From Lysobacter sp. (GTDB lineage Bacteria; Pseudomonadota; Gammaproteobacteria; Xanthomonadales; Xanthomonadaceae), in assembly GCA_011526085.1 (NCBI GenBank), contig WYBC01000037.1, positions 1 to 64,000 of the forward strand: DNA of 64,000 bases, in the 5' to 3' direction. Every line of letters begins with the position of its first letter. Within the stretch, counting starts at the first letter, position 1. Under the pieces are notes generated by a model. That model was not told the DNA's origin and did no database searches. It saw only the letters and a program-made list of their open reading frames with translations. The position numbers were made by a program, and so were the translations under genes. Shown piece after piece: positions 1 through 64,000 of the stretch.

Positions 1-1541
1 AGTTCCGCGTCGATGAGCCCAACGGGACCGCGAGCGCCGACACCAAACTGAAGTTCAACGACGATTTTCGGCTCAATGCCGACTGGAGTCGCACCGCCCT
101 GGGTCAGGTCTATGGTGCCGACGGCGCGTTCAAGCTCGGCCAGAATGGCAATGGCACCACGCAGTTCCGTGTCGATGAACCCAACGGCACCTCGCTGTTC
201 AATACGCAGCTGAAGTTCAACGATGACTTCAGTCTCAATGGTGACTACACCAACACCCGGAACGGCGCGATCTACGGTGCCGACAGTGCGTTCAAGCTCG
301 GCAAGGATGGGAACGGCACCGCGCAATTCCGTGTCGACGAGCCTGCCGGTACGTCGATGTTCAATACGAAACTCAAATTCAACGACGGATTCGGCCTCAA
401 TGCCGATTACACGAACACGAAGGATGGTGCCATCTATGGCGCAGAGAGCACCTTCAAGCTCGGGAAAAACGGGAGCGGGACCGGCGGATTCCGTGTCGAC
501 GAGCCGGCGAACAGCGCCTCGCTGAATTCGAAGTTGTTGTTCGGAAACGGCGATACGCTCAATTTCGATCTCGCCCGGACACCGGGAGGCAGTGTCTATG
601 GCGCCGACGGCAGTTTCGGCATCGGTCGTGACGGCAAAGGGCTGGCCAGTTTCCGGATCGATGAGCCCAACGGCACATCCAACTACAAACTCGGCGCGAG
701 TTTCGCCAACGGCAACGCCTTCAATGCCCAGGTGATGGCCGATCGGCTCGGTACATCGCTCGGATTCGATGCCAAGCTCGGTTTCGACAAGGGCGCCGGT
801 TCGCTGGCGCTGGACGGGAAATTCGGCCCCAAGGCGGTCGATCTCGGCGCCGCGCTCAATTACAAGACCAAGGATCTCGAGTACAGCGGCGTCGTTCGCG
901 CGGACAACGCTTCCGGTGCGTTCCGACTCTCGGAGTTCGGCGCGAAAGTGTCGACGACCGGCAATGATCGCTACAAGTTCACGGCCGAGGCGGGCTATCG
1001 CCCCGATACCCGCGAGGCCTACGGAATGGTCGGCCTCACGATCAGTTTCGGTGGCGGATCGCGTCCTTCACGGCCGGTCACGCGGGCCGCGGAGCCTGCA
1101 TTCGAACCGATCGCCCGCATCGATGATGCTGCCGCCAATTTTCGCGAAAAGCAGGGGGTTCTGCTTCGTCCGGAGAATCGGACGCTGTACGAGCAGGCGG
1201 TCGCCGGCGTGCAGAAACTCAACGGCGAGGGCGCGAAGCTTCCGGTCACGGAGACCGCCGCCAGCCTGACCGTGCTCGCGAGACAGAACGGCATGGATCG
1301 GATCGGCTATGTCGCCCTCGGCAATCCGACGTCCTCAGGTCAACAGAATCTGTTTATCGGCGACGGCGAACCGTCGAATCCATCCGGCAAGAAGGCGTTC
1401 GTCGACAGGACGCAGGCCGCGACCACGCCGATGGACGACAACCTGCGGAAATTGGCCGGCGATGCGATGCAGCCGAACCAAACGAATCCCGCCACGACCG
1501 ACCCGCAGGCATTGTCGACGGCCAGGCGCAGCGCGATGTGA
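1..1541 (+). CDS. Probable type IV secretion effector: 54-residue repeats plus C-terminal XVIPCD-like domain (5' end outside window)
   Basis: The frame is open from the left edge (first full codon at base 3) to TGA at 1539-1541, so only the C-terminal part is present. It begins with repeats whose signature FRVDEP/FRIDEP recurs at 3, 165, 327, 489 and 651, exactly 162 bp (54 residues) apart, each with a motif like YGADGAFKLG. The repeats give way to a stretch ending EAYGMVGLTISFGGG (about 1012-1056), which resembles a terminal beta-strand of an outer-membrane barrel. The last ~130 residues (from about 1150) contain LYEQAVAGVQKL, AASLTVLARQNGMDRIGYVAL and KKAFVDRTQAATTPM. These match the pattern of the Xanthomonas VirD4-interacting protein conserved domain, the secretion signal of bacteria-killing T4SS effectors. 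The toxic activity, if any, is probably encoded upstream of base 1. The XVIPCD call is from memory of the family pattern; the repeat region is not recognised. Confidence 0.72.
   Translation, partial: FRVDEPNGTASADTKLKFNDDFRLNADWSRTALGQVYGADGAFKLGQNGNGTTQFRVDEPNGTSLFNTQLKFNDDFSLNGDYTNTRNGAIYGADSAFKLGKDGNGTAQFRVDEPAGTSMFNTKLKFNDGFGLNADYTNTKDGAIYGAESTFKLGKNGSGTGGFRVDEPANSASLNSKLLFGNGDTLNFDLARTPGGSVYGADGSFGIGRDGKGLASFRIDEPNGTSNYKLGASFANGNAFNAQVMADRLGTSLGFDAKLGFDKGAGSLALDGKFGPKAVDLGAALNYKTKDLEYSGVVRADNASGAFRLSEFGAKVSTTGNDRYKFTAEAGYRPDTREAYGMVGLTISFGGGSRPSRPVTRAAEPAFEPIARIDDAAANFREKQGVLLRPENRTLYEQAVAGVQKLNGEGAKLPVTETAASLTVLARQNGMDRIGYVALGNPTSSGQQNLFIGDGEPSNPSGKKAFVDRTQAATTPMDDNLRKLAGDAMQPNQTNPATTDPQALSTARRSAM
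3..812 (+). repeat. Five in-frame 162-bp tandem repeats inside the effector gene
   Basis: The units start at 3, 165, 327, 489 and 651 with constant 162-bp spacing, and the array continues beyond the left edge. Each unit begins with codons for F-R-(V/I)-D-E-P. Units 1 to 3 are similar at the DNA level (recurrent AAGTTCAACGA and TACGGTGCCGAC-like words), while units 4 and 5 are more diverged. The lack of indels shows that the repeat length is constrained at protein level. Confidence 0.9.
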
Positions 1542-1567
1542 TTGTCGAATCGCCTGCGAAAACACGA

Positions 1568-1590
1568 AACGCCCGGGGAAACCGGGCGTT
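1568..1590. terminator. Bidirectional rho-independent-type hairpin
   Basis: An inverted repeat AACGCCCGG / CCGGGCGTT with a short GGAAA-type loop sits between the effector stop (1541) and the convergent ETF-QO stop (1611). A and T residues flank both arms, so it can serve both genes. Confidence 0.75.
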
Positions 1591-1610
1591 TCGTCGTTTG
1601 CGGCATGCGC

Positions 1611-3248
1611 TCAGAGGTTCTGGTAGTTCGGTCCCGCGCCGCCTTCCGGCGTCACCCAATCGATGATGCGATACGGGTCCTTGATGTCGCAGGTCTTGCA
1701 GTGCACGCAGTTGGCGGCGTTGATCTGCAGGCGTTTGCCCGCTTCGTCGCTGACGATTTCGTACACGCCCGCCGGGCAGAATTTCGTACAGGGATTGCCG
1801 TACTCCTCGGCGCATTGCGTCACGCAGACCGAGGTGTCGCGCACGCGCAGATGCACCGGCTGGTCTTCGTCGTGCTCGGTCGCCGCGTAATACACCGATG
1901 CGAGACGATCGCGCGGGGCGAGCGTGCGATCGATGTAGTCGCGCTTCGGTGCTTCGTGCGCGCCGATCTTATGCAGCGACGACCAGTCCGCCTTGTTTTT
2001 CAGGGTCCAAGGCGATGCGCCGCTGGTGACGGTTTCCCACGCGGCATTGAGCATGCCGAACCACAGGCCACGCTTGAAACCCGGTTTGATGTTGCGGACT
2101 TTCTTCAATTCGGCCATCGCGTCGGAAGCGCGCAGTTTCGCGTCGAAACCTTCCGGCGCCAGCGACGACGCGACGAGATGCTCGGCGGCGAGCATGCCCG
2201 AACGGATCGCCTGATGCGTGCCTTTGACTTTCGGTACGTTGAGCAGACCCGCGGTATCGCCGATCAACAGTGCGCCGGGCATCTCGCTTTTCGGCAGCGA
2301 TTGCCAGCCGCCGGTGACGATGGCGCGCGCGCCTGCGGACACGATCGAACCACCCTCGAGCAGCGGCTTGATCATCGGATGATTCTTCCATTGCTGGAAC
2401 GCTTCCCAGGGCTTGTAGTCGGGATCGCTGTAATCCAGACCGCTGACGTAACCGAGCGCGATCCGGCCCTTGTCCAGGTGATAGAGGAAGCTGCCGCCGT
2501 AGGTGTGGTTGTCCGCGGGCCAGCCGAAGCTGTGCACGATCTTTCCGGGCGTCACGCGATCCTCCGGCACCTGCCACAACTCCTTGATGCCGATCGAATA
2601 ACCCTGCGGATCGCTGTCGGCGTCGAGCTTGAAGCGTTCGATCAGGCGCTTGGTCAAATGGCCGCGCGCGCCCTCGGCGAGCACGGTGACCTTCGCGCGG
2701 ATGTCGATGCCGGCGGTGAAGCCGGGTTTGTGCGACCCGTCCTTCGCCACGCCCATGTCGCCGATGCGCACGCCAACGACCTTGCCATCGTCGTCGTGCA
2801 GCGTTTCCGCCGCGGCGAAGCCGGGATAGATCTCGACGCCGAGGGCTTCGGCCTGCGGCGCCATCCACGCGCACATCGCGCCGAGCGAGACGATCACGTT
2901 GCCGTGGTTGTTCATGCCTGGCGGCACCGGCAGCTTGCGGCCGCCGGTTTTGCTCAGCAGCCAGAACTCGTCTTCGGTGGCAGGCACGCAGATTGGCGGC
3001 GGACTGGCGCGCCACTCGGGGAGCAGCTTGTCGAGCGGCCCGGTTTCGATCACCGCGCCCGACAGGATCTGCGCGCCGATGGTCGAGGCCTTCTCGATCA
3101 CGCAGACACTGATGTCCGGATTCAATTGCTTCAGCCGGATCGCGAACGCCAGACCGGCCGGGCCGGCGCCGACGGTGACGACGTCGTACTCCATCACGTC
3201 GCGCTCGATCGCGTCGTGCCCTACGTCGTTGTGCGCGCTGTCGGTCAT
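1611..3248 (-). CDS. Electron transfer flavoprotein-ubiquinone oxidoreductase
   Basis: This 545-residue protein passes electrons from reduced ETF (fatty acid and amino acid oxidation) to the ubiquinone pool at the inner membrane. An FAD dinucleotide-binding motif VGAGPAGL lies at residues 26-33. The C-terminus carries the 4Fe-4S region, with CTKFCPAG followed by CVHCKTCDIKDP, the cysteine pattern typical of ETF-QO. The length fits the bacterial family (about 545-555). The chosen start (ATG at 3246-3248, MTDSAHND) leaves a short acidic lead before the Rossmann fold. The frame stays open far upstream to 3866, but that extension lies antisense to the alkB-like gene and has no family similarity. 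The gene is divergent from the dioxygenase, with 81 bp between them. No ETF subunit genes are nearby. Confidence 0.95.
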   Translation of the reverse strand: MTDSAHNDVGHDAIERDVMEYDVVTVGAGPAGLAFAIRLKQLNPDISVCVIEKASTIGAQILSGAVIETGPLDKLLPEWRASPPPICVPATEDEFWLLSKTGGRKLPVPPGMNNHGNVIVSLGAMCAWMAPQAEALGVEIYPGFAAAETLHDDDGKVVGVRIGDMGVAKDGSHKPGFTAGIDIRAKVTVLAEGARGHLTKRLIERFKLDADSDPQGYSIGIKELWQVPEDRVTPGKIVHSFGWPADNHTYGGSFLYHLDKGRIALGYVSGLDYSDPDYKPWEAFQQWKNHPMIKPLLEGGSIVSAGARAIVTGGWQSLPKSEMPGALLIGDTAGLLNVPKVKGTHQAIRSGMLAAEHLVASSLAPEGFDAKLRASDAMAELKKVRNIKPGFKRGLWFGMLNAAWETVTSGASPWTLKNKADWSSLHKIGAHEAPKRDYIDRTLAPRDRLASVYYAATEHDEDQPVHLRVRDTSVCVTQCAEEYGNPCTKFCPAGVYEIVSDEAGKRLQINAANCVHCKTCDIKDPYRIIDWVTPEGGAGPNYQNL

Positions 3249-3329
3249 TGGCTGGGCTCCGGGCCGGTGATGGCGGACCGACGATTTTCCGGGTTTGCGG
3301 CGGCCGGGGCAAATCGGCAGCATGCGCGG

Positions 3330-3950
3330 ATGCCCGCTTCCCCAGCATTCCCCGAATCGCAGCGGATCGATCTGCCCGGCGCCGACCTGTGGTTCGCGCC
3401 GACGTGGCTGGCGCGCGGCGAAGCCGATGCGCTGCTCACCGCGTTGTTGGCGGACCCCGGTTGGGAGGTCCATCGCATCCGGATGTTCGGTCGGACGGTC
3501 GATTCGCCCAGGTTGAGCCGATGGATCGGCGATCCTGGCGCCGTCTACACCTATTCGCGTACCCGTTTCGATCCGCATCCGTGGCCGGATGCCCTGGCGG
3601 AGCTTCGCGTCCGTTTGCGGGCAGCGCTGGGGGTCGACTTCAACAGCGTCCTCGCCAACCGTTATCGCGACGGCCGCGACCGCATGGGTTGGCACAGCGA
3701 CGACGAACCCGAGCTCGGCCCGCGCCCGGTGATCGCATCGCTCAGCCTCGGCGCGACCCGCCGTTTCGTGCTCAAACCGCGCGGCGAAGGCCGCCGTCTG
3801 GCGCTGGATCTGCCGCATGGCAGCCTGCTGGTGATGGCGGGTGCGACGCAGGCCAGTTATCGCCATGCCTTGCCGGCGACTGCGCGGCCGGTGTCCGAGC
3901 GGGTGAATCTGACGTTCCGGAGGGTTCTGCCGGTCTCGGCAAGTTGTTGA
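3330..3950 (+). CDS. AlkB-family 2-oxoglutarate/Fe(II) dioxygenase
   Basis: A 206-residue protein of the AlkB fold, predicted to demethylate alkylated bases (1-methyladenine, 3-methylcytosine) in DNA or RNA by oxidative dealkylation. The iron ligands are visible as H122 and D124 (WHSDDE) and H179 (YRHALP). The 2-oxoglutarate-binding arginines are R191 and R197 in RVNLTFR. The segment FNSVLANRYRDGRDRMGWHSD is characteristic of the short ALKBH2/3-like bacterial members, slightly shorter than E. coli AlkB. The start at 3330 is the only in-frame ATG close upstream of the conserved part; another ATG at 3321 is out of frame. The gene seems monocistronic, followed by a hairpin at 3995-4009. Confidence 0.88.
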   Translation: MPASPAFPESQRIDLPGADLWFAPTWLARGEADALLTALLADPGWEVHRIRMFGRTVDSPRLSRWIGDPGAVYTYSRTRFDPHPWPDALAELRVRLRAALGVDFNSVLANRYRDGRDRMGWHSDDEPELGPRPVIASLSLGATRRFVLKPRGEGRRLALDLPHGSLLVMAGATQASYRHALPATARPVSERVNLTFRRVLPVSASC

Positions 3951-3994
3951 TTCGCAAGGTAGGCGTCGGATTGGTCTGATCCACCGATCCCGTT

Positions 3995-4009
3995 CCGGGC
4001 GAAGCCCGG
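3995..4009 (+). terminator. Short GC hairpin after the alkB-like gene
   Basis: CCGGGC-GAA-GCCCGG forms a 6-bp stem 45 bp after the stop at 3950. No clear T-run follows, so it is a weak terminator candidate. It abuts the predicted rpoZ promoter. Confidence 0.4.
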
Positions 4010-4011
4010 GC

Positions 4012-4041
4012 TTGTGCCGAAGTCCTTGAAATCGCTACAAT
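4012..4041 (+). promoter_or_regulatory. Candidate sigma-70 promoter of rpoZ
   Basis: A -35 like TTGTGC (4012-4017) and a -10 TACAAT (4036-4041) are separated by 18 bp, and the -10 ends 49 bp before the rpoZ ATG. Five of six -10 bases match consensus. Prediction by eye only. Confidence 0.5.
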
Positions 4042-4090
4042 CGCCGGTTCACACACATCAGTCGGACGGCCTCTGGCCGCCGGGAGCGCT

Positions 4091-4393
4091 ATGGCCCGCA
4101 TCACCGTGGAAGATTGCCTGGAAGTCGTCGACAACCGTTTCGAGCTCGTCATGATGGCCGCCAAGCGCGCCCGTCAGCTCGCCAACGGCGTCGAGCCGCA
4201 GCTCGACAACAGCGAAGCGAACGACAAGCCGACGGTGCTGGCGCTGCGCGAAATCGCCGCCCGACGCATCGACAACGGCTACATCGATGCCGTCGAGAAG
4301 TCCGAGCGTGAGCGCAAGGAGCGCGAAGCGCTCGAATGGGCCGCCGCGGAAGTGGTGGCCGACGACGATCTGTCGAAGGGCGACGACCTGTAA
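4091..4393 (+). CDS. rpoZ: RNA polymerase omega subunit
   Basis: This 100-residue protein begins [20 protein letters not shown], the conserved N-terminus of omega, followed by AAKRARQL and [15 protein letters not shown], which make up the fold that clamps the beta-prime subunit. It aids assembly and stability of RNA polymerase and mediates the ppGpp response together with beta-prime. The length is typical of Xanthomonadaceae (about 99-100). The acidic tail is ordinary for the family. It precedes spoT, as in many gammaproteobacteria, but gmk, its usual upstream neighbour, is replaced here by the alkB-like gene. A terminator-like hairpin lies between rpoZ and spoT. Confidence 0.97.
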
Positions 4394-4430
4394 TTCCGAT
4401 CGCATCCTCCGGCCTCGCATCTGCGTTCAC

Positions 4431-4454
4431 GAAGCCCCGCTCCGGCGGGGCTTC
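4431..4454 (+). terminator. Hairpin between rpoZ and spoT
   Basis: A 10-bp stem GAAGCCCCGC / GCGGGGCTTC with loop TCCG lies 38 bp after the rpoZ stop. The T-run is poor (GCCGTTTCC), so it may attenuate rather than fully separate rpoZ from spoT. Confidence 0.6.
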
Positions 4455-4538
4455 GCCGTTTCCGGGCTCTCGCCGGTCGCCATGCAGGTCGCCACGGACC
4501 GTCTCCCAAAGTCCGGCGTTTCCGCTTAGTCTTCGGGC

Positions 4539-6713
4539 ATGAGTCAACTTGAGCCGATCCTCGCCGGTCCCACGCCCGCGCCCGACGCGGAGCTGCCGGA
4601 CTACGTCCGCGCGCTGGAGGCGGCGGCGATCTATCTGCCCGAGGACCAGCGCGCCACGCTCGTCCGCGCCTGGCGCGTCGGCGCCGCCGCGCACGCCGGC
4701 CAGACCCGCAAATCCGGCGAGCCCTACATCACCCACCCGGTGGCCGCGGCTACCGTGCTGGCGGAGCAGGGCGTGGACATCGAGACGCTGGTGGCGGCGA
4801 TCCTGCACGACACCATCGAGGACACGCCGCTGACCCGCGAGGAAATCGCCTCGGAGTTCGGCGCGACGGTGGCCGACCTCGTGGAAGGCGTCACCAAACT
4901 GGACAAGCTGCAGTTCCGCGATCGCCAGGAAGCCGCGGCGGAAAGCTTCCGCAAGATGATGCTGGCGATGGCGCGCGATCTGCGCGTGATCCTGATCAAG
5001 CTCGCGGATCGTCTGCACAACATGCGCACGCTCGGCGCGCAGAGCGCGGAGGCGCGCACGCGCATCGCGCGCGAAACGCTGGAGATCTACGCGCCGATCG
5101 CGCAGCGGCTGGGCATGAACCTGATCAAGGCCGAGTTGCAGGATCTCGGCTTCCGCGCGCTGCATCCCTGGCGTCATGCCGTCCTGGCGCGCCGCATCCG
5201 CACCCAGCCGGTGGTGCGGCGCGAGGCGCTGGCGAAGATCGAGGCGCAGCTCGCGCAGCGGCTGGTGAAGGAGGGTTTCGACTTCCGCCTCGTGGGCCGG
5301 GTGAAGTCGCCCTGGAGCATCTACACCAAGATGCGCGCCGAGGGCAAAACCTTCACCCAGGTGATGGACATGTTCGGTTTCCGCCTGATCGTGCGCTCGG
5401 TGCCGGAGTGCTATCACGCGCTCGGCGTGGTGCATTCGGTGTTCAAGCCGGTGGACGGGCGGTTCCGCGATTTCGTGGCCATCCCCAAGGCCAACGGGTA
5501 TCAATCGCTCCACACCGTGCTGTTCGGGCCGTACGGATCGCCGATCGAAGTGCAGATCCGCACCGAGGAAATGGACCTCATCGCCGAACGCGGCATCGCG
5601 GCGCACTGGTCGTACAAGCACGGCGGCAGCGCGAACAGCGCGCAGAACCGCGCCCAGTCGTGGGTGGCGAACCTGATCGAATCCCAGCGCGCGACCGGCT
5701 CCTCGCTCGAATTCCTGGAAAACGTGAAGATCGACCTGTTCCCGGACGAGGTCTATCTGTTCACGCCCAAGGGCGACATCATGGCGCTGCCGCGCAATTC
5801 GACCACGCTGGATTTCGCCTACGGCGTGCATACCGACGTCGGCAATCATGCGGTGGCGGCGCGCGTGGACAAGAGGCTGGTGCCGCTGCGCACCAAGCTC
5901 GTCAGCGGCCAGAGCGTCGAGATCATCACCGCGAAATCGGCGGCGCCGAAACCGCAATGGCTTGAGTTCGTGGTCACCGGCAAGGCCCGCACCGCGATCC
6001 GCCATCAGCTCAAGCAACTGGAACACGAGGATGCGGTGCAGTTGGGACATCGCATGCTCGACCGCGCGCTGGAAGGGCTCGGCAGCTCGCTCGACCGTTT
6101 GCCGCAGGCGCGTCTCGAAACGTATCTCGCCGATCACCGGTATCCGCGGCTGGAGGCGCTGCTGGCCGACATCGCGTTGGGCAACCGCATGCCGACCCAA
6201 GTGGCGCAAGTGTTGGCGCATCGGCTCCCCGACAAGAGCGATGCGGTGGATCTCGCCTTCGGTGCGCGCCAGGGCGAGAAGATCCTGATCACCGGCGCCG
6301 AGCGTGGCGTGGTGACGTTCGCGAACTGCTGCATGCCGATCCCCGGCGACGACGTGATGGGCTATCACACCGCCGGTCGCGGCGTCGTGGTGCATCGCAC
6401 CGATTGCGCGAACCTTGCGGAATACCGCAAGTCGCCGGAACGCTGGGTGTCGATCGGCTGGGACCGCGAGATCACCGGCGATTACCAGGTCGCGCTGCGG
6501 ATCGAGGTGGACAATCGCCCCGGCGTGCTCGCGCAGGTCGCCGCGGCGATCGCGGTCGCCGATTCGAACATCGATTCGGTCGAGTACCTCGATCGCGACA
6601 AGAACATCGCGGTCATCCGCTTCGGCATCGAGGTCAGCGATCGCACCCATCTCGCCGATGTGATACGCCGCGTGCGCCGCCTCGGCGTCGTGCACGGCGT
6701 CCAGCGGATGTAG
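4539..6713 (+). CDS. spoT: Bifunctional (p)ppGpp synthetase/hydrolase SpoT
   Basis: This 724-residue RSH enzyme makes and degrades the alarmone (p)ppGpp. The N-terminal HD hydrolase domain is intact, with H52, H66 and the H90-D91 pair in ILHDTIEDT. The synthetase domain follows, with RVKSPWSIYTKM, FVAIPKANGYQSLHT and EVQIRTEEM. A TGS domain (about residues 400-460), a Cys-containing segment (NCCMPIPGDD) and a C-terminal ACT domain (about 645-720) complete the standard order. The retained HD motif distinguishes it from the RelA-like paralogue at 33253. It lies between rpoZ and ridA as in related species. The stop codon TAG (6711-6713) lies within a copy of the GTAGGTCGGGCC palindromic element. 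Confidence 0.96.
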   Translation: MSQLEPILAGPTPAPDAELPDYVRALEAAAIYLPEDQRATLVRAWRVGAAAHAGQTRKSGEPYITHPVAAATVLAEQGVDIETLVAAILHDTIEDTPLTREEIASEFGATVADLVEGVTKLDKLQFRDRQEAAAESFRKMMLAMARDLRVILIKLADRLHNMRTLGAQSAEARTRIARETLEIYAPIAQRLGMNLIKAELQDLGFRALHPWRHAVLARRIRTQPVVRREALAKIEAQLAQRLVKEGFDFRLVGRVKSPWSIYTKMRAEGKTFTQVMDMFGFRLIVRSVPECYHALGVVHSVFKPVDGRFRDFVAIPKANGYQSLHTVLFGPYGSPIEVQIRTEEMDLIAERGIAAHWSYKHGGSANSAQNRAQSWVANLIESQRATGSSLEFLENVKIDLFPDEVYLFTPKGDIMALPRNSTTLDFAYGVHTDVGNHAVAARVDKRLVPLRTKLVSGQSVEIITAKSAAPKPQWLEFVVTGKARTAIRHQLKQLEHEDAVQLGHRMLDRALEGLGSSLDRLPQARLETYLADHRYPRLEALLADIALGNRMPTQVAQVLAHRLPDKSDAVDLAFGARQGEKILITGAERGVVTFANCCMPIPGDDVMGYHTAGRGVVVHRTDCANLAEYRKSPERWVSIGWDREITGDYQVALRIEVDNRPGVLAQVAAAIAVADSNIDSVEYLDRDKNIAVIRFGIEVSDRTHLADVIRRVRRLGVVHGVQRM

Positions 6714-6733
6714 GTCGGGCCTGGCCCGGCATC
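6710..6733. repeat. REP-like element overlapping the spoT stop codon
   Basis: GTAGGTCGGGCC followed by TGGCCCGGCATC forms an imperfect palindrome. The same 12-mer occurs at 46454-46465, and its complement at 46566-46577. The TAG of spoT is bases 2-4 of the element. Confidence 0.7.
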
Positions 6734-6800
6734 ACGATCGATCGGTCGACGCCGCATGTGACGTTAAACTACCGAAATCCTCCCTTTCCGAGCCCATTCC

Positions 6801-7184
6801 ATGCCCCGCGAGCCCATCCAATCCTCCGCCGCTCCCGCCGCCATCGGCCCGTATTCGCAGGCCACCCGCGTCGGCGACATGGTGTTCCTGTCCGGGCAGA
6901 TTCCGCTGGACCCGAACTCCGGACTCATCGTCGAAGGCGACATCACCGAACAGGCGCGGCAGGCGTTCGCGAACCTGCGCGCGGTCTGCCAGGCCGCCGG
7001 CGGTTCGTTTGACGACATCGTCCGCGTCGGTCTCTACCTCACCGATCTGTCCGAGTTCGCTGCGGTCAACGCGGTGATGCAGGATGTGTTCTCGGCGCCG
7101 TATCCGGCGCGTTCGACCATCGAAGTGTCGGCGCTGCCCCGCGGTGCGAAGTTCGAGGTCGATGCGATCATGGTGCTGGGCTGA
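6801..7184 (+). CDS. ridA: RidA family reactive enamine/imine deaminase
   Basis: A 127-residue cytosolic protein of the YjgF/YER057c/UK114 family, which hydrolyses reactive enamine and imine intermediates released by PLP enzymes such as threonine dehydratase. Family hallmarks are visible: the N-terminal APAAIGPYSQA, VFLSGQIPLDP and the C-terminal YPARSTIEVSALPRGAKFEVDAI. The conserved arginine that binds the substrate carboxylate is the one in ARSTIEV. Length is standard. The gene is 87 bp after spoT and 66 bp before recG on the same strand, so it may belong to the spoT-ridA-recG transcript, although GTTAAACT near 6763-6770 could be a -10 region for a local promoter. Confidence 0.95.
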   Translation: MPREPIQSSAAPAAIGPYSQATRVGDMVFLSGQIPLDPNSGLIVEGDITEQARQAFANLRAVCQAAGGSFDDIVRVGLYLTDLSEFAAVNAVMQDVFSAPYPARSTIEVSALPRGAKFEVDAIMVLG

Positions 7185-7250
7185 TCGCACGGCACTGCTC
7201 GCCGCATCCCGCAGCGTCGCGTTCCTGAGTCCGCGCACGCACTCATCCGC

Positions 7251-9371
7251 ATGCCTGCCGCGCCGCCACGTCGCACACCGCAGCTCGATCCGGCCGCACA
7301 GCCGCTGACCGCGCTCAGCGGCGTCGGCGCCGCGGTCGCCGAGAAACTGGCCGCGCGCGGGCTGCTGACGCTGCAGGACCTGTGGTTCCACCTCCCGCGT
7401 CAGTACGAGGATCGCACCTCGCTCACGCCCATCCGGAAACTGCAGCCGGGCCTGCCGGCGCAGATCGAGGGTACGGTGGAAGCGGTCGAGCGCGGCTTCC
7501 GCTACCGGCCGATGCTGCGCGTCGCGATCGGCGACGATTCGTACGCGACGCTCGTGTTGCGGTTCTTCCATTTCCGTTCGCAGCAGGTGGCGCAGTTCGC
7601 GCCGGGTACGCGGGTCCGCGTGTACGGCACGCCGCGGCCCGGACAACACGGGCTGGAAATCGTGCATCCGAGCTATCGCATCCTCGGCGGTGCGGGCGAG
7701 GTCGAACTCAGCGACCGTCTCGATCCGGTGTATCCGGCGATCGAGGGCATCGGCCCCGCGGTATTGCGCAAACTCATCGATCAGGCGCTGCAGCGGCTGC
7801 CGGACGAGCGCGCGATGGAACTGCTGCCGGCCGATCTCCTCGCGCACGAAGCGCTGTGCGCCGGCCTGCCGTCGCTGCGCGAAGCGCTGCTGACGCTGCA
7901 TCGCCCGCCGCAGGGCAGCGACGTGCAGGCGCTGCTGGCCGGTACGCATCCGGCGCAGCGCCGGCTGGCGCTGGAAGAACTGCTGGCGCATCACCTCACC
8001 CTGCGCAACCAGCGGATCGCCATGCAGGCGCACAGCGCGCCGCCGCTGCGGGCGGTGCGGCGCGCGAGCGCGCTGCGCAAGTCGTTGCCGTTCGCGCTGA
8101 CCCGCGCGCAGGAACGCGTGTTCGCCGAGATCCGCGACGACCTCGCAAAGCCGGTGCCGATGCTGCGGCTGGTGCAGGGCGACGTCGGCAGCGGCAAGAC
8201 CGTGGTTGCGGCGATGGCTGCGCTGCTGGCGGTGGAAGAGGGCCGGCAGGCCGCGCTGATGGCGCCGACCGAACTGCTGGCGGAGCAGCATCTGGCCAAC
8301 CTGCGCGGTTGGCTCGAACCGCTGGGCGTGCGCGTGGTCTGGCTGGCGGGCAAGGTCACCGGCAAGGCCCGCGAGGCGGTGCTCGCCGAGATCGCGGGCG
8401 GTGCGGCGCAGGTGGTGGTCGGCACGCACGCGCTGATGCAGGAAGGCGTGGTCTTCCGCGATCTCGCATTGGCCATCGTCGACGAACAGCATCGCTTCGG
8501 CGTGCATCAGCGCCTCGCGCTGCGCGACAAGGGCAGCGCAGGCACGCAGGTGCCGCATCAGCTGGTGATGACGGCGACGCCGATTCCGCGCACCCTGGCG
8601 ATGGCCGCGTATGCGGATCTCGATGTTTCCGCGATCGACGAACTGCCGCCCGGGCGCACGCCGGTGCAGACCGTGGTGTTGAGCGCGGAGCGTCGCCCGG
8701 AGCTGATCGAACGCATCCGCGCCGCGTGCGCGGAGGGCCGGCAGGCGTATTGGGTCTGCACATTGATCGACGACAGCGACGAAGTCGTGGCCCAGGCCGC
8801 GCAGAGCACCTACGATGCATTGACGCAGCAACTTCCGGCGCTGCGGATCGCGCTCGTGCACGGGCGGCTGAAGGCCGCCGAGAAACAGAAGACGATGGCG
8901 GCGTTCAAGGCCGGCGAGCTGCAGTTGCTGGTCGCGACGACCGTGATCGAGGTCGGCGTGGACGTGCCGAACGCCTCGCTGATGATCATCGAAAACGCCG
9001 AGCGGCTCGGTCTCGCGCAGTTGCATCAGTTGCGTGGCCGGGTCGGGCGCGGCAGCGCGGCCTCCAGCTGCGTGCTGCTGTACCAGTCGCCGCTGTCGCA
9101 GATGGCGCGGCAGCGGCTGGCGACGATGCGCGAAACCAACGACGGTTTCGTCATCGCCGAAAAGGATCTCGAACTGCGCGGCCCGGGCGAACTGCTCGGC
9201 ACCCGCCAGACCGGCCTCGCGGCGTTCCGCATCGCCGATCTCGGTCGCGATGCGGCCCTGCTGCCGACCGTGCAGCGTATCGGTGACGCGCTGCTGAAGA
9301 CTTCGCCGGAACTCGCCGAGCGCATCACCGGACGCTGGGTGGGCGGCGCTGCGCGTTACGCCAGCGCCTGA
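7251..9371 (+). CDS. recG: ATP-dependent DNA helicase RecG
   Basis: This 706-residue branch-migration helicase remodels stalled forks and Holliday junctions. The N-terminal wedge/OB domain (roughly residues 25-230) begins after LTALSGVGAAVAEKL. The helicase domain has Walker A GDVGSGKT at about residue 310, motif II DEQHRFG (the DEQH variant typical of RecG rather than DEAH), motif III VMTATPIPRTL and the C-terminal motif QLRGRVGRG. The segment ELRGPGELLGTRQTG near the C-terminus is a RecG hallmark. Length is within the family range (680-710). It ends 18 bp before the convergent repressor gene. Confidence 0.97.
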   Translation: MPAAPPRRTPQLDPAAQPLTALSGVGAAVAEKLAARGLLTLQDLWFHLPRQYEDRTSLTPIRKLQPGLPAQIEGTVEAVERGFRYRPMLRVAIGDDSYATLVLRFFHFRSQQVAQFAPGTRVRVYGTPRPGQHGLEIVHPSYRILGGAGEVELSDRLDPVYPAIEGIGPAVLRKLIDQALQRLPDERAMELLPADLLAHEALCAGLPSLREALLTLHRPPQGSDVQALLAGTHPAQRRLALEELLAHHLTLRNQRIAMQAHSAPPLRAVRRASALRKSLPFALTRAQERVFAEIRDDLAKPVPMLRLVQGDVGSGKTVVAAMAALLAVEEGRQAALMAPTELLAEQHLANLRGWLEPLGVRVVWLAGKVTGKAREAVLAEIAGGAAQVVVGTHALMQEGVVFRDLALAIVDEQHRFGVHQRLALRDKGSAGTQVPHQLVMTATPIPRTLAMAAYADLDVSAIDELPPGRTPVQTVVLSAERRPELIERIRAACAEGRQAYWVCTLIDDSDEVVAQAAQSTYDALTQQLPALRIALVHGRLKAAEKQKTMAAFKAGELQLLVATTVIEVGVDVPNASLMIIENAERLGLAQLHQLRGRVGRGSAASSCVLLYQSPLSQMARQRLATMRETNDGFVIAEKDLELRGPGELLGTRQTGLAAFRIADLGRDAALLPTVQRIGDALLKTSPELAERITGRWVGGAARYASA

Positions 9372-9388
9372 GCGCGCTGCTGAGGGCG

Positions 9389-9742
9389 TCAGCAGGCCGC
9401 GTCGTCGCCCTCGACCGGGCAGTAGATGTCGTGCAGGGTTTCGATCAACCGGTGGACCGGTCCTTCCGCCACCGAGTAATAGACGTTCTGCGATTCGCGC
9501 CGGGTCTGCACCCAGCCACCTTCGCGCAATACGGCCAGATGCTGCGACAGCGCCGACTGGCTCAGTTCGACCTCGGCATTGATTTCGCCCACGGTACGTT
9601 CGCCGTCGATCAGCAGGCACATCACCCGCAGCCGTTGCGGGTTGGACAAGGCCTTCAGCAGGTCCGCGGCCTGTTCGGCCTGCGCCTGCATCGTCGCGCC
9701 GAGCGCAGGCGAGGAAGGCTTCCGGCGGGATGCGGCGGCCAT
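9389..9742 (-). CDS. bigR: ArsR-family persulfide-responsive repressor (BigR/SqrR type)
   Basis: This 117-residue winged-helix repressor has an ArsR/SmtB helix-turn-helix around LSQSALSQHLAVLREGGWV (residues 60-78). Two cysteines, C42 in VMCLLIDGE and C108 in DIYCPVE, fall where BigR of Xylella and SqrR of Rhodobacter carry the pair that is oxidised by sulfane sulfur to release DNA. The metal-site residues of arsenic sensors are not apparent, and a third Cys is the C-terminal residue. It starts 2 bp after the stop of the upstream rhodanese gene, so both are one transcript running from the palindrome at 10173-10198. The expected role is autorepression and repression of the divergent sqr operon, relieved by sulfide. 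Family knowledge and motif placement support this; DNA binding is inferred. Confidence 0.85.
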   Translation of the reverse strand: MAAASRRKPSSPALGATMQAQAEQAADLLKALSNPQRLRVMCLLIDGERTVGEINAEVELSQSALSQHLAVLREGGWVQTRRESQNVYYSVAEGPVHRLIETLHDIYCPVEGDDAAC

Positions 9743-9744
9743 GC

Positions 9745-10134
9745 TCAGGACCTCTCTTCGGAGCCGCCGCTCTCGACCCAGCGCAGCCAGCCGCCGGCCA
9801 GCGACAGCGGCCGGTCGAATCCGAGGCGTTTCAGCGCCTCGGCGGCGAGCGCGGAACGGCCGCCGGTGCGGCAGTAGAGGATCACCGGTTCGCGCCGGTG
9901 CGACAGGTTCGGGTCGGTCCTGAAATTCACCGCCGGGTGCGCGTCGACCTGGAATTCCAGCATGCCGCGCGGAATGTTCACCGCCCCGGGCAGATGGCCC
10001 TCGGCGAACTCGGCCGGCTCGCGGACATCGATGACCGGCGTGCCGGCGGTCTGCAGCACGTGCAGCCGTGCGGGGTCGATTTCCTCGATGACGGCACGGG
10101 CCTGAGCGACGAGGTCCTGGGCGGTGTAGGTCAT
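9745..10134 (-). CDS. Rhodanese-like sulfurtransferase
   Basis: A single-domain rhodanese of 129 residues. The catalytic loop CRTGGRSA has C88, which would carry a persulfide between donor and acceptor. The upstream motifs VIDVREPAEFAEGHLPGAVNIP are classic for the fold. The ATG at 10132-10134 is preferred because GGAGA lies about 7 bases upstream. An in-frame ATG at 10168-10170 would add 12 residues, but would leave almost no leader beyond the operator. The gene is first in a two-gene operon with bigR and divergent from sqr, so it is likely induced by sulfide and may move sulfane sulfur from SQR-made glutathione persulfide. Confidence 0.9.
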   Translation of the reverse strand: MTYTAQDLVAQARAVIEEIDPARLHVLQTAGTPVIDVREPAEFAEGHLPGAVNIPRGMLEFQVDAHPAVNFRTDPNLSHRREPVILYCRTGGRSALAAEALKRLGFDRPLSLAGGWLRWVESGGSEERS

Positions 10135-10172
10135 GAACGGGTCTCCGGTGCGAGGTTGACAGCCTAGCAAAG

Positions 10173-10198
10173 TCTAATTAAGATATTTCTAAATTAGA
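10173..10198. promoter_or_regulatory. Probable BigR/SqrR operator (AT-rich 26-bp palindrome)
   Basis: Half-sites TCTAATT (10173-10179) and AATTAGA (10192-10198) are exact complements, and 11 of the 13 base pairs across the whole 26-bp dyad match. The element lies in an AT-rich island of about 50 bp in otherwise GC-rich DNA, between the divergent rhodanese-bigR and sqr genes, where AATAAT-like -10 boxes for sqr also occur (10210-10215). Position and AT-rich dyad symmetry fit the BigR box described in Xylella and Agrobacterium. The binding protein is inferred from the neighbouring gene. Confidence 0.72.
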
Positions 10199-10248
10199 TT
10201 TATATCAAATAATATTCGGCGAGTCGACCGAACACCCTGGGAGGGGCC

Positions 10249-11520
10249 ATGAGCAATATCGTCGTGATCGGAGCGGGTCTCAGCGGCATGAGCGCGGCTT
10301 ACGAACTGCGTGAGATCCTCGGCAAGGGGCATCGGATCACCGTCGTCGGTGACGGCGAGCGGTTCAGCTTCACGCCCTCGAATCCCTGGGTGGCGGTGGG
10401 CTGGCGCAAGCCGGACGAGATCACCCTGCAGGCCGGTGACTTCCTTTCGAAAAAGGGCATCGACTTCCGCGCCGACGGTGCGGCGAAGATCGATGCCGAG
10501 GGCCATCGGATCGTGACCGGCGACGCCACCTCGCTCGAATACGATTACCTGTTGATCTGCACCGGGCCGAAGCTCGCGTTCGACGAAGTGCCCGGCAGCG
10601 GCCCGGACGGCGGTCATACCCAATCGGTGTGCACCACGCCCCACGCGCAACACGCCTGGGAAGCCTACGAGGCGTTCCTGGCGCATCCGGGCCCGGTCGT
10701 GGTCGGTGCGATGGCCGGCGCGAGCTGCTTCGGCCCGGCCTACGAATTCGCGATGATCCTCGATGCCGATCTGCGCAAGCGGAAACTGCGCGACAAGGTG
10801 CCGATGACCTTCGTCACGAGCGAACCCTATATCGGCCACATGGGCCTGGGCGGAGTCGGCGATTCCAAGGGCATGATGGAATCCGAGCTGCGCCAGCGCC
10901 ACATCAAGTGGATCACGAACGCCAGGGTGAAAGAGGTGCGCGAAGGCGAGATGCATGTCGTCGAGCACGACGACAAGGCGCAGCCGGTCAGGGAACACGT
11001 GCTGCCGTTCGCGTATTCGATGATGCTGCCGGCGTTCAAGGGCGTCGATGCGGTCGCGGCGGTCGAAGGCCTGTGCAATCCGCGCGGTTTCGTGATCGTC
11101 GACAAGCACCAGCGCAGCCCGAAATTCCCGCGGATCTTCGCCGCCGGCGTCTGCGTGGCGATTCCGCCGGTCGAGGCCACGCCCATTCCGACCGGCGCGC
11201 CGAAGACCGGTTTCATGATCGAGTCGATGGTCACCACCATCGTCCGCAACATCGCAGCCGACATGAAGGGCGAACCCGCGACCTTCGAAGGCACCTGGAA
11301 CGCGGTCTGCCTCGCCGACATGGGCGACACCGGCGCCGCATTCGTGGCGCTGCCGCAGATTCCGCCGCGCAACGTCACCTGGACCAAGATCGGCAAGTGG
11401 GTCCACGTGGCCAAGATCGCGTTCGAAAAATACTTCCTCTACAAGATGCGCAACGGTACCAGCGAGCCGATCTACGAAAAGTACGTGCTCAGCGCGCTGG
11501 GCATCGAGCGCCTGAAATGA
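10249..11520 (+). CDS. sqr: Sulfide:quinone oxidoreductase
   Basis: A 423-residue membrane-associated flavoprotein that oxidises hydrogen sulfide at a cysteine disulfide/persulfide and passes electrons via FAD to quinone. The FAD motif VVIGAGLSGMSAA lies at residues 5-17. The three redox cysteines are C128 (SVCTTPHA), C160 (GASCFGPAYE) and C354 (AVCLADMGD); the first two occupy the numbers reported for the Acidithiobacillus ferrooxidans enzyme and the third is close to it. The C-terminus (KIAFEKYFLYKMRNG) is the amphipathic membrane-binding part. GGGAGG lies 7 bases before the ATG. It heads an operon running at least through the OsmC-like gene and probably to trxC, under the palindrome at 10173-10198. 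Confidence 0.94.
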   Translation: MSNIVVIGAGLSGMSAAYELREILGKGHRITVVGDGERFSFTPSNPWVAVGWRKPDEITLQAGDFLSKKGIDFRADGAAKIDAEGHRIVTGDATSLEYDYLLICTGPKLAFDEVPGSGPDGGHTQSVCTTPHAQHAWEAYEAFLAHPGPVVVGAMAGASCFGPAYEFAMILDADLRKRKLRDKVPMTFVTSEPYIGHMGLGGVGDSKGMMESELRQRHIKWITNARVKEVREGEMHVVEHDDKAQPVREHVLPFAYSMMLPAFKGVDAVAAVEGLCNPRGFVIVDKHQRSPKFPRIFAAGVCVAIPPVEATPIPTGAPKTGFMIESMVTTIVRNIAADMKGEPATFEGTWNAVCLADMGDTGAAFVALPQIPPRNVTWTKIGKWVHVAKIAFEKYFLYKMRNGTSEPIYEKYVLSALGIERLK

Positions 11521-11548
11521 CAGTTCCCCAACGATCCGGAGCCCTTTC

Positions 11549-11752
11549 ATGAATCTCGACCGTGCCGTGATGGCCTTCGCTGGCGTGATGATCTTCGTCA
11601 GCCTGGCCCTGACCCATTTCGTGTCGCCCTGGTTCTGGCTGTTCACCGCCCTCATCGGCGCGAACCTGCTGGTGGCCAGCCTCACCGGCTTCTGCCCGGC
11701 GGCGATCCTCTTCCGCAAACTCGGCGTGGCCAGCGGGTGCGCATTCAAATGA
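11549..11752 (+). CDS. Small DUF2892 (YgaP-like) inner membrane protein
   Basis: This 67-residue protein has two hydrophobic helices, about residues 8-26 and 29-48, and the signature FCPAAILFRKLGV with a second Cys close to the end. It matches the DUF2892 family, which forms the membrane anchor of YgaP rhodanese and is common next to sulfur and oxidative stress genes. Its function is unknown. A role anchoring or presenting sulfane sulfur at the membrane beside SQR is only an inference from context. It follows sqr by 28 bp and its stop codon overlaps the start of the adaptor gene (ATGA), so it is translationally coupled. Confidence 0.85.
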   Translation: MNLDRAVMAFAGVMIFVSLALTHFVSPWFWLFTALIGANLLVASLTGFCPAAILFRKLGVASGCAFK

Positions 11753-12837
11753 ACGGAATCCTGCGATTCGTCGGCTTCGCGCCGGTCTTCGCCCTGATCG
11801 CCACGATGGCCGGATGCGGCAGCGATCCGGCTGAACGCGTTGCGGCGCCGTTGCCGAAGCTCGACACGTTCGTCGTCGCCGCGGACACCGCGACCGGCGG
11901 TCGCGCCTGGGACGGTACGGTCGAGGCGGTACGCGAGGCCGTGCTCTCGGCGCAGACCGCGGGCCGCGTGACCGCGGTCGATGCGGACGTGAACGACCGC
12001 GTCGCCGCGGGACAGATCCTGCTGCGTCTGACCGTGGTCGAGCAGCAGGCCGGCGTCGATGCGGCACGTGCGCAACTGCGCGCGGCCGAAGCTTCGGCGG
12101 TGGAGGCGGAGCGCCAATTCCAGCGCTTCTCCGCGCTCGCGAAGGACAACTACGTGTCGCGCGCGCAGCTCGACCAGACCCGATCGGCGCGCGATGCCGC
12201 CAACGCGGCGCGCGATGCCGCCCGCGCACAGTTGTCGTCCGCGGGCCAGAACGCCGATTACACGACGGTCCGCGCGCCGTACGCCGGCATCGTGTCCGCG
12301 CGTCGGGTCGAGCCGGGCGAAACCGTGAATCCCGGGCAGCCGTTGCTGACGGTCTACGCACCCGACGATCTGCGCATCGAAGTGCGCGTGCCGCAGTCGG
12401 CCGCCGAATCCATCCGCGCCCAGCCCGGTGCCCGCGTGCTCTTCGACGATGGCATCGCCGTGGATGCGCGCGAAGTGGTCGTGTATCCCGCCGCCGATCC
12501 GGCCAGCCACAGCGTTCCAGTGCGCGTGCTGCTGCCGCGCATGGCCGGAGCAATCGCACCGGGGACCACGGCGAAGGTCGTGTTCCCGATCGGCGGCGAT
12601 GCGCGCGCGTTGCGGGTGCCTACGGCATCGGTGCTGCGCCGCGGTGAACTGACCGCGGTCTACGTGGTGAAGGATGGCCGCGTGCTGCTGCGCCAATTGC
12701 GTCTGGGCGCGTCCGAAGGCGGCACGGTCGAAGTCCTGGCCGGCCTGCGTGCGGGCGATGTCGTGGCGCGCGATCCGGAGGCGGCGGTGCAGGCCATCGC
12801 GCTGCAGCGCGATGCCGTGGGAGCCGGACATGGCTGA
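11749..12837 (+). CDS. RND efflux periplasmic adaptor lipoprotein (HlyD/AcrA family)
   Basis: A 362-residue membrane fusion protein with a lipoprotein signal (hydrophobic stretch then MAGC, acylated Cys about residue 23). The biotinyl-lipoyl halves are visible as AGRVTAVDADVNDRVAAGQIL and APYAGIVSARRVEPGETVNPGQ, flanking a coiled-coil hairpin (about 95-165). The beta-barrel and membrane-proximal domains follow (PTASVLRRGELTAVYVV). It bridges the inner-membrane pump encoded next to an outer-membrane channel, which is not encoded here. The start at 11749 is chosen because it overlaps the previous stop; an earlier in-frame ATG at 11737 would lie inside the DUF2892 gene. Confidence 0.92.
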   Translation: MNGILRFVGFAPVFALIATMAGCGSDPAERVAAPLPKLDTFVVAADTATGGRAWDGTVEAVREAVLSAQTAGRVTAVDADVNDRVAAGQILLRLTVVEQQAGVDAARAQLRAAEASAVEAERQFQRFSALAKDNYVSRAQLDQTRSARDAANAARDAARAQLSSAGQNADYTTVRAPYAGIVSARRVEPGETVNPGQPLLTVYAPDDLRIEVRVPQSAAESIRAQPGARVLFDDGIAVDAREVVVYPAADPASHSVPVRVLLPRMAGAIAPGTTAKVVFPIGGDARALRVPTASVLRRGELTAVYVVKDGRVLLRQLRLGASEGGTVEVLAGLRAGDVVARDPEAAVQAIALQRDAVGAGHG

Positions 12838-15800
12838 TCCGAATGCGACCGCCGCTGGGCCGCGACCCGAGGTGCGGCAGCCCCCGCGGCTCGGTTTCTC
12901 CGGCCGCATCGCCAGGGCATTCCAGGCGAATCCATTGACGCCGATCCTGGCGTTGATGGGGCTGATGCTCGGCCTCGTCGCCGTGCTGATCACGCCGCGC
13001 GAGGAAGAGCCGCAGATCGACGTGACCATGGCGAACGTGTTCGTGCCGTTCCCCGGCGCATCGTCGCGCGATGTCGAACAACTGGTCAGTTATCCGCTTG
13101 AGCAGAAATTGTCCGAAATCGAGGGTGTGAAACACGTCTATTCGATCAGCCGTCCGGGCATGGCGGTGCTGACGGTCGAATACACCGTCGGCGTCGAGCG
13201 CCAGCCGGCGATCGTGCGTCTCTACAACCAGGTGTTCTCCAATGCCGACTGGATGCCATCGGGCGTCGGTATCGGCCAGCCGCTGATCAAGCCCAAGGGC
13301 ATCGACGACGTGCCGGTGATGGCGTTGACGCTCTGGTCAGACGATGCGGACACCGGCGTCGAAGAACTCTCGGCGGTGGCGCGCACGCTGGAAACAGAAC
13401 TCAAGCGGGTGCCCGGGACCCGTGATGTCTACACCATCGGCGCGCCTGACCGCGTGGTCGCGGTGACCCTGGAGCCCGCCCGCCTCGCCGCGTTCGGGCT
13501 CAGCGTCGGCGAAGTCGCGCAGTCGCTGCAGGCGGCGAACGTGGTGCGTCATGTCGGCGAACGCGTCGGCCCGGATGGTGCCGGCCAGGACCATGCCGTG
13601 CCGGTCACCGCCGGTCGTTTCCTGGCAGATCGCGATGATGTCGCGCAACTGGTGCTGGGCATGCAGGACGGCAAACCGGTGACGCTGACGGATGTCGCCG
13701 ACGTGCGCGCCGGGATCGACGTCCCGTCGACCTACGTCTGGCACGGTGCGCCCGCGGGACAACCGGGGCCGAAGGCCGGCACCGCAGCCGCGCTGACGAT
13801 CGCCATCGCCAAGAAGCCGGGCAGCAACGCCGCCGACATCACCTCGGCGATCGCGGAACGGGTCGAAGTCCTGCGCGGCGAGCTGATCCCGGATGCGGTC
13901 CACGTCGATATCGTGCGCGATTACGGCCAGACCGCCACCGACAAGGCGCAGAAGCTCATCCAGAAACTGTTCTTCGCGACGATGTCGGTGGTGCTGCTGG
14001 TGTTGTTCGCGCTCGGCAAGCGCGAAGCGCTGGTGGTCGGCGCCGCGGTCGTGCTCACGCTCGCGCTGACGTTGTTCGCCTCCTGGGCGATGGGCTTCAC
14101 GCTCAACCGGGTCTCGCTGTTCGCGCTGATCTTCTCGATCGGCATCCTCGTCGACGATGCCATCGTCGTGGTCGAGAACATCCACCGGCACATGGCCCGC
14201 GGCGGCAGGACGCTGATCGAAGCGATTCCGCCGGCGGTCGACGAAGTCGGCGGCCCGACGATCCTGGCGACCTTCACCGTGATCGCCGCGCTGCTGCCGA
14301 TGGCCTTCGTCAGCGGTCTGATGGGGCCGTACATGCGGCCGATCCCGATCAATGCCTCCGCGGGCATGGTGCTGTCGCTGGCGGTGGCGCTGGTGGTGAC
14401 GCCGTGGCTGTCGCTGAAGCTGCTGAAGCCGCACGTCGCGCATCACGAAGCAAACATCGGCGCGGGTGCCGGCGCGGGCGAATCGCGCCTGCATCGGATG
14501 TTCTCGTGGGCGATGACGCCGTTCCTCGCCGGCGAGCGCGGGCCGCGGCGCCGGCGCTGGCTGTTCGGCGGGATGGCGGTTCTGGTGTTGTTGGCGGCGA
14601 GCCTCGCGGTGTTCCAGCTCGTGGTGCTGAAGATGCTGCCGTTCGACAACAAGTCGGAGATCCAGGTGGTCGTCGACATGCCGGAAGGCAGCACGCTCGA
14701 AACCACCAATGCGCTGCTCGTCGAACTGGCGGCGACCGCATCGACGTTCCCGGAAGTCTCAAGTTTCCAAGGGTATGCCGGCACCTCCGCGCCGATCAAC
14801 TTCAATGGGCTGGTGCGCCAGTACTTCCTGCGCAGCGGCGCCAACGTCGCCGATCTGCAGGTGAACCTGGTCGACAAGCATCATCGCGACCGCAAGAGTC
14901 ACGACATCGCCCGCGCGATGCGACCGGAGCTCGATGCCATCGGCCGTCGCTATGGCGCATCGGTGAAAGTGGTGGAGGTGCCGCCGGGCCCGCCGGTGCT
15001 GGCGCCGCTGGTCGCCGAGATCTATGGCCCGGATGACGCCGTCAGCCGCAAGGTCGCGCAGGCGCTGGCGGCGCGTTTCCGCGATACGGACGGCATCGTC
15101 GACATCGACACCACGGTGGAGAAGGCCGCGCCGCGCGAAGTGCTGGTGGTCGATCGCGAACGGGCGACCCGGCTCGGGGTGGATCAATCGACCATCGCGA
15201 ACACGCTGGCGGCCGCGGTCGGTGGTTACGACGCCACGTACGTGCAGGACGGCATCTCGCGTCGTCCGCGCCCGGTGCGCCTGCGCGTGCCGGTGTCCGA
15301 ACAGGCGAGCCTCGAACGCCTGCTGCAACTGTCGGTGAAGGGCGGGCAGGGACAGGCCGTGCCGCTGTCCGAAGTGACCCGGACCGTGGGTGCGGCGTGG
15401 GACGGCGCGATCCATCACAAGGATCTGCTGCCGGTGGTCTACGTGATGGGCGACGAGGCCGGAGAACTCGACAGCCCGCTGTACGGCATGTTCGATGTCG
15501 TCGGCCAGGTTTCCGACAACACCGTCGGCGAGCGGACGCTGTCGCAGTTCTTCGTCCGCCAGCCGGACAGCACCGCCGGTTACGCGATCAAATGGGACGG
15601 CGAGTGGCAGATCACCTACGAGACCTTCCGCGACATGGGCATCGCCTACGCCGCCGGACTGGTGCTGATCTATCTCCTGATCGTCGCGCAGTTCCGCAGC
15701 TATCTGGTGCCGCTGGTGATCATGGCGCCGATCCCGATGACCGTGATCGGCGTGATGCCGGGGCACGCGTTGCTGGGGGCGCAGTTCACGGCCACATCGA

Positions 15801-16123
15801 TGATCGGCATGATCGCGCTGGCCGGCATCATCGTGCGCAATTCCATCCTGCTGGTGGATTTCATCAATCAGGCGGTGGGCGAGGGCAGGACGCCGGCCGA
15901 AGCGGTGATCGAGGCCTGCGCGGTCCGCGCACAGCCGATCGTGCTGACCGCGGCGGCGGCGATGCTGGGCGCGTTCTTCATCCTCGACGACCCGATCTTC
16001 AACGGTCTCGCGGTCTCGCTGATCTTCGGCATTTTCGTCAGCACCGTGCTCACGCTGATCGTCATTCCGCTACTCTATTTCGTGCTGCTGGAGCGCAACG
16101 CCGCGAAGGAGAAAACCACATGA
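12830..16123 (+). CDS. RND-family efflux permease
   Basis: This 1097-residue inner-membrane proton-driven transporter has the usual layout of two repeats, each with one N-terminal helix, a large periplasmic loop and a helix bundle. Features seen include VFVPFPGASSRDVEQLVSYP early in the porter domain, the helix-4 segment ILVDDAIVVVENIHRH with the paired Asp residues used for proton relay, and the second-half IALAGIIVRNSILLVDFINQ. It belongs to the AcrB/HAE-like superfamily; substrate cannot be read from sequence. Its ATG lies 8 bp inside the end of the adaptor gene, and its stop overlaps the OsmC-like ATG. Placement in a BigR-SQR operon suggests export of a sulfur-stress related compound, but this is an inference. 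Confidence 0.93.
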   Translation: MADPNATAAGPRPEVRQPPRLGFSGRIARAFQANPLTPILALMGLMLGLVAVLITPREEEPQIDVTMANVFVPFPGASSRDVEQLVSYPLEQKLSEIEGVKHVYSISRPGMAVLTVEYTVGVERQPAIVRLYNQVFSNADWMPSGVGIGQPLIKPKGIDDVPVMALTLWSDDADTGVEELSAVARTLETELKRVPGTRDVYTIGAPDRVVAVTLEPARLAAFGLSVGEVAQSLQAANVVRHVGERVGPDGAGQDHAVPVTAGRFLADRDDVAQLVLGMQDGKPVTLTDVADVRAGIDVPSTYVWHGAPAGQPGPKAGTAAALTIAIAKKPGSNAADITSAIAERVEVLRGELIPDAVHVDIVRDYGQTATDKAQKLIQKLFFATMSVVLLVLFALGKREALVVGAAVVLTLALTLFASWAMGFTLNRVSLFALIFSIGILVDDAIVVVENIHRHMARGGRTLIEAIPPAVDEVGGPTILATFTVIAALLPMAFVSGLMGPYMRPIPINASAGMVLSLAVALVVTPWLSLKLLKPHVAHHEANIGAGAGAGESRLHRMFSWAMTPFLAGERGPRRRRWLFGGMAVLVLLAASLAVFQLVVLKMLPFDNKSEIQVVVDMPEGSTLETTNALLVELAATASTFPEVSSFQGYAGTSAPINFNGLVRQYFLRSGANVADLQVNLVDKHHRDRKSHDIARAMRPELDAIGRRYGASVKVVEVPPGPPVLAPLVAEIYGPDDAVSRKVAQALAARFRDTDGIVDIDTTVEKAAPREVLVVDRERATRLGVDQSTIANTLAAAVGGYDATYVQDGISRRPRPVRLRVPVSEQASLERLLQLSVKGGQGQAVPLSEVTRTVGAAWDGAIHHKDLLPVVYVMGDEAGELDSPLYGMFDVVGQVSDNTVGERTLSQFFVRQPDSTAGYAIKWDGEWQITYETFRDMGIAYAAGLVLIYLLIVAQFRSYLVPLVIMAPIPMTVIGVMPGHALLGAQFTATSMIGMIALAGIIVRNSILLVDFINQAVGEGRTPAEAVIEACAVRAQPIVLTAAAAMLGAFFILDDPIFNGLAVSLIFGIFVSTVLTLIVIPLLYFVLLERNAAKEKTT

Positions 16124-16581
16124 CCGATGCCCCCGATATCCGCGTCCTGCTCGAGCAGGAAGGGCCTTACGCCTTCAAGGTGAATTTCGAAGGCGCCGAT
16201 CTGGCGGCCCTGCATACCGACGAGCCCGCGCCGCTGGGAGCGGGCGCCGGCCCGAATCCCTCGGCGATCCTGCTGGCCAGCATCGCCAACTGTCTCGGCG
16301 CCAGCCTGCTGTTCGCGCTGCGCAAGTTCAGGAACGCGCCAGGCCCGATCCGCGCCGAGATCGTCGCGCGCAAGGAGCGCAATGCCGAAGGCCGTTGGCG
16401 GATTCCGCGCGCCGAGGTCACGATCCACTTGTCCGACAAGGCGGCCGATCTCGAACACTTCGATCGCGTGCTCGCCCAGTTCGAGCAGTTCTGCATCGTC
16501 ACCCAGAGCGTGCGCGAGGGCGTGGATGTCGCGGTGCGCATCGTCGACGCCGACGGTGTGGTCCGGGAGCCGGGCGCTTGA
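16120..16581 (+). CDS. OsmC/Ohr-family thiol peroxidase-like protein
   Basis: This 153-residue OsmC-fold protein has two conserved cysteines, in SIANCLGASL and FEQFCIVTQSV, the positions of the peroxidatic and resolving cysteines of OsmC/Ohr proteins. These enzymes reduce organic hydroperoxides, and some members also act on persulfides and polysulfides. The PNPSAILLASIANC segment is typical of the YhfA/OsmC subgroup. The ATG overlaps the stop of the RND permease (ATGA at 16120-16123), so it is translationally coupled to the efflux pump, which links it to the sulfide-responsive operon. A role in clearing reactive sulfur species is an inference. Confidence 0.88.
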   Translation: MTDAPDIRVLLEQEGPYAFKVNFEGADLAALHTDEPAPLGAGAGPNPSAILLASIANCLGASLLFALRKFRNAPGPIRAEIVARKERNAEGRWRIPRAEVTIHLSDKAADLEHFDRVLAQFEQFCIVTQSVREGVDVAVRIVDADGVVREPGA

Positions 16582-16748
16582 GCGACGGGCACCTGCCCCG
16601 TTCCGAGGCGCGGACATGGCCCGGTGCCGCGCGCGTGCGGCGGATTCCGGCCTTGGCCCGGACAAAAGCCATCCCCATCTTCCTCGTATCGGCGTCACGC
16701 GGACGACCCTGCTTCGCCCGTGTCGCCACGACCCCGGAGGATTGATCC

Positions 16749-17195
16749 ATGTCCGATGCAGATGCCAGTCTCCGAATCGCATGCCCGGCCTGTCATGCGC
16801 TCAACCGCGTGCCGGCCGCGCGTCTCGCCGATGCGCCGGTCTGCGGGCGCTGCAAGGCGCCCTTGTTCGCCGCGCATCCGCTTGCGCTCGATGTCGAGGG
16901 CTTCGAGCGCCACGTCGTGCAGTCGGATCTGCCGGTGCTCGTCGATTTCTGGGCGCCGTGGTGTCAGCCGTGCCTGATGATGGCGCCGCACTTCGAAGCC
17001 GCCGCAGGCGAGCTGGAGCCTGCGTTCCGGCTGGCCAAGATCGACACCCAGGCGCATCCCGCGCTCGGCGCGCGATTCGCCGTCCGCAGCATTCCGACCC
17101 TCGTGCTGTTCCGCGGCGGACGCGAGATCGCGCGCCAGTCCGGCGCGATGGGCGCCGGCGACATCGCCCGCTGGGCGCGTGCGCACGCGCGCTGA
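16749..17195 (+). CDS. trxC: Thioredoxin 2-like protein with N-terminal zinc ribbon and WCQPC active site
   Basis: A 148-residue cytosolic thioredoxin of TrxC type. The N-terminal zinc ribbon has CPAC (C12, C15) and CGRC (C32, C35), followed by a thioredoxin domain with FWAPWCQPCLMMAP (C72, C75) and the cis-proline segment RSIPTLVLF. The active-site dipeptide is Gln-Pro instead of the usual Gly-Pro, which should alter redox potential or partner choice. The gene begins 167 bp after the OsmC-like gene on the same strand, preceded by GGAGG-like bases about 8 bp upstream. Context suggests reduction of persulfides or protein disulfides during sulfide stress. Confidence 0.92.
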   Translation: MSDADASLRIACPACHALNRVPAARLADAPVCGRCKAPLFAAHPLALDVEGFERHVVQSDLPVLVDFWAPWCQPCLMMAPHFEAAAGELEPAFRLAKIDTQAHPALGARFAVRSIPTLVLFRGGREIARQSGAMGAGDIARWARAHAR

Positions 17196-17229
17196 GTCAT
17201 TCCACCCCGTTCACGCTCAGGAGTTCGTC

Positions 17230-17868
17230 ATGTCCGGTCTTCCCTTGCGTTTTCTTCTGGGCGCCATCGTCGTCGCGATGTTTCCCGTGGCGGCCTTCAT
17301 GGTGAGTGGGGCCACGACCGAGACCGCGCCGGCCTCCGCAGCAGAACCCGCGGCCGGCGCGACGACCGCCTCCGGTGTCGCGCTGTTGCGTCCGCGCGAG
17401 GGTCTGTTCGTCGCCGGTCAGCCGGGCGCGGGCGACTGGTCGGCGCTGGCCGCATCGGGCGTCCGCACCGTCGTCAATCTGCGTCCGGAGGGCGAGTTGA
17501 AGGGGCGCGACGAACGTGCGGAGGTCGCCGCCGCCGGCATGCGTTATGTCGAGCTGCCGGTGTCGGGGCCCGCCGACATCACGCCGGAAAACGCGAAGGC
17601 GCTGTCCGCACTGCTCGCGCAGGCCGATGGCCCGGTGCTGGTGCACTGCGCGAGCGGCAATCGCGTCGGCGGCCTGCTCGCGGTGGCGATGGCGCAGAAC
17701 GGCATGTCGACCGCGCAGGCGCTGGATTTCGGCCGCATCGCCGGCATGAAATCGATCGAAGGACGCGCGCGCGAAGTCATCGAACAGGCGGTTGAAGAGG
17801 ACGCGCCCGCGCGCTGCCTCGCCGCGCGCGACACCGCCGATCCGTCGCAATGCCCCGCGGGCGGCTGA
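17230..17868 (+). CDS. Exported or membrane-anchored DUF442 sulfurtransferase/phosphatase-like protein
   Basis: This 212-residue protein has a hydrophobic N-terminal segment (about residues 5-28) and an Ala/Thr-rich linker, then a cysteine phosphatase-fold domain with loop HCASGNRVGG (C140). It resembles DUF442, the N-terminal domain of the bifunctional Blh protein, in which this Cys loop acts in sulfur transfer. Here the domain is separate and probably faces the periplasm, unlike the fused cytosolic version. The ATG at 17230 is preferred since the frame's earlier ATG (17179) overlaps the thioredoxin gene and would hide the signal segment. It lies 34 bp after trxC on the same strand and converges on the dioxygenase gene. 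Confidence 0.82.
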   Translation: MSGLPLRFLLGAIVVAMFPVAAFMVSGATTETAPASAAEPAAGATTASGVALLRPREGLFVAGQPGAGDWSALAASGVRTVVNLRPEGELKGRDERAEVAAAGMRYVELPVSGPADITPENAKALSALLAQADGPVLVHCASGNRVGGLLAVAMAQNGMSTAQALDFGRIAGMKSIEGRAREVIEQAVEEDAPARCLAARDTADPSQCPAGG

Positions 17869-17882
17869 TCCGGCAGCCTTTC

Positions 17883-17906
17883 ATCCGGCGCGGCAGCGCG
17901 CCGGAT
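17883..17906. terminator. Bidirectional hairpin between DUF442 and dioxygenase genes
   Basis: A perfect 10-bp stem ATCCGGCGCG / CGCGCCGGAT with loop GCAG lies between convergent stops; its right edge reaches the first base of the dioxygenase stop codon. Neither side has a long T-run. Confidence 0.6.
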
Positions 17907-18772
17907 CAGAAGCGATCGATCGGCAGTTTCAGATAACGCACGCCGTTGTCCTCGGGCTCCGGCAGCCGCCCCGCGCGGATGTTGACCTGCACCGACGGCA
18001 GCAGCAGCGTGGGCATCGCCAGGGTGGCGTCGCGCGCGGTGCGCACGGCGACGAAGGCGTCCTCGTCGATGCCGTCGCGCACGTGGATGTTGCCGGCCTT
18101 CTGCGCGGCGATGGTGGTTTCGCAGGCGTAGGCGCGGCCGCCGGGCGCGTAGTCGTGGCAGACGAAGACGCGGGTGTCGTCCGGCAACGCGAACAGGCGC
18201 TGGATCGAGCGATAGAGCATGTGCGCGTCGCCGCCGGGGAAATCACAGCGCGCCGTGCCGCCGTCGGGCATGAAGATCGAATCGCCGACGAACAGCGCAT
18301 CGCCGCCGATGCGATAGGCCACGCTGTCGTTGGTATGGCCCGGCACCGCGACGATCTCGGCTTCGAGGCTGCCGATCGCGAAGCGTTCGCCGTCGGCGAA
18401 CAGACGATCGAACTGCGAGCCGTCGACCGGGAAGTGTTCGCCGAGATTGAAGATCGGCCGGAACGTCTTCTGCACCGTGCGGATGCCTTCGCCGATCGCG
18501 AGCGTCGCGTCGGCGAATCGCGATTTCAGCCAGTGGCCGGCGCTGAGATGATCGGCATGCGCATGGGTTTCGAGGATCCAGCGGACGTCGAGTCCATGCG
18601 TGCGCGCATGATCGACCAACGCCTGCGCCGAGGTCGTCGCGGTCCGGCCGGATTTGGCGTCGAAGTCGAGCACCGGATCGACGATGGCGGCCTGTCGCGT
18701 CGCCGGATCGTGAACGACGTAGCTCCAGGTGCAACTGTCGCCGTGGAAGAAAGGCGTCACCTCTGCGCGCAT
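17906..18772 (-). CDS. Persulfide dioxygenase (metallo-beta-lactamase fold, Blh/ETHE1-like)
   Basis: This 288-residue MBL-fold enzyme should oxidise glutathione persulfide to sulfite. Metal ligands are visible in THAHADHLSAGH (H70, H72, D74, H75), VPGHTNDS and the FVGDSIF Asp, with a later CHDYAPGGR. That last motif resembles the lactamase half of Blh rather than human ETHE1. In Xylella and Agrobacterium this domain is fused to DUF442; here it stands alone and convergent to the separate DUF442 gene. No palindrome like that at 10173 is visible upstream of its start (18772), so it may not be under direct BigR control. Assignment to persulfide oxidation rests on family and context. Confidence 0.88.
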   Translation of the reverse strand: MRAEVTPFFHGDSCTWSYVVHDPATRQAAIVDPVLDFDAKSGRTATTSAQALVDHARTHGLDVRWILETHAHADHLSAGHWLKSRFADATLAIGEGIRTVQKTFRPIFNLGEHFPVDGSQFDRLFADGERFAIGSLEAEIVAVPGHTNDSVAYRIGGDALFVGDSIFMPDGGTARCDFPGGDAHMLYRSIQRLFALPDDTRVFVCHDYAPGGRAYACETTIAAQKAGNIHVRDGIDEDAFVAVRTARDATLAMPTLLLPSVQVNIRAGRLPEPEDNGVRYLKLPIDRF

Positions 18773-18888
18773 GACGGACTCCGTCTGTGTGGATGCCCTC
18801 GATTCTAGCGCCCGGCGCGTGGCGTCTTCGGACGCGACCTCTTCAGGTCGCGTCTCCGGTTCCGGCGCCGACCGTGCATAATCCCGAG

Positions 18889-19836
18889 ATGACCGAAAAA
18901 CTTCCCCTGCTGATCGACACCGACCCGGGCGTGGACGACGCGCTCGCCCTGTTGATGGCCTTCGATGCGCCGCATCACGAGGTCGTCGCCCTCACCATCG
19001 CCGCCGGCAACGTCGGCCTGAAACATACCGTCGCCAACGCGCTGAAACTGTGCGAAGTCGCCGAGGTCGACGTGCCGGTGTTCGCCGGCTGCGACGCGCC
19101 GCTGCTGCATTCCGCGCCGGACGCGTCGTACGTGCATGGCCGCGACGGTTTCGGCGACATCGGCTACCCGCCCGCCGTCCGCCAGGTCGAAGCCGAACAC
19201 GCGACCCGGGCGATGATCCGCCTGTCGCACGAACACGCCGGCCGGCTGGTCGTGTGCATGCTCGGTCCGCTGACCAATCTGGCGGTGGCGCTGAAGCTCG
19301 ATCCGACCCTGCCGCAGCGGGTGGGCCGCATGGTGGTGATGGGCGGCGCCGTGACCGGGCAGGGCAACACGACGCCGATGGCCGAGTTCAACATCGGTTT
19401 CGACCCGGAGGCGGCGCACATCGTGTTCGAGGCCTTCGCCGCCGCCGGCGTGCCGGTGGAGGTCGCGGACTGGGAGGCGGTGGTCCGCCATGGGTTCCTG
19501 CATACCGAAGTCGACCGCTGGCTGCAGGCCGACCATCCGCGGGCGCGGTTCTACGACGCCATCTCGCGGAAGACCCGCGAATGGTCCGCGGGCCTGCGCG
19601 GCGCGCACTGGCACGCCGCCGATGCTCTGGCCATGGCGCTGCTGGTTGCCCCGGAAGGGGCGGTGGCACGCGAGCGCCGGCCGCTGCGGGTGGAATTGAT
19701 CGGGACCGAGTCCCGCGGCGCCACCGTGGTGGACTGGGGGCGCCGCAGCGGCCGCGCGGACAATGCCGACATCCTGATGGCCTACGATCAGGCGGCCTTC
19801 GAGGCCCTGATCCGCAAGGCCCTGCGGGCCGGCTGA
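18889..19836 (+). CDS. Inosine-uridine preferring nucleoside hydrolase family protein
   Basis: A 315-residue enzyme that cleaves the N-glycosidic bond of ribonucleosides to ribose and base. The calcium-binding motif DTDPGVDDA is at residues 10-18. Other family features are VCMLGPLTNLAVAL, VVMGGAV and AEFNIGFDPEAAHIVF; the last carries the Asn and Asp contacts for the ribose. A His-Trp-His segment (GAHWHAADALAMA) supplies the C-terminal Asp ligand. The upstream in-frame ATG at 18787 would add 34 residues without similarity, so the start at 18889 is preferred. The substrate base preference cannot be read directly. It appears monocistronic. Confidence 0.93.
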   Translation: MTEKLPLLIDTDPGVDDALALLMAFDAPHHEVVALTIAAGNVGLKHTVANALKLCEVAEVDVPVFAGCDAPLLHSAPDASYVHGRDGFGDIGYPPAVRQVEAEHATRAMIRLSHEHAGRLVVCMLGPLTNLAVALKLDPTLPQRVGRMVVMGGAVTGQGNTTPMAEFNIGFDPEAAHIVFEAFAAAGVPVEVADWEAVVRHGFLHTEVDRWLQADHPRARFYDAISRKTREWSAGLRGAHWHAADALAMALLVAPEGAVARERRPLRVELIGTESRGATVVDWGRRSGRADNADILMAYDQAAFEALIRKALRAG

Positions 19837-19945
19837 ACGCGCGCGCCCGGGCTGGCTGCGGAGCGGGCACCTTGCGCGGGGACGTCTGTTCAGCTGCCGG
19901 CCCGGGGTCTTCCGCAGGCCAGGATCGGGCAGAGTGCGCGGAGGC

Positions 19946-19975
19946 TTGAGCCGGGGCGGGGCAGGCCGCTATAAT
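19946..19975 (+). promoter_or_regulatory. Sigma-70 promoter of the L31 gene
   Basis: A -35 like TTGAGC (19946-19951) and a perfect -10 TATAAT (19970-19975) are separated by 18 bp, 31 bp before the L31 ATG. This is the best consensus -10 noticed in the window, consistent with a highly expressed ribosomal protein gene. Confidence 0.75.
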
Positions 19976-20006
19976 GCCCGGCTTTCCGCTCAACTCTGGT
20001 GCCGCC

Positions 20007-20249
20007 ATGAAGGCCGACATCCATCCCCAGTACCGCCAGGTCGTCTTCCAGGACGTGACCTCGGACTTCAAGATCCTCACCCGCTCGACCCTTGGCAGCA
20101 AGGAAACCGTCAAGTGGGAAGACGGCAACGAGTATCCGCTGATCAAGATCGATATCTCGTCCGCTTCGCACCCGTTCTACACGGGTCAGCACAAGATCAT
20201 CGACACCAGCGGTCGCGTCGACAAGTTCCGCAAGCGCTACGGTAAGTAA
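20007..20249 (+). CDS. rpmE2: 50S ribosomal protein L31 type B
   Basis: This 80-residue protein begins [20 protein letters not shown] and contains [18 protein letters not shown] and [26 protein letters not shown], all typical of L31. It lacks the CxxC zinc cysteines of type A L31, so it is the zinc-independent type B paralogue. In many bacteria this form replaces type A during zinc limitation, but Xanthomonadaceae use it as a normal L31. No Zur box was noticed, and the strong promoter at 19946-19975 argues for constitutive expression. A hairpin follows at 20321-20344. Confidence 0.97.
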
Positions 20250-20320
20250 TCGCGTCCGCGCGACGCGGAGCGCCCTCGGCGACTCCGGCGTTCGTGCAGC
20301 GCGCCGTACGTTTCATCCGC

Positions 20321-20344
20321 AACGGCCGCCTTCCGGCGGCCGTT
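20321..20344 (+). terminator. Hairpin after rpmE2
   Basis: A perfect 10-bp stem AACGGCCGCC / GGCGGCCGTT with loop TTCC lies 71 bp after the L31 stop. The right arm ends in TT followed by GTCGTG, so the U-tract is short. Confidence 0.65.
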
Positions 20345-20533
20345 GTCGTGTCCGCGTGTCGGCGCGATAGGGCCTACGACCAAAGTCCAGACGTCGCGCC
20401 ATGCGGAGGCGTCCGGATCGTTATGCGATAATCGAGCGGTGTCGCGACCGCGGTTGCGGCCTCCTTCCCCGAACGTTCCGCAGGCGCTGTCCGCGGACCA
20501 CTTCACGACAACACCGCTTCATGGGAGTGCGCC

Positions 20534-21838
20534 GTGTCTCAACAGGATTCCAACGTCCCCACCCAGGTCACCGTGACCGCCGGCGACAAGTCGGTCGTTC
20601 TGCCGGTGCATGCACCGACCGTCGGCAGCGCGTGCATCGATATCGCAAAGCTGCCGAAGGAAACCGGCCTGTTCACCTACGACTCGGGCTTCACCGCGAC
20701 CGCGTCGTGCCGTTCCGCCATCACCTACATCGACGGCGACAACGGCGTGCTGATGTATCGCGGTTATCCGATCGAACAGCTCGCCGAGCATTCGAGCTTC
20801 CTCGAAGTCGCCTATCTGCTGATGAACGGCGAACTGCCGGGCAAGGACGATTTCGCCACGTTCGAGCATGAGGTCACGCATCACACGATGATGCACGAGG
20901 CCTTCCGCACCTTCCTGTTCGGCTTCCGCCACGACGCGCATCCGATGGCGATGCTGGTCGGCATGCTGGGCTCGATGGCGAGCTTCTATCACAACACCCT
21001 CGATCTCGAGGACGCCGAACAGCGGCGCATGGCCGCGATCCGCCTGATCGCGAAGGTGCCGACGATCGCCGCCGCCTGCCATCGCTATTCGATCGGCTGG
21101 CCGAGCCGCTATCCGAAGAACAACCTCGAATACGTGACCCGCTTCCTGCACATGATGAAGGAAGTGCCGAGCGAGCCGCTTGAGCTGAATCCGGTCGCGG
21201 CGAAGGCGCTGGATCTGCTGTTCATCCTCCACGCCGACCACGAGCAGAACGCGTCGACCTCGACCGTGCGTCTGGTCGGTTCCACCGGCGCCAATCCCTA
21301 CGCCTGCGTCGCCGCCGGCGTTGCGGCGCTGTGGGGCCCGGCGCACGGCGGCGCCAACGAAGCCGTGCTGAAGATGCTGGAAGAGATCGGCCGCCCGGAC
21401 AACGTGCAGTCCGCGGTCGACAAGGCGAAGGACAAGAATTCCGGTTTCCGGCTGATGGGCTTCGGCCATCGCGTGTACAAGAATTTCGACCCGCGCGCGA
21501 AGATCATCCGCGAGATGTGCCACAAGGTGCTGAACGAGCTGGGCGTCAACGATCCGCTGCTCGAAGTGGCGATGAAGCTCGAAGAGGCGGCGTTGAAGGA
21601 CGACTACTTCGTGCAGCGCAAGCTCTATCCGAACGTCGATTTCTACTCGGGCATCATCTACAAGGCGCTGGGCATCCCGACCGAAATGTTCACGGTCATG
21701 TTCGCCATCGCCCGCACCGCCGGCTGGGTCGCGCACTGGCTGGAACAGCAGAACGACCCGGAAGCCAAGATCGGCCGCCCGCGCCAGATCTACACCGGTT
21801 ACGACGCCCGCGATTACGCCGCGATCGACAAACGCTGA
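20534..21838 (+). CDS. gltA: Citrate synthase
   Basis: This 434-residue type II (hexameric, E. coli-like) citrate synthase condenses acetyl-CoA and oxaloacetate at entry to the TCA cycle. Catalytic residues are H271 ([15 protein letters not shown]), H312 ([14 protein letters not shown]) and D369 ([14 protein letters not shown]). The start is GTG at 20534, with GGGAG about 6 bases upstream; the ATG at 20521 is out of frame. The N-terminal segment [28 protein letters not shown] is strongly conserved. A classical terminator follows at 21865. It stands alone, away from other TCA genes. Confidence 0.97.
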
Positions 21839-21864
21839 CCGGATCTGCGTCACGCATCACCACG

Positions 21865-21888
21865 ACCCCGCCGCGAGGCGGGGTTTTT
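21865..21888 (+). terminator. Rho-independent terminator of gltA
   Basis: An 8-bp stem ACCCCGCC / GGCGGGGT with loop GCGA is followed by a T-run (21884-21888), 27 bp after the stop. This is the clearest intrinsic terminator in the window. Confidence 0.88.
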
Positions 21889-21974
21889 CGTGGCCGTGCG
21901 GTCAACCGGGTGTCCGCTCGCGCGTTTCGCGATATCGGTGGCGCCTGCCATCGCCGTGCGAGAAAGGAATTCCG

Positions 21975-23114
21975 ATGACCCAGACGATCGTCATATCCCC
22001 GTATCCGTCCCGATGGGCGTCCCGCTGTCTGCGCTGGTGCGCATCCATGTCGCTCCTGTTATGCGCCTGCGCCACGGCCCACGCGCAGAGCGGTTGCACC
22101 CCGGTGGCGTTGACGCCTGAAACCCCGGGCAAGGACATCTGTTACGGCACCGCGGCCTGGCGGGAACCGACGCTGGGCGGGATCTGGCTGCAGCAGCGGT
22201 TCGATTTCCATCGTGCGCCGGGCGCGAGCGACACCACGCCCGCGCCGTTGATCGTCTGGGCTCATCCGAATGGCGCCAGCAAATCGATCGCGCCCGGCTC
22301 GGGGGCCGACAACGTGCTGCTCAAGCCTGCCCTGGCCGCGGGATTTTCGTTCGCTTCGGTGGAGTTCCGTCATCCGGTGGTCAACGAGAACGAAGCGGAT
22401 TCGCCGACCGATCCCGGCGTTCCGCACCGCGACCTGGCGCGTGCGCTGCAATTCATCCGCGCGAATGCCGCCGCGTTGGGGATCGACCGCCGCAATGTCT
22501 TCGTGGTCGGCGGTTCGCGCGGCACCTTGTCGCTGTGGACCGTGCTGCAGGACGACATGGCGATTCCGACCAGCCCGGACCCGGTCGCGCGCCAGTCGAC
22601 GCGGGCGAATGCGGTGTTCGCCTACAACGCCCAGACCACTTACGACGGACGCGAATTCGCCGATCTGTTCCTGGTCGAAGCGGAGCGTCCGTCGTTCAAG
22701 GCGGCATGGCAGGCGCAACATCCGAAATACGCGCAGTTCGGCAGTTCGATCCAGAGCGCGAGCGCGGACGACCCGCCGGTGATGCTGCGCTACGACCAGG
22801 CGTTCGTGGGGCGACTGGTCACGCTGCAGGAATTGGCGGCCGTCGACTCGTTGCACTATCCGGACTATGGGCTGGCGATCTGCGCGGCGTATCGCATTGC
22901 CGGGATCGGTATGCGCTGTACGGTCGAAGCCGATCCGCGATTCGATGGGGCAGCGGGCTACGAGGGATACGTGGCGTTTTTCCTCCAGCATCTTCGCGGC
23001 CGTTCGAAACCGGTCCTGCCGGCTGCCGTGTCCGCGCCATCGGCTGCGAGCAAGCGCGAGGCGGACCGCCCGGTCACGGCGACAGCGACGCGCCGGTCGG
23101 TACGGTCGAAATAG
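21975..23114 (+). CDS. Secreted alpha/beta-hydrolase fold protein (putative esterase)
   Basis: A 379-residue protein with an N-terminal export signal: a basic start, a hydrophobic core around residues 20-36 and a likely cleavage after AHA at about residue 37. The mature part has an alpha/beta hydrolase layout, with LIVWAHPNGAS near the oxyanion region and a nucleophile elbow VVGGSRGTLS (G-G-S-R-G, Ser about residue 180). A region RDLARALQFIRANAAALGIDRRNVFVVGG is typical of dienelactone/acetyl-esterase-like folds. Substrate is unknown. The Arg/Ser-rich last 40 residues look disordered. It stands alone between gltA and the convergent dps. Confidence 0.75.
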   Translation: MTQTIVISPYPSRWASRCLRWCASMSLLLCACATAHAQSGCTPVALTPETPGKDICYGTAAWREPTLGGIWLQQRFDFHRAPGASDTTPAPLIVWAHPNGASKSIAPGSGADNVLLKPALAAGFSFASVEFRHPVVNENEADSPTDPGVPHRDLARALQFIRANAAALGIDRRNVFVVGGSRGTLSLWTVLQDDMAIPTSPDPVARQSTRANAVFAYNAQTTYDGREFADLFLVEAERPSFKAAWQAQHPKYAQFGSSIQSASADDPPVMLRYDQAFVGRLVTLQELAAVDSLHYPDYGLAICAAYRIAGIGMRCTVEADPRFDGAAGYEGYVAFFLQHLRGRSKPVLPAAVSAPSAASKREADRPVTATATRRSVRSK

Positions 23115-23125
23115 CACGCCGGCCG

Positions 23126-23150
23126 CGGCGCGGCGAAGGGCGCCGCGCCG
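23126..23150. terminator. GC hairpin between convergent hydrolase and dps genes
   Basis: A perfect 10-bp stem CGGCGCGGCG / CGCCGCGCCG with loop AAGGG lies 11 bp after the hydrolase stop and 45 bp from the dps stop. TGAAAACGG follows on the plus strand; no T-run is present. Confidence 0.5.
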
Positions 23151-23195
23151 TGAAAACGGTCCGCAGGGCGACAATGTCCGCCCCACGAGGTCCCG

Positions 23196-23771
23196 TCACG
23201 CCAGCAGCGAGCGCAGCATCCAGGCGTTCTTCTCGTGGATGTTGAGGCGCTGGGTCATCAGGTCGGTGGTCGGATCGTCGCCAGCGTTGTCGGCGATCTT
23301 CAGCACCTTGCGGCCGGTGCGGCAGACCGCCTCGTTGCCGCTGACCAGCTGGCGCACCATCTCGCGCCAGTCGGCGGTGTCGGTGAGGCCCGGTTCCTCG
23401 GGAATGCTGGTGAGCCGGATGAACTCGGCGTAGGAACCGGGCGCATTGAAGCCGAGGGCGCGGATGCGCTCCGCGGTTTCGTCCAGCGCGGTCCACTGCT
23501 CGGTGTACTGGCCTTCGAACATCACGTGCAGGGTGTTGAACATCGGCCCGGTGACGTTCCAGTGGAAATTGTGCGTCTTGAGGTACAGGGTGAAGCTGTC
23601 GGCGAGGAAGCGCGAGAGGCCCTCGGCGATCTTCCTGCGGTCGCTGCCGGAGATCCCGATGTCGATCTGCGGAGCGCCGGTCGCGGCGTCGGCCTTCGCG
23701 GCGGCTTTGTCGGTCTTGCCGGACCTGCTCGATTCGGACTTGTTCGATTCTGATTTGCTCGATTTGGCCAT
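23196..23771 (-). CDS. dps: Dps-type DNA-binding ferritin-like protein with long basic/serine N-terminal tail
   Basis: This 191-residue member of the Dps/ferritin-like family forms 12-mers that oxidise ferrous iron with peroxide and protect DNA. Ferroxidase residues are seen in THNFHWNVTGPMF (His) and TALDETAERIRALG (Asp/Glu). The first ~35 residues are a Ser/Lys-rich tail with KSES-type repeats, longer than in E. coli Dps and likely to bind DNA electrostatically. The total length is therefore about 20-30 residues above the usual 160-170. The start at 23771 follows a GGAGACGAG-like site. It is divergent from hrpA, with 81 bp between. Confidence 0.92.
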   Translation of the reverse strand: MAKSSKSESNKSESSRSGKTDKAAAKADAATGAPQIDIGISGSDRRKIAEGLSRFLADSFTLYLKTHNFHWNVTGPMFNTLHVMFEGQYTEQWTALDETAERIRALGFNAPGSYAEFIRLTSIPEEPGLTDTADWREMVRQLVSGNEAVCRTGRKVLKIADNAGDDPTTDLMTQRLNIHEKNAWMLRSLLA

Positions 23772-23852
23772 GGCTCGTCTCCGGGCGGGGGATGGATCAG
23801 ACTATGGTCCTCCAAATCGTATTCAAAAACCGTTTTCCGAACACGCTGATCG

Positions 23853-26800
23853 ATGAGCACGACCGAACCCGCCCGGCGCCGCCCCGCGCCCGGCAAACCG
23901 CACGACCCCACGCTGCAGACCGCCCGTCGCGCCATCGATGGCGCGCTGGCGCGCGACCGCGGCCGGCTGATGGGCCTGTGGTCGCGCTGGAGCGGCAAAC
24001 CGGACGACGTCCCGGCGCAGGCGGCCTTCGCAGAGGCCCTGGCCGCTTCGGTCGCGGCGCGCGAGGCCCGCGCTGCGGCGCTGCCGACCGATGCCGCGGT
24101 CGACGAGGCCCTGCCCATCGCCGCCGAGGCCGAGCGCATCGTGCAGCTGATCCGCGAACACCAGGTGGTGGTGATCGCCGGCGAGACCGGCTCCGGCAAG
24201 ACCACGCAGTTGCCGAAGCTGTGCCTCGCCGCAGGCCGCGGCGCCGCCGGCATGATCGGCTGCACCCAGCCGCGCCGGATCGCCGCGCGCGCGGTCGCGC
24301 GGCGCGTGGCCGAAGAGCTGAAGACGCCGCTCGGCGGTCTGGTCGGCTTCCAGGTGCGTTTCAACGACAACGTCGGCGAGCGCACCGCGGTGAAGTTCAT
24401 GACCGACGGCATCCTGCTGGCCGAGATCCAGTCCGATCGCTGGCTGTCGAGCTACGACACGATCATCGTCGACGAAGCGCACGAGCGCAGCCTCAACATC
24501 GATTTCATGCTCGGCTATCTCAAGCAGTTGCTGGTCAAACGCCGCGACCTGAAGGTGATCGTGACCTCGGCGACCATCGACACCGAGCGCTTCTCGCAGC
24601 ACTTCGGCGACGCGCCGGTGGTGAACGTGGAAGGCCGCGGCTATCCGGTCGAAGTGCGCTACCGGCCGTTGAATGCGGGCCGCGACGAGGACGACGACAG
24701 CGATGACGGCGCGGGCGAAGGCGGCCGTTCGGTGCTCGACGGCATCGTGTCGGCCTGCGACGAGATCGCGCGCGGCGGCGGCATGGGCGACACGCTGATC
24801 TTCCTGCCCGGCGAGCGCGAGATCCGCGATGCGCATCAGGCGCTGGAAAAGCGCAAATACCGGCACACCGAAGTGCTGCCGCTGTACGCGCGGCTGTCGG
24901 CGCGCGACCAGGACCGGGTGTTCAATCCGGGGCCGCAGCGGCGGATCGTGCTGGCGACCAACGTCGCCGAGACCTCGCTGACCGTGCCTCGCATCCATTA
25001 CGTGGTCGATCCCGGATTCGCGCGGGTCAAGCGTTACAGCCCGCGGCAGAAACTCGATCGCCTGCACATCGAGGCGATCTCGCAGGCCAGTGCCGACCAG
25101 CGCAAGGGCCGCTGCGGACGCATCGCGCCCGGCACCTGCTTCCGGCTGTATCCGGAAGCGGATTTCCTCGCCCGCGACGCCTACACCGACCCGGAAATCC
25201 GCCGCGCCGCACTGGCGGGCGTGATCCTGCGGATGCTGTCGCTGGGCCTGGGGCGGATCGAGGAATTTCCATTCCTGGAGGCGCCCGATCCGCGCGCGGT
25301 CGCCGACGGCTGGCAACAACTGGCGGAACTCGGCGCGATCGATGCCGAGCGCAAATTGACCCACGTCGGTCGCACCATGGCGCGGCTGCCGGTGGACGTG
25401 AAGCTGGCGCGCATGCTGATCGCGGCACAGAAGCACGGCTGCCTGCGCGAGATGCTGGTCATCGCTAGTTTCCTCGGCATCCAGGATCCGCGCGAGCGTC
25501 CCGCCGACCAGCGCGGCGCGGCCGACGCCGCGCACGCCGAATTCGCCGATCCGAAGTCGGAATTCGTCGGCATCCTCAAGTTGTGGGAAGGCTATCGCGT
25601 CGCGCACGAGGATCTGACCCAGTCGCAGTTGCGCAAATGGGCCGACAAGCATTTCCTCGGTTTCCTGCGCCTGCGCGAATGGCGCGAGCTGCATCGTCAG
25701 CTGAAGCTGCTCTGCGACGAGTTGGAATGGAAGGCGGAGGTTGGGGTCGATCTCTTCGACGAACAGACGGGGCGGCAGGGCGCATCCCATGCGGCCCTGC
25801 ATCGCGCGCTGATCGCGGGCCTGCCGACGCAGATCGGCAACCGCGGCGATCGCGGGCTGTACGACGGTCCGCGCGGGCGCAAGTACACGATCTTCCCGGG
25901 CTCGCCGCTGGCGAAGAAACCGCCGCCGTGGCTGCTGTCGGCATCGCTGCTCGATACCGAGAAAGTGTGGGCGATGACCAACGCCGCGATCGAACCGGAG
26001 TGGGCGATCGACGAGTTGCCGCACCTGCTCGCGCGCCGGCATCACGATCCGCACTGGGCGCGCTCGCAGGGGCGGGTGGTCGGCAGCGAGCAGATCAGCC
26101 TGTTCGGGCTGGTGCTGGCGCCGAAGAAGCCGGTGCACTACGGCGCGCTGTTTCCCGAGGAATCGCGGCAGATCTTCGCCCGCGACGCGCTCGCGACCGG
26201 CGAGATCAACACCCGCGCCGCGTTCCTGTCGCGCAATCTGGCGACCCTGGCGAAAGCGAAGGAAGAAGAGGCCAAGCAGCGCCGCGCGGGGCTCGTCGTC
26301 GACGAGGACTGGCAGGCGCAGTGGTACCTCGATCGCCTGCCGTCGCACGTGCACAACCAGCAGGCGCTGGATACCTGGTATGCGCGGCTGTCGCCGGCCG
26401 ACAAGGCCAAGCTCGAATGGTCGTTCGACGACCTGATGGTCGGCGGCGCCAGCGATGCCGAGCGTTTCCCGAAATATCTGCCGCTGGGCGATGCGCGTCT
26501 GGCGGTGAGCTATCGCTTCGAACCCGGCGCGCCCGACGACGGCATGACCGTGGCGGTGCCGCTGCATCTGCTGAACGCGCTCGACGCCGCGCGTCTGTCG
26601 TGGCTGGCGCCGGGCTTCGTGCAGGACAAGGCCGCGGCGCTGATCAAATCGCTGCCGAAGACCCTGCGCCGCAATTTCGTGCCCGCGCCGGATTTCGCGC
26701 GCGCGTTCGCCGAGGCGCACATGCCTTCGAATGGGCAGCTGGACGCCGACAGCTTCGAAGGTGCGCTGGCGCGTTTCCTGAAGAAGCTCACCGGGGCCGA

Positions 26801-27854
26801 AGTCGCCGCGATCGATTTCGACCCCGCGTCGATCGATGCGCATCTGCGCGCGAATCTCCGCTTGATCGAGGGCAATGGCCGGACCGTGCTGGCGGAATCC
26901 CGCGACCTCGACGATCTGCGCGCGCGTTTCGGCAAGCGCGCCGCCGACGCGTTCTCCGCGCGCGCCGCGGAAGGCCTGGCGCAGCGCGGGTTGACCGATT
27001 TTCCGGCGACCTCGATTCCGGCATCGGTGCCGGGCGCCGGCGGTGTGCCCGCCTATCCGGCGCTGCACGACGACGGCGACAGCGTGTCGCTCGCGGTGCA
27101 TGCCGATCGCGCCGAGGCGCAGCGCCATCATCCGCAGGGCGTGCGCCGGCTGCTGTGGATCGCGATGGCCGAGAAGATGAAGCAGGCGCGGAAGCAGTTG
27201 CCGGTGCAGCCGAAGACCGCGCTGCTGTACGCCGCGATCGAATCGCAGTCGCCGCGCAACGATGGTCTGAAGGACGGCGACCGCCTGCGCCAGGACCTGG
27301 TCGACGGCGCGTTCGCCGCGCTCGCCGCCGACGGCCTGTCGGAGATCCGCGACCCGGCGGTGTTCGCGCTGCGCCGCGACGCCATCGCGAAGACGTTGTT
27401 CGGCGAAGCGATGGACCGGTTGAAACAGGCCGAGGCGATTCTCGCCCGGGTCGCCGAAGTGCGCGTGGCGCTGGAATCGAACCTGATGGGCTGGGCGAAG
27501 GCCAATCTCGACGATCTGCATGCGCAGCTCGCCGCGCTGGCGGCGCCCGGTTTCCTGCGCGACACGCCGGCCGAGGCGCTGGCCGAGTATCCGCGTTATC
27601 TGCGGGCGATGGCGCTGCGCGCCGAGCGCGCGCTGCGCGATCCGGTGCGCGACCAGGCGCGGATGCTGGAACTCAAGCCGTTCGTCGATGCGCTGGACGA
27701 TGCCCGCGATCGCGGCATCGACGACCGCGACGGCTGGCAGGCGCTGCGCTGGGAACTGGAGGAATTCCGGGTCTCGCTGTTCGCGCAGGAGCTGGGGGCG
27801 AAGGGCGGCATTTCGGCGAAAAAGCTGGCGACGCGATTGTCGCAATTGCGCTGA
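23853..27854 (+). CDS. hrpA: ATP-dependent RNA helicase HrpA
   Basis: A 1333-residue DEAH-box helicase of the RNA-processing HrpA type, implicated in mRNA processing and rescue of stalled ribosomes. Walker A GETGSGKT begins near residue 110, motif II D-E-A-H at residues 207-210, motif III VTSATIDTERFS and motif VI QRKGRCGRIAPGTCFRLY. Ratchet/OB domains follow (about 480-640), then the long DUF3418 C-terminal region (about 700-1330) that marks bacterial HrpA. Length agrees with the family (about 1300). The ATG at 23853 is 81 bp from the divergent dps start, so the two may share a regulatory region. Confidence 0.96.
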   Translation: MSTTEPARRRPAPGKPHDPTLQTARRAIDGALARDRGRLMGLWSRWSGKPDDVPAQAAFAEALAASVAAREARAAALPTDAAVDEALPIAAEAERIVQLIREHQVVVIAGETGSGKTTQLPKLCLAAGRGAAGMIGCTQPRRIAARAVARRVAEELKTPLGGLVGFQVRFNDNVGERTAVKFMTDGILLAEIQSDRWLSSYDTIIVDEAHERSLNIDFMLGYLKQLLVKRRDLKVIVTSATIDTERFSQHFGDAPVVNVEGRGYPVEVRYRPLNAGRDEDDDSDDGAGEGGRSVLDGIVSACDEIARGGGMGDTLIFLPGEREIRDAHQALEKRKYRHTEVLPLYARLSARDQDRVFNPGPQRRIVLATNVAETSLTVPRIHYVVDPGFARVKRYSPRQKLDRLHIEAISQASADQRKGRCGRIAPGTCFRLYPEADFLARDAYTDPEIRRAALAGVILRMLSLGLGRIEEFPFLEAPDPRAVADGWQQLAELGAIDAERKLTHVGRTMARLPVDVKLARMLIAAQKHGCLREMLVIASFLGIQDPRERPADQRGAADAAHAEFADPKSEFVGILKLWEGYRVAHEDLTQSQLRKWADKHFLGFLRLREWRELHRQLKLLCDELEWKAEVGVDLFDEQTGRQGASHAALHRALIAGLPTQIGNRGDRGLYDGPRGRKYTIFPGSPLAKKPPPWLLSASLLDTEKVWAMTNAAIEPEWAIDELPHLLARRHHDPHWARSQGRVVGSEQISLFGLVLAPKKPVHYGALFPEESRQIFARDALATGEINTRAAFLSRNLATLAKAKEEEAKQRRAGLVVDEDWQAQWYLDRLPSHVHNQQALDTWYARLSPADKAKLEWSFDDLMVGGASDAERFPKYLPLGDARLAVSYRFEPGAPDDGMTVAVPLHLLNALDAARLSWLAPGFVQDKAAALIKSLPKTLRRNFVPAPDFARAFAEAHMPSNGQLDADSFEGALARFLKKLTGAEVAAIDFDPASIDAHLRANLRLIEGNGRTVLAESRDLDDLRARFGKRAADAFSARAAEGLAQRGLTDFPATSIPASVPGAGGVPAYPALHDDGDSVSLAVHADRAEAQRHHPQGVRRLLWIAMAEKMKQARKQLPVQPKTALLYAAIESQSPRNDGLKDGDRLRQDLVDGAFAALAADGLSEIRDPAVFALRRDAIAKTLFGEAMDRLKQAEAILARVAEVRVALESNLMGWAKANLDDLHAQLAALAAPGFLRDTPAEALAEYPRYLRAMALRAERALRDPVRDQARMLELKPFVDALDDARDRGIDDRDGWQALRWELEEFRVSLFAQELGAKGGISAKKLATRLSQLR

Positions 27855-27995
27855 GCGTCGCGCCTCGGAAGACGCCTTGGGGCTACGCTGGGGATGCCGC
27901 CCGCGCATGCGCCGCCGACGACGGGCGGCGACGGACGAAGGCGCGTGCGACCTTCGCATGTCGGAGATCGGTGGCCAGCAGACAAAGGACATGCC

Positions 27996-28241
27996 ATGCA
28001 CAAGACGATGATCCATGGGCTCGCGATCGCCCTGTTTTCCGCTGCCATGAGCATCGGCGGCAGCGCTGCCGCATTGCCGGGCGGGCCGAACGCGCCCTGC
28101 ACGGAGGCCAATTGGGGCGAGATGACCTCGGTCGAAAGCTACAACCCCAGAACCGGCTACACCCAGCGCATCTACGAATGCGGCCCGTACGGCTGGTCGA
28201 TCGTCGCCTTCTGCGACGAGAGCGGCTGCATCTACTACTGA
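27996..28241 (+). CDS. Small secreted cysteine-containing protein, unknown function
   Basis: An 81-residue protein with a signal peptide: MHKTMIHG then a hydrophobic core to about residue 24, likely cut after GSAAA or nearby. The mature ~55 residues have four Cys (in APCTEA, YECGPY, AFCDES and GCIYY), suggesting two disulfides in the periplasm or outside the cell. AAAGGA lies about 9 bases before the ATG at 27996. A longer in-frame reading from 27894 exists but would bury the signal peptide. I do not recognise a family. It stands 141 bp after hrpA and is followed by a very strong hairpin at 28261, so it looks like a genuine independent transcript. Confidence 0.7.
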   Translation: MHKTMIHGLAIALFSAAMSIGGSAAALPGGPNAPCTEANWGEMTSVESYNPRTGYTQRIYECGPYGWSIVAFCDESGCIYY

Positions 28242-28260
28242 GATCGAACGCGAAACGAAA

Positions 28261-28289
28261 CGCGCCCCCGGCACGATGCCGGGGGCGCG
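28261..28289 (+). terminator. Strong GC hairpin after the small secreted protein
   Basis: A perfect 12-bp stem CGCGCCCCCGGC / GCCGGGGGCGCG with loop ACGAT lies 19 bp after the stop. No T-run follows. Confidence 0.65.
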
Positions 28290-28716
28290 CGAGGCGCCTG
28301 CGGCGTGGCGTCGACCGTCTGCCGTGCATCGATGATGCCGGTGCCGATCGGCGGTTCGCAGACCGATCGCAGACCGGGGACATGCTGCCGAGGGAGCCTT
28401 GCGGCCGCCAACGCCGCGAAGGCGCGTCCTCGGCGGGGCGGTGTCCGTCGCAGACCGGCGACAAGGGCCGGTCCCGGCGGGTCCGGGGCGGCCATCGGCC
28501 AAGCGCGTGCGTCGGGTGCGGCAAGCCACCCCGTCGATCGGCACGTGCGGTGTCCTGTCGACCGGTCACAATTCGCCGCGAGCCTCGTCCGGGGAGGGTG
28601 GGCAGAACGAAGACGGTGCGGTGCGATCGGGCAGGCGCGATGTCCGATCGCCGGTTCCGCGCCGCATGCGGCATTCCGCCCTTTCCTCTTCCGCCATCGA
28701 CCCTGGAGCCGTTCCC
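28290..28716. other. Intergenic stretch without a supported gene
   Basis: About 430 bp between the hairpin and the YIP1 gene. Open frames exist on both strands but have no ribosome-binding site, recognisable domain or typical codon pattern. It probably contains the promoter and leader of the YIP1-MacAB operon; no clear -35/-10 pair was identified. Confidence 0.5.
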
Positions 28717-29400
28717 GTGAGCCATCTCATCGATATCTTCCTGCAGCCGGGCAAAGTGTTCGCCGATCTCAAGGAACGGCCGACCTTCGTACTTCCCTTC
28801 CTCGCGATCGTGGTGCCCACGGTCGCCTTCGTGATGATGTATTTCGCCAACGTCGATTCGGAGTGGTACAAGGACTACATGCTCGGCGCCGGCGGCGCGG
28901 AGATGACCGCCAGGGAGCTGGAGCAGGCACGGAAGATGATGCCGGGGGCCAACGTCATGATGTGGATCAGCGCGGGCACCGCGGTGATCGGGGGCGCCTT
29001 CATGACGGCGCTGTACGCGCTGTATTTCCTGATCGCGGGCAAGCTCACCGGCCAGCCGGTCGGGTTCCGCCACGGCCTGAGCCTCGCCACCTGGTCGAAC
29101 GTGCCGACGGTCCTCGCCAGCGTGGTCGGCCTGATCGGCGTGTTCACCATGACCCCGCAGACGCCGATCGAATCGGTGTCGCTGCTCAACGTCGACCCGC
29201 TGTTCTTCGAACTGCCGCGCGACCATGCCTGGAGCAGCGTCGCCAAGAGTTTCAGCCTGCTGACGTTCTGGACGGTGCTGCTCGCGGCGCTGGGCTGGAA
29301 GACCTGGGGGCGCACCGGATGGGGCCAGGCGGTGCTGGTCGCTTCGCTGCCGCCGCTGACGATCTACGGCGTGATGGCGATCTTCGCGCTGCTGAAATGA
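28717..29400 (+). CDS. YIP1-family inner membrane protein
   Basis: A 227-residue integral membrane protein. It starts VSHLIDIFLQPGKVFADLKERP, the signature of bacterial YIP1-domain proteins (an amphipathic segment before the membrane part), followed by about five hydrophobic helices (roughly residues 24-44, 85-108, 125-148, 170-190, 205-225). GTG at 28717 is chosen because GGAG lies about 9 bases upstream and the family motif starts here; an ATG at 28666 would add a non-conserved lead. Function is unknown. It ends 28 bp before the MacA-like gene and is likely cotranscribed with it. Confidence 0.82.
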   Translation: MSHLIDIFLQPGKVFADLKERPTFVLPFLAIVVPTVAFVMMYFANVDSEWYKDYMLGAGGAEMTARELEQARKMMPGANVMMWISAGTAVIGGAFMTALYALYFLIAGKLTGQPVGFRHGLSLATWSNVPTVLASVVGLIGVFTMTPQTPIESVSLLNVDPLFFELPRDHAWSSVAKSFSLLTFWTVLLAALGWKTWGRTGWGQAVLVASLPPLTIYGVMAIFALLK

Positions 29401-29428
29401 CCTGAACCACGACGACGGAACCGAATCG

Positions 29429-30640
29429 ATGAAATTCAACCGAAAGTGGGCGATCGCCGGGCTGATCGTGGCCCTGATCGCCGTGCCTGTCCTGATCAAG
29501 AAAAGCCGCGGCGGCGGCGCGACCGGCGTGGACCTGGCCAAGGTCGAGGCGCAGCAGGTGCAGCCCAGCATCCTCGCCTCGGGCGTGCTCGCCTTCCGCA
29601 ACGAAGTCGATCTCACCGCCGAGGTCACCGCCAAGGTGCGCACCATCCTGGTCAAGGAAGGCGACACGGTCGAACAGGGCCAGACCCTGCTGCTGCTCGA
29701 TCCGGAGATCTACAACAACGCGATCGAGCGCGAGCAGGCCAGCCTGCGCCAGAGCCGCATCGGCATCGAGCGCCAGCGCGATCTGGTCGCGCTGCGCCAG
29801 AAGACCTACGAACGCAGTCGCGTGCTGGCCGAACAGCGGCTGATCGATCGCGCCCGTCTCGACGAAGACCGCAACCAGCTCGACCTGGCCCGCGCCGATC
29901 TGCGCACCAGCGAGGAATCGATGCTGCGCGCAGAATCGGTGCTCAACGACGCCCGCGAACAGCGCGCCAGGACCGAAATCCGTTCGCCGATCTCCGGCCG
30001 CGTGGTGTCGCTGCCGATCAAGGTCGGCGAAACCGCGGTGCCGTCCACCTCGGCCTTCGCCGGCGCGCAGCTGATGAAGATCGCCGACACCACGGAAATC
30101 ATCGCCGAGCTGAAGGTCGACGAGGCCGACATCGCCAAGATCGACATCGGCCAGCGCGCCGAAGTCTTCGCCGCCGCGCATCCGGACACCGCGCTGAAGG
30201 GCACGGTCGAACAGATCGCGCTGGCGCCGACCATCGAAGGCCAGGGCCGTGCCTACAAGGTCACCGTGCGTCTGGTGGCGCCCGATGGCCTGCGCCTGCG
30301 CTCGGGCATGAGCGTGCGGTCCGACATCTTCCTCGGCGACGGCCAGCGCCGGCCGGCGGTGCCGGTGGAAGCGGTGGTCACCGACACCGACGAGAAGGGC
30401 GTGAGCACGCAGTCCGTCTGGGTGCAGCGCGACGGCAAGGCGACGAAGGTCGCGGTGCAGGTCGGCGTCTCCGACGACCGCTGGCAGGTGATCGAGAAGG
30501 GCGTGGTCGCGGGCGATACCGTGATCGCCGGTCCGACCAAGGCCCTGCGCCTGCTCCGTGAGGGCGAAGCGGTGGAGCAGCGCAAGCCCGAGGAGACCGA
30601 CGCCGGCAAGGCCGCGGGCGAGGACGGCGACGACGCATGA
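29429..30640 (+). CDS. MacA-like periplasmic adaptor of an ABC exporter
   Basis: A 403-residue membrane fusion protein with a short cytoplasmic start and one transmembrane anchor (about residues 8-23). Two lipoyl half-motifs, [22 protein letters not shown] and [18 protein letters not shown], flank a coiled-coil hairpin (about 95-175). The beta-barrel and membrane-proximal domains follow, and the last ~20 residues are acidic. It should connect the MacB-like ATPase/permease pair to a TolC-type channel not encoded here. The stop overlaps the ATPase start (ATGA, 30637-30640). Substrate is unknown; related systems export macrolides, peptides or lipoproteins. Confidence 0.9.
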
Positions 30641-31347
30641 TCGTGCTCAAGGACATCGTCAAGCGCTACACGATGGGCGACGACGTGGTGATGGCGCTCG
30701 CGGGGGTCGATCTGTTCATCGACCGCAACGAGTATGTCGCCCTGATCGGTCCGTCGGGCTCGGGGAAATCGACGCTGATGAATCTGCTCGGCTGTCTGGA
30801 TTCGCCGACCTCGGGCACCTATACGCTCAACGGCCGCGACACCTCCGGCATGAACGACAACGAGCTGGCGCACGTGCGCAACCGCGAGATCGGTTTCGTG
30901 TTCCAGAGCTTCCATCTGCTGCCGCGGCTGACCGTGCTGCAGAACGTGATGCAGCCGCTGGTGTATCGCGGCATGCCCGCGGCCGAACGCCGTCGCCTGG
31001 CGGAAGAATCGCTGACGAAGGTCGGTCTGGGCGACCGCATGGGCCATCGCCCGAACCAGTTGTCCGGTGGCCAGCGCCAGCGCGTCGCGGTCGCGCGCGC
31101 GCTGGTCGGTTCGCCGTCGATCCTGCTCGCCGACGAACCCACCGGCAACCTCGATTCGCGCACCTCGGCCGAGATCATGGCGCTGTTCGACCAGCTGCAC
31201 GCGCAGGGCCAGACCGTGGTGGTGGTGACCCACGAACCCGACATCGCCGCGCACTGCCATCGCACCATCCGGGTCAGCGACGGGCGCATCGTCGAGGACA
31301 TGCGCCGCGCCGATGCCGGCCCGAATCCCCGCGGGAGCGCGCACTGA
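30637..31347 (+). CDS. MacB/LolD-type ABC transporter ATPase
   Basis: This 236-residue ATPase has Walker [10 protein letters not shown] (about residues 38-46), Q-loop [16 protein letters not shown] signature [15 protein letters not shown], Walker [14 protein letters not shown] and the H-loop VVTHEPD. The sequence context [26 protein letters not shown] is characteristic of the MacB/LolD/FtsE subgroup that powers mechanotransmission rather than substrate translocation through the membrane. Here the ATPase is a separate polypeptide, not fused to the permease as in E. coli MacB. Its TGA overlaps the permease ATG at 31347. Confidence 0.94.
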
Positions 31348-32567
31348 TGTCCGCCTATCTCGAAGCCTTCCGCGCCGCGTTGACCAGCCTCGCCGGTCAC
31401 CGCATGCGCAGTTTCCTCACCACCCTCGGCATCCTCATCGGCACCGCCTCGGTGATCGCGGTGGTCTCGCTGGTGCAGGGCTTTTCCGATTCGATCAAGA
31501 ACCAGTTCTCCGATCTCGGCGGCAACGCGCTGACCCTGCGCGCGGTGAACGACAACGAGAACTTCCGCACCGGCAAGCTCAACAGCATCACCTTCGACGA
31601 CATCGAAGTGCTGCGCTACCGGCTCGGCGGGGTGAAGGAAGTCGCGCCGGTCATGGTGGTCGACGCCGCCGGCGCCAGCTACCGCGGTCGCACCGCGATG
31701 CCGCAGGTGCAGGCCACCACCGCCGATTATTCGGCGGTGAACAACCGGTTCCCGAAATACGGCCGTTTCCTGGTCGACAGCGACGACCAGGGCCATCGCC
31801 GGGTCGCGGTGATCGGCACCGAACTGCGCGACCAGCTGAAGATGCCCGAGAACCCGGTCGGCGAATATTTCACCATCGGTGGCGAGTGGTTCAAGGTGAT
31901 CGGGGTGATGGACAAGCAGGGCGAAATCCTGGGTTTCAGCCAGGACAACTACGCCGTGATCCCGTTCGATGTCGGCCGCGCGAAGATGGGCAACAGCACC
32001 ACGCCGATGATCTACGCCACCTTCACCGTCGCCGACCTGAAACAGGTCGAAACCGTGCGCGACCGCGCCAAGCGCGCGATCCGCGAGTCGCGCGGCATCA
32101 AGCCCGGCAAGGACGACGACTTCAAGATCGAGGCCGCGGATTCGTTCCTGAAACAGTTCAACGAGATCACCGCCACCGCCACCGCGGTGCTCGCCGGCAT
32201 CGTCGGCATCTCGCTGCTGGTCGGCGGCATCGGCATCATGAACATCATGCTGGTGTCGGTGACCGAGCGCACGCGCGAGATCGGCATCCTCAAGGCGCTG
32301 GGCGCGACCCGCCGCGACATCCTCGTGCAGTTCCTGCTCGAAGCCGGTCTGCTCGCGCTGCTCGGCGGTCTGATCGGCATCGCCCTGGGTTTCGCCATCG
32401 CGATCACCGTCTCCGCGCTGGTGCCCGGCGTTCCGCCCGCGTCCGTGCCGCTGTGGGCGGTGTTCGCTGCCGCCGGTTTTTCGGCGCTGGTCGGCGTGGT
32501 CTTCGGCATCATGCCGGCCTCGAAGGCGGCGGGCCTCGACCCGATCGAGGCGTTGCGGTACGAGTGA
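31347..32567 (+). CDS. MacB-type FtsX-fold ABC permease
   Basis: A 406-residue permease with one N-terminal helix (MRSFLTTLGILIGTASVIAVVSLV), a periplasmic MacB core domain (about residues 45-275) and three C-terminal FtsX-fold helices including LVGGIGIMNIMLVSVTERTREIG, a family hallmark. It would form the dimeric membrane part of the exporter with the adjacent ATPase and adaptor. The start is fixed by overlap with the ATPase stop. The end PASKAAGLDPIEALRYE is the usual MacB C-terminus. Two intergenic repeat elements follow at 32598 and 32640. Confidence 0.94.
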   Translation: MSAYLEAFRAALTSLAGHRMRSFLTTLGILIGTASVIAVVSLVQGFSDSIKNQFSDLGGNALTLRAVNDNENFRTGKLNSITFDDIEVLRYRLGGVKEVAPVMVVDAAGASYRGRTAMPQVQATTADYSAVNNRFPKYGRFLVDSDDQGHRRVAVIGTELRDQLKMPENPVGEYFTIGGEWFKVIGVMDKQGEILGFSQDNYAVIPFDVGRAKMGNSTTPMIYATFTVADLKQVETVRDRAKRAIRESRGIKPGKDDDFKIEAADSFLKQFNEITATATAVLAGIVGISLLVGGIGIMNIMLVSVTERTREIGILKALGATRRDILVQFLLEAGLLALLGGLIGIALGFAIAITVSALVPGVPPASVPLWAVFAAAGFSALVGVVFGIMPASKAAGLDPIEALRYE

Positions 32568-32597
32568 TGCGTTTCGGCGCGCGCGATACGTTCCACT

Positions 32598-32624
32598 GTC
32601 ATCCCGAGCGCAGCGAGGGACCTG
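32598..32624 (+). repeat. Xanthomonad-type intergenic motif (GTCATCCCGAGCGCAGCGAG family)
   Basis: The motif starts 31 bp after the permease stop and continues GGACCTG, followed by a T-run. I know this word as a frequent intergenic sequence of gammaproteobacteria, but only one copy is visible here. Confidence 0.45.
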
Positions 32625-32639
32625 TTTTTGTCGCAGTAT

Positions 32640-32666
32640 GTAGGCTGGGTCAATGACCCGGCCTAC
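32640..32666. repeat. REP-like hairpin, GTAGG family
   Basis: Arms GTAGGCTGGGTC (32640-32651) and GACCCGGCCTAC (32655-32666) with loop AAT form a 12-bp stem with one G-T wobble. It lies between the ABC permease and the convergent secreted-protein gene and may act as a terminator. It is related to the elements at 6710 and 46454. Confidence 0.65.
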
Positions 32667-32681
32667 TGCACTTTCCAGTCC

Positions 32682-33179
32682 TTACTTCACCCGCTCCACC
32701 TTCGTCCGCGTGTTGTAACCCTTCACCGCGAGATACCACGCGTTCCCCGAGATGCTGGGGTTGATGCGCACTTCGGGGCTGTCGAGCTTCACGCCGACCA
32801 GCGCCGCGCCGTCGGTCTGGCGCCAGACCTGGCCGTTGTCGAGGGTGTAGGTGCGGCCCTTGCCGAAGCCGCGGAATTCGCCGGTGATGCGGGCGACGAT
32901 CGGCTCGTTGGAGCCGAAGTGGAAGAAGCCGCGGTTCTCCTGTTCGACCTTGTCCTTGGCCTGCGCGGCGGCGGCGTTGGCGACCGTGTCGATCTTGCGG
33001 CCGAGCCAACCGTTGAGGCGGGCCAGTTCTTCGGGGGTGAGCTTGTCGAGGCCGGCGGCCTTGAACTCCTGCGGCGACATCTCGCGTTCGATCGGTTGTT
33101 GCTGGGCGAAGGCGGCGACCGGGGCGACTACGATGGCCGCGAGCAGGGCGAGCGACGACAGGGAACGGAGCATCGACAT
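32682..33179 (-). CDS. Secreted hypothetical protein
   Basis: A 165-residue protein with a clear signal peptide: MSMLRS, a hydrophobic core LALLAAIVVAPVAAF and a likely cut before QQQPIERE (about residue 26). The mature part has an LTPEELARLNGWLGRKIDT helical segment, a low-complexity AAAAQAKDKV stretch and a C-terminal beta-rich half with EFRGFGKGRTYTLDNGQVWRQ. A similar GQVW(R/K)Q word occurs in secreted proteins of Xanthomonadaceae, but I cannot name a family. It is expressed alone; its start at 33179 is 73 bp from the divergent relA. Confidence 0.75.
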   Translation of the reverse strand: MSMLRSLSSLALLAAIVVAPVAAFAQQQPIEREMSPQEFKAAGLDKLTPEELARLNGWLGRKIDTVANAAAAQAKDKVEQENRGFFHFGSNEPIVARITGEFRGFGKGRTYTLDNGQVWRQTDGAALVGVKLDSPEVRINPSISGNAWYLAVKGYNTRTKVERVK

Positions 33180-33252
33180 GGGAGGGCCTTTGGGGATTAC
33201 GCCGGAGGCGGCATGCGGCTAGTGTAGGCATACCCCCACCTGTTGAACACGC

Positions 33253-35448
33253 GTGTCCGTGTCCGCCGCCACCCCGCTGGATGTCCTGCTCGCGCTGCCG
33301 CCCGTGGCGGCGCTGGGCGCGCCGTGGCGTCAGGCGCTGGCGCAGGCGGCCGGGCCCGAACCCCTGCCGGACGAGGTGCTCGCGCAGTTGGGCGACACCC
33401 TCGCCGCGCTGGCGCGGCTGAATGCGGACGGCGACGTGGTGCTGGCGACGATCCTGCACGACCTGCCGGCCTGGCGGGCGCGGATCGAGCCGCAGCTGGC
33501 GAAGACCTGGCCGACCGTCGCGACCCTGCTGGAAGGCCAGCGCGCCGCCGCCCAGGTGTGGACGCTGCATGCGGCCGACGCCGGCGGCCGCAACGCCGAG
33601 GGCCTGCGCCGGCTGCTGCTGGTGATGGTGAAGGACCTGCGGGTCGTGCCCGTGCTGCTGGCGCGCCAGCTGGCGTTGATGCACGCGGCCGGGCGTCGCC
33701 CCGAGGCCGAGCGCCGGGCGCTGGCGCAATTGACCCGCGACATCCACGCGCCGCTTGCCAACCGCCTGGGCATCTGGCAGCTGAAGTGGGAACTGGAGGA
33801 CCTGGCCTTCCGCCATCTCGAACCGGAGACCTACCAGAAGATCGCGCGGTCGCTCGACGAGAAGCGCGGCGACCGCGAACGCTACATCGAGCAGGTCAAG
33901 CGCGAACTCGGCGAAGCACTGAAGGCGCAGGGCGTGGAGGCGGAGGTCGCCGGGCGGCCGAAGCACATCACCAGCATCTGGAAGAAGATGCAGAAGAAGG
34001 GCGTGCCGATCAGCGAGCTGTACGACCTGCGCGCGGTGCGGGTGATGGTGAAGGACGTGCCGTCCTGCTACGCCGCGCTGGGCGCGGTGCACGCGCTGTG
34101 GACGCCGATCCCCAGCGAGTTCGACGACTACATTGCGCGGCCCAAGCGCAACGATTACCGCTCGCTGCACACGGCGGTGGTCGGGCCGGAAGGCAAGACC
34201 CTGGAAGTGCAGATCCGCACCCACGACATGCACGCGCAGGCCGAACTGGGCGTGGCCGCGCACTGGCGCTACAAGGAAGGGCGCAGCGCGCCCGCCGACG
34301 CCGCGCTGGACCGCAAGATCGAATGGATGCGCCGGCTGCTGGACGGCGGCCGCGACGACGCCGATCACGATCACGACAACGGCAGAGGCCTGGCCAACGC
34401 TTTCGACAGCGAGCTGATCGAAGACCGCATCTACACGCTGACGCCGCAGGGCGACGTGATCGATCTGCCCAGCGGCGCCACGCCGCTGGATTTCGCCTAC
34501 CACGTGCACACGATGGTGGGCCACCGCTGCCGCGGCGCGAAGGTCGACGGCCGGATCGTGCCGCTGGATTACAAGCTGCGCAGCGGAGAACGCATCGAAA
34601 TCCTCACCGCGAAGACCGCCGAGCCGCGGCGCGACTGGCTGGTGGCGGCGAACGGGTTTCTCGCCAGCGGCCGCTCGCGCGACAAGGTGCGGGCGTGGTT
34701 CCACAAACTGGACCGCGCGCGCAACGTGCAGGCCGGCCGCGAGATGCTGGAAAAGGAACTGCGGCGGCTGTCGCTGCTGCAGGCCGATCTCGCGCCGATG
34801 GTGGCGAAATTCAACGTGCCGTCGGTGGACGATCTCCATGTACTGGTGGCGCTGGGTGACGTGGGGCCGCACCAGGTCGGGCGCGCGCTGCTCGATCACG
34901 AGCGCGGCCGCCAGGATGCCGGCGCCGCCGCGGACAGCGGGCGCGGCGAGCAGTCCCGCGGCGAGCTCGCGCGCGCGCCGCCGAAGATCGCGCCGAAGCC
35001 CGTATCGGGATCGGCCTTCACGGTGGTCGGCGTCGACAACATGCTGGTGCAGATCGCGCGCTGCTGCCAGCCGCTGCCGGGCGAACCCATCGCCGGGTAT
35101 CTCACCCGCGGCCGCGGCGTCAGCGTGCATCGTGCCGACTGCGCCGCATTCCTGCGCCTCTCCTCCGGCCAGCCGCAGCGCGTGCTGTCGGTGGAGTGGG
35201 GCCGCACCGGCGGCGGCCATGCCGCGAACGTGGTGGTGGATGCCGTCGACCGCCGCTGGCTGCTGAAGGACCTGACCAATCTGATCGCCCAGGACGATGC
35301 CCACGTGCTGTCGATCCAGAGCGAAGGGCTGGAAGGCAGCCGCGTGCGCCTGCGGCTGCGGCTGCGCGTGCGCGATCACGAACAATTGAGCCGGCTGCTG
35401 GGCCGGATCGACAGCCTGCCCGGCGTGGAGACGGTGCGGCGGGCGTGA
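33253..35448 (+). CDS. relA: GTP pyrophosphokinase RelA (synthetase with degenerate hydrolase domain)
   Basis: A 731-residue long RSH protein that makes (p)ppGpp on starved ribosomes. The N-terminal HD-like domain has lost the hydrolase signature: ATILHDLPAW stands where SpoT has ILHDTIEDT, and the first metal-binding His region is absent. The synthetase domain is intact (RPKHITSIWKKM, FDDYIARPKRNDYRSLHT around residues 287-304, EVQIRTHDMHAQAELGVAAHW). A TGS domain, the Cys segment CCQPLPGEPIAGY and a C-terminal ACT domain follow. The start is GTG at 33253, with a second in-frame GTG at 33259 also possible. Presence of both RelA and SpoT in one window agrees with gammaproteobacteria. Confidence 0.94.
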   Translation: MSVSAATPLDVLLALPPVAALGAPWRQALAQAAGPEPLPDEVLAQLGDTLAALARLNADGDVVLATILHDLPAWRARIEPQLAKTWPTVATLLEGQRAAAQVWTLHAADAGGRNAEGLRRLLLVMVKDLRVVPVLLARQLALMHAAGRRPEAERRALAQLTRDIHAPLANRLGIWQLKWELEDLAFRHLEPETYQKIARSLDEKRGDRERYIEQVKRELGEALKAQGVEAEVAGRPKHITSIWKKMQKKGVPISELYDLRAVRVMVKDVPSCYAALGAVHALWTPIPSEFDDYIARPKRNDYRSLHTAVVGPEGKTLEVQIRTHDMHAQAELGVAAHWRYKEGRSAPADAALDRKIEWMRRLLDGGRDDADHDHDNGRGLANAFDSELIEDRIYTLTPQGDVIDLPSGATPLDFAYHVHTMVGHRCRGAKVDGRIVPLDYKLRSGERIEILTAKTAEPRRDWLVAANGFLASGRSRDKVRAWFHKLDRARNVQAGREMLEKELRRLSLLQADLAPMVAKFNVPSVDDLHVLVALGDVGPHQVGRALLDHERGRQDAGAAADSGRGEQSRGELARAPPKIAPKPVSGSAFTVVGVDNMLVQIARCCQPLPGEPIAGYLTRGRGVSVHRADCAAFLRLSSGQPQRVLSVEWGRTGGGHAANVVVDAVDRRWLLKDLTNLIAQDDAHVLSIQSEGLEGSRVRLRLRLRVRDHEQLSRLLGRIDSLPGVETVRRA

Positions 35449-35536
35449 TCGGCGCGAAGCGGTTCGACGGGCCGGTTCGGCATGGCGCGGATCGGCGGGC
35501 CTCATCGGCCCGGGCGCGGCGCGATATGCTCGCGCC

Positions 35537-37048
35537 GTGACCGCCCGCCGTGACTCCGCACTGCGACTTGTCCGCGAACGCCTGCGCGCCCGTTGGCCGT
35601 GGCTGTTGGCGGTCGCGTTGCCGTTGCTGTTCGCGCTGGGCTGGCTGTTGCGCGCACCGCTCGCGGAACGGCTGTGGCCCGAAGCCGAGGCCGAACGCCT
35701 GCGCCAGCAGGCCGAACGCGCGCTGCGGCAGGGACGGCTGACCGCGGAGGACGGCAGCGGCGCGCGCGAACTGTACGAAGCCGCGGTCGCGATCGATCCG
35801 GATCGCGCCGAACTGCGCGCCGGCCTCGGGCGGGTGGCGCAGGCCGCGGTGCGCCGGGCGCGGACGGCCGTCGACGACGGGCGCTTCGAGGACGCGCACC
35901 GCGCGCTGCGCCTGGCGCGGGCGCTGTCGGCGCCGCGGGCGCAGACCGATGCGGTCGCCGAACGGCTGCGGCTGCGCGAAGCCGCGATGGCCGGCATCGA
36001 CACCCTGCTGCAGGCCGCGGATGCCGCGCGCGTCGCCGGGCGTCTGGTCGGCGATGACGCTGCCGCGTTGCCGCTGTACCGGCGCATCCTCGCGCTGCAG
36101 CCGCAGCATCTGCGCGCGCTCGAGGGTCGCGAGGATGCGTTGACCGTCGTGCTCCAGCAGGCGCGCGAGGCCATCGCCCGCGGCGATCCGGCGCGGGCGG
36201 CGGCGGAGATCGCGCTCGCCCGCGCGTACGACGCCGGGCATGCCGATCTGCCCGAAGCGCAGGCCGCGCTCGCGCAATCGGTCGAGCGGATGCGGCGCCG
36301 TGCCGACGCCGATCTGCGCGCGGGCCGGCTGGCGCGCGCAGCGGACGGTTATCGCGCGTGGCGCGACAGCGGTCTGGACACGGCGGATGCGGAAACGGCG
36401 CTGCAGGCGGTCGCGCGCGCGCATGCGGCGCGATCGCGCAAAGCCGCGGCCGATTTCGAATTCGGGGTCGCGCGCGAAGCGCTGGCGTCGGCGCAGGCGC
36501 TCGCGCCCGATGCGCCCGAAACGATCGCCGCGCGCGAAGCACTGTCGCGCGCCGAGCGCGCCCGCACCGATGCCGGCCCGAAACCGCTGACCCCCGCGGC
36601 GGAGCGACGCCTGCGTCGACTGCTGCTGGAAGCCGCTGCGGCCGAGGCCCGCGGCGCATGGCTCACGCCGCCGGGCGACAGCGCCTTCGACAAACTCCGC
36701 GCCGCGCGTGCGCTCGCGCCCGACGACGCCGGCGTGCGTCGCGCCAGCGCGCGGATGCTGCCGCGGGTGCGCGAGTGTTTCGAACAGGAACTGCGCGACA
36801 ACCGGCTGCAGCGGGCGCGGGTCTGCCTGGACGCGCGGCTCGCGCTGGAAGGCGGCAGCCGCGACGCCGACCGCGCCCGCGCGCGGCTCGCGCAGCGCTG
36901 GGTCGCGGTCGGCGAGGAGCGCCTGGGCGGCGGCGATGTCGACGGCGCCCGCGCCGCGCACGACGCCGCGCGCGGTCTCGATGCCAGGGCGGACGGGCTG
37001 CAGGCACTGGGCGAACGCCTGCGCGCGGTGGCGCCGATGGAGCGTTGA
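35537..37048 (+). CDS. TPR-like membrane-anchored protein, unknown function
   Basis: A 503-residue protein starting at GTG 35537. A basic N-terminus precedes one transmembrane helix (WPWLLAVALPLLFALGWLL, about residues 19-37), and the rest is an Ala/Arg/Leu-rich helical solenoid. TPR-like helices are visible in AREAIARGDPARAAAEIALARAYD and GRLARAADGYRAWRDSG, with several more from residue 55 to 495. The bulk is probably periplasmic. Such proteins often act as scaffolds; none of the motifs points to an enzyme. It starts 88 bp after relA on the same strand and is followed by a large perfect palindrome at 37060-37132. Confidence 0.75.
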   Translation: MTARRDSALRLVRERLRARWPWLLAVALPLLFALGWLLRAPLAERLWPEAEAERLRQQAERALRQGRLTAEDGSGARELYEAAVAIDPDRAELRAGLGRVAQAAVRRARTAVDDGRFEDAHRALRLARALSAPRAQTDAVAERLRLREAAMAGIDTLLQAADAARVAGRLVGDDAAALPLYRRILALQPQHLRALEGREDALTVVLQQAREAIARGDPARAAAEIALARAYDAGHADLPEAQAALAQSVERMRRRADADLRAGRLARAADGYRAWRDSGLDTADAETALQAVARAHAARSRKAAADFEFGVAREALASAQALAPDAPETIAAREALSRAERARTDAGPKPLTPAAERRLRRLLLEAAAAEARGAWLTPPGDSAFDKLRAARALAPDDAGVRRASARMLPRVRECFEQELRDNRLQRARVCLDARLALEGGSRDADRARARLAQRWVAVGEERLGGGDVDGARAAHDAARGLDARADGLQALGERLRAVAPMER

Positions 37049-37059
37049 TCCGCGTTTTT

Positions 37060-37132
37060 GTAGGAGCGACGCAAGTCGCGACCGACCGCGGATAGCATTT
37101 CCGCAATCCGTCGCGACTTGCGTCGCTCCTAC
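37060..37132. repeat. REP-type palindrome with perfect 23-bp arms
   Basis: The left arm (37060-37082, starting GTAGGAGCGACGC) and right arm (37110-37132, ending GCGTCGCTCCTAC) are exact inverted copies over 23 bp with a 27-bp spacer. It sits between convergent genes, preceded by TTTTT. The same family occurs at 62091-62266. Confidence 0.88.
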
Positions 37133-37148
37133 GAGAACCGTTCGCGCT

Positions 37149-39290
37149 TCAGGCTGACCGCAGGAACACGTCCCGAACGACCTGCCGCGCGGCATCCAGC
37201 GAAAAATGCGCGGCGACGCTGTCGAGGCCGTTGCGGGCGAGGGCGGTCCACAGCGCCTCGTCGTCGTAGAGGCGGACCACCGCGTCGGCGAAGGCCTGCG
37301 GATCGTCGGCGACGAGCGCGTCGATGCCGTCGCGCAGATGCATGCCTTCGACCGCGCAGGCGGTGGCGACCACCGGCTGGCCGTGGGCCATGCTGAGATT
37401 GACCTTGCCTTTCACGCCGGCGCCGTAGCGCAGCGGGGCGATCGCGATGCGGCAGCCGTCCATGAACGGATCGATGTCGGCGACGTGGCCGTGCACGATC
37501 ACGCCCGGGACCGTGGCCAGCGCTTCGATGTCCGGTGGCGTGTGGCTGCCGATGCAGTGGAATCGCACGTCCGGCAGGCGCGTGCGGATCGACGGGAACA
37601 CCGACTGCACGAACCAGCGCACCGCGTCGACGTTCGGCGGATGGCGGAAGCCGCCGACGAACACCAGGTCCTGGCGTTCCGCGAACGCGCGGCCGGCGCC
37701 GGCGACGCGATGCAGGTTCGACAGGATCTCGACCCGCGCATCCGGGGCGTCGCTGCGCAGCAGCGCGCGTTCCACCTCGCTCACCACCAGGGTGATGTCC
37801 GAACTTGCGATGACATCGAGTTCCCGCGCGCGGGTGCGTTCGGCCGCGCGCGCCAGCGCGGCGTCGCCCGCGACCTCGGCGCCGCGGCGTTCGCGCAGGT
37901 AGTGCAGGTCGACGGTGTCGAAGATCCGCCGCGCCTGCGGCGCGTGTGCGCGCAGCAGCGGCAGGAATTCCGCGGCGACATAGTGCCGGCTGACCATCAC
38001 CGCGTCGAAACGCGCGCCGTGTTCGCGCAGCCAGGCCGGCGGACGCGCCGCGAACGGCGCATGCCAGCTCTCCACGCCCATCCGCTGCAACTGCGTCGCG
38101 TAGGGTTCGACGCGATGGCGGTCGGCGGGCAGGAAGACCACGTGCGCGCCTTCCTCGCGCAGCAGCCGCATCAGATTCACCAGCCGCAGCGAGCCCGAAT
38201 CGTGATCGGGGCGCGGCGTCTGCGCGTCGATGATCAGGATCTGTTTCTGCCGGCGGTGCAGCAGGGCCGGGGTCGGCACCGTGTTCGCGGGCAACAGCGC
38301 TGCCAGCGGCTCGGCGCGATGCGCGGCGAAGGTCGCACGGTTGCGCACCTGGTAGGCCTTCATGCCGACGGCGGTGTCGGTGCCGGCGGTGCCGCCCTCG
38401 ACGTGCACGACCTTCGACGCCGGCTGATAGAGCACGCGGCGCCCCGCGGCGCGCACCGCGAACGCCAGATCGGTGTCTTCGTAATAGGCCGGCGCGTAGC
38501 GCGCATCGAAGCCGCCGAGCGCGGCGAACAGCGCGCGCGGGATCGCGATCGCCGCGCCGCTGGCGTAGTCGCAGTCGCGCAGATAGGCGAAGCGCGGGTC
38601 CTCGGGCGATTCGAACTTGCCGTAGTTCCAGCCGCTGCCGTCGGCGAAGACCACGCCGCCGGCTTCCTGCAGGCGGCCGTCGGGGTAGAGCAGTTGCGCG
38701 CCGACCAGGCCCGCGCCGGGCTCGGTCGAGAACGTCTCGAGCAGCGCTTCCAGCCAGCCGGGCTGCGGAATCGTGTCGTTGTTCAGGAAGATCAGGTATT
38801 CGCCGCGCGCCAGCGATGCGCCGTCGTTGCAGGCGGCGATGAAGCCGCCGTTCTGCGCGCGGCGGTGATAGCGCACGCCCGCCACCTGCGGCAGCGCATC
38901 GACGGTCTCGTCGCGGCAGCCGTCGTCGACCACGATCACCTCGAACGGCGTCGACGGTGGATGCGCCGCGAGCGCGCGCAGGCAGGCGAGGGTATGCGCG
39001 AACTGGTCGTAGACCGGGATCACGAGGCTGGCGACGGGGGCGTCGGCCACGATGTCGGCGTGCGCGCCGCCGGCGTGGAGGTCGACGGTGGGGACGGCGA
39101 ACGGCGCGAAGGGTGTGGGCGCCGGGGCGTACAGCGCGCCCGCCGGCAGCGGCGCGGCGCGACGGAACTGGGCGCGGGTGCGGTCCCAGGTGGCGCGCCA
39201 GCCGCGGCTGCGCAGGCTGGTCCAGCCGCGCCGGATCAGGCCGAGTCCGCGGTGGAACAGGAACCGCAGATCGGCGGGCGTGAACGACAT
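37149..39290 (-). CDS. Two-domain glycosyltransferase (GT2 plus GT4-like)
   Basis: A 713-residue protein. The N-terminal half (about residues 85-310) is a GT2/GT-A domain, with VSLVIPVYDQ-like start (ASLVIPVYDQF), IVVDDGCRDET, FLNNDTIPQPGW and YYEDTDLAFAVRAAG, including the DxD-type acidic cluster. The C-terminal half (about 350-700) is a GT-B/GT4-like domain, with LVVSEVERALL, LVFVGGFRHPPNVDAV and IAPLRYGAGVKGKVNLSMAHG. The order and spacing fit enzymes that build surface polysaccharide, O-antigen or protein glycans by two successive transfers. No signal or membrane helix is obvious. It is a lone transferase here, outside any polysaccharide cluster, so the acceptor is unknown. Confidence 0.88.
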   Translation of the reverse strand: MSFTPADLRFLFHRGLGLIRRGWTSLRSRGWRATWDRTRAQFRRAAPLPAGALYAPAPTPFAPFAVPTVDLHAGGAHADIVADAPVASLVIPVYDQFAHTLACLRALAAHPPSTPFEVIVVDDGCRDETVDALPQVAGVRYHRRAQNGGFIAACNDGASLARGEYLIFLNNDTIPQPGWLEALLETFSTEPGAGLVGAQLLYPDGRLQEAGGVVFADGSGWNYGKFESPEDPRFAYLRDCDYASGAAIAIPRALFAALGGFDARYAPAYYEDTDLAFAVRAAGRRVLYQPASKVVHVEGGTAGTDTAVGMKAYQVRNRATFAAHRAEPLAALLPANTVPTPALLHRRQKQILIIDAQTPRPDHDSGSLRLVNLMRLLREEGAHVVFLPADRHRVEPYATQLQRMGVESWHAPFAARPPAWLREHGARFDAVMVSRHYVAAEFLPLLRAHAPQARRIFDTVDLHYLRERRGAEVAGDAALARAAERTRARELDVIASSDITLVVSEVERALLRSDAPDARVEILSNLHRVAGAGRAFAERQDLVFVGGFRHPPNVDAVRWFVQSVFPSIRTRLPDVRFHCIGSHTPPDIEALATVPGVIVHGHVADIDPFMDGCRIAIAPLRYGAGVKGKVNLSMAHGQPVVATACAVEGMHLRDGIDALVADDPQAFADAVVRLYDDEALWTALARNGLDSVAAHFSLDAARQVVRDVFLRSA

Positions 39291-39416
39291 CCTGAAGGAA
39301 CTCCGGCAAGGGGCGGGGGTGACGCAGGGGCCCGGGGTGCCGGTTCCGACAGCCTGCTAGACTCCGGTCGGCATTTTCGCACCTTCGTCCCCCGCCCACA
39401 GGCAAGCCTCCCCCGA

Positions 39417-42194
39417 ATGGCCCGAAACGACGACATCGACGACGATCTGGACGAGGACGATCTGGAGGACGAGGTCAGCACGGACGACGACAGCGACGCA
39501 GGCGACGGCAGCGATGGCGGCTGGCGCCGGCGGGTCCTGCGCTGGGGCGCGGTCGCGATCGCGATCGGCCTGGGCTTCCTGATTCCCTACACCCTGTACC
39601 TGAACCATCAGGTCAGCGTCCGCTTCGGCCAGTTGCGCTGGCAGGTGCCGACCCGCGTCTACGCCCGCCCGCTGCAACTGGCGCCGGGCCTCGCGATGGA
39701 CGCGCGCACGCTGAAGACCGAGCTCGACGCCGCCTCCTACCGCGACGACGGCAAGGGCGAGAAACCGGGCACCTATGGTCGCGATGGCGGGCGCTGGCGG
39801 ATCGCCAGCCGCGGCTATCAGGACGTGGGCGGCCCGGTCGGCCCCAGCCGGGTCGAAGTGCTGCTGTCGGGCGGACGCGTGGCCACGGTGCGCGACCTCG
39901 GCCGCGACCGCGCGGTGAAGTCCGTGCGCCTCGATCCCGCGCGCATCGCCACGCTGTACGGACAGAAGCAGGAAGAGCGCCGGCTGGTGCGCATCGACGA
40001 AGTTCCGCCGATGCTCACCGACACCCTGCAGGCGGTGGAGGACCGCGATTTCGCGCGCCACATCGGCATCGATTTCAGCGGCATGGCGCGCGCCGCCTTC
40101 GTGGCGCTGAAAAGCGGCGGCGAAGTGCGCCAGGGCGGCAGCACCCTGACCCAGCAGCTCGCGCGCTCCGGCCTGCTCGGCATCGGCAAGGAGCAGACGC
40201 TCACCCGCAAGTTCAACGAAATCCTGTACGCGCTGATCATCGACGCGCGCTACGAGAAGGGCGTGATTCTCGAGGCCTATCTCAACCAGGTCGACATCGG
40301 CCAGCGCGGTTCGCAGGCGATCCACGGCTTCGCCTCCGGCGCCGAGTTCTATTTCGGCCGCCAGCTCGACGATCTGACCACCGAGCAGATCGCGCTGCTG
40401 GTGGGCCTGGTGAAGGGCCCGTCCTGGTACAACCCGCGGCGCAATCCGGAGCGCGCGCTGGAACGCCGCAATCTGGTGCTCGCGAAGATGCTGGAGACCG
40501 GGATCATCGACCGCAAGGAATACGACCGCGCGTCGAAGACGCCGCTGGGCGTGACCGAAGGTCCCGGCAGTCTGGTCGCGAACCGCTTTCCGGCCTATGT
40601 CGACCTCGTCCGCCGCCAGCTCGCCCGCGATTATCCCGAGGACGAGTTGCAGGGCGCGGGCCTGACCGTGATGACCGGCATGTCGCCGTCCGCGCAGGCC
40701 TATGCCGAAGGCGCGGTCACCCGCACGATGAAGGCGCTGAGCAATGCGCGCCGCCCGCCGCTGCAGGCCGGCGTGGTCGTCACCGACGTGCACAACGGCG
40801 AGGTGGTGGCGGTGATCGGCAGCCGCACCTTCGAGGAACACGGCTTCAACCGCGCGGTGCAGGCGCAGCGCCCGGTCGGTTCGCTGCTGAAACCGTTCGT
40901 GTATCTGCTGGCGCTGGCGCAGCCGGACAAATATTCGCTCGCGAGCTATGTCGACGATTCGCCGGTGACCATCACCCTGGACAACGGCCGGCGCTGGAAC
41001 CCCGGCAATTCCGACGGCCGCAGCCACGGCACGGTGCGGTTGATCGACGCGCTGGCGATGTCCTACAACCAGTCGACGGTGCGCGTGGGCATGGACGTCG
41101 GCCCGCAGCGGCTCGGCGACCTGCTGCGCACGCTCGCGGGCATCGAGGGCGGGCAGAATCCGTCGCTGATCCTGGGCTCGCTCGATCAGAGCCCGTATGC
41201 GATGGCGCAGCTCTATCAGTTCCTCGCGTCCGGCGGCGAGATCCAGCCGCTGCACGCGGTGCGCGGCGTGCTCGACGCCAACGGCAAGGCGCTGAACCGT
41301 TACGACGACGCGCCGAAACCGGCGCAGACCGGCGACGCCATCGCCGCGCGGCTGGTCACTTCGGCGCTGCAGCAGGCGGTCACCTCCGGCACCGGCCGCC
41401 AGCTGATGAGCGACGGCCTCGGCCGGCTGCAGCCCGCGGGCAAGACCGGCACCAGCAACGACAGCCGCGACAGCTGGTTCGCCGGCTGGACCGGCGACCA
41501 CCTCGCGGTGGTCTGGGTCGGCAACGATCAGAACGCGCCCACCGGACTGTACGGCGCCACCGGCGCGATGCGCGTGTGGTCCGGGCTGTTCTCGCGCCTG
41601 CCCACCGCGCCGCTGCAGGTCGGCGGCAAGGGCATCGACTGGCAGTGGGTCGCCGGGTCGAACACCACCGACGCCGGTTGTCCGGGCGCGCGCCGGATCG
41701 GTTTCGTCGCCGGTTTCGCGCCGGCCTACCAGGCCTGCGTGCTGGCCGAACCCGAAGCGGAGAACGTCGAGGGCGGCGAAGGCGAAGCGCAGGGATTCTG
41801 GCAGCGCATCTTCGGCATCGGCGGCGGCAACGACGGCGACGACGATGCGGCGGCGCGACAGCGCGAACAGCAGCAGCGCGAAGAGCGCGAACGCCAGCAG
41901 CGCCAGGACGAGGACGACGCGCGCCAGCGCGAGCAGCAGACCCGCGAGGACGAGCGCATCCGCCGCGACAACGATCGCCGTTACGCTGAGCTGCGCGCCC
42001 GCGACGAGGCGTATCGCGAACAGCAGCGTCGCGATCAGGAATACCGCGAGGCGCGCGAACGCGAGTATCGGGAGCGCCAGGAGCGCGAAGAGGCCTATCG
42101 CCGCGAACAGGAACGCCGCGAACGCGAGCAGCGCGAGCGCGAACAGCGTGGCATGCTCGATCCGCACGGCAACGCCCTGGTGCGCATCGCATGA
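39417..42194 (+). CDS. mrcB: Penicillin-binding protein 1B (bifunctional peptidoglycan synthase) with charged C-terminal tail
   Basis: This 925-residue protein has an acidic cytoplasmic head (residues 1-37, Asp-rich), one transmembrane helix (about 42-62), a UB2H domain (about 70-165, LRWQVPTRVYARPLQL), a GT51 glycosyltransferase domain (EDRDFARHIGIDF, QGGSTLTQQLARSG) and a transpeptidase domain with S489 (GSLLKPF), SYNQS and KTGTSND. It polymerises and crosslinks peptidoglycan in the periplasm. After about residue 785 comes a ~140-residue tail dominated by Arg, Glu and Gln (ERERQQRQDEDDARQRE and similar), which most PBP1B proteins lack. The ATG at 39417 is the first codon of the conserved architecture. 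The stop overlaps the next gene's start. Confidence 0.94.
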   Translation: MARNDDIDDDLDEDDLEDEVSTDDDSDAGDGSDGGWRRRVLRWGAVAIAIGLGFLIPYTLYLNHQVSVRFGQLRWQVPTRVYARPLQLAPGLAMDARTLKTELDAASYRDDGKGEKPGTYGRDGGRWRIASRGYQDVGGPVGPSRVEVLLSGGRVATVRDLGRDRAVKSVRLDPARIATLYGQKQEERRLVRIDEVPPMLTDTLQAVEDRDFARHIGIDFSGMARAAFVALKSGGEVRQGGSTLTQQLARSGLLGIGKEQTLTRKFNEILYALIIDARYEKGVILEAYLNQVDIGQRGSQAIHGFASGAEFYFGRQLDDLTTEQIALLVGLVKGPSWYNPRRNPERALERRNLVLAKMLETGIIDRKEYDRASKTPLGVTEGPGSLVANRFPAYVDLVRRQLARDYPEDELQGAGLTVMTGMSPSAQAYAEGAVTRTMKALSNARRPPLQAGVVVTDVHNGEVVAVIGSRTFEEHGFNRAVQAQRPVGSLLKPFVYLLALAQPDKYSLASYVDDSPVTITLDNGRRWNPGNSDGRSHGTVRLIDALAMSYNQSTVRVGMDVGPQRLGDLLRTLAGIEGGQNPSLILGSLDQSPYAMAQLYQFLASGGEIQPLHAVRGVLDANGKALNRYDDAPKPAQTGDAIAARLVTSALQQAVTSGTGRQLMSDGLGRLQPAGKTGTSNDSRDSWFAGWTGDHLAVVWVGNDQNAPTGLYGATGAMRVWSGLFSRLPTAPLQVGGKGIDWQWVAGSNTTDAGCPGARRIGFVAGFAPAYQACVLAEPEAENVEGGEGEAQGFWQRIFGIGGGNDGDDDAAARQREQQQREERERQQRQDEDDARQREQQTREDERIRRDNDRRYAELRARDEAYREQQRRDQEYREAREREYRERQEREEAYRREQERREREQREREQRGMLDPHGNALVRIA

Positions 42195-42799
42195 TCCGTC
42201 GTCGCCTTCGCCACGCATCGCCGGTCGCATGCGTCTGCGCGCTCGCCGGCATGCTCGCGGCCTGCAACAGCACGCCGCCCGCGCTCGAGTGGATCGGCCC
42301 GGCGCCCGAACAACTGGTCGCCGAAATCCGCGCCGCGGGCAAGGCCGCGGCGGATGAACTGGACGTGCAGCCGCTGCGCGACCCGATGGTCGAGGACCTG
42401 CGGGTGAAGGCCGCGCAGGCCGAACGCCGCCGCGATTACGCCGAGGCCGCGACCGCGCTCGACCAGGCGCTCGGGCTGTCGCCGGAGGATCCGGCGTTGC
42501 TGCAGGAACGCGCCGAGGTCGCCGTGCTGCTCAAGGATCTCGACAAGGCCGGTACGCTCGCGCGACGCGCGTTCGAGACCGGCGCCAAGGTCGGTCCGCT
42601 GTGCCGCAGGCACTGGGCGACCATCCGCCATCAACTCGTCTTCCGGCAACGGGCCCTGCAGGCGCAGGCCGCGGCGCGCAAGCTCAAGGGCGACAAGCTG
42701 GCGCAGTGGGAGCGCGCATCGATGCAGACCGCGGCCGCGCTGATCGATGCCGAACAGGCGCAGGCGGCCTGCACGCTCACCGGCCCGCCGCGTTACTGA
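42191..42799 (+). CDS. TPR lipoprotein, probable PBP1B activator
   Basis: A 202-residue outer-membrane-type lipoprotein: basic start, hydrophobic stretch and lipobox LAAC at about residue 25, followed by NSTPP. A TPR-like pair occupies about residues 75-130 (RRRDYAEAATALDQALGLSPEDPALLQERAEVAVLLKDLDKA). The ATG overlaps the mrcB stop (ATGA), so it is translationally coupled to PBP1B. A TPR lipoprotein beside PBP1B that activates it (LpoP) is known from Pseudomonas, and this protein fits that description by context and architecture; sequence identity could not be tested. Confidence 0.78.
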   Translation: MIRRRLRHASPVACVCALAGMLAACNSTPPALEWIGPAPEQLVAEIRAAGKAAADELDVQPLRDPMVEDLRVKAAQAERRRDYAEAATALDQALGLSPEDPALLQERAEVAVLLKDLDKAGTLARRAFETGAKVGPLCRRHWATIRHQLVFRQRALQAQAAARKLKGDKLAQWERASMQTAAALIDAEQAQAACTLTGPPRY

Positions 42800-42808
42800 A
42801 CCCTCGGC

Positions 42809-44986
42809 ATGCATGGATTCGACGATCCGGTCCGCAGCGACGACGGTGCGGAAACGCGCGACGATGCATCGTCGCGTTCCGCGTTCGCACGCGCCGCACG
42901 CGATGCCCTGACCGGCGGCGGTGCGCTCGCGGACGCGATTCCCGGCTTCGCGCCGCGCCTGCCGCAGCAGCAACTGTCGATGGCCATCGCCGAAACGGTG
43001 GAAGACCGCGCGGTGCTGCTGGCCGAGGCCGGTACCGGCACCGGCAAGACCTTCGCGTATCTGGTGCCGGCGCTGCTGTCGGGACTGAAGACCATCGTGT
43101 CCACCGGCACCCGCGCGCTGCAGGACCAGTTGTATCACCGCGATCTGCCGCGGGTGCGCGACGCGCTGGGCAAGGGCGTCAAGACCGCGCTGCTCAAGGG
43201 GCGCGCGAATTACCTGTGCCGGTATCGGGTCGAAAAGACCAAGGGCGAGCCTCGCTTCACGTCGAAGGAACAGATCACCCAGTTCCAGCGCATCGTCGCC
43301 TGGAGCGGGCGCACGCGCCTCGGCGATCTCGCCGAGCTCGACGCCTTGCCCGAGGATTCGCCGCTGCTGCCGATGGTCACCTCGACCACCGACAACTGTC
43401 TCGGCAGCGATTGTCCGTTCTGGGACGACTGCTTCGTCGTGCAGGCGCGGCAACGCGCGCAGGCCGCGGACGTGGTCGTCGTCAATCATCATCTGCTGCT
43501 CGCCGATCTGGCGCTGAAACAGGAAGGCTTCGGCGAAATCCTGCCGGGTGCGCAGGTGTTCGTCGTCGACGAGGCCCACCAGTTGCCCGAACTCGCCGCG
43601 CAGTTCTTCGGCGAAGGCCTGAGCGCGCGGCCGCTGGTGGAGCTGGCGCGCGATGCGCTGGCCGAATGCAAGACCACCACCGGCGCGCTGGCCGTGCTGC
43701 AGTCGCCGGCGCGCGCACTGGAAGAGGCCACGCGGGCGATGCGCGCCGCGATGGAGGGATTGCCCACCCGCGGCACCCGCTGGCGCGCGCTGCAGGAATC
43801 GGGCGTGTTCGATGCGCTGAGCGCGCTCGACGACGCGCTGTGCGCCTTCATCGATGCGGTGACGCCGCTGCGCGAGGCCGCGCCCGGGTTCGACAGTTGC
43901 CACGCGCGCGCGATCGAACAGCGCTCTCGCCTGTTGCGCTGGGCGCCGCCGGATTTCGGCCGGCGTCATTTCGCGCAGAGCGGCGATGCGGAGATCCCGG
44001 CGAATCACGCGCTGGAGATCGCCCATGGCGATGCCCGGGACGATGCGGTGTCCGACGATGCGGCCTTGGATGATGATGTCGCGCAGGATCTCGACACGCC
44101 GGCGAAGGACGACAAGCTGTGGGACGTGCGCTGGTACGAGCTGTCGGCGCGCGGCTTCCGCTTCCAGCGCACGCCGCTGGACGTGTCGGGGCCGCTGCGC
44201 ACGCATCGCGAACAGTCGCGCGCGGCCTGGGTGTTCACCTCCGCGACCCTGGCGGTGGCCGGCGGCTTCGATCATCTGACCGAACGCCTGGGCCTCGACG
44301 CACCGCGGACGCTGATCGCGCCGAGCCCGTTCGATTGGCCGCGGCAGGCGCTGTGTTACCTGCCGCAGCGGATGCCGGAGCCCAACTCGCGGGACTTCAC
44401 GCCGGCAGTGATCGACGCCGTGCGCCCGGTGCTCGAAGCCTCCGGCGGGCGCGCGTTCCTGCTGTTCGCCTCGCATCGCGCGCTGCGCGAAGCCGCTGAA
44501 CTGCTGCGCGCTTCGGCCTGCCCGTGGCCGCTGTTCGTGCAGGGCGACGCGCCGCGTTCGGTGCTGCTGCAGCGCTTCCGCGATTCCGGCAACGGCGTGC
44601 TGCTCGGCGCCGCCAGTTTCCGCGAAGGCGTGGACGTGGCCGGCGACGCGCTGAGCGTGGTCGTCATCGACAAGCTGCCGTTCGCCGCGCCCGACGACCC
44701 GGTGTTCGAAGCGCGGCTCGATGCGATCCGTCGCGACGGCGGCAATCCCTTTCGCGACGAACAACTGCCGCAGGCGGTGATCGCGCTGAAGCAGGGCGTC
44801 GGCCGCCTGATCCGCACCGAAACCGACCGCGGCGTGCTGGTGCTCTGCGATCCGAGGCTGATCGGAAAATCCTACGGCCGCACGTTCTTCGACTCGCTGC
44901 CGCCGTTCGCGCGGACCCGTTCGCTGGACGAGGTGCGGGCGTTCTTCGATGCGCCTCCGCCTTCGGTCGTTAAACTCGCGCCATGA
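42809..44986 (+). CDS. DinG/YoaA-type ATP-dependent helicase with Fe-S cluster
   Basis: A 725-residue XPD-like superfamily 2 helicase. Walker A AEAGTGTGKT lies at about residues 70-80, with the DEAH box VVDEAHQLPE at about 253. Between them is an Fe-S cluster site: a Cys in NYLCRYRVEK, then NCLGSDCPFWDDC, four cysteines as in DinG, YoaA and XPD. The C-terminal motor has VKLPFAAPDDP-like DKLPFAAPDDPVFEAR and GVGRLIRTETDRGVLV. These helicases unwind 5' overhang DNA and help recovery from replication stress. YoaA is favoured over DinG by length and by adjacency to tsaB, an arrangement common in gammaproteobacteria. The stop overlaps tsaB. Confidence 0.92.
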   Translation: MHGFDDPVRSDDGAETRDDASSRSAFARAARDALTGGGALADAIPGFAPRLPQQQLSMAIAETVEDRAVLLAEAGTGTGKTFAYLVPALLSGLKTIVSTGTRALQDQLYHRDLPRVRDALGKGVKTALLKGRANYLCRYRVEKTKGEPRFTSKEQITQFQRIVAWSGRTRLGDLAELDALPEDSPLLPMVTSTTDNCLGSDCPFWDDCFVVQARQRAQAADVVVVNHHLLLADLALKQEGFGEILPGAQVFVVDEAHQLPELAAQFFGEGLSARPLVELARDALAECKTTTGALAVLQSPARALEEATRAMRAAMEGLPTRGTRWRALQESGVFDALSALDDALCAFIDAVTPLREAAPGFDSCHARAIEQRSRLLRWAPPDFGRRHFAQSGDAEIPANHALEIAHGDARDDAVSDDAALDDDVAQDLDTPAKDDKLWDVRWYELSARGFRFQRTPLDVSGPLRTHREQSRAAWVFTSATLAVAGGFDHLTERLGLDAPRTLIAPSPFDWPRQALCYLPQRMPEPNSRDFTPAVIDAVRPVLEASGGRAFLLFASHRALREAAELLRASACPWPLFVQGDAPRSVLLQRFRDSGNGVLLGAASFREGVDVAGDALSVVVIDKLPFAAPDDPVFEARLDAIRRDGGNPFRDEQLPQAVIALKQGVGRLIRTETDRGVLVLCDPRLIGKSYGRTFFDSLPPFARTRSLDEVRAFFDAPPPSVVKLAP

Positions 44987-45744
44987 AACTCCTCGCCTTC
45001 GAACTCTCCACCGAAGCCTGCTCCGTCGCCCTGTGGGTCGATGGCGATGTGCGCGGGCGTCACGAGATCGCGCCGCGCCGCCACGCCGAGTTGGCCTTGC
45101 CCTGGGCCGAAGCGTTGCTGGCCGAGGCCGGGATCGCGAAGTCGCAGCTCGATGCCGTCGCCGTCGGTCGCGGGCCCGGGGCGTTCACCGGCGTGCGCCT
45201 GGGCGTCGCCATCGCGCAGGGCATCGCGCTGGCGCTGGATCGCCCGGCGGTGCCGGTGTCCACGCTCGCCGCGCTCGCGTTGCGGGCGGTGCCGCTCGGC
45301 GCGGGGCTTGTCGACGCCCTAGGCGACCGCGTGTTCGCGGCGATCGACGCACGCATGCGCGAGGTTTACGTCGCGGCGTTCGCGTTCGAGCGCGGCATCG
45401 ATGGCGGCCTGCACCCGCGCGCGCTCGACGACGAGCGCGTGCAGCCGCCGGATGCGGCGATGCCGCCCGGCGAAGACGGCGGCTGGTTCGGCGTCGGCAC
45501 CGGTTTCGCGGCGGAAGGCGGCGCGCTGCGGACCCGCCTCGCGCCGCGGCTGCGCGCGGTGGATGCCGACGCGCTGCCGCACGCGACGGACGTCGCCGCG
45601 CTCGCGCACGCCGCGTTCCTGCGCGGCGAAGCGGTGGCGCCCGAACAGCTCGAACCGGCCTATCTGCGCAACCAGGTCGCGCTCACCCTCGTCGAGCAGC
45701 AGGCGCTGCGTGCCCGTCGCGATGCCGACGCGCCCGGCTCATAG
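44983..45744 (+). CDS. tsaB: tRNA threonylcarbamoyladenosine biosynthesis protein TsaB
   Basis: This 253-residue member of the ASKHA fold partners TsaD and TsaE in adding threonylcarbamoyl to A37 of ANN-decoding tRNAs. Family features are MKLLAFELSTEACSVAL, HAELALPWAEALLAEAG, GRGPGAFTGVRLGVA and the P-loop-like surrounding. It lacks the metal-binding HxxxH of TsaD, as expected. The ATG overlaps the helicase stop (ATGA at 44983-44986). Length is slightly greater than the E. coli protein (231). It is followed 72 bp later by a signal peptidase gene. Confidence 0.95.
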   Translation: MKLLAFELSTEACSVALWVDGDVRGRHEIAPRRHAELALPWAEALLAEAGIAKSQLDAVAVGRGPGAFTGVRLGVAIAQGIALALDRPAVPVSTLAALALRAVPLGAGLVDALGDRVFAAIDARMREVYVAAFAFERGIDGGLHPRALDDERVQPPDAAMPPGEDGGWFGVGTGFAAEGGALRTRLAPRLRAVDADALPHATDVAALAHAAFLRGEAVAPEQLEPAYLRNQVALTLVEQQALRARRDADAPGS

Positions 45745-45816
45745 GCCATCGGTCACGGGAACTCGCGCCGGTCCGCGGCGGTCGATGCAGGATCGATACG
45801 CCATCCGGGGAATGTC

Positions 45817-46443
45817 ATGACCGAGACCGCACCGCGCGCCACGGGCGCCGCCAGACCGCGCTTCTGGCGCAACGAATGGGCGACCTTCGCGGTTTTCCTG
45901 CTGCTGCTCACCGTCGCCCGCACCTCGCTCGCCAACCATTACCAGGTGCCGAGCGGTTCGATGGAGCCGACGCTGATGCCCGGCGACCGCATCGCCGTGA
46001 ACATGCTGGCCTACGGCCTGCGCGTCCCGTTCACCGACATCGAACTGATCGATCGCGGCGAGCCGCAGCGCGGCGACGTGGTGGTGTTCAAATCGCCCGC
46101 CGACGGCACGCGCCTGATCAAGCGCGTGGTGGCGGTCGGCGGCGACACCGTCGCGCTGATCGACGGCCGGCTGTGGATCGACGGCCGGCCGCTGCACGAT
46201 GCCGACGCCAGCGACATCGAACATTTCGGCGATCGCGACGTGACCTTGAACCTCAGCCATGGCGGCGGTCCGGACATCGCCACCGGCACGATTCCCGCGG
46301 GCATGGCGCTGGTGCTCGGCGACCACCGCGGCAACAGCGCGGACGGTCGCTTCTTCGGCCTGGTGCCGATGAAATCCCTCTACGGCAAGGCCGCGGCGGT
46401 GTACTACCGTCGCGGCGAAGGGTTCGGCTGGACGAAGCTGTAA
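45817..46443 (+). CDS. Type I signal peptidase (S26 family)
   Basis: A 208-residue leader peptidase with one N-terminal transmembrane helix (about residues 21-38). The catalytic Ser is S48 in PSGSMEPTL, and the general base Lys is in RLIKRVVAVGGD. The box GDHRGNSADGRFFG near the C-terminus is the family's conserved domain E. It removes signal peptides at the periplasmic face. It is shorter than typical proteobacterial LepB and has one helix rather than two, so it may be an accessory signal peptidase; the main lepB usually lies next to lepA, not seen here. The downstream 12-mer palindromic arms flank it at 46454. Confidence 0.9.
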   Translation: MTETAPRATGAARPRFWRNEWATFAVFLLLLTVARTSLANHYQVPSGSMEPTLMPGDRIAVNMLAYGLRVPFTDIELIDRGEPQRGDVVVFKSPADGTRLIKRVVAVGGDTVALIDGRLWIDGRPLHDADASDIEHFGDRDVTLNLSHGGGPDIATGTIPAGMALVLGDHRGNSADGRFFGLVPMKSLYGKAAAVYYRRGEGFGWTKL

Positions 46444-46453
46444 GTCATGCGGT

Positions 46454-46577
46454 GTAGGTCGGGCCTTGGCCCCACATCCCGTCTTTCCCGATCGTTCCGG
46501 ACGATGATCGCAACAGGTTCGATCATTGCGCGACGTCGGCTGACGGATCGCAATGTCGGGCCACGGGCCCGACCTAC
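46454..46577. repeat. Long inverted repeat with 12-bp GTAGGTCGGGCC arms; right arm supplies the tonB stop
   Basis: GTAGGTCGGGCC (46454-46465) and GGCCCGACCTAC (46566-46577) are exact complements separated by 100 bp. Next to the arms lie ACATCCCG and AATGTCGGGCC-like words, extending partial symmetry. The region fills the space between convergent lepB-like and tonB genes, and the tonB stop (46574-46576) is within the right arm. Confidence 0.75.
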
Positions 46578-47458
46578 TCGTCGATCAACTCGCCGCCGGG
46601 CAGGAATTGCCAGGTGCGCACGACGTTGAGGATGTCGGGATTCTCCTGCGTCTTCGGCAATGGCGGGTAGGGTTCGGCCAGTTTCGCGATGCGCAGCGCG
46701 GCTTCGTCCAGCAGCGGAATGCCGCTGGACTGCACGATGTCGGCGCGCTCGATCGAGCCGTTGCGACGAATGCCGATGTTGATCACCACCGTGCCCGACA
46801 GGCCCCGCCGGCGCGCCTCGTCCGGATAGTTGAGATTGCCCACGCGCTCGGCGCGATCCACCCATGCGCGCAGATAGTTCGCCCAGGCGTATTCCTGGGT
46901 GCTGGCGGAAACGAACTTGCGGCTCGGACGCTTGGCGTAGCGGGCCGAGCGCAGATGGATCTCCGCCGCCAGCCGCGCCATCGCCATGTCGTGCTGGATC
47001 TTCTTTTCGCCGACGCGGTTCGGCGTGGGCTCGGCTTCCGGCCGGCGGCTGGGGGCGGGGAGGCGGGTCTCGCCGGTGGGGCTGGTCACCACCCGCGCCT
47101 CGGGCGGCGGCGAGGGCGCCGGCGATTGCGCGCGCACCGACTGCGGCGCCACCCCGGTCTCGGTCTGCGGCGCGGTGCCCGGCTGCGGGTCGCGCGGGCG
47201 GCTGGCCTTGTCGTGCTCGCCGCCGCCCTGGTTGTTGGCCTGGGCGAGGAAGTCGGCCTGCTTCGGCGTGAGCGGGGTCTGGGTCTGGGTCAGGATCACG
47301 TCCAGCATCGGCACCACCGGCGCCGCCCGTTCCAGGGCGAAGCCGACGCCGAGGATCAGCAGGCCGTGGAACAGCAGCGACAGCACCAGGGTCGCCCCGA
47401 GGCGCTGGTCCTCGCCGATGGCCGGCGGCGGCGGGAGGGAGGCGGCGGTCGCTGCCAT
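46574..47458 (-). CDS. tonB: TonB-family energy transducer
   Basis: A 294-residue protein with a cytoplasmic start, one helix (LGATLVLSLLFHGLLILGVGFAL, about residues 22-44), a Pro/Ala-rich periplasmic spacer (about 85-150) and a C-terminal TonB domain with YPDEARRRGLSGTVVINIGIRRNGSIERADIVQSSG (about 212-250). Such proteins couple the proton motive force to outer-membrane receptors. No exbB/exbD genes are adjacent. It starts 3 bp after the gshB stop, so both are one operon, divergent from pilG; this gshB-tonB pairing is seen in pilGHIJ regions of Xanthomonas relatives. In this context TonB may serve twitching rather than iron uptake (inference). Confidence 0.9.
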   Translation of the reverse strand: MAATAASLPPPPAIGEDQRLGATLVLSLLFHGLLILGVGFALERAAPVVPMLDVILTQTQTPLTPKQADFLAQANNQGGGEHDKASRPRDPQPGTAPQTETGVAPQSVRAQSPAPSPPPEARVVTSPTGETRLPAPSRRPEAEPTPNRVGEKKIQHDMAMARLAAEIHLRSARYAKRPSRKFVSASTQEYAWANYLRAWVDRAERVGNLNYPDEARRRGLSGTVVINIGIRRNGSIERADIVQSSGIPLLDEAALRIAKLAEPYPPLPKTQENPDILNVVRTWQFLPGGELIDE

Positions 47459-47461
47459 CGG

Positions 47462-48415
47462 TCAGGCGGTCGCCTCCAGCGCGTCGAACAGCAGCCCGGC
47501 GATGTTCAGGCCGAACTGTTTGTCCAGCTCGCGGATGCAGGTGGGGCTGGTGACGTTGACTTCGGTCAGGTAGTCGCCGATCACGTCCAGACCCACGAAG
47601 CGCATGCCGCGGCGCTTCATCTCCGGCCCCACCTGGGCCGCGATCCAGCGGTCGCGCTCGCTCAGCGGCCGGCCCTCGCCGCGGCCGCCAGCGGCCAGAT
47701 TGCCGCGGAATTCGTCGCCCTGCGGGATGCGCGCCAGGCAGTAGTCCACCGGCACGCCGTCGATCAGCAGGATGCGCTTGTCGCCGTCGACGATCTCCGG
47801 GATGTAGCGCTGGGCCATGGCCAGATGACGGTCGCCCCCGGTCAGGGTTTCCAGAATCACGTTCAGATTCGGGTCGCCGGCCCGGGCGCGGAAGATCGAG
47901 CGTCCGCCCATGCCGTCGAGGGTCTTCAGCACGGCATCGCCGTGTTCGGCGACGAACGCTTTGATTTCGGAGGATTTCCTGCTGACGATGGTGATCGGGC
48001 AGCACTGCGGGAACTCCAGCGCGGCCAGCTTCTCGTTGTGGTCGCGCAGTCCGGCCGGGTCGTTCACCACCAGCGCGCCGGCGCGCTGGGCGGCGCTGAG
48101 GATCTGGGTGTCGTGGATGAACTCCGGATCGACCGGCGGATCCTTGCGCATCAGGATCAGGTCGGACGGCCCCAGCGCACGGTGTGATGCAGGTCCGGTT
48201 TCGAACCAGCCCGACGCATCGTCGCGCACACTCAGCGGTGCGACCTCGGCCGTCGCGATGCCGCCGCGCATGCCGAGTCCGCCGGGAGTGACGTAAAACA
48301 ACCGATAGTGACGCTGCTGGGCTTCCAGCAACATCGCAAATGTGGAGTCTTTCGCAATTTTGATCGACTCGATCGGGTCCATGACCACGAGAACATCGCG
48401 CATCGGTTTCGACAT
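47462..48415 (-). CDS. gshB: Glutathione synthetase
   Basis: This 317-residue ATP-grasp enzyme joins gamma-glutamylcysteine and glycine to make glutathione. It starts VLVVMDPIESIKIAKDSTFAML, the family's N-terminus, and carries LKTLDGMGGRSIFR (the flexible glycine loop), RYIPEIVDGDKRILLIDG and FVGLDVIGDYLTEVNVTSPT near the C-terminus. Length matches E. coli GshB (316). It is upstream of tonB in the same operon. Glutathione made here is the carrier for the persulfide handled by the sulfur island at 9389-18772. Confidence 0.97.
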   Translation of the reverse strand: MSKPMRDVLVVMDPIESIKIAKDSTFAMLLEAQQRHYRLFYVTPGGLGMRGGIATAEVAPLSVRDDASGWFETGPASHRALGPSDLILMRKDPPVDPEFIHDTQILSAAQRAGALVVNDPAGLRDHNEKLAALEFPQCCPITIVSRKSSEIKAFVAEHGDAVLKTLDGMGGRSIFRARAGDPNLNVILETLTGGDRHLAMAQRYIPEIVDGDKRILLIDGVPVDYCLARIPQGDEFRGNLAAGGRGEGRPLSERDRWIAAQVGPEMKRRGMRFVGLDVIGDYLTEVNVTSPTCIRELDKQFGLNIAGLLFDALEATA

Positions 48416-48514
48416 TCCACTGCACCTGCATGATTCGTCGGCCCGGATGGTAACAAGGCGGCGTCGTCGAAGCCCGCATTCCGTGTTGCTGGCCGGGAAA
48501 TTGCTAATGGAACC

Positions 48515-48543
48515 TTGACAGTCCAGCTTCAGACTGGGATATA
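48515..48543 (+). promoter_or_regulatory. Candidate sigma-70 promoter of the pil-chp operon
   Basis: A perfect -35 TTGACA (48515-48520) and a -10 like GATATA (48538-48543) have a 17-bp spacer. The -10 ends 65 bp before the pilG start at 48609, in the divergent intergenic region with gshB. Confidence 0.6.
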
Positions 48544-48608
48544 GGTGGCTGAAAATGATGACAAACCCGCAACACGGTCATCGACTGCCGGGTGCATGGG
48601 GAGACATG

Positions 48609-49010
48609 ATGACGCAAGACGAGAATCCAGCCGGCGGCCTCCAGGGTTTGCGGGTGATGGTGATCGACGATTCGAAGACGATCCGACGCACCGCCGAAAC
48701 CCTGCTCAAGCGAGAAGGGGCCGAAGTGGTGACCGCGACCGATGGCTTCGAAGCGCTCGCCAAAATCGCTGACCAACGTCCGCAGATCATCTTCGTGGAC
48801 ATCATGATGCCGCGGCTCGACGGCTATCAGACCTGCGCGTTGATCAAGAACAACCAGGTGTTCAAGCACACGCCCGTGATCATGCTGTCCTCGAAGGACG
48901 GTCTGTTCGACAAGGCCCGAGGCCGCATCGTCGGCTCGGAGCAATACCTCACCAAGCCGTTCACCCGCGAAGAACTTCTCGACGCCATCCGCACGCACGT
49001 CAACGCCTGA
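48609..49010 (+). CDS. pilG: Twitching motility response regulator PilG
   Basis: A 133-residue stand-alone receiver domain (CheY type). The phosphoacceptor is D64 (FVDIMMP), with the acidic pair D20-D21 in VIDDSKTIRR and the conserved Lys in LTKPF. It is phosphorylated by ChpA and promotes type IV pilus extension. Of two adjacent ATG codons (48606 and 48609), 48609 is preferred because GGGGAG (48598-48603) gives 5-base spacing; an upstream in-frame ATG at 48555 lacks conservation. It opens the Pil-Chp operon. Confidence 0.95.
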   Translation: MTQDENPAGGLQGLRVMVIDDSKTIRRTAETLLKREGAEVVTATDGFEALAKIADQRPQIIFVDIMMPRLDGYQTCALIKNNQVFKHTPVIMLSSKDGLFDKARGRIVGSEQYLTKPFTREELLDAIRTHVNA

Positions 49011-49029
49011 CCGGGGGGACAGGCAATCC

Positions 49030-49398
49030 ATGGCCCGCATACTGCTCATCGAAGATTCGCCGACCGATACCGCGGTGCTGACGCGCCTGCTGGAGAAGCA
49101 CGGGCACCAGGTGCTCGCGTCCGGCAGCGCCGAGGACGGCATCGAGGTCTGCAAGCGCGAACTGCCCGATCTGGTGCTCATGGACGTGGTGCTGCCGGGC
49201 ATGAACGGCTTCCAGGCGACGCGCGCGCTCTCGCGCGAACCGACCACCAAATCCATTCCGGTGCTGATCGTCAGCACCAAGGGCATGGAGACCGATCGCG
49301 CCTGGGGCCTGCGCCAGGGCGCCAAGGACTACATCGTCAAACCGCCGAGCGAGGACGCCCTCATCGCGCGGATCGACCAGTTGCTGGGGAACGCCTGA
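49030..49398 (+). CDS. pilH: Twitching motility response regulator PilH
   Basis: A 122-residue single receiver domain with D8-D9-like pair (LLIEDSPTD), phosphoacceptor D52 (VLMDVVLP) and Lys in IVKPP. In Pseudomonas it opposes PilG, favouring retraction and acting as a phosphate sink. It begins 19 bp after pilG with GGGGGA upstream. Its stop overlaps the pilI start (TGATG). Confidence 0.95.
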   Translation: MARILLIEDSPTDTAVLTRLLEKHGHQVLASGSAEDGIEVCKRELPDLVLMDVVLPGMNGFQATRALSREPTTKSIPVLIVSTKGMETDRAWGLRQGAKDYIVKPPSEDALIARIDQLLGNA

Positions 49399-49979
49399 TG
49401 AACGGAGACGATATCGCCGTCGACGATGCCCCGGTCGAACCGGTCTACGTCGACGCGTTCGAGATCCTCGCCGGCTACGAGCGGCGCAGCCTCGCCCACG
49501 TCGCCGGTCTGCCGGAACAGCTGCAGGCCGCGGGCCTCTGGCGCGGCATCGGTTTCCGCGTCGGCCAGCGCCGGCTGGTCTCGAACTACGAATCGGTGGC
49601 GGAAATCCTGACCGTCCCGCAGATCACCCCGGTGCCCGGCGCGCAGAGCTGGATGCTGGGCGTGGCCAACGTCCGCAGCAACCTGCTGCCCGTGGTCGAT
49701 CTCAAGCAATTCCTCGAAGGCGCGCGCAGCGTGCTGCACGAAGGGCACCAGAAGGTGATGGTGCTGCGTCAGCCCGGCGGCGACGTTGCCGTCACCATCG
49801 ACGAACTCTACGGCCAGCGCTCCTTCATGGACGAGCAGCAGGTCGACGTGGACGCGCTCGCCGACGGCCGCTACACCGGTTTCATCGAACGCGCCTACCG
49901 CGTGGCCGACGACGTCTGGGGCGTGTTCAGCCTCGACCGTCTGGTGCGCACACCCGAATTCCGACACGCCGCCGTCTGA
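49398..49979 (+). CDS. pilI: Chemosensory adaptor PilI (CheW-like)
   Basis: A 193-residue CheW-fold scaffold linking the receptor PilJ to the kinase ChpA. The conserved segment [24 protein letters not shown] (about residues 90-113) is the PilI version of the CheW core (usually GxxNLRGxxxPVVDL). The N-terminal ~45 residues are specific to PilI. It overlaps the pilH stop by one base and precedes pilJ by 49 bp. Confidence 0.94.
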
Positions 49980-50028
49980 CGGCGAACTCTTTCACTGCAA
50001 CAGTTCAAAAAACAGATCGAGGCGAGAC

Positions 50029-52050
50029 ATGAGCACTCCGATGGATAACGTCGCCGGCAAAGGCCGCAGTCAGAGCACCACCCTGTGGCTGTGGGTCCTC
50101 GCCGTGTCGCTGGTCCTGTTCGGCCTCAATACGGGCTACGCCCTGTTGAAGACGCAGCGCTTCGGCGGCGCCAGCACGGCGGCCTCGAACCTGCAGGTGA
50201 ACTCGCAGCGTCTGGCCAACCTCGGCCGAGAGGCGGTCAACGGCGACGCCGCGGCGTTCAAGGCCTTCAAGACCACGAAGACGCAGATCGAAAGCGACGT
50301 GAAGCTGCTCAACGACCGCTTCGGCAGCGCGGCCGGCGTGTCCGGACCGATCGGCACCGTCACCTCGACCTGGGTGCCGATGGGCAAGAGCGCCGACCAG
50401 ATCATCGCTTCGGAAACCGCGGTGCTGGCGCTGTCCGACAACGCCAAGCGCTTCACCGACCGCGTCCCGCAGCTGCAGGCGCAGCTCGACGAAGTGGTGC
50501 GCGCGATGTCCGCCGGCGGCGCGCCGTCCTCGCAGATCTACATCGCGCTGCGCCAGGTGGTGCTGGCCGCGTCGATGGCCCGTCGCGTCGCGGAAATCCG
50601 CGCCGGCGGCCCGGGCGCCGCGCTCGCGGGCGACGCGCTCGCGCGCGACGCCGGCGTGTTCGCCCAGGTGCTGAACGGCCTGCGCAACGGCGACCAGCCG
50701 ATGAACGTGCAGAAGCTCACCAACGCCTCCGCGCTCGGCGCCCTGGGTCAGGCCAACACCCAGTGGGCCGAAATGAAGAAGGACCTGGACGCGATTCTGG
50801 CGTCGTCGCAGAACCTGTTCCGCGCGCAGTCCGCGGCCACCGAACTGACCACCGGTTCGACCCGCCTGCTGTCCGACAGCGAAAGCCTGTTCACGGCGTT
50901 CACCGCGTTCGGCTCGCTGCGCGACAAGAACTGGTTCGGCAACATCTGGGTCAGCATCGCCTCCGGTCTGGCCTCGCTCGCATCGATCGTGTTCCTGGTG
51001 TTCTCGCTGAACCGCGCGCAGCGCCGCCGCTTCGAGAGCTCGATGGAACTCAACAACCGCAACCAGGAGGCGATCATGCGCCTGCTGGACGAAATGGGTT
51101 CGCTCGCGGAAGGCGACCTCACCGTGAAGGCGACCGTGACCGAGGACATGACCGGCGCGATCGCGGACTCGATCAACTTCGCGGTCGAACAGCTGCGCAG
51201 CCTGGTGCAGACGATCAACGACACCTCGGTGCAGGTGGCGTCCAGCGCCCAGGAAACCCAGGCCACCGCCATGCACCTCGCGGAAGCGGCGGAACACCAG
51301 GCGCAGCAGATCAACACCGCCACCAGCCGCATCAACGAAATCGCGACCTCGATCAACCAGGTGTCGAAGAACTCCGCCGAATCCGCGGACGTGGCGCAGC
51401 GCTCGGTGGAAATCGCCACCAAGGGCGCGGGCGTGGTGCGTCAGACGATCGTCGGCATGGACTCGATCCGCGGCCAGATCCAGGAAACCTCGAAGCGAAT
51501 CAAGCGCCTCGGCGAAAGCTCGCAGGAAATCGGCTCGATCGTGGAACTCATCAACGACATTTCCGAACAGACCAACATCCTGGCGCTGAACGCGGCGATC
51601 CAGGCGGCCTCGGCCGGCGAGGCGGGCCGCGGGTTCGCGGTGGTGGCCGACGAAGTGCAGCGACTCGCGGAACGCACCTCGAACGCGACCAAGCGAATCG
51701 AAGCGCTGGTGCAGACCATTCAGGCCGATACCAACGAAGCGGTGAGTTCGATGGAACAGACGACCTCCGAAGTGGTCGCCGGTGCGCGACTGGCCGAGGA
51801 CGCGGGTACCGCGCTGGGCGAGATCGAAACGGTGTCGAACACGCTCGCGGGCCTGATTCAGGGCATCTCCAGCGCCGCGCAGCAGCAGTCCGCGGCCGCG
51901 ACCGACATCACCCAGACCATGACCACGATTCAGTCGATCACCGCGCAGACCTCGCAGGGCGCGAACCAGACCGCCGAATCGATCGGAAACCTCGCGCAAC
52001 TGGCGGCCGACCTGCGCCGTTCGGTCGCCGACTTCAAGCTGCCGGCCTGA
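50029..52050 (+). CDS. pilJ: Twitching motility methyl-accepting receptor PilJ
   Basis: A 673-residue chemoreceptor. A first helix (about residues 18-37), a periplasmic domain with two PilJ-type repeats (about 40-300) and a second helix (about 302-325) precede a HAMP-like segment and the signalling hairpin with [40 protein letters not shown] (about 505-545), the MCP tip. GGCGAG lies 8 bases before the ATG at 50029. It senses pilus or surface signals and controls ChpA. Confidence 0.95.
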
Positions 52051-52135
52051 GGCCGGATACGGGCGGAGCAGGCGAGATGATCCGAATGCCTATCGATCGT
52101 GAAACCGGGCGCCGCTGCGCCCGCGGAGGCGCACG

Positions 52136-55100
52136 ATGACCGCGCTCCACGACGCGATCGAATACAGCGCGCTGGGCTGGGTCAAACCCGAGCTCGACGA
52201 AACCCTGCGTCTGGTGCGCGTCGAGATCGAAGGCTTCGCCGACGATCCGTCCGACACCAGCCGGATGCGCGTCTGCGCCGATCTGCTGCATCAGGTGCAG
52301 GGCACCCTGCGCATGGTCGAGCTGTATGCGCCGGCGATGGTCGCCGAGGAGATGGAACAGCTCTCCGTCGCGCTGCAGAACGGCCAGGCTTCTGACCGCG
52401 ACGGCGCCTGCTCGGCGCTGATGCGCGGCGTGGTGCTGCTGCCCGACTATCTCGAACGCCTGCAGAGCGGCCACAAGGAAATCTCGATCGTCCTGCTGCC
52501 GATGCTCAACGAGCTGCGCGCCGCGCGCGGCGAGGCGGGCCTCAGCGAAAGCGTGCTGTTCAATCCGGATCTCGACCGGCCGCTGCCGGCGACGCTGCCC
52601 AAGGCGACGCCGCTGTCGCCCGCGGCGCGTGCGCATGAAGTCGCGCCGTATCTGGTCCGCCTGCGCGACGCGCTGCAGTCGTGGCCCGAACAGGGCCCGC
52701 CCGGCGACGCCGAGGGCCTGCATTTCGCGGCCGAAGCGCTGCTCGCCCGCACCACCGACGAGTCGCAGCGGCGGATGCTGTGGGTGGCTTCGATGGTCGC
52801 CACCGCGCTGCGCGACAAGGCGATGACGTCGAGCGCCGGCCTGCGCCAGGCCTTCGCCAGCGTCGACCGCGAAAGCCGCGGCATCTTCCAGCAGGGCGGT
52901 TTCGACGCGCCGCGCGCCGACGCCGCGCTGGAACCGACCCGTCAGCTGCTGTACCACGTCGCCCACAGCGATTCGGTGCATCCCGCGCTGTCGAAGCTGC
53001 GCGATGTCTTCGCGCTCGACGCGCTGAAGCCGACCGAATCCGAACTCGATCACGCCCGCGGCAGCGTCGCCGGCCGCAATCGTTCGCTGCTCGACACGGT
53101 CTCCGCCGCGATCAAGGAAGACCTGCTGCGGGTGAAGGACGAACTTGATCTTTATCTGCGCACCGGCAAGAGCAATCCCGCCGAGCTGCAGCCGCAGGCG
53201 GAACGCCTGCAGAACGTGTCCGACACCCTCGGCATGCTCGGCCTCGGTCTCGCCCGCAGCCTCGTGCTGCAACAGCGCGAGGCGATGCAGGAGATCGTCG
53301 ACGGCAAGCGCAAGGCCGACGAGACCGCGTTGCTGGAAGTCGCCGGCGCGCTGCTGTACGTCGACGCATCGCTCGACGACCAGGTCGCGCGTCTCGCCAG
53401 CGGCGACAGTGTCGATTCAGAAGACGACCTCGCCGGCGCCGAAGCGCGCAAGGTGCTGGACGTGCTGGTGCGCGAGGCGATCGCCAACTTCGCCCTCGCC
53501 CGACAGGCCTTCGTCGCGTTCGTCGAAACCGCCTGGAGCCATGCCGAACTCGAACCGGTGCCGAAGCTGCTTCGCGACGTCTCCGGCGCGCTGAACATCC
53601 TGGAATTGCCGCAGCCGGCGCAGTATCTCGACGGCGTGCGGCTCTACACCGAAATCGAACTGCTGGAGCGTCGCCGCATTCCGAACGGCCGCCAGCTCGA
53701 CACCTTCGCGGACGCGCTCGCCAGCGTCGAGTACTACCTCGAAGCGCTGCGCGAATCGCGCGCGAATCGCGACGACATCCTCGACATCGCCCGCAACAGC
53801 CTGGAAGCCCTCGGCTATTGGCCGCTGCCGGCCGAACGGCCCGCGGCGGCGCCCGTCGCCGTGCCCGCTGTCGACATGCCCGCTGTCGAAATGCGTGTTG
53901 TCGAAACGCCTGCCGTTGAAGTACCCGCAGTCGAAGCGCCCGCAGTCGTCGAAGCGGCCGTTGTCGAAGTGCCCGCCGTCGAGCCTGTCGCCATCGAAGC
54001 CGCTGCCGTCGAGCCCGCTGCCGCTGCACCCGCTGTCGTCGAAGCCGCCACCATCGCGCCTGTCGCGGAGACGCCGGCACCGGCAGCTCCGGTCGAGCCC
54101 AAGCCCTTCGTGCCGCTGTTCCTGCCGCCGCGCGAACCCGCGGCCCCGACACCGGTGCCCGCGGTCGAGCCCGTCGCATTCGCGCCGCCGGTCGAAACCG
54201 CGCCGGCTGCCGACGTCGTGCCGCCGGTCGAAGCCGTCGAAGCGCGTTCCGCGGTGGATGTGCTCACCGATGCCGAGCCGGCCGCACCGGCCGCGCCCCC
54301 CGCGGCAGCGCCGACCGCTGCGCCGGTTGTCGAGCCCGCTGTCGAGCCGGTCGCCGCCGGATTCGATGCCACCAGCGACGACATCGACGACGAAATCCGC
54401 GAAATCTTCCTCGAGGAATTCGAGGAGGAGATCGGCAACCTCGCCCTGCTGCTGCCGGCGTGGAAGGCCGATCCGAACAACATCGAGCTGCTGCAGCCGG
54501 TCCGCCGCGTCTTCCACACGCTGAAGGGCAGCGGTCGCCTCGTCGGCGCCAAGACCCTCGGCGAGTTCAGCTGGAAGATCGAGAACATGCTGAACAAGGT
54601 GCGCGACGGGCATCGCCCGGCGACGCCGCCGGTGGTCGCCATGGTCGATCAGGCCTATTCGACGCTGCCGCAGCTGCACGCCGCGCTGCGCGGCGAAGGC
54701 GGCGTGACCGTCGACCTGCGCGCGATGGAATCCTTCGCCGAGCGCATCGCCGGTGGCGAGGAAGTGATGCCGGTCATCGCCGCCATCGCGACCGCGCCGG
54801 CCGTCGTCGACACCGCGCCGGTCGAAACCCCGATGGCCGAAGCCGCGGTCGTCGCGCCCGTGGTCGAACCCGTCGTGGCCGAAGCGCCGGCCGTCGTCGA
54901 AGAAGACGGCATCCCGGTCAGCGTCGACGCCATCCTGCTCGAAATCCTGCAGGCCGAAGTCGGCGGTCATCTGACCACCATCCACGGCTGGCTGGCCCGT
55001 GCGCGCAGCGCGCCGGTCGCGGCCGACGAACCGCTGGTCCGCGCCATCCACACCATGAACGGCGCGTTCGCGATGGCCGAAGTGCCGTCGATCACCGACG

Positions 55101-58100
55101 CGCTGACGCCCGCCGAAGGGTACGTGCACCGCCTGCTCGCGTCCGCCGACCTCGCCGATGCCGAAGGCGTCGACGCCATCGCCGAACTGGCCGAGCGCGT
55201 GCGCGCGACGATCTCCGCGCTCACCGTGCCGGGCGGACGCGTGCCGCGCTGCGATGCGCTCGCCGCGCGTTTCGCGGCGCTGCGCGAGAGCCTGCCGGAT
55301 TCGCGGCCGGTCGGTGGTCTGGTCGAGGAACCGCTCGGTTTCGAGGACGGCGCGGCCGCATCGACGGTCGAGCAGCCGGTCGAACTCACCGAACTGGATC
55401 TCAGCGCCTACGGCCATTTCGATGCGACGCCGGATGCGCCCGCGGCGGTCCGCGAGACCGCACGGTCTTCGGATTTCGGTCCGCTCACGCTCACCGAGGA
55501 AGACGAGGCGGAGCTTGCGCGCCTGCTCGGCCAGGCCGAGCCCGTGCCGGTCGCGGCCGACGTCGATGCGCCCCAGGCGCCGGCCGATGCCGCGCTGCCG
55601 ACCGATCCCGACGACGCCGAGCGACTGCTGGCGCTGATGGAATCCTTCGAGGCCGAGCGTCTCGAAACGGAACGTGCCGAAGCTGCGCGCGCCGAAGCCG
55701 AACGGCTCGAAGCCGAACGTGCGGAAGCGGAACGTGCGGAAGCGGAACGTCTCGAAGCAGAGCGTGCCGTTGCGGCATTGCGCGAACGGGAACAGCAGGA
55801 TTTCATCCGCATCGAGAACGAGCGTCTCGAAGCCGAACGTCTCAAGGCCGAACGCCTCGAAGCCGAACGTCTCGAAGCCGAACGTCTCGAAGCCGAACGT
55901 CTCGAAGCCGAACGTCTCGAAGCCGAACGTCTCGAAGCCGAACGTCTCGAAGCCGAACGTCTCGAAGCCGAACGTCTCGAAGCCGAACGCCTCGAAGCCG
56001 AACGCCTCGAAGCCGAACGCCTCGAAGCCGAACGCCTCGAAGCGTCGGTCCGCGAGCAGGAACTGCTGGATCTCATCCGGATCGAGGACGAGCGCCTCGA
56101 AGCCGAGCGCCAGCAGGCAGTGCAGCGCGAAGCCGAGCTTCTGGAAGCCGAGCGGCTGCTCGCCGAAGGCGGCGAAGCCGAACCGGCGGAACACGTCGAG
56201 TTGCCCGCGTTCGCCGATTTCGAGATTCCGCCGGTGCTTGCCGAGGCCGTGCCCGCCGAACTCGCGCCCGCCGAGTCCGCGCCGGTCGCCGAAACCGCCG
56301 CGCAGGCGTCGGTGGTGTCGGTGCTGCTCGCGCATTCGGCGGTGGTCGACCCGGACGACGCGCTGGAAATGGGCGATCTGGATGCCGATCTCGTCGACAT
56401 CTTCGTCGAGGAAGGCCGCGACCTGCTCGATCATTCCGACCAGTTGCTGGTCCGGCTCCGCGAGAGCCCGGACGAGCGCGAGGTCATCGCCGGCCTGCAG
56501 CGCGACCTGCACACGCTCAAGGGTGGCGCGCGCATGGCCGGGATCATGGCCATCGGCGAACTCGGCCATGCGATGGAATCGCTGCTCGAAGCCGCTGCGG
56601 AGCATCGCCTGCAGCTGGGCCGCCAGGACATCCCGCTGCTCGAAGGCGGGTTCGATCGCCTGCACACCATGGTCACGCGCGTCGGCGACCGCCGCGCGGT
56701 CGCGATGCCGGAAGCGCTGATCGCCGCGTTCGACACCCGTGCCCTCGGTCATGCGCTCGAAACCGCGCCGGCCGCACCGCATGCGGAAGACGCGTTCGAC
56801 GACGGGATCGAGTTCGAGGCGGCTGAGCTCGAGACGCCCGTCGTCGAGGCGCCCGCCGTTGAAGAACCGGTTGCCGAAGCGCCGGCCCTCGAATCGCCGG
56901 CTGTCGAACCGCTTGTCGTCGAAGACATCACGCTCGAAGCGCCTGCCGTCGAAGCGGATGCGGTCGAACAGCCAGCCATCGAAGAGCCGGCGTTCGAGGA
57001 ATTGACCCTCGAAACATCCGCACTCGAGCTGGTCGAATTCGACGCCTCCGAACGCGCGTCGCCCGTTGCGGACGCGCCTGCCGGAACCGTCGTCGACGAG
57101 ATCGCGTTCGAGGATTTCGTCTTCGACGAAGAGATCTCGCTCGAAACGACGCCCGACGCCGAGCCGTCCGTCGAACAGCCGCTCGTCGAGCAGACGCTGG
57201 TCGAGCACACCTACGTCGACGGCGCCTTCGCCGATTTCGTGCTGCCCGTGCAGGAACCGGTCCCGGGCGATGGCGATGCGGCGTTCGCGCCCGAAGCCGC
57301 CGTCGGCGACGCGGTGCCGCCCGGGCTCGATCTGCCCGCCTTCGAGCTGGAAGATTTCGAGGCGCTGATCGCCGGAACGCCCGCGCCCGAAGCGCCGGCA
57401 GCCGAACAGCCGGCCGTCGAAGAATCGACTGTCGAAGAACCGGCTGCCGTGGAGCAGGTCATCGACGCGCACGCGGCCGAAGCGTCGGCTGCCGAAGAAC
57501 CCGTTGTCGAAGCGCCAGCCGTCGAAGAGTCTGCAGTCGAAGAGCCTGCCGTCGACCAGCCCGAAGCAGCGGATGCGTCGCAGCCCGTCTTCACGCCGCC
57601 GGTCTTCGCGCCGCTGCCGGGTCTCAAGCCGCTGTCGATGCCGATGGACTTCAGCACCGGCGCGGACGACGACCTCGGTCTGCGCGGCACCCAGGAGCAG
57701 GTGCGCGTTCGCGCCGAACTGCTCGACCGCCTGGTGAATTACGCGGGCGAAGTCGCGATCTACCGTTCGCGCCTCGAACAGCAGCTCGGTGCGTTCCGCG
57801 GCGCCACGGCGGAAATGGAGCAGACCAACCTGCGTCTGCGCGACCAGCTCCGCCGCCTCGAGATCGAAACCGAAGCGCAGATCATCGCGCGCTACCAGCG
57901 CGAGGGCGAAACCCGCGACGCGACCTTCGATCCGCTGGAACTCGACCGCTTCTCCAACCTGCAGCAGCTCTCTCGCGCGCTCGCCGAAACCGCGACCGAC
58001 CTGAGCAGCCTGCAGGGCACCCTCGACGACCTGACCCAGGGTTACGAAACCCTGCTGCTGCAGCAGTCGCGCGTGAGCTCGGAACTGCAGGAAGGTCTGA

Positions 58101-59506
58101 TGCGCACCCGCATGGTGCCGTTCGACACCGTGGTGCCGCGCCTGCGCCGCGTGCTGCGACAGGCGTCCACCGACAGCGGCAAGCCGGCCCAGCTCAAGCT
58201 CGAAGGCGCCCAGGGCGAACTCGACCGCAACGTGCTGGAGCGCATGACCGCGCCGCTGGAGCACATGCTCCGCAACGCGGTCGCGCACGGCCTCGAGAAG
58301 CCCGGCGTCCGCGCCCAGTCCGGCAAGCCGGAAGAGGGCGTGGTCACGCTGTCGATCCGCAAGGAAGGTTCCGAAGTCGTGCTGCAGATCAGCGACGACG
58401 GCCGGGGCCTCGACCGCAAGGCGATCCGCGAGCGCGGCGAAGCCCGCGGTCTCGTCCGCAAGGACGCGCCGCTGTCGAACACGCAGCTCGACGCGCTGAT
58501 CTTCGAACCCGGCTTCTCCACCGCCGAGGAAGTGACCCGTCTCGCCGGCCGCGGCGTCGGCATGGACGTGGTCGCCAGCGAAGTGCGCCAGCTCGGCGGC
58601 ACCATCGACATCCAGTCGGAGCTCGGCAAGGGCACGGTCTTCACCCTGCGCCTGCCGCAGACGCTGGCGGTCACCCAGGCGGCCTTCGTGCGTATCGGCG
58701 AAACCACCTTCGCGGTGCCGATCGCCTCGGTCCGCGGTGTCGGCCGCATCCCGCGCGAAGCGCTCGCCAAGGGCGACGTCAGCAGCTACCGCTACGGCAA
58801 CGAAGAGTACGTCCTGCACGACCTCGGCAGCCTGATCGGCCACGCGCCGGCCAAGGCCGAAGGCCAGTTGCAGATGCCGGTGCTGCTCACCCGTTCGGGC
58901 GACCTGCACGTCGCCGTGACCGTGGACCAGATCGTCGGCAACCGCGAAATCGTGGTGAAGCCGATCGGCCCGCAGGTCGCGTCGATCCCCGGCATCTTCG
59001 GCGCCACGATCATGGGCGACGGCAGCGTCGTCGTGATCCTCGACGTCGCGCCGCTGGTGCGCCGTCAGGCCTCGCTGCTGCCGGACGAGCAGATCGAGGA
59101 AGCCGCGCCGGTCGAATCGCGTGCGGTGCCGCTGGTCATGGTGGTCGACGACTCGATCACCATGCGCAAGGTCACCGGCCGCGTGCTGGAGCGCAACAAC
59201 TTCGAAGTGGTCACCGCGAAGGACGGCCTGGACGCGCTGGAACGCCTGGCCGAAGTGGTGCCCGATCTGATGCTGCTCGACATCGAAATGCCGCGCATGG
59301 ACGGTTACGAGCTGGCGACGGCGATGAAGGCCGATCCGCGGCTTGCGAAGGTGCCGATCATCATGATCACCTCGCGCACCGGCGACAAACACCGCCAGCG
59401 CGCGATGGACATCGGCGTCGACCGTTACCTCGGCAAGCCGTACCAGGAGAACGAATTGATGCGCAACGTGTTCGGCCTGCTCGAAGCGGTGAGGTCCGAT
59501 GCCTGA
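52136..59506 (+). CDS. chpA: Chemosensory hybrid kinase ChpA (PilL), unusually repetitive
   Basis: A 2456-residue CheA-type histidine kinase controlling twitching. Hpt-like segments are seen with His at 52 ([12 protein letters not shown]), 794 ([11 protein letters not shown]), 972 ([11 protein letters not shown], where the usual Lys is Asn) and 1459 ([11 protein letters not shown]). Other regions include an Ala/Pro/Val/Glu-rich linker (about 570-740), a LEAER repeat region (about 1231-1300), another acidic linker (about 1560-1810), a dimerisation helix region, an ATP-binding domain ([13 protein letters not shown] near 2045; DDGRGLD), a CheW domain (about 2180-2310) and a receiver with D2382 ([12 protein letters not shown]). 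Full domain order agrees with Xanthomonas PilL. The ATG at 52136 is 8 bases after a GGAGG site. Confidence 0.93.
55826..56035 (+). repeat. 14-copy 15-bp tandem repeat (LEAER) inside chpA
   Basis: Fourteen contiguous units encode LEAER or a close variant (unit 2 is LKAER). Units 3-10 (55856-55975) are identical CTCGAAGCCGAACGT, and units 11-14 (55976-56035) are identical CTCGAAGCCGAACGC. The translation is a run of alternating acidic and basic residues likely to form a charged single helix. Near-identical units imply recent slippage or copy-number change. Confidence 0.96.
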
Positions 59507-61565
59507 TCAGGCCGCCATGGATGCCGCTCCGCGCGTCGTGCTGCTGGCGCGTGCCGGCAAGGCCGCGGACAACCTCGCCGAGGCCTTGCGCCAGGCGGGC
59601 GCAGAGCTGCTGTTCGCCGGCGATCCGGCCACCACCGACGAAGCCACGCTGCGCGCGCAGCGTCCGCAGGCGGTGCTGGTGGCGCTGGAACCGAGCATCG
59701 AACCGGCGCTGGACAGGCTCGACGGGCTGTTGTCCGACCCCGATCTGACCGTGATCTTCGACGAAGCCGATCTCGCCGCGCATCGCGCCGGCTGGGATGC
59801 GGCGCGATGGGCGCGCCATCTGTCGGCGAAACTGCGCCGCGACAGCAACGTGCTGCCGCCCGGCGCCGAGAGCGACCACGACTGGCAGCCTTCGCCGGGC
59901 GCCATTCCGAAGCCGGCGGCGGCCTACGTCGACGCCGATCTCGCCGACTTCGCGCGTGAAGCCGTGGCGCATGCCGATCGTGTCCCGGTCGACGGGACGC
60001 CGTCGGAAGCGCCGCCGGCATTGCACGCCGCCGCTGCCGTGCCGATGGACGCCGCGCTGATCGATGCGATTCCGTCGGTGTCGGCGACCGCCGTACCGCC
60101 GCAGCCGCAGTCTTCGGCCGTGCCGCCTCCGCTGCCGCCCGCCGGCTTCGAACTCGAAGCCCTGGAAGCCGAGTTGCTGGGCATGACGACACCGGCGGTG
60201 CCGCCGGCGCCAGCGTTCTCCGACAGCATCTCGTTCGACGACTTGGCGATCGAAGAGATTTCGCTGGAAGTCGCTCCGATCGAGAGCGACCGTTCCGACA
60301 GCCTGCAACTCGAAAACATGCAGTTGGACAGCATGCAGCTCGAACCGATCGCGTTCGACAGCGAGGACAGCGTCTCCCTCGATGCGATGTCGCTCGACAG
60401 CGCCGGTTTCGACGGCGCCACGTTCGAGCGCGCGTCGCTGGAGAGCGTGCAGCTGGACGGCATGCAACTGGACAGCATGCCGCCGGCGCCGCTCGCGCTG
60501 GACGACGTGCCTTCGGAGCCGCCGTCTGAACTGGCGCCGATGCGTTTCGACGACGATGCCTTTTTCCTCGAAGAACTGTCGGCGACGCGCGTGTCCACGG
60601 ACACGTCGTCCGTCGCCCCGATCGCGTTCGATGACGGCTTCGATGGCGGCCTGTCGCTCGATGCCTTCGACATCGAAGATGCGACGCCGGCCGCGCCGAA
60701 ACCGCCGCGCGCGGTCGAAGAGGTGATCTCCTTCGAGGATCTGATCGCCGGCAGTGCGGCTGCCGTGCAGGGCGTTCCGGTGTCCGGCGACGCGATCGTC
60801 GAACCGCCGCGACAGGCGCCCGCCGAACCGTCCCTCGGCTTTTCGCTCGGCGATCTGTCGCTGACGCCCGTCGACGACGACGCGCCGGTCGCCGTCGAAA
60901 CGCCCGCCAGGCCGCCTGCGCCCGCGCCGGATCTCTCGGCGCTGGAAGCGCGCATCTCGGGCCTGTCGCTGGTCGACATCGACGAAGGTTCCGTCGATCC
61001 GTCGTCGCCGTTCGGCGCCTCGCTCGCCAGCGGTGTCGTGCTGATCGAAGCCGGTCTGGGCGGCCCGGATCCGGTGCGACAACTGTTGGCCGCGCTTCCC
61101 GCCGAATTCCCGGCCGTGGTGCTGGTCCGCCTGCATCTGCAGGGCGGCCGCTACGACCGTCTGGTCGCGCAGATGGAGCGTGCGTCCGCGCTGCCGGTCG
61201 CGCTGGCCGAAGCCGGCGCCACCGCCAATCCCGGCACGATCTACTTCCTGCCCGAAGGCGTCGGCCTGGCCGCGCGCGGTGCCAGCTTCGGGTTCGTCGC
61301 CGATCCCGCGCCGGCCGCCGGCATGTTCGCCGCGCTGCCGCCGAAGAACAGCGCCGTGGTCTTCCTCAGCGGCAGCGATCCGCAGCTCGTCGATGTCGCC
61401 CAGGCCACCGCCGCGGCCGGCACGCTGGTGATCGCGCAGTCGGCCGAAGACTGCTACGACGGCACCGCCTGCGCCGAGCTGCGCGCGCGCGGCGTCGCCT
61501 CCGCGCTTCCCGTCGAACTCGCCGGTCGGCTCGCGTCGCGCTGGCCGAGCTCGCGCTCCGATTGA
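59499..61565 (+). CDS. chpB: CheB-like chemotaxis protein of the Chp system, probably catalytically inactive
   Basis: A 688-residue protein with a receiver-like N-terminal domain (about 1-115), a long Ala/Pro/Ser/Asp-rich linker with MQLDSM/SLDAM repeats (about 150-480) and a C-terminal domain resembling the CheB methylesterase. CheB's catalytic IGASTGG is here IEAGLGG, with G519 in place of the nucleophile Ser. The His is kept (H546, VRLHLQGG), and the GMGNDG Asp segment reads SGSDPQ. The usual phosphoacceptor Asp in the N-terminal domain is not evident. It overlaps the chpA stop by 8 bp. The position matches chpB of Pseudomonas. Confidence 0.75.
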
Positions 61566-61587
61566 TCGCATTCCAACGAGTACCGCC

Positions 61588-62079
61588 GTGAACAGCCCCG
61601 CTTCCCACAGTGCGAACGTCAACGACATCCGAGGCGTCCTGATCCAGATCGCGGGTTCGCAGCTGCTGCTGCCGAACGCCGCGACGGTCGAAGTGCTGTC
61701 CTACGCCGATCCCGATCCGGTGGACAACGCGCCGGAATGGCTGCTCGGCCAGATCCGCTGGCGCGGCTGGCGCCTGCCGCTGGTCTCGTTCGCGCGCCTC
61801 GCCGGCACCCACACCGAAGGCGCGTCCGTCGGTACCAAGGTCATCGTGCTCAAGGCCCTGGGCGGCGATCCCAAACTGCCGTACTTCGCGCTGGTGGCGC
61901 AGGGCTTCCCGCGCCTGGTCACCATCACCCGCGAGAACATGATCGTCGACAGCGCGCATCTCGAAACGCTGCCCGACGGCATCCGCCTGCGGGTGATGTT
62001 CAACGACGACGTGGCGCTGGTGCCGGATCTCGACGTCGCCGAGAAGATGATCATCGACGTGCTGCGGCCGGCGGCGTAA
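61588..62079 (+). CDS. CheW-like adaptor of the Chp system (ChpC-like)
   Basis: A 163-residue CheW-fold protein starting at GTG 61588. It has VLIQIAGSQLLLPNAATVEVLSY and WLLGQIRWRGWRLPLVSFARLAG (about residues 50-73), the conserved core of CheW-like adaptors. It probably couples an additional receptor to ChpA, the role proposed for ChpC in Pseudomonas. It is 22 bp after the CheB-like gene and is the last gene of the operon; a cluster of REP-like palindromes follows at 62091. Confidence 0.85.
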   Translation: MNSPASHSANVNDIRGVLIQIAGSQLLLPNAATVEVLSYADPDPVDNAPEWLLGQIRWRGWRLPLVSFARLAGTHTEGASVGTKVIVLKALGGDPKLPYFALVAQGFPRLVTITRENMIVDSAHLETLPDGIRLRVMFNDDVALVPDLDVAEKMIIDVLRPAA

Positions 62080-62090
62080 CCGCGCTTCTT

Positions 62091-62187
62091 GTAGGAGCAA
62101 CGCGAGTCGCGACGGATTGCGGGTCGTCTTGACCAGCCATTCGGCTGTTGAAAACCGGAAGAGCATCGCGACTTGCGTCGCTCCTAC
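62091..62187. repeat. REP-type palindrome pair, GTAGGAGC family
   Basis: The left arm starts GTAGGAGCAACGCGAGTCGC (62091), and the right arm (62166-62187) ends GCGTCGCTCCTAC. They are imperfect complements over about 22 bp. Same family as 37060-37132. It lies 12 bp after the ChpC-like stop. Confidence 0.8.
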
Positions 62188-62266
62188 AAAAGCGAAACGG
62201 TCTCGACTTGATCGGCCATTCGGCTGTTCAACACCCGAAGAGCGTCGCGACTTCCGTCGCTCCCAC
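62136..62266 (+). repeat. Diverged 79-bp direct repeat carrying two REP right arms
   Basis: GCCATTCGGCTGTT occurs at 62136-62149 and 62215-62228. The REP right arm occurs at 62166-62187 and, with changes, at 62245-62266. Both pairs are 79 bp apart, so the block was duplicated and then diverged. Confidence 0.75.
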
Positions 62267-62316
62267 AGGGGCTTCGGTCTCGATCGTTGGCCATGGTCGA
62301 GCAGGCGCCAGTTCGC

Positions 62317-63048
62317 CTACAGATCCCCGAATCGCGCCTGCATCGCCGCGATCGCGGCCAGCCCCGCGGTTTCGGTGCGCAGCACGCGCGGGCCGAGGCG
62401 CAGGCCGCTGAAACCGTGTTGCTGCAGCACGACGCGATCCTTCTCCGACCAGCCGCCCTCGGGGCCGATGCCGATCACCACCGTGCCCGGCGGTCGCGCC
62501 AGGGTTTCGAAGCGATGTTCGCCCTGCGGATCGAGCGTGAGCTTCAGCGCGTCCGCCTCCAGCGCCGCCGCGGCCTCGGCCAGCCCGCGCGCCGGCAGCA
62601 CGTCGGGAATGCGCGCACGGCCGCTCTGTTCGCAGGCCGCGACCACGACGCTGCGCCAGTGGTCCATGCGCTTCTGCAGGCGGTCGCCGTCGAGCCGCAC
62701 TTCGGTGCGGTCGGCGAACACCGGCGCGATCGCGTGCACGCCCAGTTCGGTGGCCTTCTGCAGGATCAGATCCATCTTCTCGCCGCGCGCGATGCCCTGC
62801 AGCAGCACCATCCGCAGCGGCGATTCGTTGTCGACGATGCGCTCGCCGACGATTTCGGCCTCGACGCCGCGCTTGTTCGCGGCCAGCAGGCGCGCGTCGC
62901 AGTCGCGGCCGTCGCCGTTGAAGAGCACGCAGGCCTCGCCTTCGCGCAGGCGCAGCACGCGGACCAGATGCGCGCCGGCGTTCTCGGGCAGGACCACCCG
63001 CGCACCGGGCACCAGCGGCTGATCGACGTAGACGCGGGTCAGGCGCAT
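62317..63048 (-). CDS. rsmE: 16S rRNA (uracil-1498-N3)-methyltransferase
   Basis: A 243-residue SPOUT methyltransferase that makes m3U at position 1498 of 16S rRNA. A PUA-like N-terminal domain (MRLTRVYVDQPL, HLVRVLRLREGE) precedes the knotted domain with ATELGVHAIAPV, GIGPEGGWSEKD and LGPRVLRTETAGLAA. The ATG at 63046-63048 lies inside the end of bioA (10-bp overlap), so the two are coupled. Open frame upstream of this ATG belongs to another frame of bioA. Length is typical (243-245). Confidence 0.96.
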   Translation of the reverse strand: MRLTRVYVDQPLVPGARVVLPENAGAHLVRVLRLREGEACVLFNGDGRDCDARLLAANKRGVEAEIVGERIVDNESPLRMVLLQGIARGEKMDLILQKATELGVHAIAPVFADRTEVRLDGDRLQKRMDHWRSVVVAACEQSGRARIPDVLPARGLAEAAAALEADALKLTLDPQGEHRFETLARPPGTVVIGIGPEGGWSEKDRVVLQQHGFSGLRLGPRVLRTETAGLAAIAAMQARFGDL

Positions 63049-64000
63049 CGGGCGGCCTCCTTGATCCCGGCGGCCTGGATCGCGGCATGGGTGGCGTCGG
63101 CGAGCAGCGCGAGCTGCGCATCGTCGACGCAGTAGGGCGGCATCCAGTACAGCACGTCGCCGAGCGGCCGCAGCAGCACCCCGCGATCCAGCGCCGCGCG
63201 ATACATGCGCAGGCCACGGCGACCGGCGATCTCGACCGCATTGCCGTCGTCGGCGTTCTCCGGTTCCGGCTGCAGTTCGATGGCGAGGATCATGCCGGTC
63301 TGGCGCACCTCGGCCACCAGCGGATGCGCGGCGAACGGCGCGGCCAGCGCGGCCATGGCCGCGGCGGTGTCGCGATTGCGCGCGATCACGTCGTCCTGCT
63401 GCAGGATGTCCAGCGAGGCCAGCGCCGCGGCGCAGGCCAGCGGATTGCCGCTGTAGCTGTGCGAATGCAGGAACGCGCGTTCGCGCGAATCGTCGAGGAA
63501 GCCGTCGTAGATCTGCTGCGTGGCCAAGACCGCGCACAGCGGCAGGAAACCGCCGGTGAGGCCTTTCGACAGGCACATCAGGTCGGGCTGGACCCCGGCC
63601 TGATCGAACGCGAACAGCGTGCCGGTGCGGCCGAAGCCGGTGGCGATCTCGTCGGCGATCAGGAACACGCCGTGCGCGTCGCACAGGTCGCGCACGCGCT
63701 TGAGGTACACGGGATGGTGCATGCGCATGCCGCCGGCGCACTGCACCAGCGGTTCGAGGATCAGCGCGCAGACTTCGCCCGGATGCGCATCGAGCAGGCG
63801 GGCGAGGGCATCGGCGGCGTCCTCGGCGCGCGCCGCCGCGGCGCGCGCATCGGCGGTGCCGAAGGCGTCGGGCGTCGGCGCGAACAGCACGTCCAGCAGC
63901 AGCGGCGCGTAGACGCGGCGGTACAGCGGGATGTCGCCCACCGAGAGCGCGCCGACGGTCTCACCGTGATAGCTGTTGGTGAGGGCGACGAACTTCGTGC
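63039..64000 (-). CDS. bioA: Adenosylmethionine-8-amino-7-oxononanoate aminotransferase (5' part outside window)
   Basis: The C-terminal ~320 residues of a class III PLP aminotransferase of biotin synthesis, open through the right edge. The part near the edge reads FVALTNSYHGETVGALSVGD, a BioA hallmark. Further on are LILEPLVQCAGGM, FLIADEIATGFGRTG (PLP Asp) and LSKGLTGGFLPL with the Schiff-base Lys. LHSHSYSGNPLACAAA and YWMPPYCVDD also fit BioA. It transfers an amino group from S-adenosylmethionine to KAPA. The coding frame overlaps rsmE by 10 bp at 63039-63048. Confidence 0.94.
   Translation of the reverse strand, partial: TKFVALTNSYHGETVGALSVGDIPLYRRVYAPLLLDVLFAPTPDAFGTADARAAAARAEDAADALARLLDAHPGEVCALILEPLVQCAGGMRMHHPVYLKRVRDLCDAHGVFLIADEIATGFGRTGTLFAFDQAGVQPDLMCLSKGLTGGFLPLCAVLATQQIYDGFLDDSRERAFLHSHSYSGNPLACAAALASLDILQQDDVIARNRDTAAAMAALAAPFAAHPLVAEVRQTGMILAIELQPEPENADDGNAVEIAGRRGLRMYRAALDRGVLLRPLGDVLYWMPPYCVDDAQLALLADATHAAIQAAGIKEAARCA

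Follow-up and report, generated by a model that had tools for sequence, protein, structure and literature searches.

Within the window (the whole 64,000-nucleotide stretch of Lysobacter sp. DNA analysed here), the genes at 9389-18772 probably (at roughly 70%) constitute a reactive-sulfur response locus, where a persulfide-sensing ArsR repressor would derepress a dedicated RND pump along with sulfide oxidation. The grouping of these genes exceeds chance, according to linkage and operator counts, and both the linkage and the operator suggest that control of the RND pump by this regulator class is conserved. All ten genes named in a previous, sequence-only reading of this DNA were found at the locus, and the features are as follows:

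9389..9742, minus strand: ArsR-family repressor, BigR/HlyU/YgaV-like, of the two-cysteine (C42, C108) reactive-sulfur sensor type (Pfam HTH_5)
9745..10134, minus strand: single-domain rhodanese with C88 (Pfam Rhodanese; C88 in 38/38 rows)
10156..10184, plus strand: sigma-70-like promoter towards sqr (TTGACA, 17 nt, TAAGAT; promoter scan)
10173..10198, no strand: predicted ArsR operator, a 26-bp palindrome over both -10 hexamers (33.7 bits with the matrix)
10180..10208, minus strand: sigma-70-like promoter towards rhodanese-arsR (TTGATA, 17 nt, TATCTT; promoter scan)
10249..11520, plus strand: sulfide:quinone oxidoreductase (SQR), Acidithiobacillus ferrooxidans-like (phmmer E 1.1e-169 to 3sz0)
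11549..11752, plus strand: DUF2892, small membrane protein resembling the YgaP transmembrane domain, with invariant C49 (Pfam YgaP-like_TM)
11749..12837, plus strand: RND periplasmic adaptor (NCBIfam RND_mfp above cut-off; ATGA overlap with DUF2892)
12830..16123, plus strand: RND permease of a distinct clade (Pfam ACR_tran)
16120..16581, plus strand: OsmC-like protein with C58 and C125 (Pfam OsmC; ATGA overlap with the permease)
16749..17195, plus strand: thioredoxin TrxC with zinc-ribbon (NCBIfam TrxC above cut-off)
17230..17868, plus strand: DUF442/TIGR01244-type protein (Pfam BLH_phosphatase; TIGR01244 67.7 bits, below the cut-off of 85.85)
17883..17906, no strand: hairpin between the convergent DUF442 and dioxygenase genes (z -2.9 when folded as DNA; without a T run)
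17906..18772, minus strand: MBL-fold persulfide dioxygenase resembling the dioxygenase half of Blh (NCBIfam Blh model match)

The overlapping start and stop codons previously described were borne out at three junctions, with ATGA at 11749-11752 (DUF2892/adaptor), 8 nt at 12830-12837 (adaptor/permease, the permease start being placed at 12830), and ATGA at 16120-16123 (permease/OsmC); SQR and DUF2892 are separated by a 28-nt gap, with no overlap. These overlaps, plus the short sqr gap, tie sqr through osmC together. Since TrxC lies 167 nt downstream of OsmC and the dioxygenase gene is convergent, the ten genes need not form one unit. An Rfam scan of the window gave no match.

Regarding the regulator, C42 and C108 are present as claimed, along with C117, and the pair is kept in 62/62 rows of the alignment of the window with its relatives. 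The nearest solved chains are HlyU, BigR and YgaV, with the ArsR cysteines aligned to HlyU, and on sequence grounds the protein is of the HlyU/BigR/YgaV/SqrR type. The earlier label of a BigR-type sensor holds insofar as the protein is BigR-like and carries the cysteine pair, but it scored 94.2 bits against the NCBIfam BigR equivalog (NF040642), below the cut-off of 155. Two characters of the reactive-sulfur-sensing ArsR group were found, namely two cysteines at the BigR/SqrR positions and an operator resembling that of a characterised member (E. coli ygaV promoter).

In the 9300-18900 region, two promoter-like sites were observed, against 0.6 expected from shuffles, and the 10173-10198 palindrome overlaps both divergent promoters. 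Its own other strand aside, no further site in the 64-kb window exceeds 20.3 bits with the matrix, and a genome search for operator copies found no second place within 3 mismatches of it. The matrix was trained only on 61 sqr-containing gaps (the ArsR/sqr intergenic regions of relatives), excluding L110 and L158 (gap >320 bp), which scored 35.7 and 22.2 bits and were not counted. A best-palindrome search had returned mixed, often GC-rich palindromes, and the matrix was used instead. Among held-out sqr-less loci of the same order as the window, which include near copies (L149-L152; L147/L148), the site was present in 12/12, each above 100 shuffles. Moreover, the E. coli ygaV promoter, where a YgaV footprint has been reported, scored 29.9 bits at -43 and 27.6 bits at -27; the SqrR operator is given as ATTC-N8-GAAT (both in the part of PMC9774250 available to us).

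The operator also occurs just before pump genes in 21/48 stand-alone pump loci and is absent in 27/48, a count restricted to pump-only loci that have an adaptor match and at least 260 bases before it, and that takes L199 as site-less, though 19.6 bits were found farther up. Column-permuted matrices on these 48 loci gave a mean of 0.27 and a maximum of 5 in 500. Furthermore, a two-cysteine ArsR is encoded elsewhere in 21/22 stand-alone-pump genomes with the site vs 3/10 without it. At six pump-only loci, divergent genes share the operator region (UbiD, CBS, GST, AMP-binding, and two without match), with no common family. When operator-bearing pump-only genomes were scanned, each at a single ArsR locus (G601 at two), a site of at least 17.7 bits lay near the ArsR gene in four (L326, L330, L341, L342); thus, autoregulation through the operator is not general.

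The sequence-only reading regarded the pump as inserted into the sqr operon. The gene-neighbourhood comparison supported neither this nor the idea of a pump peculiar to this genome: among the loci examined, sqr is the variable part around a lasting core of ArsR, DUF2892 and the pump. ArsR, DUF2892 and the pump occur together in 47/54 sqr loci of the same family as the window, where DUF2892 was found in 52, TrxC in 34 and OsmC in 27. In the sqr-less loci of the same order, the pump keeps ArsR and the operator in 12/12; DUF2892 is missing from four sqr-less loci. Hence, the proposal that efflux is part of the same response gained support from the conserved linkage, and from the operator before the pump in these and the stand-alone loci. 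Conversely, only L027 showed both ArsR and DUF2892 among 29 SQR loci from outside the family (L005-L033, 1.5-kb flanks), so the presence of sqr is not enough for the linkage.

The linkage extends to Alpha- and Betaproteobacteria and partly to Cyanobacteria, with gene orders that vary by clade (DUF2892 before, after or divergent). Paracoccus denitrificans PD1222 and Azospirillum brasilense Sp 7 are among the strains that carry it. DUF2892 is nearby in 49 of the 80 named pump loci (26 before the pump, 23 after), and SQR in 23/80 including weak matches, 20/80 reaching 400 bits. In plasmid-collection loci, DUF2892 was near 15/17 and a two-cysteine ArsR near 11/17; in first-tier loci of the phylum sample, DUF2892 was nearby in only 14/40 and ArsR in 7. 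Much of this linkage is shared descent: linked and unlinked states interchange at least 5 times on a 100-row tree, which omits loci with fewer than 1900 bases before the permease or 2500 after it; an independent-pairs test of DUF2892 against ArsR or SQR yielded only 4 pairs, too few to reach significance. In a Burkholderiales branch, the pump-adjacent ArsR lacks C42 (12/46 ArsR frames near pumps), and the matrix scan gave no good operator site; nor did the matrix give a site at several alphaproteobacterial loci with a two-cysteine ArsR. The ArsR proteins beside the two cyanobacterial pumps are without the cysteine pair.

The permease and adaptor match the drug/hydrophobe RND type (ACR_tran, RND_mfp), to which the permease is assigned by family. 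It is about 24% identical to AcrB, MdtB and MdtC, and fell below the cut-off of all NCBIfam named subfamilies, far below in the case of the multidrug ones. In the permease comparison, the place of row L372 (Shinella) is disregarded, its translation being out of frame. By eye, the adaptor is a possible lipoprotein (C23). No outer-membrane channel gene was detected by Pfam among the ten genes; among 120 related pump loci, 27 have a gene from a cluster in which the single member tested is an OEP.

Among the sulfur enzymes, SQR residues C128, C160 and C354 are present as stated earlier and, together with C302, a further invariant cysteine beyond those three, occur in 68/68 rows of the alignment of the window with its relatives. 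Given its similarity to the A. ferrooxidans enzyme (E 1.1e-169) and the alignment of C128/C160/C354 to the cysteines of the solved chain, we take the protein to be a type I SQR. DUF2892 C49 was found in 81/81 rows, E. coli YgaP among them, and one of the two DUF2892 genes of the window's genome lies in this operon. Known BigR operons had been said to encode Blh usually; both halves of Blh (TIGR01244-type and dioxygenase) are present here, but as two genes, not as both domains of one bifunctional protein. The dioxygenase scored 396 bits against the NCBIfam Blh model (NF040641) over positions 141-423, the cut-off for the whole fusion being 625, and the DUF442 protein 53.8 bits against its N-terminal part. 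The N-terminus of the DUF442 protein is hydrophobic by eye, and the protein is possibly exported.

In the mechanism that we propose, reduced ArsR on 10173-10198 would block both divergent promoters, judging from the position of the site and from E. coli YgaV, and bridging of C42-C108 by persulfides or polysulfides would release it, as in characterised family members. Given that the coding regions overlap and that no further operator site occurs, one transcript would run from SQR through DUF2892, the RND adaptor and permease to OsmC, perhaps also TrxC and DUF442, and the opposite one would carry rhodanese and ArsR. Following family knowledge, SQR would convert sulfide to sulfane sulfur, which rhodanese, DUF442, TrxC and the separately transcribed dioxygenase may transfer, reduce or oxidise. 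Since comparison among bacteria suggests that the pump genes are a lasting part of the sulfur response, the pump is a candidate for expelling reactive sulfur. Our best guess is that its cargo would be a sulfane-sulfur product (polysulfide, S8, or organic persulfide/polysulfide) or the products of its reaction with thiols, exported through an outer-membrane channel encoded elsewhere, with the DUF2892 membrane cysteine as partner. More tentatively, and with the odds somewhat against it, the whole RND clade (Alpha-, Beta- and Gammaproteobacteria, with distant cyanobacterial members) may be dedicated to exporting reactive or zero-valent sulfur, acting with a DUF2892/YgaP-type membrane cysteine protein and directly repressed by a persulfide-sensing ArsR, also in sulfur oxidisers with stand-alone pump genes.

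Alternatively, the locus could be a sulfur-triggered general defence, where ArsR senses reactive sulfur and the pump rids the cell of other toxins (drugs, damaged lipids, bile-like or plant compounds), merely switched on by sulfur as MexAB-OprM is via MexR. We consider this conceivable, albeit rather unlikely. The permease family would fit, MexR and MarR, which regulate multidrug efflux, are sensors of sulfane sulfur (PMC11211675, in part), and YgaV affects antibiotic tolerance (PMC9774250, in part); however, the constant company of SQR, rhodanese, dioxygenase and DUF2892 in varied orders exceeds the needs of a general pump, and the named multidrug permease families lie far below cut-off. Improbable, in our opinion, is a response to organosulfur compounds or thiol electrophiles, with thiosulfinates, isothiocyanates or organic polysulfides of plant or microbial origin as inducer and cargo, and with OsmC and TrxC repairing the damage. 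OsmC/TrxC-type genes occur in allicin-tolerance clusters, and both recur in family sqr loci with the pump (27/54 and 34/54), yet they are less constant than DUF2892 (52/54), and the substrates of SQR and the dioxygenase are inorganic sulfide and glutathione persulfide.

That descent alone placed the pump beside the sensor, without functional tie, seems very unlikely. Few clades hold most of the linked loci, with at least 5 changes of linkage on the tree; nevertheless, the position of DUF2892 differs among clades, the operator still precedes pumps that have no sqr, ArsR or DUF2892 close by, start and stop codons overlap, and this operon holds one of the genome's two DUF2892 genes. Hardly credible is a metal- or peroxide-stress island with ArsR sensing metal, metalloid or peroxide: the protein passes the general ArsR/SmtB metalloregulator model of NCBIfam (89 vs 55 bits), but its operator, its cysteine pair and its closest solved relatives all belong with the reactive-sulfur sensors, and its neighbours are sulfide enzymes. 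Metal could be a second signal for ArsR.

Non-oxidative bacterial disposal of persulfides and polysulfides is poorly known, and the conserved sulfur-sensor operator of this pump clade marks it out as a defined candidate for exporting sulfur. If the reactive-sulfur response reading is true, a direct switch would link sulfide exposure to RND efflux, which bears on the reported effects of H2S on antibiotic tolerance. A 2025 paper has already placed RND pumps among the neighbours of sulfane-sulfur ArsR regulators, which are said there to act apparently on the pump genes (PMC12423496, section 2.1); this is one clause in that section, where the pump clade, the DUF2892 partner and a pump operator are not described. 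The three were not found in one open-licence library either, which is weak evidence.

Compared with known systems, MexR/MexAB-OprM is alike in having an RND pump under a sulfane-sulfur-sensing repressor, which is of the MarR family and controls a general multidrug pump, with no sulfide-oxidation genes mentioned in the part of PMC11211675 available. In the SqrR regulon of Rhodobacter capsulatus, a two-cysteine ArsR likewise controls a type I SQR and a rhodanese, with no pump mentioned, unlike here (available part of PMC9995734). BigR operons of Xylella and Acinetobacter baumannii (Blh/PDO2, YeeE-type transporters) also have a two-cysteine ArsR repressor adjoining sulfur dioxygenase and TIGR01244-type genes, whereas here the dioxygenase and DUF442 are separate, and sqr, DUF2892 and the RND pump lie beside the operator. 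In A. baumannii, the YeeE/YedE transporter is said to move an unknown form of sulfur, and an RND pump is not named in the available part of that paper (PMC7315123). Finally, E. coli ygaVP shares the regulator class and a matching operator, in a neighbourhood without RND pump or sqr, unlike here. Its YgaP fuses a rhodanese to a DUF2892-like membrane domain that carries the same cysteine, whereas in the window rhodanese and DUF2892 are separate genes.

The ten genes proposed from the sequence alone were all found in the order claimed, and the overlap of start and stop codons was borne out by coding overlaps connecting DUF2892, adaptor, permease and OsmC.

9389-18772: ArsR and rhodanese (minus strand); SQR, DUF2892, RND adaptor, RND permease, OsmC, TrxC and DUF442 (plus strand); MBL dioxygenase (minus strand)
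10173-10198: predicted operator, a 26-bp palindrome in the rhodanese/sqr gap
17230-17868: DUF442 gene (plus strand)
52136-61565: 2456-aa frame and the CheB-like protein after it

Only two sigma-70-like promoters were found in 9300-18900, divergent and both in the rhodanese/sqr gap. The DUF442 and dioxygenase genes converge on a hairpin. By eye, the DUF442 protein has a hydrophobic N-terminal stretch and a low-complexity linker, for which reason it may act beyond the cytoplasm, in contrast to the DUF442 half of a Blh fusion. Elsewhere in the window, the 2456-aa frame carries Hpt, histidine-kinase ATPase, CheW and response-regulator domains and is followed by a CheB-like protein; together they look like a pilus-type chemosensory cluster, which we take to be akin to Pil-Chp.

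The gene-neighbourhood comparison called for by the sequence-only reading showed that pump linkage is kept. An sqr like the window's occurred in 54/198 genomes of the family-level sample, the window's included (56 rows), and 54 rows were fetched as loci, leaving out the window itself and the truncated G182. Nearby were DUF2892 (52), permease (51) and ArsR (48), with all three at 47 of the 54 loci; TrxC (34), rhodanese (29), dioxygenase (28), OsmC (27) and DUF442 (15) were less constant. At order level the permease was present in 85/200 genomes, and 26 additional loci, taken among the highest scores, had ArsR nearby in every case and DUF2892 in 22, with sqr absent from 12. Outside the family, ArsR and DUF2892 lay within 1.5 kb of sqr in 1/29. 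Given this constancy, the sqr-less loci and the rare linkage at outside sqr, the lasting unit is therefore ArsR, DUF2892 and the pump (adaptor plus permease).

The closest solved structure to the window ArsR is HlyU, followed by BigR and YgaV, and C42 and C108 are conserved in 62/62 aligned rows. The suggested BigR-type sensor stands as a likeness; since the protein falls under the NCBI BigR equivalog cut-off, we name it BigR-like rather than BigR. In relatives, an AT-rich palindrome recurs within GC-rich DNA in the divergent-gene gaps, and 61 gaps of sqr-containing loci, including the window's own, served to train a 26-bp matrix by expectation-maximisation. All 12 held-out, sqr-less loci of the order carried a site (17.5 to 35.7 bits), each above all 100 shuffles. 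Across the 64-kb window the matrix marked 10173 and nowhere else, save for a lower-scoring register that overlaps it at 10188 (20.2 bits), and a pattern search of the window's genome (48 contigs, 4.2 Mb) with up to 3 mismatches found the operator at no second place. To try the matrix on an outside sequence, we scored E. coli K-12 ygaV: it gave 29.9 bits at -43 and 27.6 bits at -27 relative to the start codon, against 4.3 bits for the next-best match in the 5.5-kb stretch. These overlapping promoter sites, 16 bp apart (3169-3210 of the E. coli locus), suggest tandem YgaV binding. PMC9774250 places the transcription start at -28 and a YgaV DNase footprint close by; with the ygaV matches, this makes the motif very likely the binding site of this regulator class.

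Stand-alone pumps comprised 48 loci with sufficient upstream sequence and no nearby ArsR, DUF2892, SQR or dioxygenase match. A predicted site (at least 17 bits, within 250 bp upstream of the adaptor frame or its first 60 bp) preceded the pump in 21, including those of Thiocapsa, Allochromatium, Thiococcus, Thiohalocapsa, Thioalkalivibrio, Thalassolituus and Neptunomonas; 27/48 lacked one. Column-permuted matrices (500 runs) gave a mean of 0.27 loci with a site (maximum 5) and shuffled sequences 0.05, and other ORFs of these loci had sites in 8/318, the top six being divergent genes in the pump's own gap. A two-cysteine ArsR was encoded elsewhere in 21/22 genomes with a stand-alone site (the 21 plus G796, at 16.9 bits) versus 3/10 without (Fisher p 0.0003, kinship uncorrected); one of those three, G910, has a 19.6-bit site farther upstream. 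In Azospirillum (two loci), the operator stands before the DUF2892/pump pair and also before a separate ArsR gene 5 kb off.

Among the matches listed, the closest named relatives of the window permease belong to Luteimonas and other Lysobacterales, which probably places the window's genome in that order. The best 80 named-genome pump loci had DUF2892 nearby in 49 (26 before the pump, 23 after), ArsR in 36 and clear SQR (400 bits or more) in 20. Across 398 genomes sampled phylum-wide, permease scores formed two tiers, the first comprising 44 rows of at least 1390 bits; DUF2892 was near 14 and ArsR near 7 of 40 first-tier loci examined, and the linkage is therefore common but not universal. Both cysteines were present in 34 of 46 ArsR frames near pumps, and 12 lacked the pair. 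A permease tree of 100 rows required at least five changes of linked state and at least eight of arrangement. Permease relatives (E up to 1e-150) occurred in 41 plasmid records, and 17 loci examined had DUF2892 (15), two-cysteine ArsR (11) and clear SQR (8) nearby. Two of these eight are cyanobacterial, with ArsR proteins lacking the cysteine pair; on these plasmids (Pseudanabaena, Kovacikia), distant pump-clade members adjoin SQR, rhodanese and ArsR. The window's genome has 13 RND permease family matches listed and two DUF2892 genes, the second (contig C26:127534-127722; 80 bits) scoring higher than the operon copy; none of the listed RND matches is on that contig.

Counting against the proposed regulation, along with the 27 site-less stand-alone pumps, the ArsR adjoining the pump in a Burkholderiales branch lacks C42, and the matrix scan gives no good site at these pump loci. 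There (e.g., L213, L219, L228, L233, L245 and L247), this differing ArsR type is divergent to the pump, with DUF2892, and often SQR too, downstream. Several alphaproteobacterial loci with two-cysteine ArsR (Paracoccus, Nitratireductor, Rhizobium, Shinella) also lack a site by this matrix; they may use a different operator, such as that of SqrR, given as ATTC-N8-GAAT in PMC9774250.

The regulatory model, in which a two-cysteine ArsR would act at an operator across both promoters with the pump among its targets, rests on several kinds of sequence evidence; for sulfur handling and pump substrate, we infer the chemistry. SQR of this type forms sulfane sulfur at the membrane, and would do so here. 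DUF2892 could help handle membrane sulfur, because its cysteine is kept in 81/81 rows, E. coli YgaP among them. RND pumps take substrates from the periplasm or membrane, a route that would fit hydrophobic sulfur chains or organic polysulfides as cargo. In the chief alternative, the pump expels other toxins and sulfur merely switches it on, for which MexAB-OprM, switched on by sulfur through MexR according to PMC11211675, offers a precedent. On the reading that sulfur is itself the cargo, the locus supplies a testable candidate for sulfur export.

In the open-licence literature, main texts only, we found no description of the pump clade, its DUF2892 tie or its own operator. The bare idea of an ArsR-controlled RND pump is not new, since PMC12423496 states that RND pump genes neighbouring sulfane-sulfur ArsR regulators also appear to be among the targets of these regulators. 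AcrB, MdtB and MdtC share about 24% identity with the window permease. On Paracoccus denitrificans plasmid 1, a Blh-like operon (dioxygenase, DUF2892, YeeE-type, DUF6691, TIGR01244) occurs with an ArsR and cytochromes, and then DUF2892-adaptor-permease.
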